NCBI RefSeq assembly: GCF_008831285.2
Contig: NC_045143.1
Span: forward strand, 20,542,854-20,606,853
Length of the DNA stretch: 64,000 nt
Reading direction: 5' to 3'
Source: Nymphaea colorata
Lineage: Eukaryota > Streptophyta > Magnoliopsida > Nymphaeales > Nymphaeaceae
Shown here: positions 1 to 64,000 of the stretch, one piece after another
Layout of the letters: each line of letters starts with the position of its first letter
Position numbering within the stretch: the first letter of the stretch is position 1
Notes under the pieces: model-generated
Told to the model about the DNA's origin: nothing
Databases searched by the model: none
The model's input: only the letters and a program-made list of their open reading frames with translations
Made by a program: the position numbers and the translations under genes

Positions 1-3000
1 ATATATATATATATATATAAAAGAGCAAATTGTTTGCTTGGCATTGAGCGGATGAGTTGCATGGGGTTTGGCTGGTGAAGTCCTGTCATTCGTAGTGCGC
101 GGGAATGGTGAAAAGCATTGACGTCGAGGCTCGTGCACTTGTTGATGCCGAACAGCACGTCATCCTCGTGTTAAAAACCAAAACACCTTAGAAAGAAAAT
201 ATTTTTTCTGCTAATAAAAAATTAAAGTTCAAAAAAAAAATTATAAAAAAATCTAAAATACTCCAACTCTCACGGATATATGATGCACAAGCGTATAATT
301 TTGCACAAGTTCATATCCATGACACCTATTCGTACAAGGAAGTCATGGTCTTAATGAAAGTGGGTTGGAAAAACAGATGTCGTCCACTTTAGGGTTGTGC
401 ACAGTAAAGGGTGGTGCATCATAATTCAACTCACTCTTAAAAAAAAAATTCAAACATTTTTGTTTGAAGCTTTTAATTTTTGCATAAAAAATGTCAAAGA
501 CTAATCGATGGCAGGGGAAAAAGAATTATATTAAAAAATTAAATTTTTTTAGCTTGGTCCTTCCTATGGCTTCTTTTGGCCTGACCCGCAGGCTCAACCT
601 TAAAAAAAAATATTAGAAAGCAAAAATACCTTTGACCTTTTAATCTAACACTTTGTTTTTTATTGAAGAAAAACAGGTTTGATTTTTTCAGCAAAAAAAT
701 GTATATTTTTTGGGAAAGAATTTTTTTTAATATTTTTCTGTTTTGTCCGTGACATGGGTATCCGGTCTCCTTTTTTTTTCTGTTTTCTAAAGTGACGACA
801 GGCTAATGGAATGCTGAGAGAGAAGGCCATGGAAGCTGCCCCCCACCCATAATGTTGGGGCTTAAATATAACATCTTCTCCTTCTTTCTTTATAAGTTGG
901 GGCAGAATACATGTGGTCTGTTGTGGCCAATGGTTCCATTAAATATCTTTAATTTTGCATTACTGTTTTCAAATATTTCACTATTTATATAATGTTAATG
1001 TCCCTTCAAGCATCAAAGTTTTAGATTAGTGTCCCTCCAATAAAAATTTATAGTTCTGGCCCAGACATGTCAGAGGCCATGGCCACCCCAAAGTTTTTGA
1101 AAAATCAAAAACATTATTATTAATTTTTTTTTAATTTTAAATTTGCCTCTGATAAAAATTATATCATAGCCCCCGTTTGAATAAATGTTAGCTCAGCCGA
1201 CGTACGTTCCCCCTGTATGTATGCATTGCCTCGCTCACGCCCAGTAGCATGTTGGAAAAGCTAAAAAAAATTGCTTAAAACTGCTTACTATTTGAGAAAT
1301 TATAAATGATCGTTTAATTAATTATGTAAGGAATCGTAAACGCATGTTTCATTAATCAGAAACGCCTAAGATATATTAGGAAGCATCATTTACTCATGAC
1401 AAAAACTTCCAATATACAGTTCTTTACGAGACACCAAAATTGTGCTTGATGGGACTTGACATTTAAAAGTTAATAATTAAAAAGTACTTGACATTTAAGA
1501 GAAATTCTCGAAAACCGTTGCATAATAAATTACATTAACTTTTGATATAACAAAATATCTTTCATCAGGGACCAGTCCACTCTTTCCTTTCACAATATCA
1601 CCTCTTCATGAAAACAATTTAAGAAAATAATGAAAAATAATAAATCTTTTAAAATAGTAAAAAATGTAAAAAAAATCGACATACGATACTGGAATTGGTG
1701 TTGCACCGATTGCATTTGAATCAGATGATTTAACTGAATCTGGAGTTGAAGAAATCGTCGATATTTTCAAAAATTTTAATTTGCTTCCTGTAAAAAGTTT
1801 TGAAAAATAAGTCGACTTTTTTTAAATCATACTCATCCATCCCTGATTGCTCTCAATTATACAAGCAGCATACGATCTCAAAAATGAACATTTATATACT
1901 GGTGCCCGATGTTAAAATATTTATAAAACCGACCACATTAAATGGGAGCGGTTTTGTTAGGCCTACGAATTGAATAACTTAGCTATCTCCTCTTGTCATA
2001 TCTACTCTTTTTCGTTTAGTACATTGTTTACAGTAATAAATGTCATGTTCCTTTCGATTTTGGGCTCTTTTTCGAGTAGTGAGTTGTAAATCCTTCTTCT
2101 CCCCCAAAAGGGCCCTAACCCTATCATTTAATTTTTCCCAAACTGTGCAATTCATTTGTTCAATTACTTGAATGAAAGGTAGAAACAGAAAAATGAAAAA
2201 AGTATGAGAGCTTCTAGGGGTGTATCCCTTGTTGATGCAGCGGAACGGCGTTTGTGTCTCCTCAGCAGGCTAACCAGCCGCGTCTCCAGGATGGAAAGAC
2301 GTGCGTCAAGAAGCAGCAATGGCTGTGACTGAGAAGAGGAAGAATAAAGCAAGGAAGATTGTTTTCGGGTTTGCGTCTGTGAGGCGGGCAATCAATCGAG
2401 TAACCTTAAATTCGACGATCTTCCGAAGCCCACCTAGTGTGGTTCATTGGGCGAGTGAGTGATTATCGAAGAAGTAAAAAGGGTAACGTTAATCTTTGAT
2501 TTTATCAAATAAGATGTTCATTTGAGACCCCCTCCCCCTCACAATTACGAGATGAGAAGGATAGGGCCCAGGGCCACTATCCAACATCCCTGGCCTGACA
2601 TAAGTTACCTCTGATCTTTGTATGCAGTGTGGAGTAAGAGTGGGCAAATGCCCACACAGACCCAAGAAAAGTTTTTTACTTTAATATTGGTATTTCAAGG
2701 CAATTTTTCTCATTTACAAACTAGTGCTTCTTAAAAAATTTGAAATTTTATACCTAGTCCTCCTTAGCCAGAAAATTGTTTCTATGCAGTTCACTGAGTA
2801 TCAACACCAGTTGTTTCCCCTTAGCTTGATCTGCATAAGCCCATTACGAATACACGTTATACATTTACTGTGTTTCAACATAACATGCATATCTTATCCT
2901 ATGTGCGGGCTGCGTTAACAATTCTCGACCAAACCTAAAGACCTTCTCAAAATTAATTAAGAAGTTCAGTAGATGAAACTTCTAACAGGTGGGTGCCCAG

Positions 3001-6000
3001 TTTGGTTCAGCACAAGCTTGCAAGCCATGCATTATTGAGCGACAATTGGTGCTTAACTTACTGAACAAGTATGAACAGGAGTGCTTGTTTGGTGAATTAT
3101 CAGACAGCCCTTGAGATTAATTATATGATCTTCTCATCTTTTTCTAAGACAGATCGACTCTTTTGATTCTCGCCTATTCGTATGCTGTTGTTAGTCGGTT
3201 GATTTTGTTTTCTTTTCTTTTTATAATTGACGTATTACATTAGGAGAATCGACCCAACCAGGCGTCAATTTAAGATGGTTTCTTAGGTCATTTTGTTTGT
3301 CCTATTAGGTTAGGTTCACTTAATCTTTCCAGCATTACATTATTGATCAATCTAGTTGTTTATTTTTGTGCTTTTTAGTTTGATTTCTGTGGGTTGGAGT
3401 ATGTGGTTTTGGACTATTTGATTGGTCATCATAAAAATGGTTTTCATTTGAAAAGAATATACATTAGATCAGGTTATTATTTTGTTTATCTGGTTGCTTA
3501 TTAGATGTTTCACTCATTCATCCTTGTTAGGTTTTTTTTGCTTTCTTTTTTGGTGAGTTGGGTTTGACCCACTGCCCAAAAGAAGAACAAAGTTCCCACC
3601 TAAACCTTCATCCCTCAAGTTACATGGCTTTTTTTCGGTGCCTCGAGATGTTGCACAGAAAGTTGGCCGTTGGGGATTCAAAGCAGATACTCGTTGCCTG
3701 CCAGCCCTTACTCGATCCCGTTGAGCCAACCCCTTTGAGGATTAATCTTTGTTATGTTAGGTAGCGTGATTTGGGTACATGATCTAATTCATGTCATGCT
3801 TTCATATTTAATTCACTTCTAGATTGGTTTAAAGTGTTGGGAAATAGATTGGATAGGTGCATCTAAGTATAGTTAAACATCTTAACACGGTTTTAGGTAA
3901 AGTTATTTCACCTTAAACAATTTGCTCAAGTACAATTATAGATGATGATGACAAATTATTGTTTGATTTTAAATTTAAACAATTTACTCAACTATGATTA
4001 GCAACCATTGGTCACAAACTGCACATGATTTGAACTTTTTTTTTCAGAAAAAAATGTCATTGCTAGTTGGCATCTTTTCCAAAGATGCTAGTAACCTATC
4101 AATTTAAAAATTAGGTGAATCATTTTAGATTCACCTAGGGTTGACATTTTTTTAAGAATGTTAGCCATAGGGAGCCTTTCAATAGTTTTCTCTGCTTTTT
4201 TTTTAATTTGCTGCTTAGGAAACTGCCTTTCCTTGGGACTCTTGTTAGGTGGAGTGAGGTTCAAATAGCAGCTACTGTTAGATTAATTATTATGTTCTGA
4301 CTTGGCATACTTTCCGTCTTTCCTATAACCCCTATCTTTGAAAAACTATCCCTTTTGACATATTTAGCAAAATTCTGTTTGTTCAAATTTCTAGAACTTT
4401 TTTTTTAGTAAAACATCTTCTTTTTTTAGTTTAGAAATTCTTCTTAGGTCAGTTCTTCTTACTTCAGGTTGATTTTGAATTTCTTTTGTAAAATAGGCAC
4501 ATACCATTTGTCATCTGTAACATTTGTTGCACAACTTCTCATACTATCTTCATTTGTGATATTAATCTCTAATTGGTCAGTTTAACACCCACTTTGGCAA
4601 ACACATGCAAGTTGTTACTGGTCCAAATAAAATGTTTTTATATGATAAGTATGTAGACAACAATAACAAGTTAATGATGGTCTTGGTTATCATTTCATCA
4701 AGGGCACCTTCCTATAGTTCTCCATGACACAACACTCTGGTGAGTTTTTTCAATTTTGTTGTTTGAGATTTAAAAGTTAGCTGTCAATCATCTTTGAGCT
4801 ATCTACAACACTTCCTATATTTTTATCATCAATATTATCAAGTGTATGTATTATTTGTTAAAATGAACATACTCTAATACCAGTAGCTGCATGCATTTTA
4901 TGAAACTACCAAGGATGAGAAAGGTGCATAGTGATGTTTCTGTCCTGAACATGAAAAATGAGATTATGAGACTGAGAGACCAAAACATAACATCTAACAT
5001 AGGAGCGGAAGGCAAAAGATCCAGTTTAATATTATAATTTTTATTTATTGTTGCTTTGTCATGGATGTGCATATGTGGATCTATGTGAGGGGCCTTCTTG
5101 GCAAATGATGTGATTATGCCCTGTCACGATATAATGATGATTTGTTTTTTTTATGATTGTGATTATCTCATATTTGAGCTCTACCTTAAAAGGGTTAGAG
5201 ATTTTCTTGGCTTGTTGTCATACTGCGAATGCTAAGCCTTCAGTTGTTTCTTTTTTCAGGTTTTGACGGATCCAGGGCAGCAGGCTGATCAGGTGGTTTT
5301 ACTCACATCCTACTGGAGAGGTTTTGGATCTTTTGTAGTGTCGGCACGTCATGTCTTGTTCTATTTGATGTCTTATTTTTGTTAGGCATCAAAGTTGTGG
5401 TTTAGGGCATTTTTTGTCATATGTAGTGACGTGATTTTTGTATCAATGAAATTGATTATATAATGAGAAGTTGCCCCGTTGTTTGAAATTGCATGGCTCA
5501 TTTCCTTTTGAATTGTTCTATTGTCACACCTCAATGCTTTATGTTTAAAAAAAAAAAAAACAAAATTATTTGAAGGTCAAAAGGTTGGGGTGTGACATTA
5601 TCTGATATGGTTTCCTTTCTAAACCAAATCTAGGGCTATTATTTTCACCCAAATTCATACTAAAACACACATCCAAATAAAAAAAAACCAAAGCACATAT
5701 GCAAAATCCAGTATGGGTACATATTCCAATCCAATATTGATACCTAAACTCATATCCAAGACAGTCTCTAAATCAAAACCCAAGTCCAAACTTGACCTAA
5801 ATGCCCAAACTTAATACTGCCTTCCACATGTACATTTATGGAGCTAGGAGGTTTGATTCATTGAGGACGACTCTTTCCTATCCCTGGACGCAAGAGCAGA
5901 AGCAGAAGATCCATTTTATTGTTTTAGTTTTTCTTTATTGTTTCTATGTTCCAGATTTGGATCCATGAATCGATGTTTTACTCTATATAAAGGTGTTTAG

Positions 6001-7100
6001 GTCTCATTTTAATCCGTTTTGAGTTTAATGAAACCCTAATTATTTGTATTGGATTCTTTTTTTTTTTTCAATTTCTCCTCTAATTAATCTGGCATTGGCT
6101 CTGGGTTAGAGAAGAAGGCCTCTTCCTCACTGCATCAAAATGATAGCTCGATTTGATTCTAATGCTGAGTAATGCATGCAATCGATTGCCATCCTTCCCT
6201 GGTTTGATAAATTGATTAACAGGACTTGCCAAATCCCATAAATTTTAAGTTAATCTAGTTCACAGGTATATACCAGGATTAATGATGCGATGCTTGTGTC
6301 ACCTAATTAATTACATTGTTGTCAAATATGGATGCAGTTGTTAGAAAACGGAGCAATGTAGCTTTCGTAACGAAATTGATTGTATAAGTTTGCGATATAA
6401 TTGCAAACATTAATCCTGCAAACCTGTAGGTACTAGATCCATAAAGAATCTTCTTGGCTGTTAGCCTTTCCTTGAAATGAAAACCAAGGAGAAAAATTTT
6501 TGAATTATAACAATATTATTAAAATATACTCTTTTTTCTCTTTTTGGAAATCAGAATTGGAACTAAAATTCTAGTTCTATTTTGAAGTAGACTTTTTATT
6601 CTGGAACCAGACCGAACAAACGCCTCCTTAGGGATCCAATACCATCCAGCATCTGGCATATTTCAATTTTTTCTATATATATGTAGTAAGAGAATTTGGT
6701 TTATCAAACCTGCTTGATACTTCTCATTTTTTCATGTTTTTATTTCTTTCCTAAAAACGGAAACTAACACCGTGTGTGTATATATATATATATATTAGAC
6801 CTTAGGTTCTGAATTGCTGAAAGATTCTTTTGCTGATCCTGAAATTATGGCTGATAGTTGGTCGATGTAACAAACGGCTGATCGATTTCAGTTTTTAACC
6901 TTGTTATAACATATTTCCTTTAACTAGTCGATTTGGAGATCGGGTTGCATGCACACGCTTGTGCAAGCAACAAATATGCACTTACGAAGAAAGGAGGGTT
7001 GGGGTATTTTTTTAGAATAATAAAGGTATGTATATTTTAGAAATTTCCTTTTCATCCTTCTAAACATTTTTTTTTTGCTTTATCGAGCATTTTAGTCATT
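1..7100. other. AT-rich intergenic region
   Basis: No coding region can be supported here. The stretch opens inside an (AT)n tract (1-19) and is rich in A and T homopolymers. The longest open frames (minus 2164-2391, plus 2724-2918, the opposed pair 3514-3764, minus 4851-5072) are short, have no recognisable motif and no matching neighbour exon. A pyrimidine tract followed by cag near 5260 and a TATATAAA near 5983 look like gene signals but lead into no extended frame. A (TA)n run lies near 6780-6796 and another near 7112-7126. Confidence 0.6.
5522..5597. repeat. 76 bp inverted repeat with TGTCACACC ends
   Basis: TGTCACACCTCAA at 5522-5534 and TTGGGGTGTGACA at 5585-5597 are inverted copies with one mismatch in 13. 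They enclose an A-rich loop of about 50 bases. It could be a hairpin, a tiny MITE or two apposed LTR ends. No target-site duplication is evident. Confidence 0.6.
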
Positions 7101-7209
7101 ACACACCCTTTTATATATATATATATACATATATTGGGTCCAATCGAACCCTGTTGGGCCAACCCAAGCTGGGCTTTTATTGGGCCAACTCCGGCCGGCC
7201 GGGGCACCC

Positions 7210-7305
7210 GGTAAGTTTTTTTTGAACCCGAACCTAAACTCGATCGAGCCAGGTACGGGTAAGTTTTTTTTTGAGCCCAAACCTAAACTCGATCGAGCCA
7301 GGTAC
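7210..7305. repeat. Tandem duplication, two units of about 48 bp
   Basis: Two adjacent units, about 7210-7256 and 7258-7305, share GGTAAGTTTTTTTT at the start and CTCGATCGAGCCAGGTAC at the end with few differences. The shared end contains the palindrome CTCGATCGAG. The flanking 7130-7200 stretch is full of TTGGGCC-type words, as in degenerate short repeats of plant genomes. It lies downstream of the minus-strand GST gene. Confidence 0.85.
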
Positions 7306-7550
7306 CGCGTACGTGGCCCAATGCCCCGCCTTTTATGTTCTACACTAGACCAATCTCAACTATTTATACACCTATAGTTCACAAACAACAACAACAACAA
7401 CAACCCTTATTTCATTTCAAATCCATTTCACATAAACACACCAAGCACAAGCCCTGCATGGCAGGTAACGAGCTAAATTAAACATAACCTACTACACTTA
7501 TATATGAAACGGCCATCACCATGTCTCAGCAAACACTCAAGAGACACCTG

Positions 7551-8457
7551 CTAGGAAGCAGGAGGCGCGGCCACCGCAACTGCAGTGACGCTCTTTCCGA
7601 CCTGCCTTAGGACCTTGGCAAACTCCGCTAACTTCTCGGCCTCTGGGATCACTTCCTTGACAGGCTCGGCTTCGCAGAAGGCCGCAGACCACGCCTCCAA
7701 TTTTGGAAACTTGCTCTTCTCCAATAGCTTCGTCCCAGTGTCTCCTTCTAACACCCTCAGCCAACCTAGAAAGCTTCCCAGTGCTAAGTCCAAGAAGCCG
7801 ATGGTCTCGCCCCCGAAGAACGCCCCTCCCTTGCAACACTTTCTGAATGCATCTTCCAGCTGCTCTAGCGCCGCCATTAGCTGCTCCAATAGATCCTTCC
7901 CGTCCTCGCCTTCTGTTAGGATTAATCCGCGCATCGGCCCAAAAAACTGCGTCAACAAACATGGTTGATTTTTCATTGAGTACTGGAGATATTGCAGCTG
8001 TTTGTTTTTCTTGATCTTTAGTGAAATCAGTACAGCCAAAAGAACCGACTGATCTCAACTTTAATGAGATTATGTCATCTTAAAAGAGCTAACCGAGTAC
8101 GCATGAATATTTGACCGACTGCCCTACCTTTTCATCAATGTAAGCAGCCCAGAAGCGGGCGGTGGCTCGATCATACGGATCAAGGGGAAGGATGGCCGGA
8201 AGTCCGGCCGACGCCCACACCTCGTCTATGTACTCTACGATGATCAAAGATTCGCAGACGGGCTTGCCGTCGTGGAGGAGAACGGGCACCTTCTTGTGGA
8301 CGGGGTTGGAGTCGAGAAGGAGCTGGCTCTTGCTGAAGGGCAGCTGCTCCTCCAGGTACTCGTAGGGAACGCCCTTGATGTTGAGGGCTACCTTCACTCG
8401 AAGCACGAAGGGGCTCGCCCACAGCCCAATCAGCTTCACCTCTCCTTGCTTTTCCAT
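7551..8457 (-). CDS. Glutathione S-transferase, tau class (2 exons)
   Basis: Cytosolic enzyme that conjugates glutathione to electrophiles, herbicides and stress metabolites, or binds such ligands. Exon 1 is 8457-8128 (110 codons) and exon 2 is 7946-7551 (131 codons plus stop). The 181 bp intron starts AAG/GTAGGG, ends ACGCAG/TTT and is phase 0, giving 241 aa, close to the usual 220-240. The N-terminal thioredoxin-like domain has the tau-type WASPF with candidate catalytic Ser15, the glutathione-site [10 protein letters not shown] (51-60) and ES (69-70). The helical C-terminal domain starts near [11 protein letters not shown]. An intron right after IDEK is the usual tau position. The first ATG fits the family start. 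An alternative CAG acceptor farther upstream would add 15 residues; the chosen one gives the FFGPMRG start expected. All key residues are present and no breaks are seen. The class is certain, the substrate unknown. Confidence 0.95.
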
Positions 8458-8624
8458 CTTTCTCGGTTTGCTTTTGGTGATCCATCTATCTCTTCCTTAT
8501 TGAAGCGAAAATCGATCCAGTTCAGTAATTGCACTCACAAAAGGTCTAATGCATGCTTGACTTGGCGTGACCATTAATTAGTAAAGAAATAGGCTGGAAT
8601 GGCCTTTCTTCTCAAATTTTCTTC

Positions 8625-8632
8625 TTTATATA
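8625..8632 (-). promoter_or_regulatory. Candidate TATA box of the GST gene
   Basis: TATATAAA on the minus strand, 168 bases before the GST start codon. This spacing would give a 5' leader of roughly 130-140 bases. No second strong TATA-like word lies between it and the ATG. The assignment rests on sequence and position only. Confidence 0.5.
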
Positions 8633-8847
8633 TTTTCTTTCTGAAACACATCGCCCAATAATACGGATCATGATTTTGTGTCGTACAATAATGCAGAAAA
8701 TATTGGCAGCTTGCCATTTGCCAGAGTAGTTGAGCAGTTGCTCACTCGTACGGATGCCAACAGAATCCGATTCGGATATGTCATTAATTATATTGCTTTT
8801 TTAATATTCACACATTTAGATTTGAATTCGAATAAATATCTAAATCC

Positions 8848-8893
8848 GAATCAGTGGTGATATATGATGCGAATCAGTGGTGATATATGATGC
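8848..8893. repeat. Perfect 23 bp tandem duplication
   Basis: Two identical adjacent 23 bp units (8848-8870 and 8871-8893) beginning GAATCAGTGG. The preceding 8750-8850 is a degenerate AATCCGAAT-type repeat like the MITE at 61.2 kb. Confidence 0.9.
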
Positions 8894-10985
8894 GGTAATG
8901 GTTCATGGTGTTTTTAGCAACAATTCATTGATGAAACTTTTTACTATCTGATAATAACATTTAGGGTTACGGCAGCATGGAATTTGTTCATTTATATAAT
9001 TAGTGCCCTTTGAGAGCTTAAGATTTCTTTAATTAGTGTCCTTTAGCCCAAAACTGCCGATCCTTGACTTTTGGGCTGCAATATCTGGTCCGTATATTCA
9101 AATTTGTCATATAGAGTAGTTATGGGACACAATTGAGTCATGGAATCATTTAGGGACAACGGGTTCAACATTTAAAACGATCAGTGATTTCCTTTGTCAT
9201 TCAAAAATAAATAAATAAATAAATAAAGATGCCCATTGTAGATTAATAATAAATACAGTTCTATTTGGATGTTAAGTGAATCTTACCAATTTTTTAGATT
9301 TTTTTTGTAAATGGAGAACTTTTCAACCGACGATAACATATTTGATTCATCTTCGAACTCCTCAGAGATATATGGTTGAATTGTAGATCTGGCAATTCTG
9401 TAATTAATTTAGTTATGTTTATTACATACAACTGAAAAAGATGGAAGAGAAACTGAAAATAAAAATATATATATAAAGAATTTCAGAAAAGTGAAAACCA
9501 TTCATTTTAGAAGTCAAGTGAAAGACACTAGCTTCGGATAAAAGAGATGTTCCAAATTTTATTTTTCGTTTCAATTTTTGTATAGTGGCAGCATGAGGTT
9601 GAGCAAACATATACAGTATTAAATCCATGACTTCATCACAAGGATACAAAGTTGGAACAATTCACGATGATTTTGGGGATATTTGATAACATAATAGTAT
9701 CTTACTGTTCCACATATTTGCCCTAATCTATCTAGTACACGAAACTGTAACATGTTGTTCCTGCTGTCAAATTAATGACCCCGTTAACATATAAATTCAA
9801 TTTTTTTCTCAAGGTCAAATACTAAGAATAGGTTTTTAAGTATTTAAATCGTTCAATAATTTCAATCTGTTTTGTATCTTTCAGCGTTTGGATTACAAAA
9901 AACTTAATTTGCTCAAGTTTTTGCTAATTAAGTTACTGCTTGAAGGGTGTTCTTAGTTTCACATATCTCAATTAGGAATATCATCAGTATGCAATTTTCA
10001 TTAGATCATGTAAGGAAATTTAGATGTCATTCAAGCCAAAAGTCATACCTAAATGGTGGATAAATTTGCATAAAAACATTGTGCAAGAATGAATACAACA
10101 GGGTGACGATTCTTGCAGCACAAACACAAACAAATCAGAAATCATTTGCCTCAAGGAGTATAGCACAGTTGGGTCGCAAGTTGGCTGACACTCAAGGGAT
10201 CCAATATTCTAATCTCATGGTCATTGTCACACTCTAGTATATTACTCATCTGGGCTGCATGGCAGTGAATTGAATGTACTGTAGGTCCACCCAAGCCCCC
10301 AAGGTAAGTGAGAACCTTAAGAGGCATAAGGATATGGCCTTGAAGTCTTTATACCAAATGTGGTTTTCCCTAAGTGAACATAAAAAAAAACATCATGGAA
10401 TCATTTAACGACAATGGGTTGTACAAATCATAGTAACTAAAAGGAAAGATACCTGCTGCATAATTAAAAACAAAAACAGCATAGTTACCTCCATGACATA
10501 AAGAAGAAGAACAATTATGGGCCAACATAGGCATATCAGTCCAAAGAGGATAGGGGATTTGCAGCTCTACACATTGGATTCAAAAGGTAGTCAGCAACCT
10601 GAGGAAGAATCTCATAGTGAGAAATTTGGATATGAGGTGAAACTTGCAGCATAGCTTGAACGCGATTTACCGTCTTGTTTCTGCTTTTAAGAGCTCTGTG
10701 AAGGGTATGCTGAGTTTTTCTATTGTTGGTGCGGATCATAATCTGAGCTTCAAAACACTCACTAAACTTGGTGATGTGCTTGAGGATTAGCAGCTCCAGC
10801 AAACAGTAATCTCTACATCTACAGAAAGCTCTTCATTTAATGAGTCTTGGATCCCTCTTCCAGCAACATAGCGTATTTTAGGATCCTTATCAAGCCCAAG
10901 GGAGAGTAGGGCGATATGAAGAGTGTTTGTTTCGTATGAAGACCAAGGGTCCACAAAAAATCTATCACTGAGCCATTAAGATAAT
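8894..10985. other. Intergenic, no supported gene
   Basis: AT-rich DNA with an (AAAT)n microsatellite at about 9205-9227. Open frames at minus 9422-9649 and minus 10536-10802 show no family motif. The latter lies just beyond the 3' end of the LINE below and might be its degraded tail, but nothing in it proves this. Confidence 0.5.
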
Positions 10986-10989
10986 TTTC

Positions 10990-12870
10990 TCATATCGTCC
11001 TAAGAAAGGAGTCCACACAAGATTGAAAGGCAGTCCTTTTGAATTTAGGAATAGAGAAGGTAGTGCCCTGGTGGAGCACCTCATTCCTCAAGGACCACAA
11101 TTTCCACATGACTTAGCCACACTCCAACATCTGCTAAGACAATCTCTTTTCAGTGAGGTTGTTTTCTACCTTTTGAGCTCATGGATGACATCTGCTTGTA
11201 AAGTCCTCATCCTACAAAACTTGTTATAAGCAGCCACGAATTAGACGAGAATTTACACACAAAAAAAATGATCAAGGTTCTCTTCTTGCTTACATTACAA
11301 TGGGCATCAATTAGGCAGTTGGAAACTGATTTCCTTTAACCTACATAGGGTGGGTAGTTTATGTTCACATGCAATATGTAAAAACCATTTTGCTCTATGG
11401 TGGAAAGGGTTACCCCAGAAGAGTTTATCGGAGTAGCTCATTAGAAGGTGAACTTCTTTGCAGTCTACTGACAACGAAATTAGAAAGGAAAACATCATTT
11501 TTTGAGCACTTATCTCAAGATCCTAATGAAACGTTATTTGATATTCTTCATCAATTTCTTGAAATGGAACACTAGTTCCCCATTTGTCGAGCAAAAAAAT
11601 TTGTGTTTTTCCTTCATCCACCATCCATTCCGCTTGGGTTTTCACCTCAGACCAGTACTTAACTCGTGTTTCTACAACTAGAGAATCTACTGTTCACTTT
11701 GCAGGTGCACAAGCTATCTTCAGTTAGACATTTGCTCCTAAGAATTTTTGTCCATAGGCAGTAAGACATTAGAACATTAATAATAATGTGAACTAACACT
11801 GGCTTGTTAACATCTTTGAGCAGTTTAAGCCCAATGTTGCCTTCATTGTAAGGTCTACAAAGCATTTTCCAAACAATGTAGTGAGATTTCTTACTTTCAA
11901 GCCAATCATCCCATAAAAATGTGGTCATGTGTCTCTCAATAGAAACCAGCACCTAAAGACAAGCGAAGAAAAAAAAAAGTCCAATACTCCACAAGTTAAG
12001 CTACCATTGACTTGAGAAAGCACACTTGGCCTGCATAGCAGAGGGTTTTGCTTTTCCATCCAGCTAGACAAGAGACTATTTGAAGGAAAGGTTGGCAATG
12101 GGAGGACCTCATTTGGCAATAAAAAATGCTCTCAGTTTTGTAGTAGGAAGACTGGATGGATGTCATTTCAATATATCAAAAACTTGTGTTGCTTCTTCTT
12201 GTCCACATTAGAGAAAAAGGTTATGCACTTTTGCTCGTTGATATTGAGATTTGAGGCTTGAGAGAATGCCTGAAAGGTGTTGCCAAGAGCTCGAACTGAA
12301 ATCTCTTATGCATTGGAAACACAAAGGATATCATCAGAATCAGAGCCTTAGCCCGACTAGAGCTTTTTCATGAAGCCTTGCGAGCTTGCATTAAAAAATC
12401 TTCATTGAAATAGCGAAGTGGTTTGGGGAAATGGGGTTGGATCCATTTATAAGGATTGAGAAAGCCATAGTGGAAAAACACATCACCTTTTGTATCCATC
12501 TTGGATGGATACCCAAGCACAAGAGTGCATTACAGAGAAAGTTCCAATTCAACCTATCATAAACGTTGGAAAGGTTAACCTTGAGCCTAACTGATAGTTA
12601 CTAAAGCGGTCGTGAACTTGGACAATTTCGTGGGCTATTATGATTTTGTCTCTAATTCTCCTACCCTTCAAAAAGGTCCAATGCTTTGGAGAGATTATTC
12701 TAGTAAGAATGGGTCTCATCCTATTTGTCATCTTCTTAATGATGAATTTCTAAAAATAGTTGCACAAAGCTGTAGGTCTAAAGTCTTTTGATTTGAAAGC
12801 TCCTACCACATCAATACTCAAGTTGATCTTTAAAGTAGAAGTCATGTCACTAACCATCCTAATATGTGTA
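10990..12870 (-). pseudogene. Decayed non-LTR retrotransposon (LINE) reverse transcriptase
   Basis: Minus-strand translation in shifting frames follows a plant LINE ORF2 in order. KDFRPTALCN near 12,790 and RPILTRIISP with FLKGRRIRD (12,731-12,640) match the reverse transcriptase entry region. A YDRLNWNFL segment follows near 12,560. Then come NLNINEQKCITFFS near 12,220, a TTFLWDDWLESKK...GLKLLKDVNK stretch (11,930-11,800) and a terminal zinc-binding zf-RVT-like segment, KWFLHIACEHKLPTLCRLK with CPL and a displaced histidine motif (11,400-11,260). There are many stops and frameshifts, so it cannot be expressed. No 5' end, poly-A tail or target-site duplication was found, so the limits are approximate. 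The family identity is well supported by the ordered motifs. Confidence 0.85.
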
Positions 12871-14852
12871 TGATCTTCTGATTTCTCCATCTGGGTTTGG
12901 ACAAAGAAATCTTTTGGCCTCTCGCAACATTGGGTATGATGCATTGCATCTAGCGCTATGTTTAATATATATTTTGAATTTGTTTGGGTTGCCTCTTACA
13001 CACACATCTTTGATATGAATCATATGCATCAATCTATTATTACATCAGCAGGTTGTATGTATAAGAATTCTTTATTCCTATGAACACATGTATTCCAAGA
13101 ACACGCATTTGGTATGCCAAATGCTACCAAAGAAGTGTTTACCTTTGTCTCAACTTCATATTATAACCAACCTGAACAAGGTCATTCAACCTTTTATATT
13201 CAAACATATTCCTCTTCTTACTGTGGATGTGAGTTATTTCTTACCTTCTTGGTGTTAAAAACCAAAAAACCCTCTTTCTCCAAGCTTCCCACCGTCCCGA
13301 GACTCCCCACAACAAGAAATAAAGCTTCTTCACCGGCAAATATTGATGCAAATGGAGAAAATCTCTCCCCCCCACGTCTCTTGCAGTGTTTAGAAACAAT
13401 AGAAAAGAGAGAGAGAGGAGCGTAGGTTTTAAAAAAAGACGCAAAAAAAGGGCCGTCGGACCCCTTTTTCATTTTAACCCCGTATCGCACGATACGGGGG
13501 TGTATCGCCCGTATCGCACGATACGGGCGATAACACGTGCGATACGCATGCATATCATGTACAGAACATGTGTCGTATCGTTTTTGTTGATACGAACGAT
13601 ACGTATCATACGATACGCGTCCGTATCATACGATACGGATAACATTGGCCTCAAGAGGGTGTCGACGGGTAGTGTCGACCTACAAGCCCTCCAATAGGCC
13701 TCCTCCTAACTTCTTGATGTTGCCACCAAACGTCAAAACTCAATGCTTCGATCAATCCATCACTAACACATTTCTCATTAACTTTCTTTCTTTAGTTGAG
13801 GCGTCTTCCCAATAGTACACCCAACTTACATATTCTTCTCACTCACATCAAAATCTCTACCATGTTTCCAAATAGCTTCGAAAATCAACACCTTAAGCTT
13901 AAAAGATCATTAGATATGAATCAACGCTTCTCCAACATAATCTTAAACTTTTTCCAAAAAGCAAAGTCACTAACATGCATCCCAAATCATCAATACTTAA
14001 TTCTACCATGCTCCAACCATATTTACAAGTGTTCCAACAAAAAATATACAATAAAATAAGCTCAATTACGCCTTGCTCACCCCAATTCAAGAGTCTGAAC
14101 TGCTGCAATCTTCCCAGCAACCACCTCACAAGTTCAAGTGACTCCCAAACAGATAAAATCTCTCAATGCCACCTCCACCAATGCATTCTAGTCACTAGTA
14201 TGAGGGGAAAGATGCGTCTTCAAGCTGCAAATCGACCAAAAAGCCATAAAAGAGTCAAAAATCAACAAAAGGGAGTTCAAAAAGGGATCTGTCATTAGAA
14301 GAGGCCCATGGTAGTGGTGTGGGAAGCTGAAAACGAATGAGAGAGAGAGGGCGCTGACAGAGAGGGAAGACAGAGAGAGAGGGTTCGGACAAAAAGGGGG
14401 AAGACGGCAGTGAGGGTGAGAGTGCGTGAGAAGGGAGAAGAAAACGTGAGGGTGAGTGAGGGGACATGAGAGCTGTCGGGATGGAGCTCCGATTAGAGAG
14501 GGAGATGACAGAGAAGAGCAAGGGACAGGAGGGGAGTCGACAGAAAGCAATGAGAGAGGGAGGAGGGGAAAAAGAAGAAGGAAGAGAGGAGAAGAAGAGG
14601 CAGAGAGAGGTTGGGAGGGCTTACCAGAGCAGCACCGCCGCCGCCCTTCCTCCGCTGGCCCGCTCGTCGCCTCTGTCACCCTCGACCGCCTGCTTCTTCT
14701 TTGCATGGAGCTCCCTAGCAACAAGAGAGGCAACGAAGGGGGAGAGCGAGAGGTGGACGAGGGAGAACAGCCCTCGTCGGGCTCTCACGCGGGTAAGTTG
14801 TGGGTCCGGGTCTGGACCTGCTCCAACCTGACCTGAAATAAAAACGAGTGTT
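12871..14852. other. Intergenic, low-complexity DNA
   Basis: Apart from the palindrome cluster listed separately, no gene is supported. From about 14,330 to 14,620 the plus strand is almost pure purine (GAGAGAGGG words), followed by a GC-rich patch (14,620-14,830). The overlapping open frames on both strands of this patch come from its composition. A remnant of an older repeat or a former promoter/leader is possible. Confidence 0.5.
13478..13652. repeat. Cluster of GTATCG/CGATAC palindromes
   Basis: Two perfect near-palindromes stand side by side. CCCCGTATCG-CA-CGATACGGGG spans 13,478-13,499. A second has 14-base arms (13,503-13,516 and 13,519-13,532) around the same CA centre. Further GATACG/CGTATC words continue to about 13,652 (for example ATACGATACG and its reverse complement). 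Such arrays can form hairpins. They resemble the subterminal repeats of DNA transposons, but no terminal inverted repeat or target-site duplication is visible. Confidence 0.85.
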
Positions 14853-14935
14853 ACAGCTGATGTGTTTACTAAGGCTCTTCCCATTTGGTTCAATATCTAT
14901 GCTCAGGGAATATTGAAACTAGAGAGTCGTGGGCC
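14853..14935 (+). pseudogene. Tail-end fragment of a copia RNase H domain
   Basis: The plus strand reads TADVFTKALP followed by a diverged stretch, matching the conserved A-D-x-F-T-K-x-L/P close to the end of Ty1/copia polyproteins. Nothing of the rest of the element is seen upstream. The sequence to 15,057 may be its degraded 3' LTR. It lies immediately outside element A and is older than it. Confidence 0.6.
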
Positions 14936-15057
14936 AGTTTTCTGAAATATTAGAGAGTTGGGGTCTTCTTTAATAATTTCTTATACTTATGTTGAAGTAT
15001 TTTTTACAATCTGCCGTGCCCTAATCTCTCTTTTATTGGAGATTAGGGTAAGTTAAT

Positions 15058-15294
15058 TGTAGAAACACGAACACAGAGAAAGAGAAAACGAGGAACACGA
15101 TGTAACGTGGAAAAACCCTCAACAAGAGGAAAAAAACCACGGATGAGGAGCTGGTGCCCACTAGCCGCCAGACACTCTCTCTCTTAAGATTCTATTAACC
15201 TTAAAGATTAGGGTTACAATGATATAAGTATGCCCTAATTAGGACATACTGGATCGGGTTCAGACCTGAACCCGTACACCAATGTCCGTCAACA
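15058..15294 (-). repeat. 3' LTR of element A
   Basis: A 237 bp LTR with TG...CA ends (minus strand TGTTGACGG to TTTCTACA). The 5' TSD copy TTAAT precedes it on the plus strand. Its second half is nearly the same as in the LTRs of C and C2, while the first part (U3) differs. Confidence 0.95.
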
Positions 15295-15846
15295 CTCCCC
15301 CTCAAGTTGAGCATACATATCAAACATGCCCAACTTGGATACATTCCTCTCGAACGAAGTCGAGGATAGAACCTTTGTCAGAACATTAGCGTGGTCTTCA
15401 GACTTCATGTAAGGAAGGATTAACTCTTTAGCATCAATTCTTTCACGAATAAAGTGACGATCAATCTCAACATGCTTGGTTCTGTCGTGTAGAACAGGGT
15501 TGTTGGCTAGATTGATTGCAGACTTGTTATCACAGTACATCTTCATAGGTCCTTCAATCTCTATTCCAATATCAGTCAGGAATATTTTCAACCATAGTAA
15601 CTCTGACACTCCCATAGCAACGGCTCTATATTCTGCCTTTACACTCGATCGAGAACATACATCCTGTCTCTTGCTCCTCCATACTACAAAGTTTCCTCCC
15701 AGGTAGACACAGTACCCTGTAGTAGACCGTCTGGTATCAACACAACCTGCCCAGTTTGCATCGGAATACCCCTCGACCTCTACATTCTCTTGTTTTACAT
15801 ACAAGAGTCCTTTACCAGGATTTCTCTTAAAGTAACGTAATACTCT
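15289..15846 (-). pseudogene. Element A RNase H domain, 3' piece of pol
   Basis: Open minus-strand frame of about 171 aa (15,804-15,289). It holds the copia RNase H landmarks: GYSDANWAGC near its start, RRSTTGYCVYLGGN, SSVKAEYRA, CDNKSAINLANNP, RTKHVEIDRHF and LTKVLSS. RNase H removes the RNA strand during reverse transcription. The frame is cut at 15,846 by element B. It resumes exactly at 21,293 in the same frame, where [10 protein letters not shown] continues with LRYFKRNPGKG. The SSAEAEY usually seen reads SSVKAEY here. Confidence 0.93.
15295..15306 (-). other. Polypurine tract of element A
   Basis: ACTTGAGGGGGAG abuts the 3' LTR on the minus strand and is the primer site for plus-strand DNA synthesis. 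It also encodes the last residues of pol (LEGE). The pol stop codon TGA is supplied by the LTR's own TGTTGA. Confidence 0.85.
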
Positions 15847-16204
15847 TGTTAAAATATAAATCCTTCACCAGCACGTTGAAGAGAAGTCTCTTAGGATTCC
15901 ACCTCCTTGTAGAATGTGTTAAGATATTTAATGTCCTTGTAACATGTAAAGAGTCTCCTAGGATTCTATGTTGTAGTTAATATCCTTGTTATATGTAAAG
16001 TCTCTTAGGATTCTATGTTGTAGTTAATATCCTTGTAATATGTGAAGTCTCTTAGGTTTCTATGATGTAATTAATGTCCTTGGAGCTTGTGAAATCTCCT
16101 AGGATTTTACGATTGGAGACTCTTAGAATTCTGGAAATGGGATTATAAATAGAGGCCATGCCAACCATTTTGGCTAGGGCTTCTTCTCCTCAATTTCTTC
16201 TTGT

Positions 16205-16252
<48 letters not shown>

Positions 16253-16302
16253 TGCGTGAGTACTGTTTTCTGGTTACAGATATTGGTGCTAGATTTCTAT
16301 CA
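15847..16302 (+). repeat. 5' LTR of element B
   Basis: A 456 bp LTR, TGTTAAAATA to TTTCTATCA. It holds about four imperfect tandem units near 15,886-16,110, each built on TCTTAGGATTCTATG and TTAATATCCTTGT. A TATAAAT is at about 16,143, followed by a (CT)n run at about 16,211-16,248 before the U5 end. The TATA-like word is a plausible promoter for the element RNA. Confidence 0.95.
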
Positions 16303-16317
16303 TGGTATCAGAGAGCC
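16303..16317 (+). other. Primer-binding site of element B
   Basis: TGGTATCAGAGAGCC immediately follows the 5' LTR. TGGTATCAGAG is the classical complement to the 3' end of plant initiator methionine tRNA used by copia elements. Confidence 0.9.
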
Positions 16318-16523
16318 AGGTTACGTTATCCCTACCAAACGAAATGCCCAAACAGGTTTGATCTGGTTAGAATACTTTTCTCATCTTGTCTCTATCCTGA
16401 ATTTACTTTTCTATTGCGCAATTCTTGTTCCTTTTTCTTCTTGCTTACCCAAGGACACATCCTGTTATATCGTGTCTTCTTTCCCTCTCATCTTCTACCT
16501 ATATACCATTTCTTTCTGCTGTC

Positions 16524-17365
16524 ATGGAAAACCTTTTGCATTCTGGCATGTCCTCAAGTTTTCTTCCTCACCTTATTACCGAAAAACTCAACCATGAGAA
16601 TTATCTGATCTGGAAAAGGCAAATCATGCCTTTCATAAGAAGTCAAGGCCTCTTTGGACATCTCGATGGTTCAACAAAGGCTCCACCAATATCCGTTTTA
16701 CAGGAAATAAAAAATGAGGCAGACAGCAATCCTGAACATGCTATGTGGATGAGACGTGATCAAAGTGTGATCAAAGTCTGGTTGCGTATATTTTGTCCAC
16801 TTTATCTCAACAAGTGTTACTTTCAGTTTCTGATGATTGTATTGCAGAAGAATTATGGGAAACCATTGCTGATACATTTTCCCAAATATCAGAAGCTCGA
16901 ATTATGTACTTAAAGAAAGAATTTCAGAATTTGAGCAAAGGTTCAACGTCTATCATGGATTATTTGGGGCGTATTAAAGCCGTCGCAGACCAACTTGCTG
17001 CCTCAGGGAATAACATTTTTATCATGCTTTTATTACAGCTCTTGAGGTCCTTCCTGTTCTGCCTGCCTTCAACCAACTACAAGGTAAACTTCTCCAACAT
17101 GAAATGAATATGAAAAAAGTCATTGAAAGGACTGATCAAGGGAACACCCAAAATGTGTTGGCTATGAATGTAAAGTTTGGTAAGAGCCATGGGAACTCCA
17201 ACCATGGTGGTCGTGGCATTCTACAACACCACATAACCAAGCTATGTCTCTTTTGGATACTTCAAGAAAAATATCAATTTGTTTTCAGTGCAACAAGAAA
17301 GGACACATGAAGGCACAGTGTTGGTCTAATCCTCAAAATAAAAACAAAGGGGTAAGACATGATTA
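16524..17365 (+). pseudogene. Element B gag (capsid/nucleocapsid), frameshifted
   Basis: Starts at ATG 16,524. The capsid region shows the copia pattern NYLIWKRQIMPFI and LFGHLDGS, then after a frameshift near 16,785 WETIADTFSQ, IMYLKKEFQNL and MDYLGRIKAVADQLAASG. Another break follows near 17,020-17,100. The nucleocapsid zinc knuckle CFQCNKKGHMKAQC (CX2CX4HX4C) lies near 17,279-17,320 in yet another frame. Gag would package the element RNA in cytoplasmic particles, but the three frames cannot make one protein. Confidence 0.88.
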
Positions 17366-17462
17366 TAAACAAGGAGGACAAAGTTCTAAATCCACCGCTG
17401 AAGATATGCAACAGCTATTGATGACCGCATTCTCAAAGATGACTATAAAGCAAAATGAGCAG

Positions 17463-17883
17463 GGAGAATGGTTCTTGGATTCAAGTGCAGCTACCTATGT
17501 GACAGGAAATGCAGGTAAATTGACTAACTTATCCCCTCATTACGGTAGAAGTTGCATTATAACAGGTGATGGAAAATCTCATCCCATTACACATATTGGA
17601 AATGCACATATTCCATTGTCATCCTCGTCTCTATCACTGTCTAATGTTGTTCTTGCTCCCAATATCAAAAAGAACATCATATCCATTTCTAAACTCATTG
17701 ATGATACAAGCTCTTCTGTTGAATTCACACCTGTCTATGTCAAGGACCTCTAAACGAAGAAAATGTTTCCTAGAAGGGAGCGTCAAGGGAATATGTACGT
17801 CCTCAAGGAATGTCTACCCAAGGATTCATCCACTTTTGATATAGGATTTTGATATAGGATTGAAGACATTTTCTCTTTCTCAT
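17463..17883 (+). pseudogene. Element B protease region with altered active site
   Basis: Aspartic protease segment GEWFLDSSAATYVTG. The usual copia catalytic triplet context is DSGA, here DSSA, so the glycine after Asp-Ser is replaced. NVVLAPNIKKNIISISKL follows, as expected between protease and integrase. A TAA stop at about 17,751 ends the frame, and a tandem repeat of TTCTCATAATGCGTCATCAG lies at about 17,876-17,919. The protease is very likely inactive. Confidence 0.85.
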
Positions 17884-17884
17884 A

Positions 17885-19222
17885 ATGCGTCATCAGTTTT
17901 CTCATAATGCGTCATCAGTGCCAAGTTCTTGCCATTTTCAATCAAAAGTAAGGGGCCCTAACCAATTTTTGGAGTCTGATTTGTGGCATAGTCGGCTAGG
18001 ACACTGTGGTCGACATTTCATTGAAAAACTTGTCACAGATAGTCTCATTCCAAGATCAAGTTTACCTCTTACTTCAAGTGTCAAAAAATGTTCAAGTTGT
18101 GGACTTTGTAAGAGTCATGTTTTACCTTTCCATAATATAAATCAAAGGGCTTCCAAACCTTTTGAAACTATTTTTTCTGATGTATGGGGGCCAGCCCCTA
18201 TTGATTCCATGTCTGGGTCAAGATATTATGTCTTATTCATTGACTCTTACTCACGTTTCACCTGGATTTACTTCATGAAACACAAATCAGAAGTACCCCA
18301 CATATTTCGAAACTTCTATGCCATGATTCAAACTAAATTTTCATTCAATGTGGTGCATTTTCAATGTGATGGAGGGGGAGAATATTCCTCGCTTGATTTT
18401 ATTGAATTTCTACGTGAAAAAGGGATAACTAGACAAATTTCCTGCCTTTCCACACCACAACAAAATGGTGTAGTTGAGCGGAAACATCGACATATAGTTG
18501 AAAGCGCCATGAGCATGATGCATGATACTAATGTGCCCATTTCTTTGTGGACTGAAGCCTTTCATACTGCTGTATACATAATAAATTGTTTGCCTATGAC
18601 ACTCTTGATGTCTAAATCGCCATATTTTACACTTTTAGGCAAACAACCTGATTACAAGAACTTGAAGGTTTTTGGTTGTGTATGCTATGTTCACGTTGAT
18701 GCTGCCTTGAGGAACAAGTTTCAAGACAAAGCTATTCAATGTAGATTCGTTGGATATGCTAATGAATATAAAGGTTTTCGATTCTATGATCCAACAACTA
18801 AACGTATCAAAACTTCAAGAAATGTCATTTTTGATGAACATAGTTTTGATAATACAAATGAAATGCCTATGACCATTGAATCTTATGATCCCTGGACCAG
18901 TACACAGTTATTGAATGCAGATCCTGTTGTAGAAAATGATGTGCCTCAAAATGAAGATCCAGAGAGAGCAATACAACCGTCGGATATGGCTCAAAGTGAA
19001 ATTCAAGAAGAACTAACACAGTCTTCAAGTCATCACGAAAGCAATAATGAAGAACCGAGCAACGATGCACATCGGTATTCGGGTCTTATCTACAATCGAC
19101 GACTAAGGGACAGAGATGCTCACAGTGAAGAAGACAACATGCCCCACCTTAGAAGATCCCAACGCATTCGTCATCCCATTCACAGGTGGGTTAGCTATGA
19201 TTCTTTATCACTTGATTTTTAG
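17885..19222 (+). CDS. Element B integrase (open frame within defective pol)
   Basis: A 445-residue open frame. The HHCC zinc-binding module is WHSRLGHCGRHFIEKL then CSSCGLCKSH. The catalytic DDE core shows SDVWGP, QCDGGGEY and TPQQNGVVERKHR, all three acidic residues present. A KVFGCVCYVH and FVGY region and an acidic linker follow up to a TAG at 19,220. Integrase joins the cDNA to host DNA and would normally be cleaved from the gag-pol polyprotein. The ATG at 17,885 is internal to the original polyprotein and probably not a true start. The best preserved part of B, but without its own promoter or protease it is unlikely to work alone. Confidence 0.85.
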   Translation: MRHQFSHNASSVPSSCHFQSKVRGPNQFLESDLWHSRLGHCGRHFIEKLVTDSLIPRSSLPLTSSVKKCSSCGLCKSHVLPFHNINQRASKPFETIFSDVWGPAPIDSMSGSRYYVLFIDSYSRFTWIYFMKHKSEVPHIFRNFYAMIQTKFSFNVVHFQCDGGGEYSSLDFIEFLREKGITRQISCLSTPQQNGVVERKHRHIVESAMSMMHDTNVPISLWTEAFHTAVYIINCLPMTLLMSKSPYFTLLGKQPDYKNLKVFGCVCYVHVDAALRNKFQDKAIQCRFVGYANEYKGFRFYDPTTKRIKTSRNVIFDEHSFDNTNEMPMTIESYDPWTSTQLLNADPVVENDVPQNEDPERAIQPSDMAQSEIQEELTQSSSHHESNNEEPSNDAHRYSGLIYNRRLRDRDAHSEEDNMPHLRRSQRIRHPIHRWVSYDSLSLDF

Positions 19223-20400
19223 TTATTCATGATAAAAGTTGGCAAGGAGGAAGAACCTACTTCATTTGATCAAGCATCAAAATCACATCATTGGAGAAAG
19301 GCTATGAAAGAAGAAATGGATGCCTTGCATGAATGTGGAACATGAGAGATCGTTCTGAGGCCATACGAAAAGAACGTAGTGGGCTCCAAATGGGTATACA
19401 AAATTAAATACAAACCTGACGGCAGCATAGAAAGACACAAAGCAAGGTTAGTAGCAAAAGGGTTTACACAACAATATGGAGAAGATTATGATGAGACATT
19501 CAGCCCTGTGATCAAAATGGGAACAATTTGCGTGATTATATCATTGGCAGTTGAATATGGATGGAGACTACATCAAATGGACGTGAAGAATGCTTTTCTT
19601 CATGGTGATTTAAGGGAGGAAGTATGGAACAACCTTCCGGATACACGAAAGGAGACTCTCATGCATGGGTTTACAAACTAAGAAAATCTATTTATGGACT
19701 TAAACAGGCCTCACGTTCGTGGTTTGACAGTTTCTCCTGCAAGATTCAAGAATGTGGTTTTCGGAGATGTCCTCTAGATCACTCTCTTTTCATTTATCGA
19801 AAGGAAAACATATTTACTTTACTTCTTATATATGTTGATGATATTGTTATCACAGGCAATTCAAAAAAACACATAGAAGAAGCTAAAGTTTTGATGATGC
19901 AAAACTTCAAAATGAAAGAGCTTGGTGATTTACGATTCTTTCTTGGAGTGGAGATTGATAGGCACAATAATCGCCTCACATTGACACAACAGAAATACAC
20001 GTTGGATCTGCTGAAAAAGTCAGGTATGTCTGATTGTAAGCCTGTTGGAACTCCTAGTGTTCTAAATCAAAGACTAAGTGCTCAAGATGGGGAGTTATAT
20101 GAAGATCCTACGCAATATCGAAGTATTGTTGGGGCACTTCAATATTTTACATTTACTAGACCAGATATTATATATGCTATGAATCAAGTATCTCAATTTA
20201 TGCATGCACCTAGAGATAGTCACATGGATGCTGTCAAAAGAATATTAAGATATCTTAAAGGGACAGCAGGAGATGGCTTAGTTTATGGTAAGAGTGAAAA
20301 TATAACTATTGGACATCAACTTATGACATTCACAGATGCAGATTGGGCTAGATTGGGCTGGAGATCCCGATCAAAGAAAGTACATTTCTGGTTTTTGTAT
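19223..20400 (+). pseudogene. Element B reverse transcriptase, broken
   Basis: Recognisable copia [63 protein letters not shown], then after a frameshift near 19,630 SIYGLKQASRSWF, the catalytic YVDDIVITGN (YVDD at 19,831-19,842), LGDLRFFLGVEI and TRPDIIYAMNQVSQFMHAP. It is disabled by the stop at 19,220, a TGA where tryptophan is expected (about 19,345), and the frameshift. A further frameshift lies near 20,345, where GATTGGGCTA is duplicated in tandem. Confidence 0.9.
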
Positions 20401-20837
20401 TTTCATTGGACGTAATCTTGTGTCTTGGAGTTGTCGAAAGCAAAAGGCAGTAGCAAGATCCAGCACTGAAGCTGAATACAGATGCGATCCAGCACTGAAA
20501 CTGAATACAGAGATGCATGGCTACAGGTACTGCTGAAGTTACATGGGTTAGACATTTGCTTGGAGAAAAGATTAAAACATCAATGTTAATGTGCGATAAT
20601 CAAAGCGCTATTAACATTGCCTATAATCCCGTACAACATGGTCGAACAAAGCACATTGAGATTGATCAACACTTTGTTAGACAAAAGGTGGAAGACAAGG
20701 AGATTCAGGCTATTTATGTTTGTACACATGAACAAGTTGTAGACTTATTTACAAAAGGATTAACAAAGGAACGATTCTGGTTTCTAAAAAGCAAGTTGTA
20801 CATGGTGCAAAACTATGCACAACTTGAGGGAGGGTGT
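20330..20837 (+). pseudogene. Element B RNase H, broken
   Basis: TDADWAG-type start, then GFCIFIGRNLVSW, RSSTEAEYR, CDNQSAINIAYNP, RTKHIEIDQHFV and VDLFTKGL to QLEGGC. A tandem duplication of GATCCAGCACTGAA-CTGAATACAG (about 20,456-20,514) shifts the frame in the middle. The final stop TAA is formed by the first bases of the 3' LTR (TGTTAA). Confidence 0.9.
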
Positions 20838-21189
20838 TAAAATATAAATCCTTCACCAGCACGTTGAAGAGAAGTCTCTTAGGATTCCACCTCCTTGTAG
20901 AATGTGTTAAGATATTTAATGTCCTTGTAACATGTAAAGAGTCTCCTAGGATTCTATGTTGTAGTTAATATCTTTGTTATATGTCTCTTAGGATTCTATG
21001 TTGTAGTTAATATCCTTGTAATATGTGAAGTCTCTTAGGTTTCTATGATGTAATTAATGTCCTTGGAGCTTGTGAAATCTCCTAGGATTCTACGATTGGA
21101 GACTCTTAGAATTCTGGAAATGGGATTATAAATAGAGGTCATGCCAACCATTTTGGCTACGACTTCTCCTCAATTTCTTCTTGTTTTCA

Positions 21190-21233
<44 letters not shown>

Positions 21234-21292
21234 CTATCTTCCTGCGTGAGTACTGTTTTCTGGTTACAGATATTGGTGCTAGATTTCTATCA
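20835..21292 (+). repeat. 3' LTR of element B with preceding polypurine tract
   Basis: A 458 bp LTR nearly identical to 15,847-16,302. The polypurine tract GAGGGAGGG lies just upstream (20,826-20,834). The loss of AAAG in one internal tandem unit and a different CT-tract are the main differences. Confidence 0.95.
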
Positions 21293-21297
21293 ACTCT

Positions 21298-22380
21298 GTC
21301 CACAGCCTTTAGATGTGCATCAGTAGGAACATGCATGAATTGACTCAATACATTTACCGCAAAGGCGAAGGTGATATCAGGTCTCGTGAGGGTAAGGTAA
21401 ATCAACTTCCCAGACGTTGATATCTTCATTTAGCTTCTTCCCAGAGCAGCTCTCCATCTCTAAGACTCAACTTCTGCCCAGTGTCAAGTGGGGTAGAAGC
21501 AGGTATACACCCAACTTACCAGTCTCTTCCAACCAACAGATCTAATGTGTATTTCCTTTAGTTTAGCACAAGACCAGTACTCGATCTAGCAATCTCAATA
21601 CCAAGAAAATACCTCAGCTTGCCAAGGTCCTTGAGATCAAATTTCGTTGCCAAATTTCGTAGCCAGTAACCCTTTTAACTTGATGATTTCCTCATCATCA
21701 TTACCTGTGACAATCATGTCATCCATATACCTCCTCATCATCTCTGGTTCTTCATATCCTGGAGGCATATGCATATATACTTCTTCATCGAGGTTACCAT
21801 TGAGGAAAGCATTCTTAACATCTAGTTGGTACACCTTCCACTCCTTCATCACAGCTAGGGATATAACAATTCTGCCTGTCTGTCTTCATCACAGCTAGGG
21901 ATTTCGCAACAGGAGCAAAGGTCTCCAAGTAATCAATCTCATATTTTTGGCTAAACCCTACAAGACGAGCTTTATACCTTTCAACACTCACATCTCGTTT
22001 GTACTTAATGGTATATACATATTTGAATCCAAGCAAGTGAGCCGCCTCAGGAATTTTCACAACCTCCCATGTCATGTTTCTTCTCAAGGCTTCCATTTCT
22101 TCTTCCATAGCATCAGCCCACTTGGAATCACTTTGAGCGTCAGCAACGGTCCTGGGAATCACAGCCAAAGAAAGAGAAGAAACAAAGCACTTGTAATCCT
22201 TACCAAGTCTGGAATAAGATACAAAATTACCAATAGGGTGTTGAGTACATGACCTGGCACTCTTTCTCAGGGCAATGGGATGATCTTCATTTGGTTTTTC
22301 AACCTCGTCTTGACTCTTGAAGGTCGGACTTGGTTGGAAGGAGTGGCATTGGGATTGGAAATAGATTTCGCACCACAAGT
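21298..22380 (-). pseudogene. Element A reverse transcriptase piece, internally deleted
   Basis: Minus strand: [16 protein letters not shown] and [20 protein letters not shown] join directly to the RNase H piece at 15,846 once B is removed. Toward the 5' side, MDDMIVTGN (the YVDD motif reads YMDD), [15 protein letters not shown] with [33 protein letters not shown] and the linker SCTQHPIGNFVSYSRLGKDYKCF are visible. The segment between PPGYEEPE and YMDD, normally about 60 residues, is missing. Two short tandem duplications and frameshifts also occur (for example around 21,640-21,660 and 21,843-21,900). It is inactive. Confidence 0.9.
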
Positions 22381-22439
22381 CACCTCCTCTGTCCGAGCAC
22401 CTCGTTTAGAATAGACATGTCCAAACAAACGATGGCCTT

Positions 22440-23671
22440 CCTTCTCAGTGTCACACCCTTTCTCCTTCTCAGGCACATCAACCACAGTGAGAGATTCTGC
22501 TTTCTGTAAATTGAAGCTCCTGGCTCTGAGAATACTCTTCCCTAACCACAGACTTCTCCCCCTGAAGAGGATTCTCACCAAAGTAAAAGGCATGTTCTAA
22601 GAAGGTAACATCCCTCGTAACATAAACTCGGCCAGTGATGGGGTCAATACATCTGTATCCTTTCTGAGTAGGGGAATACCCAACAAACACACCTTTGATA
22701 GACCTGGGATCAAGTTTCTTAATATTGGGACTGTGATTATGTATAAAACACACACAGCCAAAAACACGAGGGGGGAGTAGAAAAGGTTGACGACTACCGA
22801 GGAGTAACGAATGGGGAGTCCGACCATCCAGAACACGACTGCGATTGATGAGATACGCACTAGTAAGAACTGCATCACCCCAATAGCCCAATAGTGTTTA
22901 GGAAGATTTCTCTGAAACAGGAGGACCCTGGTGACATTAAGAAGCTAGCGATTTTCTCTTTCAGCCACCCCATTTTGTGGGGGGGTATAACTACAGGACG
23001 TCTCATAAACAATCCCCATTTTTCGAAGAAAATCGTCAATCGTCTGACACATATACTCACGGGCATTATCGGACCGAAAGGTTTTAATAGTTCCACCATA
23101 TTGGAACCTCACTGCGATCTTTTAACAAGTACACAAAGGTAGCCCGAGAGAGAAGTCATCAATAAAAGTGATAAAAGTATTGAAAACCTTGACGGGTATG
23201 AATTCCCGAAGGCCCCCACACATCCGAGTGAACCAAGGAAAAAGCTTCATTAACACAATTAGTAGAAATAGGGTACGAAGCCCTCACATGTTTGGCAAAC
23301 TGACACACATCACAGGAAATCAAAGACAAATTCAAAGAAAAACACAAATCGGGGAACAACTGTTTCAAAATCCCAAAAGGTAAATATCCAAAACGTTCAT
23401 GCCAGTACAAGAAGGACTGAAGACAATCTTCTCTTCGTTTTTCTCTCTTGTTGATCGTTGTCACAAGAGCTGTAGCCACATGCATGGGAAGACGATATAG
23501 GCCATCAGACGCCAAACCAATCTCAATCATCTTCTCTGTCACCAAGTCCTGCAAAACACAATGGTTGGCAGAAAAAATGTTCAGCTCTTTAGTAAGTTTA
23601 CTAACCGACAAGAGATTTAATGGAAACTGGGGGACATGTAATGCTCCCTGCACATGAAATTTGTTCAACAA
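22440..23671 (-). pseudogene. Element A integrase, broken
   Basis: From 5' to 3' on the minus strand: protease-integrase linker KFHVQGALHVPQFPLNLLSV, the zinc module YWHERFGYLPFG and CDVCQFAKHVRASYP, core start HSDVWGPSGIHTRQGFQYF, then after frameshifts TSCSYTPP-type region and ERENRQLL counterparts near 22,950-23,000, then YLINRSRVLDGRTPHSLL, RVFGCVCFIHNHSP and GVFVGYSPTQKGYRC. At least three frame changes are seen. It is close to the C copy in both sequence and order. Confidence 0.88.
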
Positions 23672-23787
23672 GACAGAGTCCCTTCGCCTGCCACAACAGT
23701 AGAGGAACCATCTACGAGAGAAACTTGTTCCCTTCCCGAAGTTAACTTATATTCATGAAATAATTTTGGGTTACCTGTCATGTGGTG

Positions 23788-24039
23788 TGTTGATAGATTG
23801 TGTGTTTCGGGTTCGGATCCATACCCGACCCGCCTTGTAGCCCGTTTTGGGCTGTACTCTACTTAAGTCATGTAACCTTAATCCTTAAGAGTTAATGATA
23901 ATCTTAAGAGAGAGAGTCTGGCTACTAGTGGGCACCAACTCCTCCTCATTCGTGGTTTTTTCTCCCTCGTGTTGAGGGTTTTCCATGTTACATCGTGATC
24001 ATTGTTTCTCTTCGTCTTCTTCTTGTTCGTATTTCTACA
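23788..24039 (+). repeat. 5' LTR of element C
   Basis: A 252 bp LTR, TGTTGATAG to TTTCTACA, followed at 24,040 by the primer-binding site TGGTATCAGAGCCG. The part from TTAAGAGAGAGAGTCTGGC onward resembles the LTR of A; the upstream part does not. Confidence 0.95.
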
Positions 24040-24543
24040 TGGTATCAGAGCCGTGAAGTTCCGGCGTTTCTGGTTTGTCTTTTACCCGTGTTGGAGAAGG
24101 TCTCGCCCGGCACTGTTCATCGCCCGTGCCCGACGCTCGTGCCCGAGCTTCGTCTGTCGCCCCGCCGCCGTCTCCGCCCAGCGCCACTCAGGATTCCGCC
24201 GTCTCCGCCTAGCGACGACCGGCCCAGCGACGCCCTGATCAGCGCCGTTCCTGTTCAGCCGCTTCCGCCCAGCGTCGGCCTGCCCAGCGACGACCTGTCC
24301 AGTGGTGTTCCTCTCTATCATCCGACGCATCTCCCACCGCCGTGTCTTTTTCCGGCGCCGCGCCGCTCTGCCTGGTTCCGGCGGTCTATTTCCGCCCAGC
24401 GCCGCGCCGCTCTGCCTGGTTCTGGCGGTCTGTCTCTGCCCAGCGCCGCTCCCTCGTCTTTTTTTGGTGTTGTATTGTGCTGTTGCTCCCTGCTGCCCTT
24501 GCTGCCTACTGGGCTTCACCCGTAGCTAGACTGGTCTGTGATT

Positions 24544-25398
24544 ATGGCAGTCTCCTCTTCGTCAACTGTCAACACCAATCCCATTGAAATAGGGGCTTTT
24601 AGAACTGAGAATGTTCCCATGCAAGTCATCACTCTTCGCCTCACCAAGGAGAATTATTTCTCGTGGTCGCCTGCTATGACTATGGGAATTGCTGGCCGTG
24701 GTCGCATGGCCTATATTGATGGGAGCAACCTCGAACCAGCAAGAACAAGTGATGTGTGGCATACTTGGTTTCTTGAGGATAATCAAGTGAAAACTTGGAT
24801 TGTCAATTCTGTTTTCGCTGATATTCAGCCCCTTATCCTTCGGAAGAAGACTGCTAGAGACATGTGGGTGGTCCTCGAGCAAATGTATGGCCAAAAGAAG
24901 ACCGCAATTCGTACTTACCAAGTAATGAAGACAGTCTATGGCATTCGACAAGGAAACTCGTCTGTTGCAGAGTACTATGGGGCTTTAAAAGCCAAGTGGG
25001 AAAAGCTTGACTATCATTCTGATATTCCTTGGCATTGTCCCCATGATCAGGCGCTCTATGTTGCTCATGAATGGGAAAACAGGGTGTTCCTCTTTTTAGC
25101 AGGTTTAAATGATGAGTTTGAAGGTGTTCGAAGCCAGATTCTGAATTCAGGGGAGATGTCCAGTATTGAAGATGTGTACTCCTGTGTTGAAGCGGAAGAA
25201 CAGAGGAAGCTTGTTACAAAAGAAGGGAAGAGGGAACTTGTGCCCGAGAGATCCGCCCTCGTGAGTCGTGGTCCTGGCGGCCCGTCTAGATCCCTTCGCC
25301 GGTGCACTCACTGCAAGAAGACAGGTCACACCGTGGATTATTGTTGAGATCTTCATCCAAAAAAAAAGGGAAACAAAGGGAGATCTTCGATTGGGAGA
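24544..25398 (+). pseudogene. Element C gag with one nonsense codon
   Basis: Starts at ATG 24,544 after a GC-rich leader. The capsid region (residues about 20-220) shows the copia gag pattern NYFSWSPAMTMGIAGRGRM, DMWVVLEQMYGQ, YYGALKAKWEKLDYH and VRSQILNSGE. The zinc knuckle CTHCKKTGHTVDYC closes it. A TGA at 25,345-25,347 replaces the tryptophan right after the knuckle, which element C2 keeps. The same frame then continues into protease. Confidence 0.93.
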
Positions 25399-26376
25399 AT
25401 GCCTGTGTCTGAGGTGCCAGCATCCAGTGGAGAAAAAGTCTCCATTTCTGCTGACCAGCTTCGTGAACTAAGGGCTTATTTGGGCAGGATCGATGTCAAC
25501 AAGATTGAGACCTCAGAGGGAACTACAGCTAATCATGCTCTTGCGGTTATTGGCAATCAAGGTAACTCTTCTGTGGGGGAATGGATTGTCGATAGTGGTG
25601 CTACTCATCACATGACAGGTAATCCAAAATTGTTTCATGAGTATAAGTTGTCCTCGGGAAAGGAACATGTTTCTCTTGCAGATGGTTCCTCTACCTGTGT
25701 GGCAGGCGAAGGCACTCTGTCCTTGTTGGACAAATTTCATGTGCAGGGCGCATTACATGTCCCCCAGTTTCCTTTAAATCTCTTGTCAGTCAGTAGACTT
25801 ACAAAAGAATTGAATTGTGAACTTATTTTCTCTGCCGATCGCTGTGTTTTGCAGGACTTGGTGACAGGAAAGAAGATTGGGATTGGTTTAGCTTCTGATG
25901 GATTATATCGTCTTCCCATACGTGTGGCTACTGCTCTGTTGACAGCGATCCGCAAGACAGATAAGAGAAGAGAAGATTGTCTTCAGTCCTTTATGTACTG
26001 GCATGAACGTTTTGGGCATTTACCTTTTGGGATTTTGAAACATTTGTTTCCAGACTTGTGTTCCTTCTTTGATTTGTCTTCCATTTCTTGTAATGTTTGT
26101 CAGTTTGCCAAACATGTGAGGGCTTCGTACCCTCTTTCTACTAGTTGTGTTAATGAAGCTTTTTTCCTGATTCACTCTGATGTATGGGGACCTTCGGGAA
26201 TTCATACCCGTCAAGGTTTTCAATATTTTATCACTTTCATTGATGATTTCTCTCGTGCTACATTTGTGTACTTGTTAAAAGACCGCAGTGAGGTTCCTCG
26301 TATCATCGAGACATTCATTCTTCTTGTGCATACCCAATATGGTGCGAATGTTAAAACTAACTTTCAGGTCCGATAA
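25399..26376 (+). pseudogene. Element C protease and integrase N-terminal half
   Basis: Same frame as gag. Protease motif GEWIVDSGATHHMTG is intact near residue 67 of this stretch, then HVPQFPLNLLSVSRL. The integrase zinc module is YWHERFGHLPFG with CNVCQFAKHVRASYP, and the core begins HSDVWGPSGIHTRQGFQYF and FIDDFSRATFVYLLK. A frameshift near 26,366, just before the second catalytic aspartate, ends the frame. Confidence 0.93.
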
Positions 26377-27299
26377 TGCCCGTGAGTACATGTGTCAGCC
26401 TGTTGAGGAGTTTCTTAAACAACGGGGGATTGTTCACGAGACATCCTGTAGTTACACCCCCCCTCAAAATGGGGTAACTGAAAGGAAAAATCGTCAACTC
26501 CTTAATGTCACCAAGGCTCTTTTGTTTCAGAGAAATCTTCTTAAACACTATTGGGATGATGCAGTTCTTACTAGTGTCTATCTTATTAACCGCATGCCCA
26601 GTCGTGTTTTGAATGGTAGGACTCCCCACTTGTTGCTTCCTGGCAATCGTCCACCATTTCCTCTTCCTCCTCGTGTTTTTGGTTGTGTATGTTTTATCCA
26701 TGATCACAGTCCAAATGTCAAGAAACTTGATCCTAGGTCTATCAAATGTGTCTTTGTTGGATACTCCCCTACGCAAAAAGGATACAAATGTATTGATCCT
26801 AGTCGAACTTATGTTACGAGGGATGTTACCTTCTTGGAACATGCCTCTTACTTTGGTGCGAATCCTCTTCAGGGGGAGCAGTCTGTGGGCAGGAAAGAGT
26901 GTTCTCAGAGACAGGAACTTCAGTTTATAGATTTTTTGGACTACAAGAAAGCAGAATCACTTAATACTTAATACTGTTGATGTGCCTGAGAAGGAGGAAA
27001 GGGGTGACAATAGCATTGAGAAGGAAGGCCATCAGTTGTTTGGACAGTTCTACTCTAAACGAGGTACTCGGACAGAGATGATGACTTGTGATGCTAGATC
27101 TACTTCCAATCCCAATGCCAGTCCTTTCCTGGATGAACCAAGTCCTACAGAGGAGACCGTGGAGACTCATGATGAGGTTGAAAAGAAGAATGACGATCTT
27201 TCCATTGCCCTGAGAAAGAGTGTCAGGTCATGTACTCAACACCACAGGTAATTTTGTTTCTTATTCCAGACTTGGGAAAGATTACAAGTGCTTTGTTTC
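26366..27299 (+). pseudogene. Element C integrase C-terminal half and linker
   Basis: Continues in the next frame with RSDNAREY (second Asp), TPPQNGVTERKNRQLL (Glu), LINRMPSRVLNGRTPH, RVFGCVCFIHDHSP and FVGYSPTQKGYKC. After a duplication of TTAATACT at about 26,959 it moves to a third frame with an acidic linker ending DLSIALRKSVRSCTQH. The coding then reads FVSYSRLGKDYKCFVS in another frame and is cut at 27,299 by element D. Confidence 0.9.
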
Positions 27300-27573
27300 T
27301 GTAGAAACACAAACCACAAGGAGAGAGTAGAGAAAACACACACAGTATACGTGGAAAACCTCAAAAAGATGTGAAAAACCACGGGGAAGCTCTGACCTAG
27401 GGGCAAACCGCAACCCTAGGAGAGAGAAAATAACATTCACTTAACTCAACAATTACATGTAAGTGAAGAATATATAGGAGGGAGAGAAAGAGTGCCGCCT
27501 AGGATATCGAGCCTGCCTCGGTATCCGTGCCCCCAGATATGGACCCGGTTCCCCATTACAATATATTCTAACA
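27300..27573 (-). repeat. 3' LTR of element D
   Basis: A 274 bp LTR, minus strand TGTTAGAATA to TTTCTACA. It contains TATATAGGAG-type and AACCCTAGG words. The pol stop TAG again comes from the LTR start TGTTAG. Unlike the LTRs of A and C except for the last dozen bases. Confidence 0.92.
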
Positions 27574-27619
27574 CTCCCCCTACATGTCAAACATGCCAAC
27601 CTTGCTAACATTTTTCTAA

Positions 27620-29391
27620 CATTTTTCTCAAATTGAGATGTACATAAAGACTTAGTTAAGACATCTGCAACTTGATCACTTCATATAGGGCAGAATCAAC
27701 TCCTTTGAATCTATGCGTTCCCGTATGAAGTGGCGATCGATCTCCACATGTTTAGTCTTGTCGTGCATGACCGGATTATTTGCCAGGTTAATAGCAGACT
27801 TGTTGTCACAATACATCCTCATCTTCTCTTCCATTTTAACCCCAATATCTGCCAAAAGAATTTTGAGCCATAGCATTTCTGTAACCCCCATAGCAACCGC
27901 CCAGTATTCAGCCTCAGCACTGGACCTGGAACAAACTTCTTGTCGCTTACTTCTCCAGACCACAAGGTTACCTTCAAGAAAGATGCAGTATCCTGTGGTA
28001 GACCTCCTAGTATCCTGTGGTAGACCTCCTAGTATTTGTGCATCCTGCCCAGTCGGTATCAGAGTATCCTTCAATACTTAGTCGATCTTGTCGAGTGTAG
28101 AGCAATCCTTTCCCTGGGTCATTCTTTAAGTATCCCAATACTCTTTCAGCACTTTTCCAATGACAATCAGTAGGGGCATGCATAAACTGACTTAACACAC
28201 CCACAGCATACGTAATATCTGGGCGAGTAAGAGTGAGATAAATAAGTTTACCAACCAGCCGCTGATACCTCCATTTTCCTTCCTCATCCAAGATAGTCCC
28301 AGATTTGATACTTATTCTTGTGCCAGACTCCATTGGGGTAAGAAAAGGCCTGCATCCCAGTTTACCTGTCTCTTTTAGAAGATCCAAAGTGTATTTTCTT
28401 TGGCTCATAACAAGCCCAGTCTCAGATCGCGCGATCTCAATTCCCAAGAAATACCTTAGTTTGCCCAGATCTTTGAGATCGAATTCAGCAGCTAACGTTT
28501 CCTTCATCTTCTTTTTTTCCCTTTTGTCGTCACCTGTGACAATCATATCATCAACATATACAAGTAGAAGGCTCACCAGACCATTTCTCTGCTTGATGAA
28601 GAGGGTGTGATCACCATTTCCCTGTTTATACCCATTAGTCTTCATTACAACCCTTAGTCTTTCAAACCACGCTTTAGGGGACTGCTTGAGACCATACAAA
28701 GCTTTCTTGAGATAGCAACACTTCCCGTTCCGAGCATATCCAGGCGGCATGCTCATATAGACTTCTTCCTCAAGGTGACCATTCAAGAAGGCGTTCTTGA
28801 CATCAAGTTGGTCCATGCTCCACTTCTTCTGCACTGCAAGAGCTAGGATGACCCTTACGATCTTCAGTTTCGCCACGGGAGCAAACGTCTCAAGATAGTC
28901 AATCCCATATTTCTGGCTAAACCCTTTAGCAACAAGGCGGGCTTTATAGCGTTCTACAGTGCCATCAGGTTTGTACTTCACATTAAACACCCACTTGAAA
29001 CCAACTAAGTGAGTTCCCTTGGGGATGTCAACAACCTCTCACTGTTCTTTTCTAGGGCGTCCATCTTCTCTGTCATGGCCTGTAGCCATTTAGGATCCTT
29101 CCTGGCATCTTCCACTGACCTGGGAATAACAGCCATAGATAAAGAGGTAACAAAGCACTTGTAGTCTTTACTGAGTTTAGCATATGAAACAAATCTCTGA
29201 ATAGGATGAGAAGTACATGACCTGGTGCCCAGGGCTATGGGAAGTTCTTCATTCATTGGACTTGGATCATCCGGGGAGGTCACAAGATTGAGAAGATTGG
29301 GATTGGCAACATCGACATCTTCCATCACATCCTTCTTCTTCCTGCTGTAAACCTGACCAAATAAGTGACCTCGAGACTCCTGTTCTTCCAC
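27620..29391 (-). pseudogene. Element D reverse transcriptase and RNase H, nearly open
   Basis: The long minus-strand frame (28,990-28,007) is an almost intact copia [70 protein letters not shown], the catalytic YVDDMIVTGDD, DLKDLGKLRYFLGIEIA and TRPDITYAVGVLSQFMHAP. RNase H follows with GYSDTDWAGC, RSTTGYCIFLEGN, SSAEAEYWA and CDNKSAINLANNP. The join between the two is broken by a tandem duplication of CTGTGGTAGACCTCCTAGTAT at about 27,991-28,034. The segment 29,005-29,391 is the linker SCTSHPIQRFVSYAKLSKDYKCF and the start of RT. Confidence 0.92.
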
Positions 29392-30233
29392 AGGGCCCCC
29401 TCCATCTGACTGTCTATGTCCTTCCTGACAACGTCTTCCACACTTGGAGAACTAACTGTATAATCCAAGAAATCCATGAACTGAATCAACTGATGCGAAG
29501 AATACTCTTCCCTTCTGTCACCTAAACACTCCCCCTGAAGAGGAGTCGCAGGAAAGTATGCCACATGTTCATGAAAGGTAACATCCCTGGAGACATATAC
29601 TCTGGAAGTGCTAGGGTCAATTGTATCCCTTCTGAGTGGAGGAATACCCCAAAAAGACCGCTTTGATGGACCGAGGATCAAGTTTCTTGAGAGTGGGACT
29701 ATGATCATGGACAAAGCAAACGCACCCAAACACTCGAGGGGTCAAAGGCCAGGGATTCTGAGTAGGCCACCACGACAAGTGGGTACTCCTGAAGGACCCC
29801 AAACATATCAGAATGAACCAAAGCAAAAGGACGGTTGGCTTTATTGAATGAAATAGGGTACGAGGCCCTAACATGTTTAGACAACTGACACACTTCACAG
29901 ACGAAGGTGTCCAAAGAAACAGAATGAAACATCCTAGGAAACAACTTTTTAAGCAACGGGAATGGAAGATGACCAAGTCTCTCGTGCCAACGCATAATGA
30001 TGGATCTGTCCTCGGCCCACTGGTGGCTGAAATCAAAGCAGAAACAACTTGTACGGGCAGTCTGTAGAGGCCATCAATAACCGAACCAATCCCAATCTTC
30101 TGCCCCGTCCCCAAGTCCTGCAGTAAACAACGATCAGCAGAGAAAATTAGATTACAGTTTAACTCTTTGGTAATACTGCTGACAGATAACAAATTGACTG
30201 GAATGTTGGGAACATGTAGGTCATTATGAAGAC
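29392..30233 (-). pseudogene. Element D integrase with core deletion
   Basis: Minus strand: VNLLSVSSITKELN, then the zinc module MRWHERLGHLPFPLLK and CEVCQLSKHVRASYP, then the core start ALVHSDMFG. About 25 residues later it jumps to PWPLTPRVFGCVCFVHDHSP. The stretch carrying the second aspartate and the glutamate of the DDE triad is gone, so the integrase is dead. The C-terminal part AVFLGYSSTQKGY and an acidic linker follow in other frames. Confidence 0.88.
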
Positions 30234-30479
30234 TGTTGATAGATTGTGGGTTTCGGGTCCGGATCCATACCCGACCCGCCTTGTAGCCCGTTTTGGGCTC
30301 TACTTAAGTCATGTAACCCTAATCCTTAAGTGTTAATGATAATCTTAAGAGAGAGAGAGTCTGGCTGCTAGTGGGCACCAACTCCTCCTCATTCGTGGTT
30401 TTTTCTCCCTGTTGAGGGTTTTCCACGTTACATCGTGATCATTGTTACTCTTCGTCTTCTTCTTGTTCGTATTTCTACA
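30234..30479 (+). repeat. 5' LTR of element C2
   Basis: A 246 bp LTR, TGTTGATAG to TTTCTACA, almost identical to 23,788-24,039 apart from small indels (for example a shorter TGGGCTGTACTC stretch and one extra GA). Confidence 0.95.
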
Positions 30480-30539
30480 TGGTATCAGAGCCGTGAAGTT
30501 CCGGCGTTTCTGGTTTGTCTTTTGCCTGTGTTGGAGGAG

Positions 30540-30710
30540 GATTTGCCCGGCACTGTTCATTGACTCGCCCGGCACTGTTCATCGTCTCGCCCGGCACTGT
30601 TCATCGCCCGTGCCCGACGCTCGTGTCCGAGCTTCGCCCGACGCCCTTGCCCGACGCCCGTGCCCGACGCCCGTGCCCGACGTCCGTGCCCGACGCCTGA
30701 GCTTCGTCTG
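30540..30710 (+). repeat. GC-rich minisatellite in the C2 leader
   Basis: Three copies of CGCCCGGCACTGTTCAT-type units are followed by about six copies of GCCCGTGCCCGAC-type units. The corresponding leader in C (about 24,108-24,165) has a single or partial set, so the array expanded in C2. It lies in the untranslated leader between the primer-binding site and gag. Confidence 0.85.
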
Positions 30711-31240
30711 TCGCCCCGCCGCCGTCTCCGCCCAGCGCCGCTCAGGATTCCGCCGTCTCCGCCTAGCGACGACCGGCCCAGCGACGCCCTGATCAGCGTC
30801 GTTCCTGTTCAGTCGCTTCCGCCCAGCGTCGGCCTGCCCAGCGACGCTCTGTCCAGCGGCGTTCCTCTCTGTCATCCGACGCATCGCCCACCGCCGTGTC
30901 TTTTTCCGGCGGTCTGCTTCCGCCGGTGCGCCGCTCTGCTTGGTTCTGGCGGTCTGTTTCCGCCCAGCGCCGCGCCGTTCTGCCTGAGCGGCTGCCTCTC
31001 TGTTGCCTGCTCAGTTGCTTCCGCCCAGCGTCGGCCTGCCCAGCGACGCTCTGTCCAGCAGAGTTCTGCTTCGTTTTTTCTCCGGCGCTGCCTCTCTGTT
31101 GCTGTCTCTTCTGCCGGTGAGGTTTAGGCGTTCTCCATTTTGTCCTGCTCTATGCCTTTTTTGGTGTTGTATTGTGCTGTTGCTCCCTGCTGCCCTTGCT
31201 GCCTACTGGGCTTCAACCGTAGCTAGACTGGTCTGTGATT

Positions 31241-32345
31241 ATGGCAGCCTCTTCCTCGTCAACCGTCAACACCAATCCCACTGAAATAAGGGCTTTTCGA
31301 ACTGAGAATGTTCCCATGCAGGTCATCACTCTTCGCCTCACCAAGGATAATTATTTCTCGTGGTCGCCTGCTATGACCATGGGGATTGCTGGCCGTGGTC
31401 GCATGGCCTATATTGATGGGAGCAACCCCGAACCAGCAAGAACAAGTGATGTGTGACATACTTGGTTTCTTGAGGATAATCAAGTGAAAACTTGGATTGT
31501 CAATTCCGTTTCCGCCGATATTCAGCCCCTTATCCTTCGGAAGAAGACTGCTAGAGACATGTGGGTGGTCCTCGAGCAAATGTATGGCCAAAAGAATACC
31601 GCAATTCGTACTTACCAAGTAATGAAGACAGTCTATGGCATTCGACAAGGGACCTCGTCTGTTGCAGAGTACTATGGGGCTTTGAAAGCCAAGTGGGAAG
31701 AGCTTGACTATCATTCTGATATTCCTTGGCATTGTCCCCATGATCAGGCGCTCTATGTTGCTCATGAATGGGAAAACAGGGTGTTCCGATTTTTAGCAGG
31801 TTTAAATGATGAGTTTGATGGTGTTCGAAGCCAGATTTTGAATTCAGGGGAGGTGTCCAGTATTGAAGATGTGTACTCCTGTGTTGAAGCGGAAGAACAG
31901 AGAAGACTTGTTACAAAAGAAGGGAAGAGGGAACTTGTGCCCTATAACGAGAGATCTGCTCTCGTGAGTCGTGGTCCTGGCGGCCCATCTAGGTCTCTTC
32001 GCCGGTGTACTCACTGCAAGAAGACAGGTCACACCGTGGATTATTGTTGGGATCTTCATCCAAAAAAAAAGGAAAACAAAGGGAGATCTTCGATTGGGAG
32101 AATGCCTGTGTCTGAGGTGCAAGCCTCTAGTGGAGAAAAAGTCTCCATTTCTGCTGACCAGCTTCGTGAACTAAGGGCTTATTTGGGCAAGCTCGATGTC
32201 AACAACACTGAGACCTCAGAGGGAACTACAGCTAATCATGCTCTTGCAGTTATTGGCAATCAAGGTAACTCTTCTGTGGGGGAATGGATTGTAGATAGTG
32301 GTGCTACTCATCACATGACAGGTAATCCAAAATTGTTTCATAAGA
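31241..32345 (+). pseudogene. Element C2 gag and protease start, one nonsense codon
   Basis: Starts at ATG 31,241. A single TGA at 31,454-31,456 replaces the tryptophan in the TSDVWHTW context kept in C. Otherwise the frame is open through capsid, zinc knuckle CTHCKKTGHTVDYCWD and the protease motif VDSGATHHMTG. It ends at about 32,342 where element sequence stops and host-derived sequence begins. Confidence 0.93.
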
Positions 32346-32354
32346 TTGTGTTGG

Positions 32355-33287
32355 CAAGAATGTGACGCGAGAGAGAGAGAGAGAGAGACGGCACACGCTT
32401 TCGATGATCGGAACAAGAATGTGATCCATGGGCTCGCTCCTGCCAACACAATCCTTCACGTACTTGTGCAGAAAGAGAAGTGCGTCATCCAAAGGACCTG
32501 GGGAAGCCGAAGCACATAATCGTCGTTATACACAGACGTCGCACGCGCAATTAGATATAGAGAGAAGGGGTGGAGGCAAACCGTCCGTGGAAGGAAGAAG
32601 ACCACTTCCAGACTTCCTCCCTGACTTCAAATCGGTGCGAGAGAGCACGGCGTCCAGCTCTCTCTGGCGAGAGCCAAGCAACGCATCCAACGAGCGACCA
32701 AGCAGCGATGTCGACACACTGTTCCAATCGGCCTCCCATATCTGGTCTTCCATTTATCGCTCGAGCATCCTCCAAGAACGACGAAACTTGTTTACGTTCG
32801 CCCCCGTGCACGGTTTCTTGGATATGGGGGTTTCAATGCAAAGGAGAAGGAATGCGAAGGTCCTGCGGAGACTTCAATTGAATAATCGTCATTCGATTTT
32901 TTAGTCGGTGTTCCGTCGGCAGGTTTTCAGCAGTTTTGGAAGAAGGCAGGGTCGGGAGGGGGACGGGTTGTGGGTCCTCCAAAACACGTGTTGATACTGG
33001 GTCCTTGGGTCCTTAGGAGACCCGAGACCGTGACTACGCTAACTCTTTCCAACTCTTTTTCGACACAAATATAAATGACACTGTTGGGTGAGTGGGTTTT
33101 TCATCTTTCAAAGGCCACTCAACTTTTTTAATAAAAGGGTGCTTTACGGTGTTTCCTTTTTGTCATACTTGGTCTTGCACATTAAATGTTTTTATTTTGC
33201 AATACAGATATTGATGCTAAAAAATTCAAAACAAAAACCGACTATTTATGCTTCTATCTCAACAAAAAATCAATGGCCTATTTTGCT
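32355..33287. repeat. Host-gene segment inserted in the nest (copy 1 of 54,675-55,600)
   Basis: Sequence almost identical to 54,675-55,600: a few substitutions, one 10 bp indel (about 32,932-32,943) and GA-tract length differences. On the minus strand it contains the promoter-side region, exon 1 (32,753-32,582) and exon 2 (32,497-32,397) of the ARM-like host gene. It sits exactly between truncated C2 protease and truncated C reverse transcriptase and has no terminal repeats or TSD. The join at 32,343-32,356 carries a GATTGTGTTGGCA that also occurs, inverted, inside exon 2. This fits repair filler copied from the host locus rather than transposition. Confidence 0.9.
32397..32753 (-). pseudogene. 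Captured copy of exons 1 and 2 of the ARM-like gene
   Basis: The minus-strand frames at 32,753-32,582 (MEDQIWEADW...) and 32,497-32,397 (PLDDALLFLHKYVKD...) encode the same residues as the 55,077-54,721 copy, with the intron between them kept. The intron shows it is a genomic copy, not a retrocopy. Downstream exons are absent and it runs into element C2, so it can make at most a short truncated product. Confidence 0.75.
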
Positions 33288-34124
33288 GGAGATGATGAGG
33301 AGGAGATTATCAAGCTAAAAGGGTTACTGGCTACAGAATTCGACCTCAAAGATCTTGACAAGCTAAGGTATTTTCTTGGTATGGAGGTTGCTAGGTCTAG
33401 TACTGGTCTTATACTAAACCAAAGGAAATATACATTAGATCTGCTGGAAAAAACTGGTAAATTGGGATGTAGACCTACTCCTACCCCTTTTGACACTGGG
33501 CACAAGTTGAGTCTTAGAGATGGAGAGCCTCTCTGTGAAGAAGACAAGGGAAGATATCAACGTTTGGTTGGGAAGCTAATTTATCTTACCCTCACGAGAC
33601 CTGATATCACCTTTGCGGTGAATGTTTTGAGCCAATTCATGCATGCGCCAACCGATGCACATCTGAAGGTTGTGGACAGAGTGCTATGCTACCCGAAGAA
33701 AAATCCTGGCAAGGGACTCCTGTATGTGAAACAAGAGACTGTGGAAATCGATGATGCGGATTGGGCAGGTTGTGGTAATACCAGACGATCCACTACAGGG
33801 TACTATGTCTACTTGGGAGGAAACCTTGTTGTATGGAGGAGCAAGAGACAGGATGTTTGCTCTAGATCCAGTGCAGAGGCAGAATATAGGGCAGTTGTTA
33901 TGGGAGTGTCAAAGTTATTATGGTTGAAAATATTGTTGACTGACATTGGAATAGAGATTGAATGACCTATGAAGATGTACTGTGATAACAAGTCTGCAAT
34001 CAACTTAGCCAACAATCATGTTCTTCACGACAGAACAAAACATGTTGAAATTGATCGTCACTTCATTCGGGAAAGAATTGCTGCGAAAGAGTTGATCTTA
34101 CCTTACATGAAGTCTGAAGACCAA
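33288..34124 (+). pseudogene. Element C reverse transcriptase end and RNase H
   Basis: Starts in the RT just after where the YVDD would lie ([14 protein letters not shown]), then [74 protein letters not shown], a TGA at 33,963, CDNKSAINLANNH and DRHFIRERIAAKELILPYMKSED. The last part of RNase H and the polypurine tract are deleted. It joins directly to the final 31 bp of the LTR. It is assigned to C because the following LTR end carries C's TSD; C2 as source cannot be excluded. Confidence 0.88.
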
Positions 34125-34155
34125 TCTTCGTCTTCTTCTTGTTCGTATTTCTACA
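34125..34155 (+). repeat. Truncated 3' LTR of element C
   Basis: The last 31 bp of the C LTR (TCTTCGTCTTC to TTTCTACA), followed by the TSD TGGTG. About 220 bp of the LTR were removed by the deletion that also took the end of RNase H. Confidence 0.88.
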
Positions 34156-34680
34156 TGGTGAGTGGCACCACTATCCACAATCCATTCCCCCACAGAAGAG
34201 TTACCTCTGCAAGAGCATGATTAGTCTTTGTCTCATCTGGTGTCTCGGCATGGTTGACATCAATCCGACCCAAGTAGGCCCTCAGTTCACGAAGCTGGTC
34301 AGCAGAAATGGAGACTTTTTCTCCACTGGATTTGGGCATCTCAGACACATGCATCTTCCCAATAGAAGACCTCCCTTTGTTTCCCTTCTTCTCTGGATGA
34401 TGATCCCAACAATAATCCACAGTATGACCAGTTTTCTTGCAGTGAGTGCATATGCGAAGAGATCTGGTCGAGCCTCCAGGACCACGACTTACAAGAGCGG
34501 ATCTCTCATGATAGGGCACGAGATCCCTCTTGCCCTCATTTGTAACCAGCCTTCTCTGTTCTTCTGCTTCAACATAGGAGTACACATCTTCAATACTGGG
34601 CACCTCTCCTGAATTCAGAATCTGGCTTCTAACACCTTCAAACTCATCATTTAAACCAGTATTGAAGATGTGTAATCTCA
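34156..34680 (-). pseudogene. Element A gag C-terminal part and protease start
   Basis: Minus strand: LNDEFEGVRSQILNSGE, VYSYVEAEEQRRLVTNEGKR, zinc knuckle CTHCKKTGHTVDYCWD, VSISADQLRELRAYLGRIDVN, and after a frameshift WIVDSGATHH, cut by C. The first about 220 residues of gag present in C and C2 are deleted: the leader joins directly to LNDEF near 34,660. Confidence 0.9.
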
Positions 34681-35073
34681 GGCCAGTCCAACAAAGGGCA
34701 CGGGCGGCGGTAAAACACGGGCGGAACCGACGACAACGGAAAGTACCAACGGAAGCAAAGAGCAAGGGCGACGTCAGCAGCGGCAGCAAGGGCGACGTCA
34801 GCAGCGGCAGCAAGGGCGACTTCAAGGGAGCAAGTCGCGGCAGCAAGGACGACGTCAGGGAGAAGGTCGACGGCAGCGGAGCAAGGGCGATGGCGGGTGG
34901 AGGAAACACCACGGCGGCGGCGGTGATGGCGCACAAGGCAACGGCGACGACGCACAGGGTGACGCAGGCGGTTGGAAAGGGCGACGGCAGCGGTGGTAGT
35001 AGCAGCAGCAACAGCGGGTGGAGAAAACACCACGATCACCAAAAACGTCCCAACCTCGTTGGCTCTGATACCA
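34681..35073 (-). other. Leader of element A with 24 bp minisatellite and primer-binding site
   Basis: A GC-rich leader. Perfect 24 bp units AGCAAGGGCGACGTCAGCAG(+CGGC) stand at 34,761-34,784 and 34,785-34,808, followed by degraded copies to about 34,860. The primer-binding site (minus-strand TGGTATCAGAGC) is 35,062-35,073, directly beside the 5' LTR. Long open frames on both strands here reflect GC content. Confidence 0.85.
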
Positions 35074-35315
35074 TGTAGAAACACGAACAAAGAGAAAGAG
35101 AAAACGAGGAACACGATGTAACGTGGAAAAACCCTCAACAAAAGGAAAAAAAACCACGGATGAGGAGGAGCTGGTGCCCACTAGCCGCCAGACTCTCTCT
35201 CTCTTAAGATTCCATTAACCTTAAAGATTAGGGTTACAATGATATAAGTATGCCCTAATTAGGACATACTGGATCGGGTCCAAGACCTGGACCCATACAC
35301 CAATATCCGTCAACA
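35074..35315 (-). repeat. 5' LTR of element A
   Basis: A 242 bp LTR matching 15,058-15,294 with about ten differences, including one 3 bp unit change (GAGGAG) and an altered GGGTCCAAGACC. The TSD TTAAT follows at 35,316-35,320. Confidence 0.95.
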
Positions 35316-36777
35316 TTAATGAAAGCACTTTCTCTCCCCTAGATGCTGGTTGTAATAAATCCAATGGTCTATAAGTCACGCGGGAGTCAACACAAGTGCA
35401 TAGATAGGTGTGAAGCAATTTCAAGTCTTGGTAGCAGAAAGATGTGTGTGTGTGTGCATAGGTGCTTCCTCTGCAGTCCCATCGATTTGAATTTAATCAT
35501 GCAGCTACATGGACAAGAGAAAAGCAGATATACTAAGCATGCAATTTTTTTAATGAATAAACATTTTAAGGTAATTGAGCATGTAAAGAAATTTAAGTTT
35601 CCAAGACAATTATTAGTCGCCCTGCTAATTAAGCAAAATGACATAGTCTCTATCTTTGATGATCTAAAGTGTGGACTTGCATAACATTTCAAACTACATG
35701 ATCACTACAAGATGTTAAGTTTCCAAAGTGTCGTTAATAAGATGACACACAATTAAAAGTTTTAATGAAAAAAAAAAATTGACCAAGGCATGCCTGAGCG
35801 ACATGGTGTATAGCGTCAGGGGTGGATTCAAAAAACATACAATAAGGTCAGGGACTTGAAAAACTCAAATGAGCAATACCAATCTGTGTGTGTGTGTGTG
35901 TGTGCATGTGCATGTGTACCTATGTTGCACGCATGTGTGGTAGCGAATACCTTGAGTTTAAGAAGCAACTTTTCAATCTGGACAAGATGCACGGAACACC
36001 CCAAGTGTCTAGAAAAGGATTTGAAAATACTCATAAATTAAAGATTTTGAGAAATACAGAAGGTTTATCTATTTGTGACCAATATAGAAAGTGTCTTGGT
36101 GTGTGGCCTTTGAGCCAGCTTTGAGCAGTAGGGACATCCGAATCAATACTAGAATACAGTTCAATACTTGAACCTGCGGCCCAAGGCATATTTTCTATAT
36201 TTTCTATAAAAGAGGTATACTGTAACACCACAAGTGTGTGGACTAGGACTTGAAAATAGTCATAAATGCAGTTTCCTACAGTACAAACCAAGGCCAATTG
36301 CAAGTGTAGGTTAGAATCTCCGATACCCAGCACTTCGGTCTAAGAAAAATAGATCTTGACAATGATTCTAACGAGACATCTAGAGAAAGATCAGACACAT
36401 GCACTTCTTGCAAAACACATACCATGGAGAAATAAAAGACATGCATCAACTTGATGAGAACAAACACGACGAAGAAGAGCTTCTGCAAGGAGAAATTCCT
36501 GACCTGAAATAAAATCTGGATGTCCACTAGATTGAAGAGAGCCATCCACCTGTACCAGCAGCTACCCTTCTCCTTCAGACAAGCTTCAAAGTTCATGTCA
36601 ATTGTACTTGAACCAGACTTTAATTTGAATGTGCACTCAAGGAATTTGAGCAATAACCAGCCAATTTCATAGCAGGTGCCAATTTGCAGGCACTTTTGGT
36701 ACTAAACTTGAAGTGCACCCAAGTCACTAACAGACGAATAAGCTCTACATAACTGCAAATGTGAAAAGAAAAGAACA
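35316..36777. other. Intergenic with two possible minus-strand exons
   Basis: A (GT)n microsatellite lies at about 35,885-35,904. On the minus strand, 36,612-36,508 reads SGSSTIDMNFEACLKEKGSC then WYRWMALFNLVDIQ, preceded by AAAG and ending at CAG. The following stretch 36,498-36,421 reads QEFLLAEALLRRVCSHQVDA and CLLFLHG in another frame, ending at ATG/GTATGT. Amino acid composition and splice-like borders suggest exons. The family is not recognised and the frames do not join without a splice or a frameshift. Confidence 0.35.
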
Positions 36778-37138
36778 CCACAGCAACAACATACAACACT
36801 AACGTTCTTGACGAGCATGACAACTTAATTGAAATGAAGGCACCATACTTTATAAACACAAAAATCCCTGAAGAGACCTCCAGTCCATGTTAGTTGATGA
36901 AATCAGAACTACATGCAACCGATCCACCTGATGCCTACAACTGAAACCCGACCAAATTGTGGCACTAAAAACCTCCCAATACATTACCTAAAGCCGAAGT
37001 CAAGAGAAGCAGCAAAACAAGGTACTCGATCAGCAATCACGAAGTGGATTGGGGAAAATACCTGCAGATACTATGATATAAGTCTTCCCCATGCAGTCGA
37101 TGATTCCAAATTAGGCGTCCTTTTCATCGACCTATTAT

Positions 37139-37421
37139 TGTTAAGTTTGTGCATATGGGGATCGGGTCTGTTCAGACCCGATCTACTTCTTTTATATCCA
37201 CATGCCTAAGAATACTAGGCGGTGGCATTCTTGTAATATTTTATATATTTTTGTACAAATCTGTTGTAACCTAATTAGGTTAATGTTTTTAATAGAGATT
37301 AAGGATTGCAGGGCTGTATTGGCCGACTGCATCTCTTCCTCCATCGCCTTGCTTTCTATCCTCTCTTCTCAATCTATCTTATTTTCAGCCGGAGAGACAT
37401 GATTTAGTGAAGATTCTTACA
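37139..37421 (+). mobile_element. Solo LTR, 283 bp
   Basis: TGTTAAGTTT to GATTCTTACA with TG...CA ends and a perfect TSD ATTAT (37,134-37,138 and 37,422-37,426). The other duplicate block has the empty site, a single CCTATTATTCC at 50,000-50,010. It contains a GGGTCTG...CAGACCC inverted word and AACCTAATTAGGTT. Orientation is assumed from TGTT at the start. The sequence resembles neither the A/C, B nor D LTR, so it belongs to another family. Confidence 0.93.
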
Positions 37422-38375
37422 ATTATTCCATGTCGATGGCACTGTATTCACTTATAGCTTATAAATTAGCCTCAATCTATTGTACCAGAGACCATGAAAA
37501 GAAGAACAAACCAAGAGTATCTCTATCCGATCAAGGAAGTCTACAGTTTGATCCACATGTTCCCCATGCTGTCAAAGATGCACCTAGAACACCTACGCAC
37601 ATGCTTTTATCTAGGTTAACTATTTCTAAGCAACCAGCGCTTTAAAACACCTTGATTATCATGATAATGAATCACTTATGCAGTTCTGCAATTGGAACTG
37701 AGGTGCCTAGTGGATATCTTCATGAGTCGCAATCATGGAACAAAATGACCATTTTAGAACTTCAAACAATGTCATTTTTTGAAAGTCTTGCAATATCTGT
37801 GACACTGGAAAGAAGCAACAAAAGCACTCATGGCTTGAATTTTCCTGGTAAATGTACATGCACAAACAGATGGAACAGAAACATGTCATCTGCTCCGATA
37901 TGTGGAGAAATAAATCTACATACACATGCAAGTGCAGGTGCAGATGCAGATGCATGTATATAAGCCTGCGGAAACATAGAGAAGCACAGAAGACTGACCT
38001 CCATAGTTAGGAAATACTAGGTCAACAAATAGGTCAGACTTGCAATATCTTGAGCAGAAAATGATTATTTGAAAGCAAATCAAAACATGTGAAAGCCATG
38101 TAAGCCATACAATTAAGGCAAGTACAACAATACTTTAATCCGTTCAACATAGCATGGGGCAAGCCTCAAGTACCTGGATTTACAATCTTAAAAGAATGCT
38201 GGAAAGTAGCAGCAAAATATATTTTAACGCTTATCTCGCAACATGTACTGTGCATGGTCTACCATCAAGAGGACGATGATTGACGACCAACAGCGTAGAT
38301 TATCTTTAAGACATTACTTGTTTTAATGTTTCCAAACCACAAAAACCCAATAAATGACCATTATGAACAACCAAC

Positions 38376-38457
38376 CTTCCTACAGACATAATAGATGAAA
38401 GGCGTGCAATTGACACAGTAACAATCTTCAGAAATTTTTGAAGCCTGTAGTGTTTAT
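38376..38457 (-). pseudogene. ARM-like gene exon 4, copy 1
   Basis: An 82 bp exon copy with TTCCAG acceptor and AAG/GTTGG donor. It encodes HYRLQKFLKIVTVSIARLSS and then IMSVGR, differing from the 50,941-51,022 copy by a few residues (for example KFLKIVTV versus KILKILTV). No intact exon 1 or 2 lies upstream within this block, so it is an orphan duplicate. Confidence 0.6.
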
Positions 38458-39545
38458 CTGGAATTGTCACAGAATTTAGAATCTATTCATAAAAAGTATA
38501 AACATGTAATGAACACACATAGTTTACATATACAAAGTAAAACGACATGCACATTCTTAGAACAATTTAAGCATGTTAACAATTGCAACTGATGATCAGT
38601 AAAGCAACTTCATTTGCAGAAGGAAAAAGTACTACATCCAGTTATCACATAGGAACTGAAAAGCAACTTTACATATATAGATTTAACAAACTATTTAGCA
38701 CAAGAATTCAAGAAATAAGCCACTTTAGGAAAATAAACATAAGCAGAACATAGTATGACGAAACATCTATTCGTTGTGGTATAATAAAACTAATTAAATA
38801 ATCTAATAGCCGCTAGCAACAGGGAAGCACCAGTATATCCTGATGCCAGGGCAAGTTCATAACATCTAAAGGAAAAGTAATATCCCTACAAGAAATAATG
38901 TTTTATTCAAGATTCAAAAGAGACCTCATTTGGAACCCTGAACCACAACTACAGATGTCTCCAAATTCACCTCTGATTTTTTATAACGTGCTTAGGAGGC
39001 AATTGATGGTTCTAGAGTTGTACCTTATGCTGGGAATTTGACTACAATATCCTGCCCCAATTTAATGTCAGGCATTCAAACAAGGTGTTGCATGTGCCAA
39101 TCATCTGTGTTTCCCATTCAGGAACACCAGCCCAGAAGTTGACACCCCCTCCAGTTCATGGTCCTCCTTCAGTTCTTCGGGTTAGATTTCCCTCAATTGT
39201 ATTATTCACGATTATGATAAGTTCTGAACCAACCAAAACTAATTAACCACCTCGAAAAGTTTCATTGTTTTACATGTTCAGATGCATCTGTCAACTTAGA
39301 TTATGGCAAATTCTGATACCAAAACAGAAGGAACATAATTATTGACATTTATTGTATTGATTGCTTGCAATGGCATTGAGTGGATGATGTAAGAAATGCT
39401 TAGACAAACCTGAAACCAGCATAGCAACCATTTAGAATCATTGGAAAGCATATTTGCTTTATACAACTGAATTTGCTCAAGCACTTCACGTTCTAGTTAT
39501 GTCATTTAAAAACAGAAAAATATGTCATGTGCAATATGGAGTTAC

Positions 39546-39757
39546 CTACTTCTGGCAATCTACTTCCAGAAAACTCGAGGGAAACAAGTCCACGGACTAG
39601 GGCGCACCACCCAAGTGAAATAAAATGATCTACTTTCCTTGTGACAATCCCCACAAGATCATTTGCAAAAGCAAGGAAAAGCTCATCGTCTTCAAAAAAG
39701 TCGTTGAACAATGCCCAACATTTGCTTGAACCTTTTTGAACCCTTCAGCTTGACTGC
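39546..39757 (-). pseudogene. ARM-like gene exon 3, first copy, frameshifted
   Basis: Same exon as 52,098-52,308 but 212 instead of 211 bases. An extra T in the CTTTTTT run before GAAGACGATGAG shifts the frame. The donor is GTAACT rather than GTAAGT. Residues after the shift are still readable (FEDDELFLAFANDLVGIVTR). Confidence 0.75.
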
Positions 39758-40243
39758 CTGTGATGACACAACGCTTTAGACCATAACGATTTACCACAAA
39801 GAAAACAATTAAAGTCAGAGTAAATTAGTGGCCTTCTAGAATAAATGTTTCAAAATCAAAGACATCATTGAACCTAATGAATAAATATGAAAACTATTTA
39901 GTAATGATATGCTGACAGTCAATGCACATAGAAACAGTTCACAAATATAAAAAAGACCATAAACCATGTAGATCCAAAAGCCAGCAAATTACACCGTCTC
40001 CTAGAACATGAACTAGAAATGCTTGTGAAACTACACTCATTCTTCAACACAGTGAGTAATCCATCTTGCTGAAAGATGAATCATTGGTTACGAAGCAGTA
40101 ATCTTCATCTTTAGAACCATTCTTCAAATGACCAATAAATCATGTTGGTCAAAGTTAAACTGTTTACATAGCTTAGAGACTACAAGCATAGAGTCACAAC
40201 ATGATTTATTGGTCATGATTTTCAAAGTTAAACTGTTTACATA

Positions 40244-40803
40244 GCTTGTTCTCCTTCCATATTTTTTTAACTGCAACATAGTATAGTACTCAAAATGCAG
40301 TTAAATATCAGGCACCTCAATCTTCAAAATTGCAAAATTCTCTTCGAAATGCATGCTTGAAACAAAACATGAAAGGGGTGGAAAGAAACAATACATCCTC
40401 ATCACACAATCGGAGTCCTCCCAGCACCTTTGCTTCACCACCATGCATGCATGGATGCATGGTTCGTCTCACACAAATATTGATTAATGGCTCATGTTGG
40501 CTTGTAGATGAACTTTCAACTTCAAAAATTGCACTGGAACATTGATGCATAGGAGGAGGTGATAAATGCTCCTAATCCCTTTCTTCACAACCCCCTAGCT
40601 ACCAATTTTAAGAGAAAATACAATGCATGCAGAATCAATGATCAAATCTTTATAGATCATCCTATTGCCTCCTTGTTCTGCTGCACCATCAACAATTATG
40701 AAGACAGGTAGAGTCTCCCCCACAAAAAAGCATATTTAAGTGTCCTATGCACTCAAGAGAGAAAGGGGCTAGCCTTTTCAATAAATAAGAGGCTTGAAGT
40801 GAG
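40244..40803. repeat. 560 bp direct repeat, unit a (partner 42,917-43,476)
   Basis: Almost identical to 42,917-43,476, with about three differences seen near its left end. Starts GCTTGTTCTCC and ends GAGGCTTGAAGTGAG. Contains the word CATGCATGCATGGATGCATGG. Short mirror open frames occur in both, but no family match is evident. Located between the two exon-3 copies. Confidence 0.93.
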
Positions 40804-40881
40804 GCTAATTTATAAGCTATAAGTGAATACAGTGCCATCGACATGGAATAATAGGTCGATGAAAAGGACACCTAATTTGGA
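40800..40881 (-). repeat. 82 bp inverted copy of 49,972-50,053
   Basis: The reverse complement of 49,972-50,053 with one or two differences. In the copy 1 block the matching sequence is split by the solo LTR, but here it is uninterrupted. So the template lacked the LTR. It forms the junction between the 560 bp repeat and the second exon-3 unit. Confidence 0.9.
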
Positions 40882-40983
40882 AAGCATATTTGCTTTATAC
40901 AACTGAATTTGCTCAAGCACTTCACGTTCTAGTTATCTGTCATTTAAAAACAGAAAAATATGTCATGTGCAATATGGACTTAC

Positions 40984-41194
40984 CTACTTCTGGCAATCTA
41001 CTTCCAGAAAACTCGAGGGAAACAAGTCCACGGACTAGGGCGCACCACCCAAGTGAAATAAAATGATCTACTTTCCTTGTGATAATCCCCACAAGATAAT
41101 TTGCAAAAGCAAGGAAAAGCTCATCGTCTTCAAAAAGCCGCTGAACAATGCCCAACATTTGTTTGAACCTTTTTGAACCCTTCAGCTTGACTGC
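40984..41194 (-). pseudogene. ARM-like gene exon 3, second copy
   Basis: 211 bp, encoding the same 70 residues as 52,098-52,308, with CATCACAG acceptor and GTAAGT donor kept. It is intact as an exon but lacks upstream exons 1 and 2 in its neighbourhood. It is more similar to the 52 kb copy than to the neighbouring copy at 39.6 kb. Confidence 0.75.
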
Positions 41195-42500
41195 CTGTGA
41201 TGACACAATGCTTTAGACCATAACGAATTACCACAAAGAAAACAATTAAAGTCAGAGTAAATTAGTGGCCTTCTAGAATATATGTTTCAAAATCAAAGAC
41301 ATCATTGAACCTAATGAATAAATATGAAAACTATTTAGTAATGATATGCTGACTATCAATGCACATAGAAACAGTTCACAAATATAAAAAAGACCATAAA
41401 CCATGTAGATCCAAAAGCCAGCAAATTACACCGTCTCCTAGAACACGAACTAGAAATGCTTGTGAAACTACACTCATTCTTCAACACAGTGAGTAATCCA
41501 TCTTGCTGAAAGATGAATCATTGGTTACAAAGAAGTAATCTTCACCTTTAGAGACATTCTTCAAATGACCAATAAATCATGTTGGTCAAAGTTAAACTGT
41601 TTACATAGCTTAGTAGAGTCACAAGAATTCTCTTCTTTGGTCCCGTGAGTGCTACTTGAGCCTATTGCTGAAAAATTTTATGAAGATAAATACCGAACAC
41701 CAAACTTAATCAACCATCCATAACATAATATCATGTCAACCAAGCAAAAGGAAGACAATGGCATGTCAACAATGTTTCTTCTTCCTCACTTGAGTTGTCT
41801 GAACAAATTCTTATTTAATGATCTCAAGCTGCAAATAACTTGGCATTTGGCATTTACAATGACCAAGGAGGAGGGACATTTCCAACCAATGAGGGCAATA
41901 TTTAGAACAATAGTCAGGACATGCTTCTTATATAAGAATAGTTTGTTTATATTTTTATATCTTATTTGAATGCAAAATATTTCTAAGAAAGTAAAAATTG
42001 TTTCAGAACCTACCTAATTCAAATGCATTCCAGACCTCGAATGGAATGCACGACCATATTAACTTGCAGTAATATTAGTATAATGTATAACATGCTACGG
42101 ACACACAAAAATGTATTACAATGAGAAAATACTGTTGTTTGCTAGTGATAGTCACAAATGGAGGTGATACCTGAAAATATTGCATTCTCAATGACAAAAA
42201 AGAATTACATCACAAATTGAGCTTCATACCTAAACAAGTTTAATTATACAAACTCAAATGCAAATCCCTATCTAAAGTTTTCCAATTAATCCTCAAATCC
42301 TGAAAAGCAACATAAGATCATAATTAAGTACACAACAACAACTAACCAAATCTAAACAACAAAAGAATGTGCGTAGACAATGACTCACATACACAAGACA
42401 CATAGTCGATCCTCATCCAACTCCAAGGCCACAAGGCAATTCAACAACATGCAAAGATCGTTTGAGCGAGTGTCTCATCAAGAACAGAAATGCGACTCAC

Positions 42501-42630
42501 CTTCGACCATGTCGTGGCACTGCGGCAGCACATGAGCATCACGCTTCTGCCACTTGATGATCGCCTCATCTTTCCAAACCCTATTGCCACTCCAAATCGT
42601 GACGACTCCGCCGGCCAGAGCTGACGTCAT
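42501..42630 (-). pseudogene. Exon 1 of a GH2 beta-galactosidase-type gene (orphan)
   Basis: A 130 bp exon: ATG at 42,630, then 43 codons and one base, ending GAAG/GTGAGTC (phase 1). It encodes MTSALAGGVVTIW then NRVWKDEAIIKWQKRDAHV and LPQCHDMVEG. The NRVW-D-x-x-x-x-KW-KRD-H pattern is the N-terminus of the plant family 2 glycoside hydrolases (large beta-galactosidases). In those genes exon 1 also ends at this glycine and the next exon begins SLRYWY. No second exon is visible downstream on the minus strand within this window, so the gene is either truncated here or continues across a very long intron; the first is more likely. Identification rests on remembered family sequence. Confidence 0.7.
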
Positions 42631-42916
42631 CTTGCCGGAGAATGGGGAAAACACTTGGACCTAACCATTTGAATTCCAAGAAGTCGCACTACAATCTTAT
42701 GCTCCAAAGGGTGACGCTGAAATAGAGGAAAAAGTTAGAAAGCTGACCAATTTAAGGAATTAAAGAATAATGCACAAATAGTAAGTTGAAAATCTTTTTT
42801 CACATCATTTAAAATGTAAACGCTTCAAATTGCAAATGAGGATCATAAAACTCCACAGTCCAATGCAGCCACTGATGTTTCATCTTTGAAGGCTCATTGA
42901 CTGTGTATCACGCACT

Positions 42917-43476
42917 GCTTGTTCTCCTTCCATATTTTTTTGTCTGCAACATAGTATAGTACTCAAAATGCAGTTAAATATCAGGCACCTCAATCTTCAA
43001 AATTGCAAAATTCTCTTCGAAATGCATGCTTGAAACAAAACATGAAAGGGGTGGAAAGAAACAATACATCCTCATCACACAATCGGAGTCCTCCCAGCAC
43101 CTTTGCTTCACCACCATGCATGCATGGATGCATGGTTCGTCTCACACAAATATTGATTAATGGCTCATGTTGGCTTGTAGATGAACTTTCAACTTCAAAA
43201 ATTGCACTGGAACATTGATGCATAGGAGGAGGTGATAAATGCTCCTAATCCCTTTCTTCACAACCCCCTAGCTACCAATTTTAAGAGAAAATACAATGCA
43301 TGCAGAATCAATGATCAAATCTTTATAGATCATCCTATTGCCTCCTTGTTCTGCTGCACCATCAACAATTATGAAGACAGGTAGAGTCTCCCCCACAAAA
43401 AAGCATATTTAAGTGTCCTATGCACTCAAGAGAGAAAGGGGCTAGCCTTTTCAATAAATAAGAGGCTTGAAGTGAG
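42917..43476. repeat. 560 bp direct repeat, unit b (partner 40,244-40,803)
   Basis: Partner of unit a at a constant offset of 2,673 bp, so no net indel between them. It lies upstream of the GH2 exon on the minus strand. It may be the original, since its flanks show no scar, while unit a is joined to an inverted piece. Confidence 0.93.
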
Positions 43477-46400
43477 AAACAAAACAAAGTGAAGATACCG
43501 ATGTAGAAGAAGTAGCAGCAAATATAGATGACTATAAAACTCTAGTATACACATGCATCCTTATATACCTGGGTATAGCCATGACATGTGCAACTAACGT
43601 ATCTGCATTTAAATAGAATCACAAGCTCAATGAAGAGAACACAGACAGTTAACAATCAAACTGCAACTACTTTAACTAAGACTCAAACAAGCATGGCATT
43701 TTGAACCACGAGCACTACCCTCAACCACGTCCCCACTATACTAAACTGCTGCAAAGAAGGCAACAAGAAGAAAATTCAATTTAAAACCAAACTTTCACGC
43801 ATCTCGAACTAGATCAAAACATCAAGAAAATTCAATTTAAAATGTGTTCTTCACAAAAAAAAAAACATAAATCTCATAAGGACAACCAAATGGATCCATG
43901 TTGGACTTAGAGAAACTCGATTGGCTGTACAGAAAATGATGAAGGACATGCACATGGGAGATTCAAGCTCGCTCCCTCTCTCCCATACCCTCCACACCCC
44001 TCTCCTTTAGCACCCACCTAGCCAAGCTGAATCCCTACCAAGTCCCTAAGCACCCATGCACGTTATGCCTCCCTCCTTATTCTCACCCTAGAGGTCGCAC
44101 CACATCCCTATCCTCGGACTCACCAAGGACTCCAAGGAAGAGTGACACCTCAAGTTCCTTAAGCAAGGACCTAGTGGCTCGGCAGCCGACTCCTTTCCCA
44201 TAGACATGAAAAGGCTTGAGCCCTAACTCTACAGGAGACCCAAGTGAGCAAGGGCTCGAACAAAATAAGGCAATCAAAAACCTTACTAGATAATTTTCCT
44301 AGCAATAACACACAAATACATGCAAAATCACAATTCTCCCCACTAAACAAAAAGTCTAAAACTGTGTAGGTTGGAGTATTGGCTTTGATATGGATAGAGA
44401 ACCCTAAATAAATAATAATAATAATAACTAGAAAATTTGTAAAAAGTAAAATTGAAAAATCCGTTTCCTAAATAGAATTCAAGAAACAAGAAATAGAGCT
44501 CAGTTTACCAAATTTTTGTTTGTGAGAAATAGAAACAGTGAAAAGTTTAACAACAATATATCAAACTACTCAAAGTTCAAAAAAAATTTGAAATTTTGTC
44601 GGCTCATTTTCACACAAGAAACTTCAAACCAACAATCAAACCCAAATTCAACTTCATCCCAGATCAGAACGTCATAAGTCTTCTGACTCTAGAATGATTT
44701 TTGTAGTTTTTACAGGTTTGCTAATCATGGTTAGACCTGTCTTTGTAAAGAGTTGATACCAAAACTAAATGTTGTATTGACTCAACACGAAACAGATGAC
44801 CTTCAAAAATACTGAATGCTTATGATATAAGGAATGTCAACGACCGAAGACAAATAACGAAAAAACAAATCGATGACTAATATATGTTTGCAAAATCATT
44901 CAACTAACTAACTAGGTTCGACCCATTCAGAAAGGCTTGACTAATGAAGAGAAACAAACACACAAAGTAAATACCAAGGCATAACAGCTCCAACATTCAT
45001 ATACATTCTAAAATATAAATCGGTGTAACCATGCCATGCGCAACTAACATACATATTCAAAATCACAAGCTCAATGAAGAAAACACGACACTTAACAATC
45101 AGACACCAACCACTCTAACTAAGATTCAAACAAGCATGAAAATCAAAAAACTACCCACGTCCCCACTGGTTTAGACTACAAATAAAATATGCACCTAAAG
45201 AAGGCCAGTCAAGCACCACAAGAAGAAAGTCCGAACAATTGACCTTCAACAATAGTCTCACATGATGAGGACTCTAGTTAACTGACACACTACATGAAAC
45301 TAACTCTAAACTGAGCACGGCCATAGGCTGGAATCACATGGAACATAAAAAAAGATACAAACTGAACCTAGGTCTCAAAGTCTAAAGACTCTAAACCTGT
45401 TTGGCACTCACCAATGAGACCTGACCTTACACGATTCCAAATGGAACCAAGTCCCAACCCGTAAAGAGAAAGTTCAATGGAGGACCCAGCAGTGTGGTGG
45501 ACAGTGTGCTCGATGATGCTTGAAGATGGAACACCTTCTCTTACTCTCACTTTTGACACTTGAAAATTCTTTACGCCAGCTAAGAAGAGCAAACAAGAAG
45601 GAGGGATAAATAGAAGGAAATCTACCACATGCTGGAGATGGGGGGTTGTTAAGATGAATGGTTAGATGGCTATGTGCCAGAAACACCACAGGGCCTTCTC
45701 AAGCATATCCAACATTTTAAAACAACTAAACGTAGCAAGACTACAAGAATGTAGTTAGCTAGTATAAGATTATGTAAATGAAAAAAATCAAATCAAATAA
45801 AATCAAGAATCACATTTCAAAAAAACTACTACCTAAACAGCGATGAGAAATAGGACCCATGAGTGAGGAGAGGGGATTAAGTGTGATGCCCATCCAATTT
45901 GTGTCCATAAGGGAAACCAAATAAAATCACGTGCTTACCCATGTTCTCTCTTAGTTTCCTTATTGCTCATCCACATCATCCCAACTTATCCAACATATGT
46001 CTACCTAGAAACCAAACTCAACTAAACTAAGAATCAAAATCAACTAAAATCAAACTAAACTAAGAATCAAAATCAACTAAAATCAAACTAAGACTCATGC
46101 AATTGACGACGCTTTAAAAATTTCACCAAGACGCCCTAGGGACTAATACCTCTACACAACAAGTTAAGACATAAAGATAGCTCAACTTGCAATGAGATAA
46201 ACAGGCATATATATATATATATATATCATACATGTACATACATAATATATTAAATAATATGTGTCATATAATATAGTATAATTATATATAATATATGTCA
46301 TATGCATATTATATATATGTAATATAACATATATATCATACATACATATTATAATGTACACTGTATACATGTACATGTGTAATAGCTAACTAAAGGATCT

Positions 46401-49400
46401 ATTCAACTAATCTGACACTAATGTGATACAAGAGAAACTGAGCATCAAAAAGTGAGGCGAGGCGTTAATCTTCTCATGAGGCGAGGCGAGACGAGGCGTT
46501 AATTGAAGCGTAAGCTTCAAGGACAAATTTGTGAATTATATAATATTTATAAAAATAACAACAAAACTGAAAAAAATGACTACAATACTAAGCAAATAAT
46601 TAAAGAACATTACATGCAAACAACAATAATTTGTAAATTCAAACAAATACAATGTCATATAATTAGCACATAGTGTAACAAATATTAACAACAAACACAT
46701 AATGTAACAAATATTAACACTATATGACAAATTTGAATTATTAACAAGTGACAACAATAACATATTAACAAGCAACAACATATTTATAAAAAACAGCATA
46801 AACTAAGACATGTAAAAAATTTGAATGAAAATATAATAAGTTAAAGATGCATTAGATGCACAAGATGATGGCAACGGTGGGTAGATTGTCTACTTACGGT
46901 TCAATATTTTAATCTTTATCTGTAAGACACAAATTTGGATGGTCACCGACTCACCAACACGATCAACCTATGCAGTTAAGCAAAGCAAATCTGATTTAGG
47001 ATAAAATAGACCACCCAACATCACTTATAATAGTGTTGTAGTCTTTTGCTGCTCAACGCCACTTGCAACAAATGGCAACATTGGGCATGAGGACCACCAT
47101 CCATGAACACGTCCAACTTCTAATGATGGCAAATGATGACAAATGGCAAAAAAAAAAGGATATGACTGCAAAGCGTCGGCCCCGAAGCTCCCTTCGGCCT
47201 CCCCCTTTCTCTCTCCCACCACGAAAGAAAGAAGGCATGAACAGCCGAAACTCCCCTCCGCCTCCCCCTCTCTCTCTCTCGGCCACGAAAGAAAGAAGGC
47301 ATGAAGAGCCGAGCAGTATCAGACACCTTACCTCGAAAGGGCAGAGAAAATAGCTGATGGATTTTTGACGTTGGAGATGGCTCAAGGCGTTTTTTAAAAA
47401 AAACGTCTTGAGTCGTGTTTTTTCTCCATGAAGCGTACGCTTCTTATAACATTGTTGAGCATCATGCTCGTCTAAAACCATGAAGGACCTGAGGACATAA
47501 AACCCAAAACTCATGCAACTTCGATGAATAGAACCTTTCAAAAATGTCACAGTTCAAAATGGAATACAAAATTGATTGGTCCTTTTGAAAAGAGATAAGA
47601 GGTGTTCCATGACAGACTCAACCCTAAGTCAGGGTTATGTTAAAGACACTCTGTAAAGATGGAATAATGGGTCAGGCTTAATCACTTATCCCAAATGATA
47701 TGCATCTCTTGAGACAAAGAAATGAAATTCGTCACACTCAACATGAGTTACTGGGTTCGAGGAGTTTCATCTATTCCAGGAATGGACTAATGGTTTGGTA
47801 ATGGAATGGCCAACATCTTTCAAGGCCAAAGGGAATTGGGAATGAAATGACAAACATATTTCAAGACCAAAGGAGACTGGTTAGTTCCTCCTATGACTAG
47901 AGATGTCAAGTTTTTAGTTTGAAATAGTTCAAAAATGATCAATTTAACTAATAAGCATGAGTGCTCGTGTTGTGCAAATAATATAGCCTTCATTTACACA
48001 TAGCACCTACCGTACAAACATTAGGATTCATTTCGCGTCAATGTCGTCAAATCTCTAGAAGGGACGCCTTTCAATTTCCAAAATATGAACATAAAGGAAT
48101 CATCCTCAGCATCTTAGGTAATAAAAAATAGGAGAAGGTATTGACCCTAGGACCGCACATCTACCAAAGATTTTCACATTTAATTCCTGCGAGTTCAGCC
48201 TTCATGCCTTTCATCTCTTGGCAACACCTTTTGCTTTTTTTTCTTTTTTTTTTCTTTCTCTTGCATTCAGCTTTTGCCTTTAAATTGTTTTTTTTCTTGA
48301 TTTTTTTTTTAGGCCGACCTTCACCTTTGAGGGAATACCTCACCACCCCAAAGGCTACTACGAAGCTCCACCGCTTTGGTGGTTATGTGTAGCTTTGTCG
48401 CGTATCCAACCCGCTTCACCTTGTGGGTTTTCGACGAGCCAAAGGTTCATAAGTCGTTATCTTCGCGGTATAGACATAAATCACCTATATGCCTACCCGG
48501 TACTCTTGATTACTGACCCAGAGAAATGACTACACAAGCCCCGAGACAATCTCTCAACTCTCATTTTGCTACCTACCAAGATCTTACAAAGCATTTTGGC
48601 TTCTCTCTCAAGATATCTTCCTGCTAAATCCTTGCAAATGCTTGATTACCAGAGTCAATAGCATTTCCTAGTCTCGACTTCCTCAACTTCATAGGACCTT
48701 TCCTTAGTGCTCATATTCAAGATCTTTTCAATTTTCCTCCTCCACTGTTTGGCAACAAAAATTTGAAAATTTATCCTTCTGCTCACGGAGGTACTAAGAA
48801 TAAAGAAAAGCCACATCATTGAGTGAGAAGACACTTTTAAAATGTTTTTAAGCAAAACTGAAAATTATCACTTTTACAAAAATTCTTAACATCAAATGGT
48901 ATATCACCAAGAGGAAGGAATTCTACTTTAAAGAAGAGGATGAACGCAAAATAGCATAGGTTGGTTGGGTAGAAAGATGAACTTCACCAACTCTCCTAGG
49001 GGCTTCTATACGAAAGGCATTTTCCATGAATGTTTGAGTCCTCAACTGATTGAAAGTTTTACAAATGGTTTAGGTTAAGCTCTTATCTTTCCCCAAATGA
49101 AGCCCGGGATAAACCAATCCTATGTGATGGGTTTTGCAAAATCATCAAGTGCATGATAATGACAACTACAGGATTTGACTCTGTTAGACTCTAAATGTAC
49201 TACTATCCAAAGTCTTGTCCCCTGGTTACATAAGGACTTTGCAAAATATGTTCTTGACCACAAACTAATAAAGCATTAGCAAAAAACATCCACACACAAT
49301 GTCGTCATACATGGAGGTGTCATGGACTTGACTTTATTTATGTCATCTACTTACTCCTTACCATGACTTTATGCTGCCCTTCCTTTGCATGATATCTTGA

Positions 49401-49642
49401 CTTGATTCCTGTTTGAGATATCTATGAAACCCCTGAACCAAGCTACACCACTTAGAGAACTGATTTTCATTCGTTGACTACAAATGATAACCCTAGAGTT
49501 TAGCTTCTACCCTGTGAAACATGACCAAGCGACGAGGCGAATCTCAAAACTCTTGAATCCATGTCACAGAAAAAAATTATTAAGCTAACAACTGAGGAAA
49601 CTGTTTCGCCTGAAACAAACATAGACTTCCAAAATTTCCTAT
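43477..49642. other. Repeat-rich spacer between the duplicated blocks
   Basis: No gene is supported. Visible items: a diverged direct repeat (about 43,555-43,760 and 44,990-45,190, sharing AATCACAAGCTCAATGAAGA); a C-rich patch at 43,970-44,130; tandem AATCAACTAAAATCAAACTA units at 46,030-46,090; (TA)n at about 46,206-46,380; GAGGCGAGGCG words at 46,453-46,500; and a roughly 65 bp tandem repeat at 47,190-47,315 around CACGAAAGAAAGAAGGCATGA. At 48,140-48,560 lies a transcribed-looking stretch with T-rich runs. The many short open frames have no motif. Confidence 0.6.
46440..47445. mobile_element. Possible non-autonomous DNA transposon
   Basis: Near the left limit lie repeated GAGGCGAGGCG words and GAAGCGTAAGCTTCAAGGA (about 46,504-46,523). 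Near the right limit lies the inverted relative GAAGCGTACGCTTCATGGA (read on the minus strand, about 47,420-47,440), next to an AAGGCGTTTT...AACGTCTT palindrome. The interior is very AT-rich. No target-site duplication was found, so both the limits and the nature are tentative. Confidence 0.35.
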
Positions 49643-52600
49643 CCACAGCAACAACATACAACACTAACGTTCCTGACGAGCATGACAACACTTAATTGAA
49701 ATGAAGGCACCATACTTTATAAACACAAAAATCCCTGAAGAGACCTCCAGTCCATGTTAGTTGATGAAATCAGAACTACATGCAACCGATCTACCTGATG
49801 CCTACAACTGAAACCCGGCCAAATTGTGGCACTAAGAACCTCCCAATACATGACCTAAACCCGAAGTCAAGAGAAGCAGCAAAACAAGGTACTCGATCAG
49901 CAATCACGAAGTGGATTGGGGAAAATAACTGCAGATACTATGATATAAGTCTTCCCCATGCAGTCGATCATTCCAAATTAGGCGTCCTTTTCATCGACCT
50001 ATTATTCCATGTCGATGGCACTGTATTCACTTATAGCTTATAAATTAGCCTCAATCTATTGTACCAGAGATCATGAAAATAAGAACAAACCTAGAGTATC
50101 TCTATCTGATCCAGGAAGTCTACAGTTTGATCCGCATGTTCCCCATGCTGTCAAAGATGCACCTAGAACACCTACGCACATGCTGGTCATCTAGGCTAAC
50201 TATTTCTAAGCAACCAGCGCTTTAAAACGCTTTGATTATCATGATAATGAATCACTTATGCAGTTCTGCAATTGGAACTGAGGTGCCTAGTGGATATCTT
50301 CATGAGTCGCCATGATGGAACAAAATGACCATTTTAGAACTTCAAACAATGTCATTTTTTGAAAGTCTTGCAATATCTGTGACACTGGAAAGAATCAACA
50401 AAAGCACTCATGGCTTGAATTTTCCTGGTATATGTACATGCACAAACAGATGGAACAGAAACAAGCCATCTGCTCCGATATGTGGAGAAATAAATCTACA
50501 TACACATGCAAGTGCAGGTGCAGATGCAGATGCATGTATATAAGCCTCCGGAAACATAGAGAAGCACAGAAGACTGACCTCCATAGTTAGGAAATACTAG
50601 GTCAACAAATAGGTCAGACTTGCAATATCTTGAGCAGAAAATGATTATTTGAAAGCAAATCAAAACATGTGAAAGCCATGTAAGCCACACAATTAAGGCA
50701 AGTACAACAATACTTTAATCCGTTCAACATAGCATGGGGCAAGCCTCAAGTACCTGGATTTACAATCATAAAAGAATGCTGGAAAGTAGCAGCAAAATAT
50801 ATTTTAACGCTTATCTCGCAACATGTACTGTGCATGGTCTACCATCAAGAGGACGATGATTGACGACCAACAGCATAGTTACTTGTTTTAATGATTCCAA
50901 ACCACAAAAACCCAATAAATGACCATTATGAACAACCAACCTTCCTTCAGACATAATAGATGAAAGGCGTGCAATTGACACAGTAAGAATCTTCAGAATT
51001 TTTTGAAGCCTGTAGTGTTTAACTGGAATTGTCACAGAATTTAGAATCTATTCATAAAAAGTATAAACATGTAATGAACACACATAGTTTACATATACAA
51101 AGTAAAACGACATGCACATTCTTAGAACAATTTAAGCATGTTAACAATCAGTAAAGCAACTTCATTTGCAGAAGGAAAAAGTACTACATCCAGTTATCAC
51201 ATAGGAGCTGAAAAGCAACTTTACATATATAGATTTAACAAACTATTTAGCACAAAAATTCAAGAAATAAGCCACTTTAGGAAAAGAAACATAAGCAGAA
51301 CATAGTATGACGAAACATCTATTCGTTGTGGTATAATAAAACTAATTAAATAATCTAATAGCCGCTAGCAACAGGGAAGCACCAGTATATCCTGATGCCA
51401 GGGCAAGTTCATAACAGCTAAAGGAAAAGTAATATCCCTACAAGAGATAATCTTTTATTCAAGATTCAAAAGAGACCTCATTTGGAACCCTGAACCACAA
51501 CTACAGATGTCTCCAAATTCACCTCTGATTTTTTATAATGTGCTTAGGAGGCAATTGATGGTTCTAGAGTCGTACCTTATGCTGGGAATTTGACTACAAT
51601 ATCCTGCCCCAATTTAATGTCAGGCATTCAAACAAGGTGTTGCATGTGCCAATCATCTGTGTTTCCCATTCAGGAACGCCAGCCCAGAAGTTGACACCCC
51701 CTCCAGTTCATGGTCCTCCTTCAGTTCTTCGGGTTAGATTTCCCTCAATTGTATTATTCACGATTATGATAAGTTCTGAACCAACCAAAAATAAATAACC
51801 ACCTCGAAAAGTTTTATTCTTACATGTTCAGATGCATCTGTCAACTTAGATTATGGCAAATTCTGATACCAAAACAGAAGGAACATAATTATTGACATTT
51901 ATTGTATTGATTGCTTGCAATGGCATTGAGTGGATGATGTAAGAAATGCTTAGACAAACCTGAAACCAGCATAGCAACCATTTAGAAACATTGGAAAGCA
52001 TATTTGCTTTATACAACTGAATTTGCTCAAGCACTTCACGTTCTAGTTATCTGTCATTTAAAAACAGAAAAATATGTCATGTGCAATATGGACTTACCTA
52101 CTTCTGGCAATCTACTTCCAGAAAACTCGAGGGAAACAAGTCCACGGACTAGGGCGCACCACCCAAGTGAAATAAAATGATCTACTTTCCTTGTGATAAT
52201 CCCCACAAGATAATTTGCAAAAGCAAGGAAAAGCTCATCGTCTTCAAAAAGCCGCTGAACAATGCCCAACATTTGTTTGAACCTTTTTGAACCCTTCAGC
52301 TTGACTGCCTGTGATGACACAATGCTTTAGACCATAACGAATTACCACAAAGAAAACAATTAAAGTCAGAGTAAATTAGTGGCCTTCTAGAATATATGTT
52401 TCAAAATCAAAGACATCATTGAACCTAATGAATAAATATGAAAACTATTTAGTAATGATATGCTGACTGTCAATGCACATAGAAACAGTTCACAAATATA
52501 AAAAAGACCATAAACCATGTAGATCCAAAAGCCAGCAAATTACACCGTCTCCTAGAACACGAACTAGAAATGCTTGTGAAACTACACTCATTCTTCAACA

Positions 52601-53311
52601 CAGTGAGTAATCCATCTTGCTGTTTACGAAGCAGTAATCTTCATCTTTAGAGCCATTCTTCAAATGACCAATAAATCATGTTGGTCAAAGTTAAACTGTT
52701 TACATAGCTTAGAGGCTACAAGCATAGAGTCACAAGAAATCTCTTCTTTGGTCCCGTGAGTGCTACTTGAGCCTATTGCTGAAAAATTTTATGAAGACAA
52801 TTACCGAACACCAAACTTAATCAACCATCCATGACATAATATCATGTCAACCAAGCAAAAGGAAGACAATGGCATGTCAACAATGTTTCTTCTTCCTCAC
52901 TTGAGTTGTCTGAACAAATTCTTATTTAATGATCTCAAGCTGCAAATAACTTGGCATTTGGCAGTTACAATGACCAAGGAGGAGGGGCATTTCCAACCAA
53001 TGAGGGTAATATTTAGAACAATAGTCAGGACATGCTTCTAATATAAGAATAGTTTGTTTATATTTTTATATCATATTTGAATGCAAAATATTTCTAAGAA
53101 AGTAAAAATTGTTTCAGAACCTACCTAATTAAAATGCATTCCAGAACTCGAATGGAATTCACGACCATATTAACTTGCTGTAATGTTAGTATAATGTATA
53201 ACATGCTATGGATACACAAAATGTATTACAATGACAAAATACTGTTGTTTGCTAGTGATAGTCACAAATGGAGGGGATACCTGAAAATATTGCATTCTCA
53301 ATGACAAAAAA
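49643..53311. repeat. Segmental duplication, copy 2 (partner 36,778-42,201)
   Basis: Compact form of the block: no solo LTR, one exon-3 copy, no 560 bp unit. It lies directly downstream (minus strand) of exons 1 and 2 of the ARM-like gene and keeps functional-looking splice sites. It is therefore the better candidate for the original. Confidence 0.93.
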
Positions 53312-55077
53312 ATAAAATTTTTTTAGCTGGAAAAATATCAGGTAGATTCACGATATTGTCAAATTCATTGTTCAAAAACTCACTTAGACAATGCGTTGAC
53401 TCAGCTGGACACATTGATATATTGATGACCGACACTCAATCATGTTGAAATCTACAACTGTAAAGTAGCTAAATGATCTGGTTCTTTGTTATTACATGAG
53501 TACATATAACTTAGTTATGGCTTTACTTGATATTAATTTGATTTATTTTGAAATTAAACAGATAATCAGGTCATTCTACAACCTTTTCATATTTCGTTGA
53601 CAAGTTATCTATTGTTTTTCAAAAACAATCTACCCAGCATCAAACTTACTTTTTTTAAACTAAAAAATAGCCTTTCAATGTTTCATTTTTAACTTATAAT
53701 CCTCATTTGTTTGCTTTAAACTACTTAGAAACTGCAGCAGGGGAGGCATATATGGGCTGGTGCGGGAAATTGCTCACATCAGACCACAAAAAATTGCTTT
53801 CCTACATTAATACCTCATGGCCATTTTATTATTTACATACTGGTTTCCCCTTCAAATTTGATGTATTAGTTGCCGCTCAGCCAGAAATTCTAGCTCCGGC
53901 AATGAAAAACTGCCTTATGAACGTTGAAATCTCTAATACTTTTTCATTTGACGGATTCTTCAATTGTACTTTAATATTTTATTTCTTGAAGGCTTGTTTT
54001 TCTCATAAGATTGTGTGCAGAACTGTTCCTGAAAGTTCATTTATGGCTTGAATCTTCTCTCTCTTTTTTTTTGGCATTTTAATGTACATTTAAGATTGTT
54101 TTTAAGCTATTTTCTGTTTGAAGCCTTGAGTTTTTCAAACTTCCTACAAATTGAGAAGAAGTTTTAGCACTAAACTTCATGGTTCCCTCCCTTTTGGGTT
54201 TGGAGGAGGTGAACCACTAGTTAGTACGAAAACTCGGGTTTCATATATTTCCCTCTTATTCTTTAGATATTTCTAATTTGTTGAAGTACTGAAGTTTTCC
54301 CGAGGACAACAAGAACCCGGGCTTAGTCTGTGTCTCGTTGAAGGGCTATCCCCATCAGAAGAAGATATGGGTTTCATCTGCCCATAGCCTCTCCTGCTTA
54401 AAAACTAAACCTGAAATTTCAGATGGTGCAAATGGTGCATAACAACATAATCAGGTACTTCACAGGATTGAAACAGTGATTCAACTCATATGTACCCTAT
54501 GACCATCCATGAAGATAACAATTCCTTTAACCAAAATGTGCCCTAAGCTTTCTTAGTCATGCAGGTCCACAAGATCACTTGCTTCAAAAAAGGCGATCAA
54601 ATATCGAAATTCTCTCCATCCAATGACGCGAGAGAGAGAGAGAGAGAGAGAGCACAGGATTTCGATGATCGGAACAAGAATGTGACGCGAGAGAGAGAGA
54701 GAGAGAGAGAGACGGCACACGCTTTCGATGATCGGAACAAGAATGTGATCCATGGGCTCGCTCCTGCCAACACAATCCTTCACGTACTTGTGCAGAAAGA
54801 GAAGTGCGTCATCCAAAGGACCTGGGGAAGCCGAAGCACATAATCGTCGTTATACACAGACGTCGCACGCGCAATTAGATATAGAGAGAAGGGGTGGAGG
54901 CAAACCGTCCGTGGAAGGAAGAAGACCACTTCCAGACTTCCTCCCTGACTTCAAATCGGTGCGAGAGAGCACGGCGTCCAGCTCTCTCTGGCGAGAGCCA
55001 AGCAACGCATCCAACGAGCGACCAAGCAGCGATGTCGACACACTGTTCCAATCGGCCTCCCATATCTGGTCTTCCAT
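50941..55077 (-). CDS. ARM/HEAT-like plant protein, 5' exons (gene incomplete)
   Basis: Four exons join in frame. Exon 1 is 55,077-54,906 (57 codons + 1), donor GACG/GTTTGC. Exon 2 is 54,821-54,721, acceptor CCCCAG, donor AGC/GTGTGC. Exon 3 is 52,308-52,098, acceptor TCACAG, donor TAG/GTAAGT. Exon 4 is 51,022-50,941, acceptor TTCCAG, donor AAG/GTTGG. The 186-residue product starts MEDQIWEADWNSV and shows PLDDALLFLHKYVKD, HILVPIIES and LFEDDELFLAFANYLVGI. It ends with FISLGWCALVRGLVSLE and LKILTVSIARLSSIMSEG. Spacing and residues resemble the N-terminus of an uncharacterised plant ARM-repeat protein family (LGWC-LVRGL motif), recalled from memory. Later exons are not found, so the gene may be truncated by the duplications. 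Phases agreeing at all three joins support the model; the exon 2 donor is weak. Confidence 0.6.
53312..54552. other. Intron 2 / spacer with an unrecognised plus-strand frame
   Basis: If the ARM-like gene model is right this is part of intron 2. A plus-strand frame at 53,707-54,051 (114 aa) contains ETAAGEAYMGWCGKLL and PFKFDVLVAAQPEILAPAMK. The second half turns hydrophobic. Composition is protein-like but no family is recognised. It may be an exon captured from elsewhere or chance. Nothing else stands out. Confidence 0.3.
54624..54745. repeat. Tandem duplication of the exon 2 end with (GA)n tracts
   Basis: Two units, each GACGCG + (GA)n + TTTCGATGATCGGAACAAGAATGTG-type (given in pieces: TTTCGATGATCGGAA, CAAGAATGTG). 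On the minus strand this repeats the coding end HILVPIIE followed by a CT tract. It offers a second possible donor region for exon 2. The nest copy at 32,355 has only one unit. Confidence 0.85.
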
Positions 55078-55600
55078 TTATTGCTCGAGCATCCTCCAAG
55101 AACGACGAAACTTGTTTACGTTCGCCCCCGTGCACGGTTTCTTGGATATGGGGGTTTCAATGCAAAGGAGAAGGAATGCGAAGGTCCTGCGGAGACTTCA
55201 ATTGAATAATCGTCATTCGATTTTTTAGTCGGTGTTCCGTCGGCAGGTTTTCAGCAAGGCAGGGTCGGGAGGGGGACGGGTGGTGGGTCCTCCAAAACAC
55301 GTGTTGATACTGGGTCCTTGGGTCCTTAGGAGACCCGAGACCGTGACTACGCTAACTTTTTCCAACTCTTTTTCGACACAAATATAAATGACACTGTTGG
55401 GTGAGTGGGTTTTTCATCTTTCAAAGGCCACTCAACTTTTTTAATAAAAGGGTGCTTTACGGTGTTTCCTTTTTGTCATACTTGGTCTTGCACATTAAAT
55501 GTTTTTATTTTGCAATACAGATATTGATGCTAAAAAATTCAAAACAAAAACCGACTATTTATGCTTCTATCTCAACAAAAAATCAATGGCCTATTTTGCT
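54675..55600. repeat. Host segment also present in the nest (copy 2 of 32,355-33,287)
   Basis: 926 bp nearly identical to 32,355-33,287. Here it sits in natural context: exons 1 and 2 of the ARM-like gene with promoter side to the right. To the right of 55,600 the two copies diverge at once (TTCATCC here, copia reverse transcriptase there). Confidence 0.92.
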
Positions 55601-55689
55601 TTCATCCTAACCATTGGGCCAAGTTTCTTAAAAAATCAAGAATATAAATGACATTAACAAATAATGGCCCATAGCTTATAGAGTGAAGT

Positions 55690-56330
55690 GGGACACCCAA
55701 AGCAGGGCCACCTAGTTATGAGACAGCAGGGACTCAATACCACACCTATTATATCATCTTTCACAAATTTTAAACAAGTAAAAAAAGAATCAAATGTAGT
55801 TATCACTCATGGAACATCTTTGAATGTTAAAGGAGTTGAAAATTTTGAAGAAAAAATTGGAGAAAAACTAAAATTCCTTATACCAAAAGTTAGTTATGTT
55901 CGTAGACTTAATTTTAACTTACTTTTTGTATCTCAAATTTCATATCTTGGTTTTGATATAGTTTTCTCATCAAATAAATGTTTGGTGCAAGATCACCAAA
56001 GAGATATATAAAATTTGAGAAGGTTTTAAAAATGAAGATCTTTATTATATGAACAATTTATATATATCTAAAAAAAAATTTGTAACTACATCAAAAATGT
56101 AAACATCACTGTTTAGCAATAAAGATTAGGTCATAAAAACATTAGAAAATTATCTATGATGACTCATACCAATGATATTTTATTGAGAGCTATAAATGTA
56201 ATGATTGCATACATGAAAAAAAGAAATTTTACCTTTTGGACAAATATATTCTATGCCTTTTGAGCTTATTCATTTTGATATATGAGGGCCCTCCCCTATC
56301 ATGTCAAAATGAGAGTTATCTTCTATCGTG
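55690..56330 (+). pseudogene. Decayed copia protease-integrase fragment
   Basis: Plus strand: FNLLFVSQISYLGFDIVFSS then NKCLVQDH (55,910-56,000) is the protease-integrase linker. After many stops come LGHKNIRKLSMM-like and NFTFWTNIFYAF near 56,130-56,260, then a GP-type core start near 56,285. The order matches a copia polyprotein. AT-rich decay makes it much older than A-D. Limits are approximate. Confidence 0.65.
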
Positions 56331-56339
56331 GTGCTAACC

Positions 56340-56972
56340 ATAAATTTTCCAACATTGGAGCTCTTTAGCTTGGTGTTATACTTTTTTAAGAGAATTGGAG
56401 TTGTATTTTCATTATTCGCTATTCAAAAAAAGTAACTTTTACCTTGTAAACTCTAATTGGTCATCTTGCTTTACTTGATGACCAATTGCTCATTTTTTGT
56501 TCTTCTTTTTCTTCCTTTTATTTTTTTCTCTCTCTCTTTATCTCACTTCATATCTTTCTTTGATGGGTATTTTAGACTCTTGAAAACATAGTTTAACTTG
56601 TATATTTGCAATTTCATCTCCATCATCTGAACTTATTGGAATTGATTGCCTAGATGATTCCCAAACAGGTAGCCAACAGACTCTAATACACTAGGCCTTG
56701 ATAGGAATTATATGGATTATGGAGATCCAACAATAGATATTAAATTGAAGATGTAAAACTAAGCTATTTTTTCAGGAGTCAAAAGTACCCTTTAAAGGAG
56801 TAGAGAAAAAAGAAATAGAGAAATTAATGAGTTTCCTTAAATAAAACCTCTTGGGTCTTATGAGTGGTATTTAGGCTATTGAAAAAACAACTTTACTTTT
56901 GTATTTATAATTTAATATCCCCCATATGATCTCCTTAGATTTGATGGCCTAGATTGTTCTCGTAAAGTCTGG

Positions 56973-57016
<44 letters not shown>

Positions 57017-58840
57017 GTGGTAAGGACAAAAAAAACTCAATCATTGGGAATAGAGTAGAAAGTAAATTTGGAAGCAATATGCCTCCATTATATAATGATA
57101 TTATAACATATTGGAGATGATTGAGCATTGATATATATTGGCAGGTTAAAAGTGGTTGCAGTGCAAGATTTTGAGTGGATCCCTAGTTTGGGAATGCATT
57201 GAGCAATGAACTTCTTATTAAAAAGTTGCATTTAAGGAAAGTTGATATTGGGTTGTCAGTTAGTTAAGGTATAGTCAAATACAAAGATAATCCAGACATT
57301 CAAAGCCAATGGTGGGTGTACAACAATGATGCATATATCAGTTAGAGCTAGAGGTACTATGGCCAAATGGGGCAGGGAGCTTTGGAATTCTTATTCAGTT
57401 CCAAGGGCATGTTGATTTTCTTACATTATGAGTGTCAATAGACTTCCAACTAAAGTCAGATCTCAATGGTTTGGGCTTACTCTTGTGTCTAGGTGTGCTT
57501 TATGAAAAAAAGACATTGAAAGTCAAGCAACATCTTTTGTTTACATGTTCTTTTGTTGTAAATATTTGGATTTGCATTATCAATTGCTTTGGTGGCTATA
57601 GAACTCCCTGTGGTGATTTTTGTTTAGAGTTTTTGCGATAGTTTAGGAGTAAGTTCCAATTTGAAGAGTATACCAGATGTTGGACCCTTTATTTTAACAT
57701 TGTAATATGAAAGTTAATGCTTTTTTGAAACCAAACTGTTTGTAAATGGGTGTCAAGGTTGCTCAAATCTGCTCAATGTAAAATATGGCACTGCTGATCT
57801 GAGTTTATCCCGAAATTGTAGTGGTCAAATAACATGAAGAGAGTTATTCAGTTGTGGTTAAAGCTTTGCACTTTTTAATAATTTTGGAAATTCAAATCTA
57901 TCCTTGTTTTACTGTGGTGGTGGCTACTATGGTTTGGGAACAAGCTGTCAGATGTGCTTCAATTTTATGTTTAATGGTGAGATTCAAGTGGAAAGATGCA
58001 TCCACGGTTAGAGGAATGTAATGTTCAATGAGTCTTATTTGTTGAACATCTTGGTCGCCAGTCTTAATGAGAGTCTATTGCTACTAAGTAGTTTGTTGCC
58101 GCACTTGAGTCCGTTGTTGTCATGTCATTCTCTAATATCTTTTTCTCTTGAAGTTTATGTCTCCTCTTTTAGTTTCTATCATTTTGGTAACTGTAAATTC
58201 TCTAACATTGGAGCTCTTCAGTTTTGTGTTATATTTTATTAACTGAATTGGAGTTATATTTTCACTATTGCCTATTCAAAAAAAGTAATTTTTATTTTGT
58301 AAACTCCAATTGGTCATCTTCCTTTACCTGATGTCCAATTGCCCACGTATTCTCTCTGTGTGTGTTTTCCTTTGATGGGTACCTTACACTCTTCAAAAAA
58401 CAGTTTAACTAATATATTTGCAATTAATCTCCACTATCATAACTTATTGGAATTGATGGCCCAGACGATTCCCAAACAGGTAGTCAACAGACCCTTATGC
58501 ACCAAACTTTGAAGGGAATTATCATACGGGTTATGGAGATATTCCGAAGCTAAGCTACTTTTTTACCTTTTAAAAAGGAGATGAGATAGAGAAAAAAAAA
58601 ATAGAGAGAGAGGCAAATTAATGAGTTTACTTAAATAGACTATTTTAAGTGGAATTTGGGGTTATTGAAAAAACAACTTGAATTTTATATTTATAATTTT
58701 AATTTCCACCATCTTTATCTCTTTAGAATTGATGGCTTAGATGATTCTGATCAAGTTTGATATATATTGATATACTTGATAAGGACAAAAAAAAAAAAAA
58801 ACTTAATCACAGACAATAGAGTAGCGAGTAGAAGGAAAGA
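56340..58840. mobile_element. Old element bounded by diverged LTR-like direct repeats
   Basis: About 56,345-57,060 and 58,195-58,840 are direct repeats. They share in order CATTGGAGCTCTT, TATTCAAAAAAAGTAA, AATTGGTCATCTT, TTTGATGGGTA, GATTCCCAAACAGGTAG, GGCTTAG/CCTAGAT and AAGGACAAAAAAA. They are separated by 1.1-1.2 kb. That arrangement fits a small, old LTR element, or a tandem duplication. No clear terminal dinucleotides, primer-binding site or TSD were found. A (TA)n microsatellite interrupts the first copy at about 56,979-57,010. Confidence 0.5.
57130..57720 (+). pseudogene. LINE zinc-binding (zf-RVT) fragment
   Basis: Plus strand reads SVNRLPTKVRSQWFGLTLVS then RCAL with a stop where the second cysteine should be. 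In the next frame comes HLLFTCSFVVNIWICI. This is the C-terminal zf-RVT signature of plant LINE ORF2 (RLPT...RC--C...E--QHLLF-CPF---VW). It lies between the LTR-like repeats and is a small, dead remnant. Confidence 0.65.
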
Positions 58841-61222
58841 CACCAAAGTGATAGGGAAATCTCACAAGACTCATATAGAATGAGGGGTGGAAACAAAAGG
58901 TTCTAATATTTGCCGATGGTGTTTATAGGTTTTCCATGAATGGAACTCTTTTTTTACCCTACAAGAGCGTGTTTGCTTAGTTCACTTACGCGTGCATATG
59001 CACATGTACAAACTCAAGGGGTTTATGAAGACTGCGTCAGGGAACCAATGAAAGTGGACCGTGGGTACCTATTATTAGACATACAGTGAATTATTCATTT
59101 GTAGGTAGGATTCGTACATTACTATTGAGGACCCTAAATTATTGGCTATCAAATTAAAGTTTATTTACATTGGCTTCGAGATGGTCGGCCCATGGAAGCC
59201 AGATCACCATTTTGATTCTTTGGGGCACTACTCTTATGAACATCAAATAATGGCAGTGCAACACCTTAGTTGATGAGTGTACCGTGGGCCTACCCAAGTC
59301 TCAAGCAACCCTCTATCTCAAGGGCAGGTAAAAGCAGGGAGGACTTTGGCCTTCTTCGGGTGGCTCTCAATCACCCGAGAATTTATCTACATGGATAGAT
59401 GAAGAACATAGGAATTTAAGAGAAAAATATGATTTAGAGAACAAACTTTAGAAGTGTTTTAAGATTGTGTGTCTTAGCTTTTTTGGAAAATAAAGTTCAG
59501 TTTGTGCATCATATCTTTATGATTTTTTATCCTTATATTTTTCAGTATTGTTCTTACCGTCCATGTTAAAACATTTAAAACAATATATCATATTCGTGAA
59601 TTTTAATTTAGTAGCTAGGAAACATGTTCTAGTTAAGTTTATTTTCATGTAAAAATATATTGATTTTTCTACTAAGACAATATTACTTCTGCTCTAGATT
59701 GAACTGCGATTCGAATGGATGCAGTTCTGCATTTCTTACATATCAATTATAAATTTCTGCAACTAAAATCCAATTAATCCAATTAAAAAAATGAAGAACT
59801 TGGTAACTTAGGGTCAGATATCAATAGCAATCATGAAATAAAAATATATTTTTTTTCATAAAATAAATCTTTCTCAAGGTTTTTTTTTTTTTTGGGTCTT
59901 TTTTTGGCTTTAAGTTTCGGTTCATTGCCTAGCCCAGCTGGTCAACTATATCAATAGCAATTTCTAATCGCGAGTTATTAGAAATTTCGGCAGTATGAGA
60001 GGGTGTTTGTCAACCTTGGATTTGATAGTTGAAGTGATCTGAGATCACTGGGAACCTTTTAGGGTCATGGATTTAGATCAGACCCTATTCTCATTGGCCT
60101 TCAAATCCGAGGTCAATTTGTTTACATAATAGGTCCCATATAAAATGGATCTAGATCTCAAACCCAACGCTATCAAACATACTCTAAATGAAAAATTAAT
60201 TTCGTGCACGACAATTGCAGCTGTGTTGCACCGGGGTCATCAATGCTCCAATCCAAACCAGACAGGTGTCAGGCGGGCGGATGGGATATCAGACCACCAA
60301 CTCACCTATTAGAACGGTGGGTCAGAGTCGCATCTTTGACCATCCAGCCTATGTCCTCCTTGTTCGGTTGACATGCAGTAGTTGGCCGGCCAAGGAACTG
60401 GGTCACCCACGTCCACCAGCATGAAGTTTTTCTGTTTGAGCTTGCTTTCGAATTGATCAGCTTCTGACAAAAGTCTTGAATCAATTTATAAGGAAATGAG
60501 GAAAAAAATGAAGAACTTGGTAACTTAGGGTCAGATATCAATAGCAATCATGAAATAAAAATATAATTTTTTTCATGCAATAAATCTTTCTCAAGGTTTT
60601 TTTTTTTGGGTCTTTTTTTGGCTTTAAGTTTCGGTTCATTGCCTAGCCCAGCTGGTCACATATTTAACCATCTTTGACTTGACGGGATTGACCCGCATAT
60701 TTCTTGGCACCCAAAAGAGGAAATGAATGCACGACTTTCGTAAAAGGAATAATGATATTATCAATTAAACTTTTTAAAACGTGCAAAACCTGGTTTCTCG
60801 GTTATTTCAAATAAAAAAATAATAATAAATATGCAACAAGATTTTGTGAAGCCATAAAATTTAGGTCTTAAAGTGGAGCCACAAAATTTTGGACATAAAG
60901 TGCATTTATAAACCGAAAGCAGGAAAAAAAGAAGGTAAAATAATTGTCATTGTCCTCATCTTGAAGGGGTAACCCAAAGCACGAAAAAAAAAAAAAAAGG
61001 TAAACAATTGTCGTTGTCCTCATCTTGGAGGGGGTAACTACTGGTAGCCATTAGGTGGAGCGAGGAATTTTGTCACAAGGCCAAACTATAGTTTCAAAAT
61101 TTTAACATAGGTTGAAATATAAATTTTCAAATTTTATATATATATTCAAATAAAAAAATTATATTTACATACAAATTTTTAAGTGTTTTAAAATCTGAAG
61201 GTAGGTTCAGGGCTCCTGCCGG
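58841..61222. other. Intergenic, short repeats only
   Basis: No gene is supported. A direct repeat of about 160 bp (59,785-59,944 and 60,502-60,658) runs from AAAAAAATGAAGAACTTGG to CTAGCCCAGCTGGTCA, nearly identical. An imperfect tandem pair (about 60,911-60,976 and 60,977-61,037) shares TGTCCTCATCTTG-AGGGGGTAAC. The open frames near 60,215-60,547 on both strands have no motif. Confidence 0.6.
59785..60658. repeat. Pair of about 160 bp direct repeats 717 bp apart
   Basis: The units are 59,785-59,944 and 60,502-60,658, differing mainly in T-run length. From the first T they read TGAAGAAC to GCTGGTCA, so they have TG...CA ends like a miniature LTR element. The flanks (AAAAA, CATAT) do not make a TSD, so a tandem segment duplication is the simpler reading. 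Confidence 0.8.
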
Positions 61223-61633
61223 TAGGGATGTCAACAGATCATATATGTCCTTAATCGTATCCACTTTTTCGAATATTCACATATTCGCATTCTAATTCAG
61301 ATTCAAATTAAAATAAATAGTCATATTCAAATCTGAATCCAAAATCCAATTTTACAATCTGAATCTGATCTGAATCCGATTTTTATATTTATATCTAAAT
61401 CTGAATCCAAATTTTGAACCAGATTTTATTAATAGTGAATTCAATATGAATCTGTATCTGAATTTGATCGGATATTTATGTATATCTGAATCTGAATCTG
61501 ATCAGATGTCATGTATTAAATGATCCAAATTGAATCTGATTTCTTAATCGAATATTAACTTTTTTTTTTCATATCTGAATTTTTTGGATCGAGGTCAGAT
61601 ATCCGATTTAAATCAGATATATTTACATCCCCA
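61223..61633. mobile_element. hAT-like MITE, 411 bp
   Basis: The ends TAGGGATGT and ACATCCCCA are inverted with one mismatch. The flanks CCTGCCGG (61,215-61,222) and CTTGCCGG (61,634-61,641) form an 8 bp target-site duplication with one mismatch. 8 bp TSDs and YAGGG starts are typical of hAT transposons. The interior is a degenerate array of AATCTGAATC/GATTCAGATT words with no coding capacity. Confidence 0.8.
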
Positions 61634-62020
61634 CTTGCCGGCCCCCTTTACCTCCTCCTGGTCTGATGGTCTACCATTTTAACGTTGTATTTATGAAGTG
61701 CTAGCAAAATTTGCATGGATGATGTTTATAACTTTGAAAAGCTTTATTGCCTGAAATATAATAGAGGTAGTGAATTGGTTTCGAAATATTATTATGATAT
61801 CGTGTAACATCGGATGAATAAACAGTTAAACAAATTAATTTAATGGTTCAATACAGATATATTTTTATTTTATTTTTGTAATGAAAACGTCAATATTAAT
61901 AACTTTAGTTAGTAATTTGTAATTATTCAACGTTTTTTTGGTTGAAAGTTACCCTAAATATTCTACTTATTTTAAAAAACTAAATATATATAAACCCAAG
62001 AAAGAAAAAACACCGTTTAA

Positions 62021-62066
<46 letters not shown>

Positions 62067-64000
62067 TGAATGAGAGAAATGATACAATTTACTTAAGACA
62101 TTTTTTAACCAGTGTGTCACCTAGCCATATAAACATAAATATATATACACGCTAAAAAATGGCCTGTCAATATCGGTGGATTATACACATTAAAAAATAA
62201 AAAAAATGGCTGAAAGATTTTGGAAATTAAACATTTAAAAATATATTATCTAACCTTTTTAGAGTGGCGCCCACTTAATAAAAATAGACATATTATATTA
62301 GTTATGTATATAAACTTAAGTACCGAATGTCTCACACGTAAGACTGCACATTTGAGGAGGGAGAGGAAGAGAGGGGTGATATGACCCACCCAGCCACATT
62401 GGCTTCACTTGATAACTCGGGCCTGTTGTGCTATTCATCGCTTAGCTGACCGTGCAAAAAAAAAGAAAAGTATGTCGGATTGGCAATCGAGAAATGTGAT
62501 TTTAAGCTGTGCGGTTGTGTGTAATTTGAAAATCTAGGTCATTACCTGTGCAAAATAAAAAAGTTGGACAGGTTTCTGTAAGTTCCTCTTCTTTGAAAAG
62601 GCAACGCCCCCCTTATCATGGGCCACAGATTGGCACATAATTGTGATGCATCTAGTACACACAATTTTGACCCTAATTTAATGTTTTGAGCTCCAAATAT
62701 TAAGGCAACTAATTTAGTGATTTGTACAAGTCGCTTTTACCAGATAAATATCACAAACTCATTGAATTTGTAGAAAATTAGTTTTAAAATCAAAATTCAC
62801 TCCACTAACCTCATATACTTTTTTTGAAAAAAAATTGTGTTGGTCGTCCACTTTTATCATATGATTATGGGTTGTCAATGGGTCTGAGCCCGGTCCCAGC
62901 TTGAAGCAGGCTCGCCCCTAAAGAGGGTTTCATGTACATAAGAGAACCGTAAGCCACTTACTTTAAATGTGTTAGACCCACTTATAAACTTTACAACTTG
63001 GCCTTGCTCGATTCGGGTCCCATTCGTTCTTTTTACTTGAGCCTAATAGAGGCGGCTGGAACAGGCTGTAAAAATGTTCCGCGCATCGGCATCGTCGGAT
63101 TGCGGGGACCCTGAATCGAATCCTGACTCTGCCATTCTGGTGCCCGAGCTTTTTCTATTTGGGTTCCGGACTCACAAGCATTAATTTTTCCTTCTTTGAA
63201 CGGTTATATTCATCGTTAGAAACATATATGCACTTCAATAATCGAACACAAAATTTTTGGCTGAGAATCACTAATATATGCTGACTCAATTTAGATTCGA
63301 AATGACACCAACGTGTAATAAATTAAATTGTGTTGCATCGCCAATATGCAATATAACAATGAATATTATGAGAATATTATGCTTGTACTCCAGCCAAATT
63401 ATTACATCAAGATGCAAAGCTTAAGTCCAGACTCCAAACTAAGACGCCACTTCATCGAGTTGGACCGGGCCAATTCAATTTAGGCATGGGATCCGAATCC
63501 AATCTAGTGGCTGTCAGTCACGGGTGCCTGGTGACTAGTGAGGAAAGAAGAAATGAGCAAGTCGGTGGAGGCAAATTCTAAATATGTCAAGACTTTTATG
63601 CATAGTCCAACACCAATAATCTGAATTTAATACATCTTAATAACTTGACAAAGTTCAATCCGATAATTTAGGAAAGAAATCGACACTTTAGGAGGAACTG
63701 CATGGAAAATCAAAGAAAAAGAAACTCTCAATATTCTTACTTGTTGGTCTTAGTATTGATGAGCGATATCCAAGTATGAGTGAATATGAGCTGAGTCTGA
63801 ACCCAAGTTTAGTCAACTTGAGTTTGGTTTGACTAATGAAACCTCGAACTTGAGAGTAGCTTGACGGAAGCAGCTTGACTCGACGGTTACGTGTTGAACT
63901 CGAGCTCGACTCGATTAAGGGTCGACAAACTCATAAGTCCATTTGAATATATGGACTTGATTAAGGCTCAACAAACTCGATTAAGGCTTGAGCTTGACTC
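61634..64000. other. Intergenic, AT-rich with microsatellite
   Basis: (TA)n at about 62,025-62,063. At 62,870-63,080 a GGTTGTCAATGGGTCTGAGCCCGG start and GGGTC words suggest another short non-autonomous repeat (given in pieces: GGTTGTCAATGGG, TCTGAGCCCGG). No gene or RNA gene is seen. Confidence 0.55.
63772..64000. repeat. Degenerate CTCGA/GACTCGA repeat, cut by window end
   Basis: Repeated GCTTGACTCGA, GAACTCGAGCTCGACTCG and GATTAAGG-CGACAAACTC words, as in the interior of plant MITE-like elements. The right end lies outside the window. Confidence 0.65.

Follow-up and report, generated by a model that had tools for sequence, protein, structure and literature searches.

Part of a host gene was probably copied into a break inside nested copia retrotransposons, 22 kb from the gene itself. 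Our preferred reading, to which we give a probability of roughly 0.78, is that the repair of a double-strand break or gap within the nested elements copied this locus in cis, switching templates on the way. The evidence comes from a 64,000-nucleotide stretch of Nymphaea colorata DNA (C6:20542854-20606853; hereafter, the window) and from searches of the genome (408 Mb, 783 contigs).

A host-gene segment inside the nest

The filler occupies positions 32355-33287 of the window (933 bp) and aligns on the same strand with 54675-55600, a stretch of host gene 22 kb away on the same chromosome, with 98.1% identity over the alignment. Substitutions alone account for 3 of 922 aligned bases; the two indels leave the filler 4 bp shorter in a GA repeat and 11 bp longer at a second site. 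Together with 13 joint bases on its left, the inserted stretch runs from 32342 to 33287 (946 bp). The original prediction had marked 32343-33287, and the filler stands with its start corrected. It had also called the copied segment exons 1-2 of the gene, which lies on the minus strand, so that on the plus strand the filler reads predicted exons 2 and 1 followed by the upstream region. Open frames for the two exon-like stretches are found on the minus strand in the filler, in the donor, and in a third copy of the gene, and the label rests on these frames, conserved in a paralog, and not on transcripts; the exons are therefore predicted ones. Pfam returned no family for either of the two host-gene peptides tried.

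As predicted, the filler lies between a truncated protease of one element (C2), whose homology to other copies ends at 32341, and a truncated reverse transcriptase assigned to another (C), where homology resumes at 33288. No target duplication or terminal repeats were seen around it when both ends were read by eye. A genome search with the filler listed four matches: the filler, the donor, a 62-bp match that is the donor's own repeated unit, and a copy of 84% identity at C6:23348418-23349284. The filler sequence is thus present at three loci among the matches listed, and the 32-mer across the left joint and the 31-mer across the right joint each occur once genome-wide at up to 3 mismatches. 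No further copies of the chimera were found that would point to its mobilization as a unit, and no other copy of the element family carried the exon segment at the same place among the matches listed.

In which direction was the sequence copied? The third copy is colinear with 50.9-55.7 kb of the window at roughly 90% and is therefore an older paralog of the whole gene segment. The 54.6-kb locus is colinear with this paralog past both ends of the filler. It also carries a private tandem duplication (54624-54736, plus strand; unit of about 62 bp with GA repeats, first unit 54624-54685) that is absent from the third copy, and the start of the filler spans the boundary between the first and second units. 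Because the filler crosses this donor-private boundary and the donor's colinearity with the third copy continues past the filler on either side, the 54.6-kb locus is the donor and the filler the copy, not the reverse. Comparison with the third copy polarized two of the three substitutions (the other could not be aligned to it), and the filler holds the older state at both, as it does for the 11-bp indel. The polarizable changes all fall on the donor side; the donor changed after copying. The donor stretch 54675-55600 is intact, the copied sequence still being present outside the nest.

Private changes number at most 1 in 922 in the filler versus 17 in 1112 in C2 (p = 0.0004), so the patch is younger than the C2 insertion and arrived long after the elements. 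Plant substitution rates lie between 6.5e-9 and 1.3e-8 per site and year, and at these rates 3 differences in 922 bases correspond to a filler age of about 0.13-0.25 million years.

The nested elements and the sequence lost from them

The host of the nest is a minus-strand element (E; 34156-35315), whose 5' LTR and a portion of gag lie here and which continues from 23787 downwards. In all seven fetched relatives of E, the sequence passes from 34156 to 23787 without interruption and with an overlap of 5 bp; in the window the overlap reads TGGTG on both sides of the insertion 23788-34155. LTRs of the C family are about 250 bp long, and an example on C4 shows a pair of identical LTRs together with a 5-bp duplication. 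The insertion 23788-34155 is the outer element C, which keeps its target duplication TGGTG and has two further elements, D and C2, inside it. The left part of C (23788-27299, plus strand) holds the 5' LTR, gag, protease, integrase, and the start of reverse transcriptase. Element D (27300-30232, minus strand), a copia of another subfamily, begins with its 3' LTR (about 27300-27573) where the left part of C stops; it lacks its 5' part, which measures 1.9 kb in two other copies. The copia element C2 (30233-32341, plus strand), with its 5' LTR (about 30233-30479), gag, and the start of protease, starts inside D and is truncated by the filler. The right part of C (33288-34155, plus strand) consists of reverse transcriptase and RNase H and the last 31 bp of the 3' LTR, and is followed by TGGTG. 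The 35 bases at 34125-34159, once considered as a separate templated snippet, proved to be these last 31 bp plus the start of the target duplication.

Measured on other copies, the missing lengths are 3463 bp for C2, 1942 bp for D (1.9 kb in the second copy), and 615 bp for C. About 6.0 kb was therefore lost, comprising the 3' part of C2, the 5' part of D, and the middle of C, and 946 bp stands in its place. One event can explain all three losses, because the lost pieces adjoin each other in the nest.

To which element does the right flank belong? We first viewed both flanks as a single copia element with an internal deletion; the relatives of E, TGGTG, and subfamily alleles favor two elements. 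The single-element form would place the filler wholly inside C2, where an internal loss of 2.27 kb was filled, and would need a second deletion at 34124/34125 that joined C2 to the end of C. Elsewhere the two flanks do occur in the same family at a normal spacing of 2242-2556 bp, compared with 946 bp here (14 of 14 pairs, found among the matches listed in two sets of 39 non-window matches each). The right flank also carries fewer private changes than the left part of C (10/811 versus 39/1483, p = 0.03; in a second comparison, 5/831 versus 14/714, p = 0.02) and resembles C2 in this respect (10/811 versus 17/1112, p = 0.70); the counts of 39/1483 and 10/811 left out 2 of 10 copies for the integrase-reverse transcriptase region of C and 1 of 10 for the right flank, respectively. 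Such low divergence would fit a right flank that is part of C2. The alleles speak against it. C and C2 differ at nine gag-protease columns, at which C carries the allele of copies k11, k15, k16, and k17, and this type is found in four of the six examined copies nearest the right flank versus none of the six nearest C2 (p = 0.06). The comparison used a shorter block that retained 15 of 16 copies, a longer block having lost several, and the copies nearest the right flank were seven, six of them examinable; copy k13 had no gag match. Scarcer alleles are likewise common to C, the right flank, and one small group of copies. On these alleles we consider it quite probable that the right flank belongs to C, as originally proposed, and doubtful that the filler lies wholly within C2; the latter form is kept as a rival because of the private divergence of the right flank. 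The proposed nest of C, D, and C2 with its losses thus gains from TGGTG and the subfamily alleles and is weakened by that divergence. Assigning the right flank to C or to C2 alters the size of the lost stretch but not the repair reading.

Joints, course of repair, and alternatives

At the left joint, 13 bases (AAGATTGTGTTGG, 32342-32354) separate the filler from the last base of C2 homology. Where the seven nearest copies continue from the shared sequence with CATGAGTATAAG, the window has CATAAGATTGTGTTGG. Two short, overlapping matches to the donor locus cover the joint bases. The 13-base string GATTGTGTTGGCA at 32344-32356 recurs in inverted orientation in the filler (32441-32453) and in the donor (54765-54777), which bears out the earlier observation of an inverted string shared with copied exon 2 and makes the minus strand of 54765-54777 a candidate short template. 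The 14-base string TCATAAGATTGTGT at 32338-32351 has a direct match at 54003-54016 on the plus strand, a second candidate template that we add to the original account.

How often would such matches arise by chance? Among random 13-base inserts compared with the 2.1-kb donor region, one match of at least 14 was obtained in 44 of 200,000 and two matches of at least 13 in 0 of 200,000. Among 197 other 2.1-kb placements along the window, 13 was reached only by the nine that cover both template sites. With a cruder null sampled from the window's own sequence, one match of at least 14 was obtained in 66 of 20,000 and both matches in 1 of 20,000. The donor region was picked after the filler had been seen, and these nulls therefore test the joint and not the whole finding. 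Within that scope they agree with the template-switch footprint that had been proposed for the left joint. The left joint is ambiguous, because one family copy on C3 reads CATAAG at the joint position where the seven nearest copies read CATGAG. If C2 read CATAAG, the insert would be 10 bases long and covered by the inverted 13-mer alone, and part of the direct 14-mer may belong to the element; the null for this case gave one match of at least 14 in 45 of 200,000 and two of at least 13 in 0 of 200,000. The right joint is simpler. The donor reads ...GCT and the element ...ACT, so that CT is a 2-bp microhomology common to both; beyond CT the element continues with GGAGATGATGAG. Six of seven family copies read ACT at this position and one reads ATT.

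These features would fit the following course of repair. The broken end of C2 would have primed synthesis on the donor locus, first through the short direct stretch TCATAAGATTGTGT. An 8-base overlap would then have allowed a switch onto the opposite strand, giving GATTGTGTTGGCA in inverted form, after which synthesis would have continued from 54674 over about 0.93 kb. Finally, the 2-base microhomology (CT) would have served to join the new end to the end of C. The length of the tract suggests synthesis-dependent strand annealing or microhomology-mediated break-induced replication, and the short switches look like polymerase-theta-type end joining, an enzyme assignment made by resemblance. Templated inserts of polymerase theta usually reach tens of bases at most, and tracts of about 0.9 kb exceed its typical insertions. 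Because the tract is 933 bp long, the case is not a pure polymerase-theta templated insertion.

Could the gene piece have reached the nest in another way? A loose fragment of the gene region, either a broken piece or extrachromosomal DNA, might have been caught by end joining without any copying from the donor. The single 926-bp block in one piece, the 2-bp microhomology on the right, and the short insert on the left would all suit such a capture. The direct 14-bp match falls 658 bp beyond the block, so that a larger fragment would be needed, and the donor is only 22 kb away in cis; neither point is decisive, and we regard this alternative as unlikely. Acquisition by template switching during reverse transcription, with the gene piece arriving inside the element, has precedent in plant retrotransposons that capture host sequence in this manner, as described in the available part of PMC13317346. 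Here the gene piece looks unspliced, is oriented antisense to the element, and extends upstream of the first open frame. Its private changes also make it far younger than C2, a point against acquisition during reverse transcription. The source sequence is 22 kb distant in a genome of 408 Mb, and the matches listed contained no second copy of the chimera. We find this origin hardly credible.

An assembly error, or an old tandem gene remnant with later insertions around it, deserves mention since the gene also has a partial tandem duplicate at 36778-42201. The filler is not identical to the donor, and it keeps third-copy states that the donor has lost. It differs from the donor at 3 of 922 positions, compared with 54 of 2732 between the duplicate and the donor (p = 0.00015), and later insertions around a remnant cannot give truncated ends with unique joints. 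Misassembly is unlikely, and we consider this explanation as a whole very improbable. The direction of copying from donor to filler, the single-copy filler, and the unique joints support a repair patch rather than a gene-carrying element, as judged from the assembled sequence.

Neighboring scars and known repair systems

Other rearrangements are found in and around the nest. Compared with six of seven relatives, E is without about 555 bp of gag (the seventh had no match listed there), and the deletion joint contains a 19-bp inverted copy of 34581-34599, located at 34656-34674 and resembling a templated insertion. D lost about 420 bp with an overlap of 1-4 bp (five relatives fetched), and C lost about 0.3 kb at 34124/34125 with no evident template. 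Of the four deletions seen within the nest, two thus carry templated inserts, those at the filler and in E.

The gene duplicate at 36778-42201 matches 49643-53311; it is an older, partial, and rearranged copy with about 2% substitutions (54/2732, 24/1309, and 8/362 differences from the donor locus) in which 51991-52735 is present twice. At 37140-37421 it carries a 282-bp insertion; the matches on its two sides share about 6 bp of the donor (50001-50006), which resembles a target duplication. The stretch 40222-40882, inside the duplicate and about 7 kb from the filler, looks like a second multi-template patch: 26 bp are also found 73 bp upstream in direct orientation, about 556 bp come from 42921-43476 (2 differences), and a further 70 bases match 49984-50053 exactly in inverted orientation (83 bp with one mismatch, 49971-50053). 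By divergence its age is similar to that of the filler (2/556 versus 3/922). The body of this patch (40244-40803) was at one point taken for single-copy sequence and turned out to be a repeat with many relatives; among the 40 of 142 candidates scored, the nearly identical pair occurs only within the window. A tentative and rather unlikely extension is that the gene locus at about 49.6-55.6 kb served as a recurrent local donor, breaks in the neighboring 20 kb having been repaired several times by serial template switching; it would then be the source of the filler, of the 70-bp inverted piece in 40222-40882, and possibly of the older duplicate. If true, spatial contact between the gene and the nest would bias where gene fragments are copied.

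How does the filler compare with scars already described in plants? Filler DNA at break-repair deletions in maize (p2/p1, wx, bz1, and R-r) likewise combines a deletion with an insert copied from nearby, sometimes from several templates, and measures 1-131 bp in the available text of PMC2686159, compared with 946 bp and templates 22 kb away here. Filler at rice excisions reaches 123 bp in the accessible part of PMC4423477, and filler DNA of up to several kilobases is mentioned elsewhere (excerpt of PMC5023962). Gene segments as break filler have also been described (PMC3445842, in excerpt; gene-patch work is also cited in the part of PMC4423477 at hand). In the gene patches attributed to synthesis-dependent strand annealing by Wicker, Buchmann and Keller (2010), as far as the available account goes, a gene-bearing segment serves as filler in the same way; those patches were tied to transposable element insertion or excision, whereas here the break postdates the insertions and lies inside old elements. 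Our case shares with filler DNA and gene patches the deletion with insertion, the copy of a sequence that remains in place, and the lack of target duplication and terminal repeats seen by eye.

With polymerase-theta-mediated end joining it shares joint microhomology and short templated pieces at the left joint (13 bp inverted and 14 bp direct, subject to the CATAAG ambiguity). Arabidopsis theta-type insertions can come from separate molecules and are short in the available portion of PMC10923293, whereas the main tract here runs to about 0.93 kb. Capture of genes by LTR retrotransposons such as Bs1 and Rider, through template switching, likewise places host sequence inside an LTR retrotransposon (excerpt of PMC13317346); the present insert differs in being single copy, younger than its element, and not mobilized as far as the searches show.

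The original prediction held that gene capture without transposition is rarely seen this clearly. As a claim of novelty this does not hold, gene-fragment patches having already been described in plants. The filler is a very clean and unusually well resolved example of a known repair scar and involves no new mechanism. With related accessions, it could be used to test whether long gene patches and short theta-type insertions are products of one repair event. The donor, the lost sequence, the short template switches, and the time order can all be read from one chromosome, which makes this a dated, directed, and nearly base-resolved case of gene fragments arising in plant genomes without transposition.
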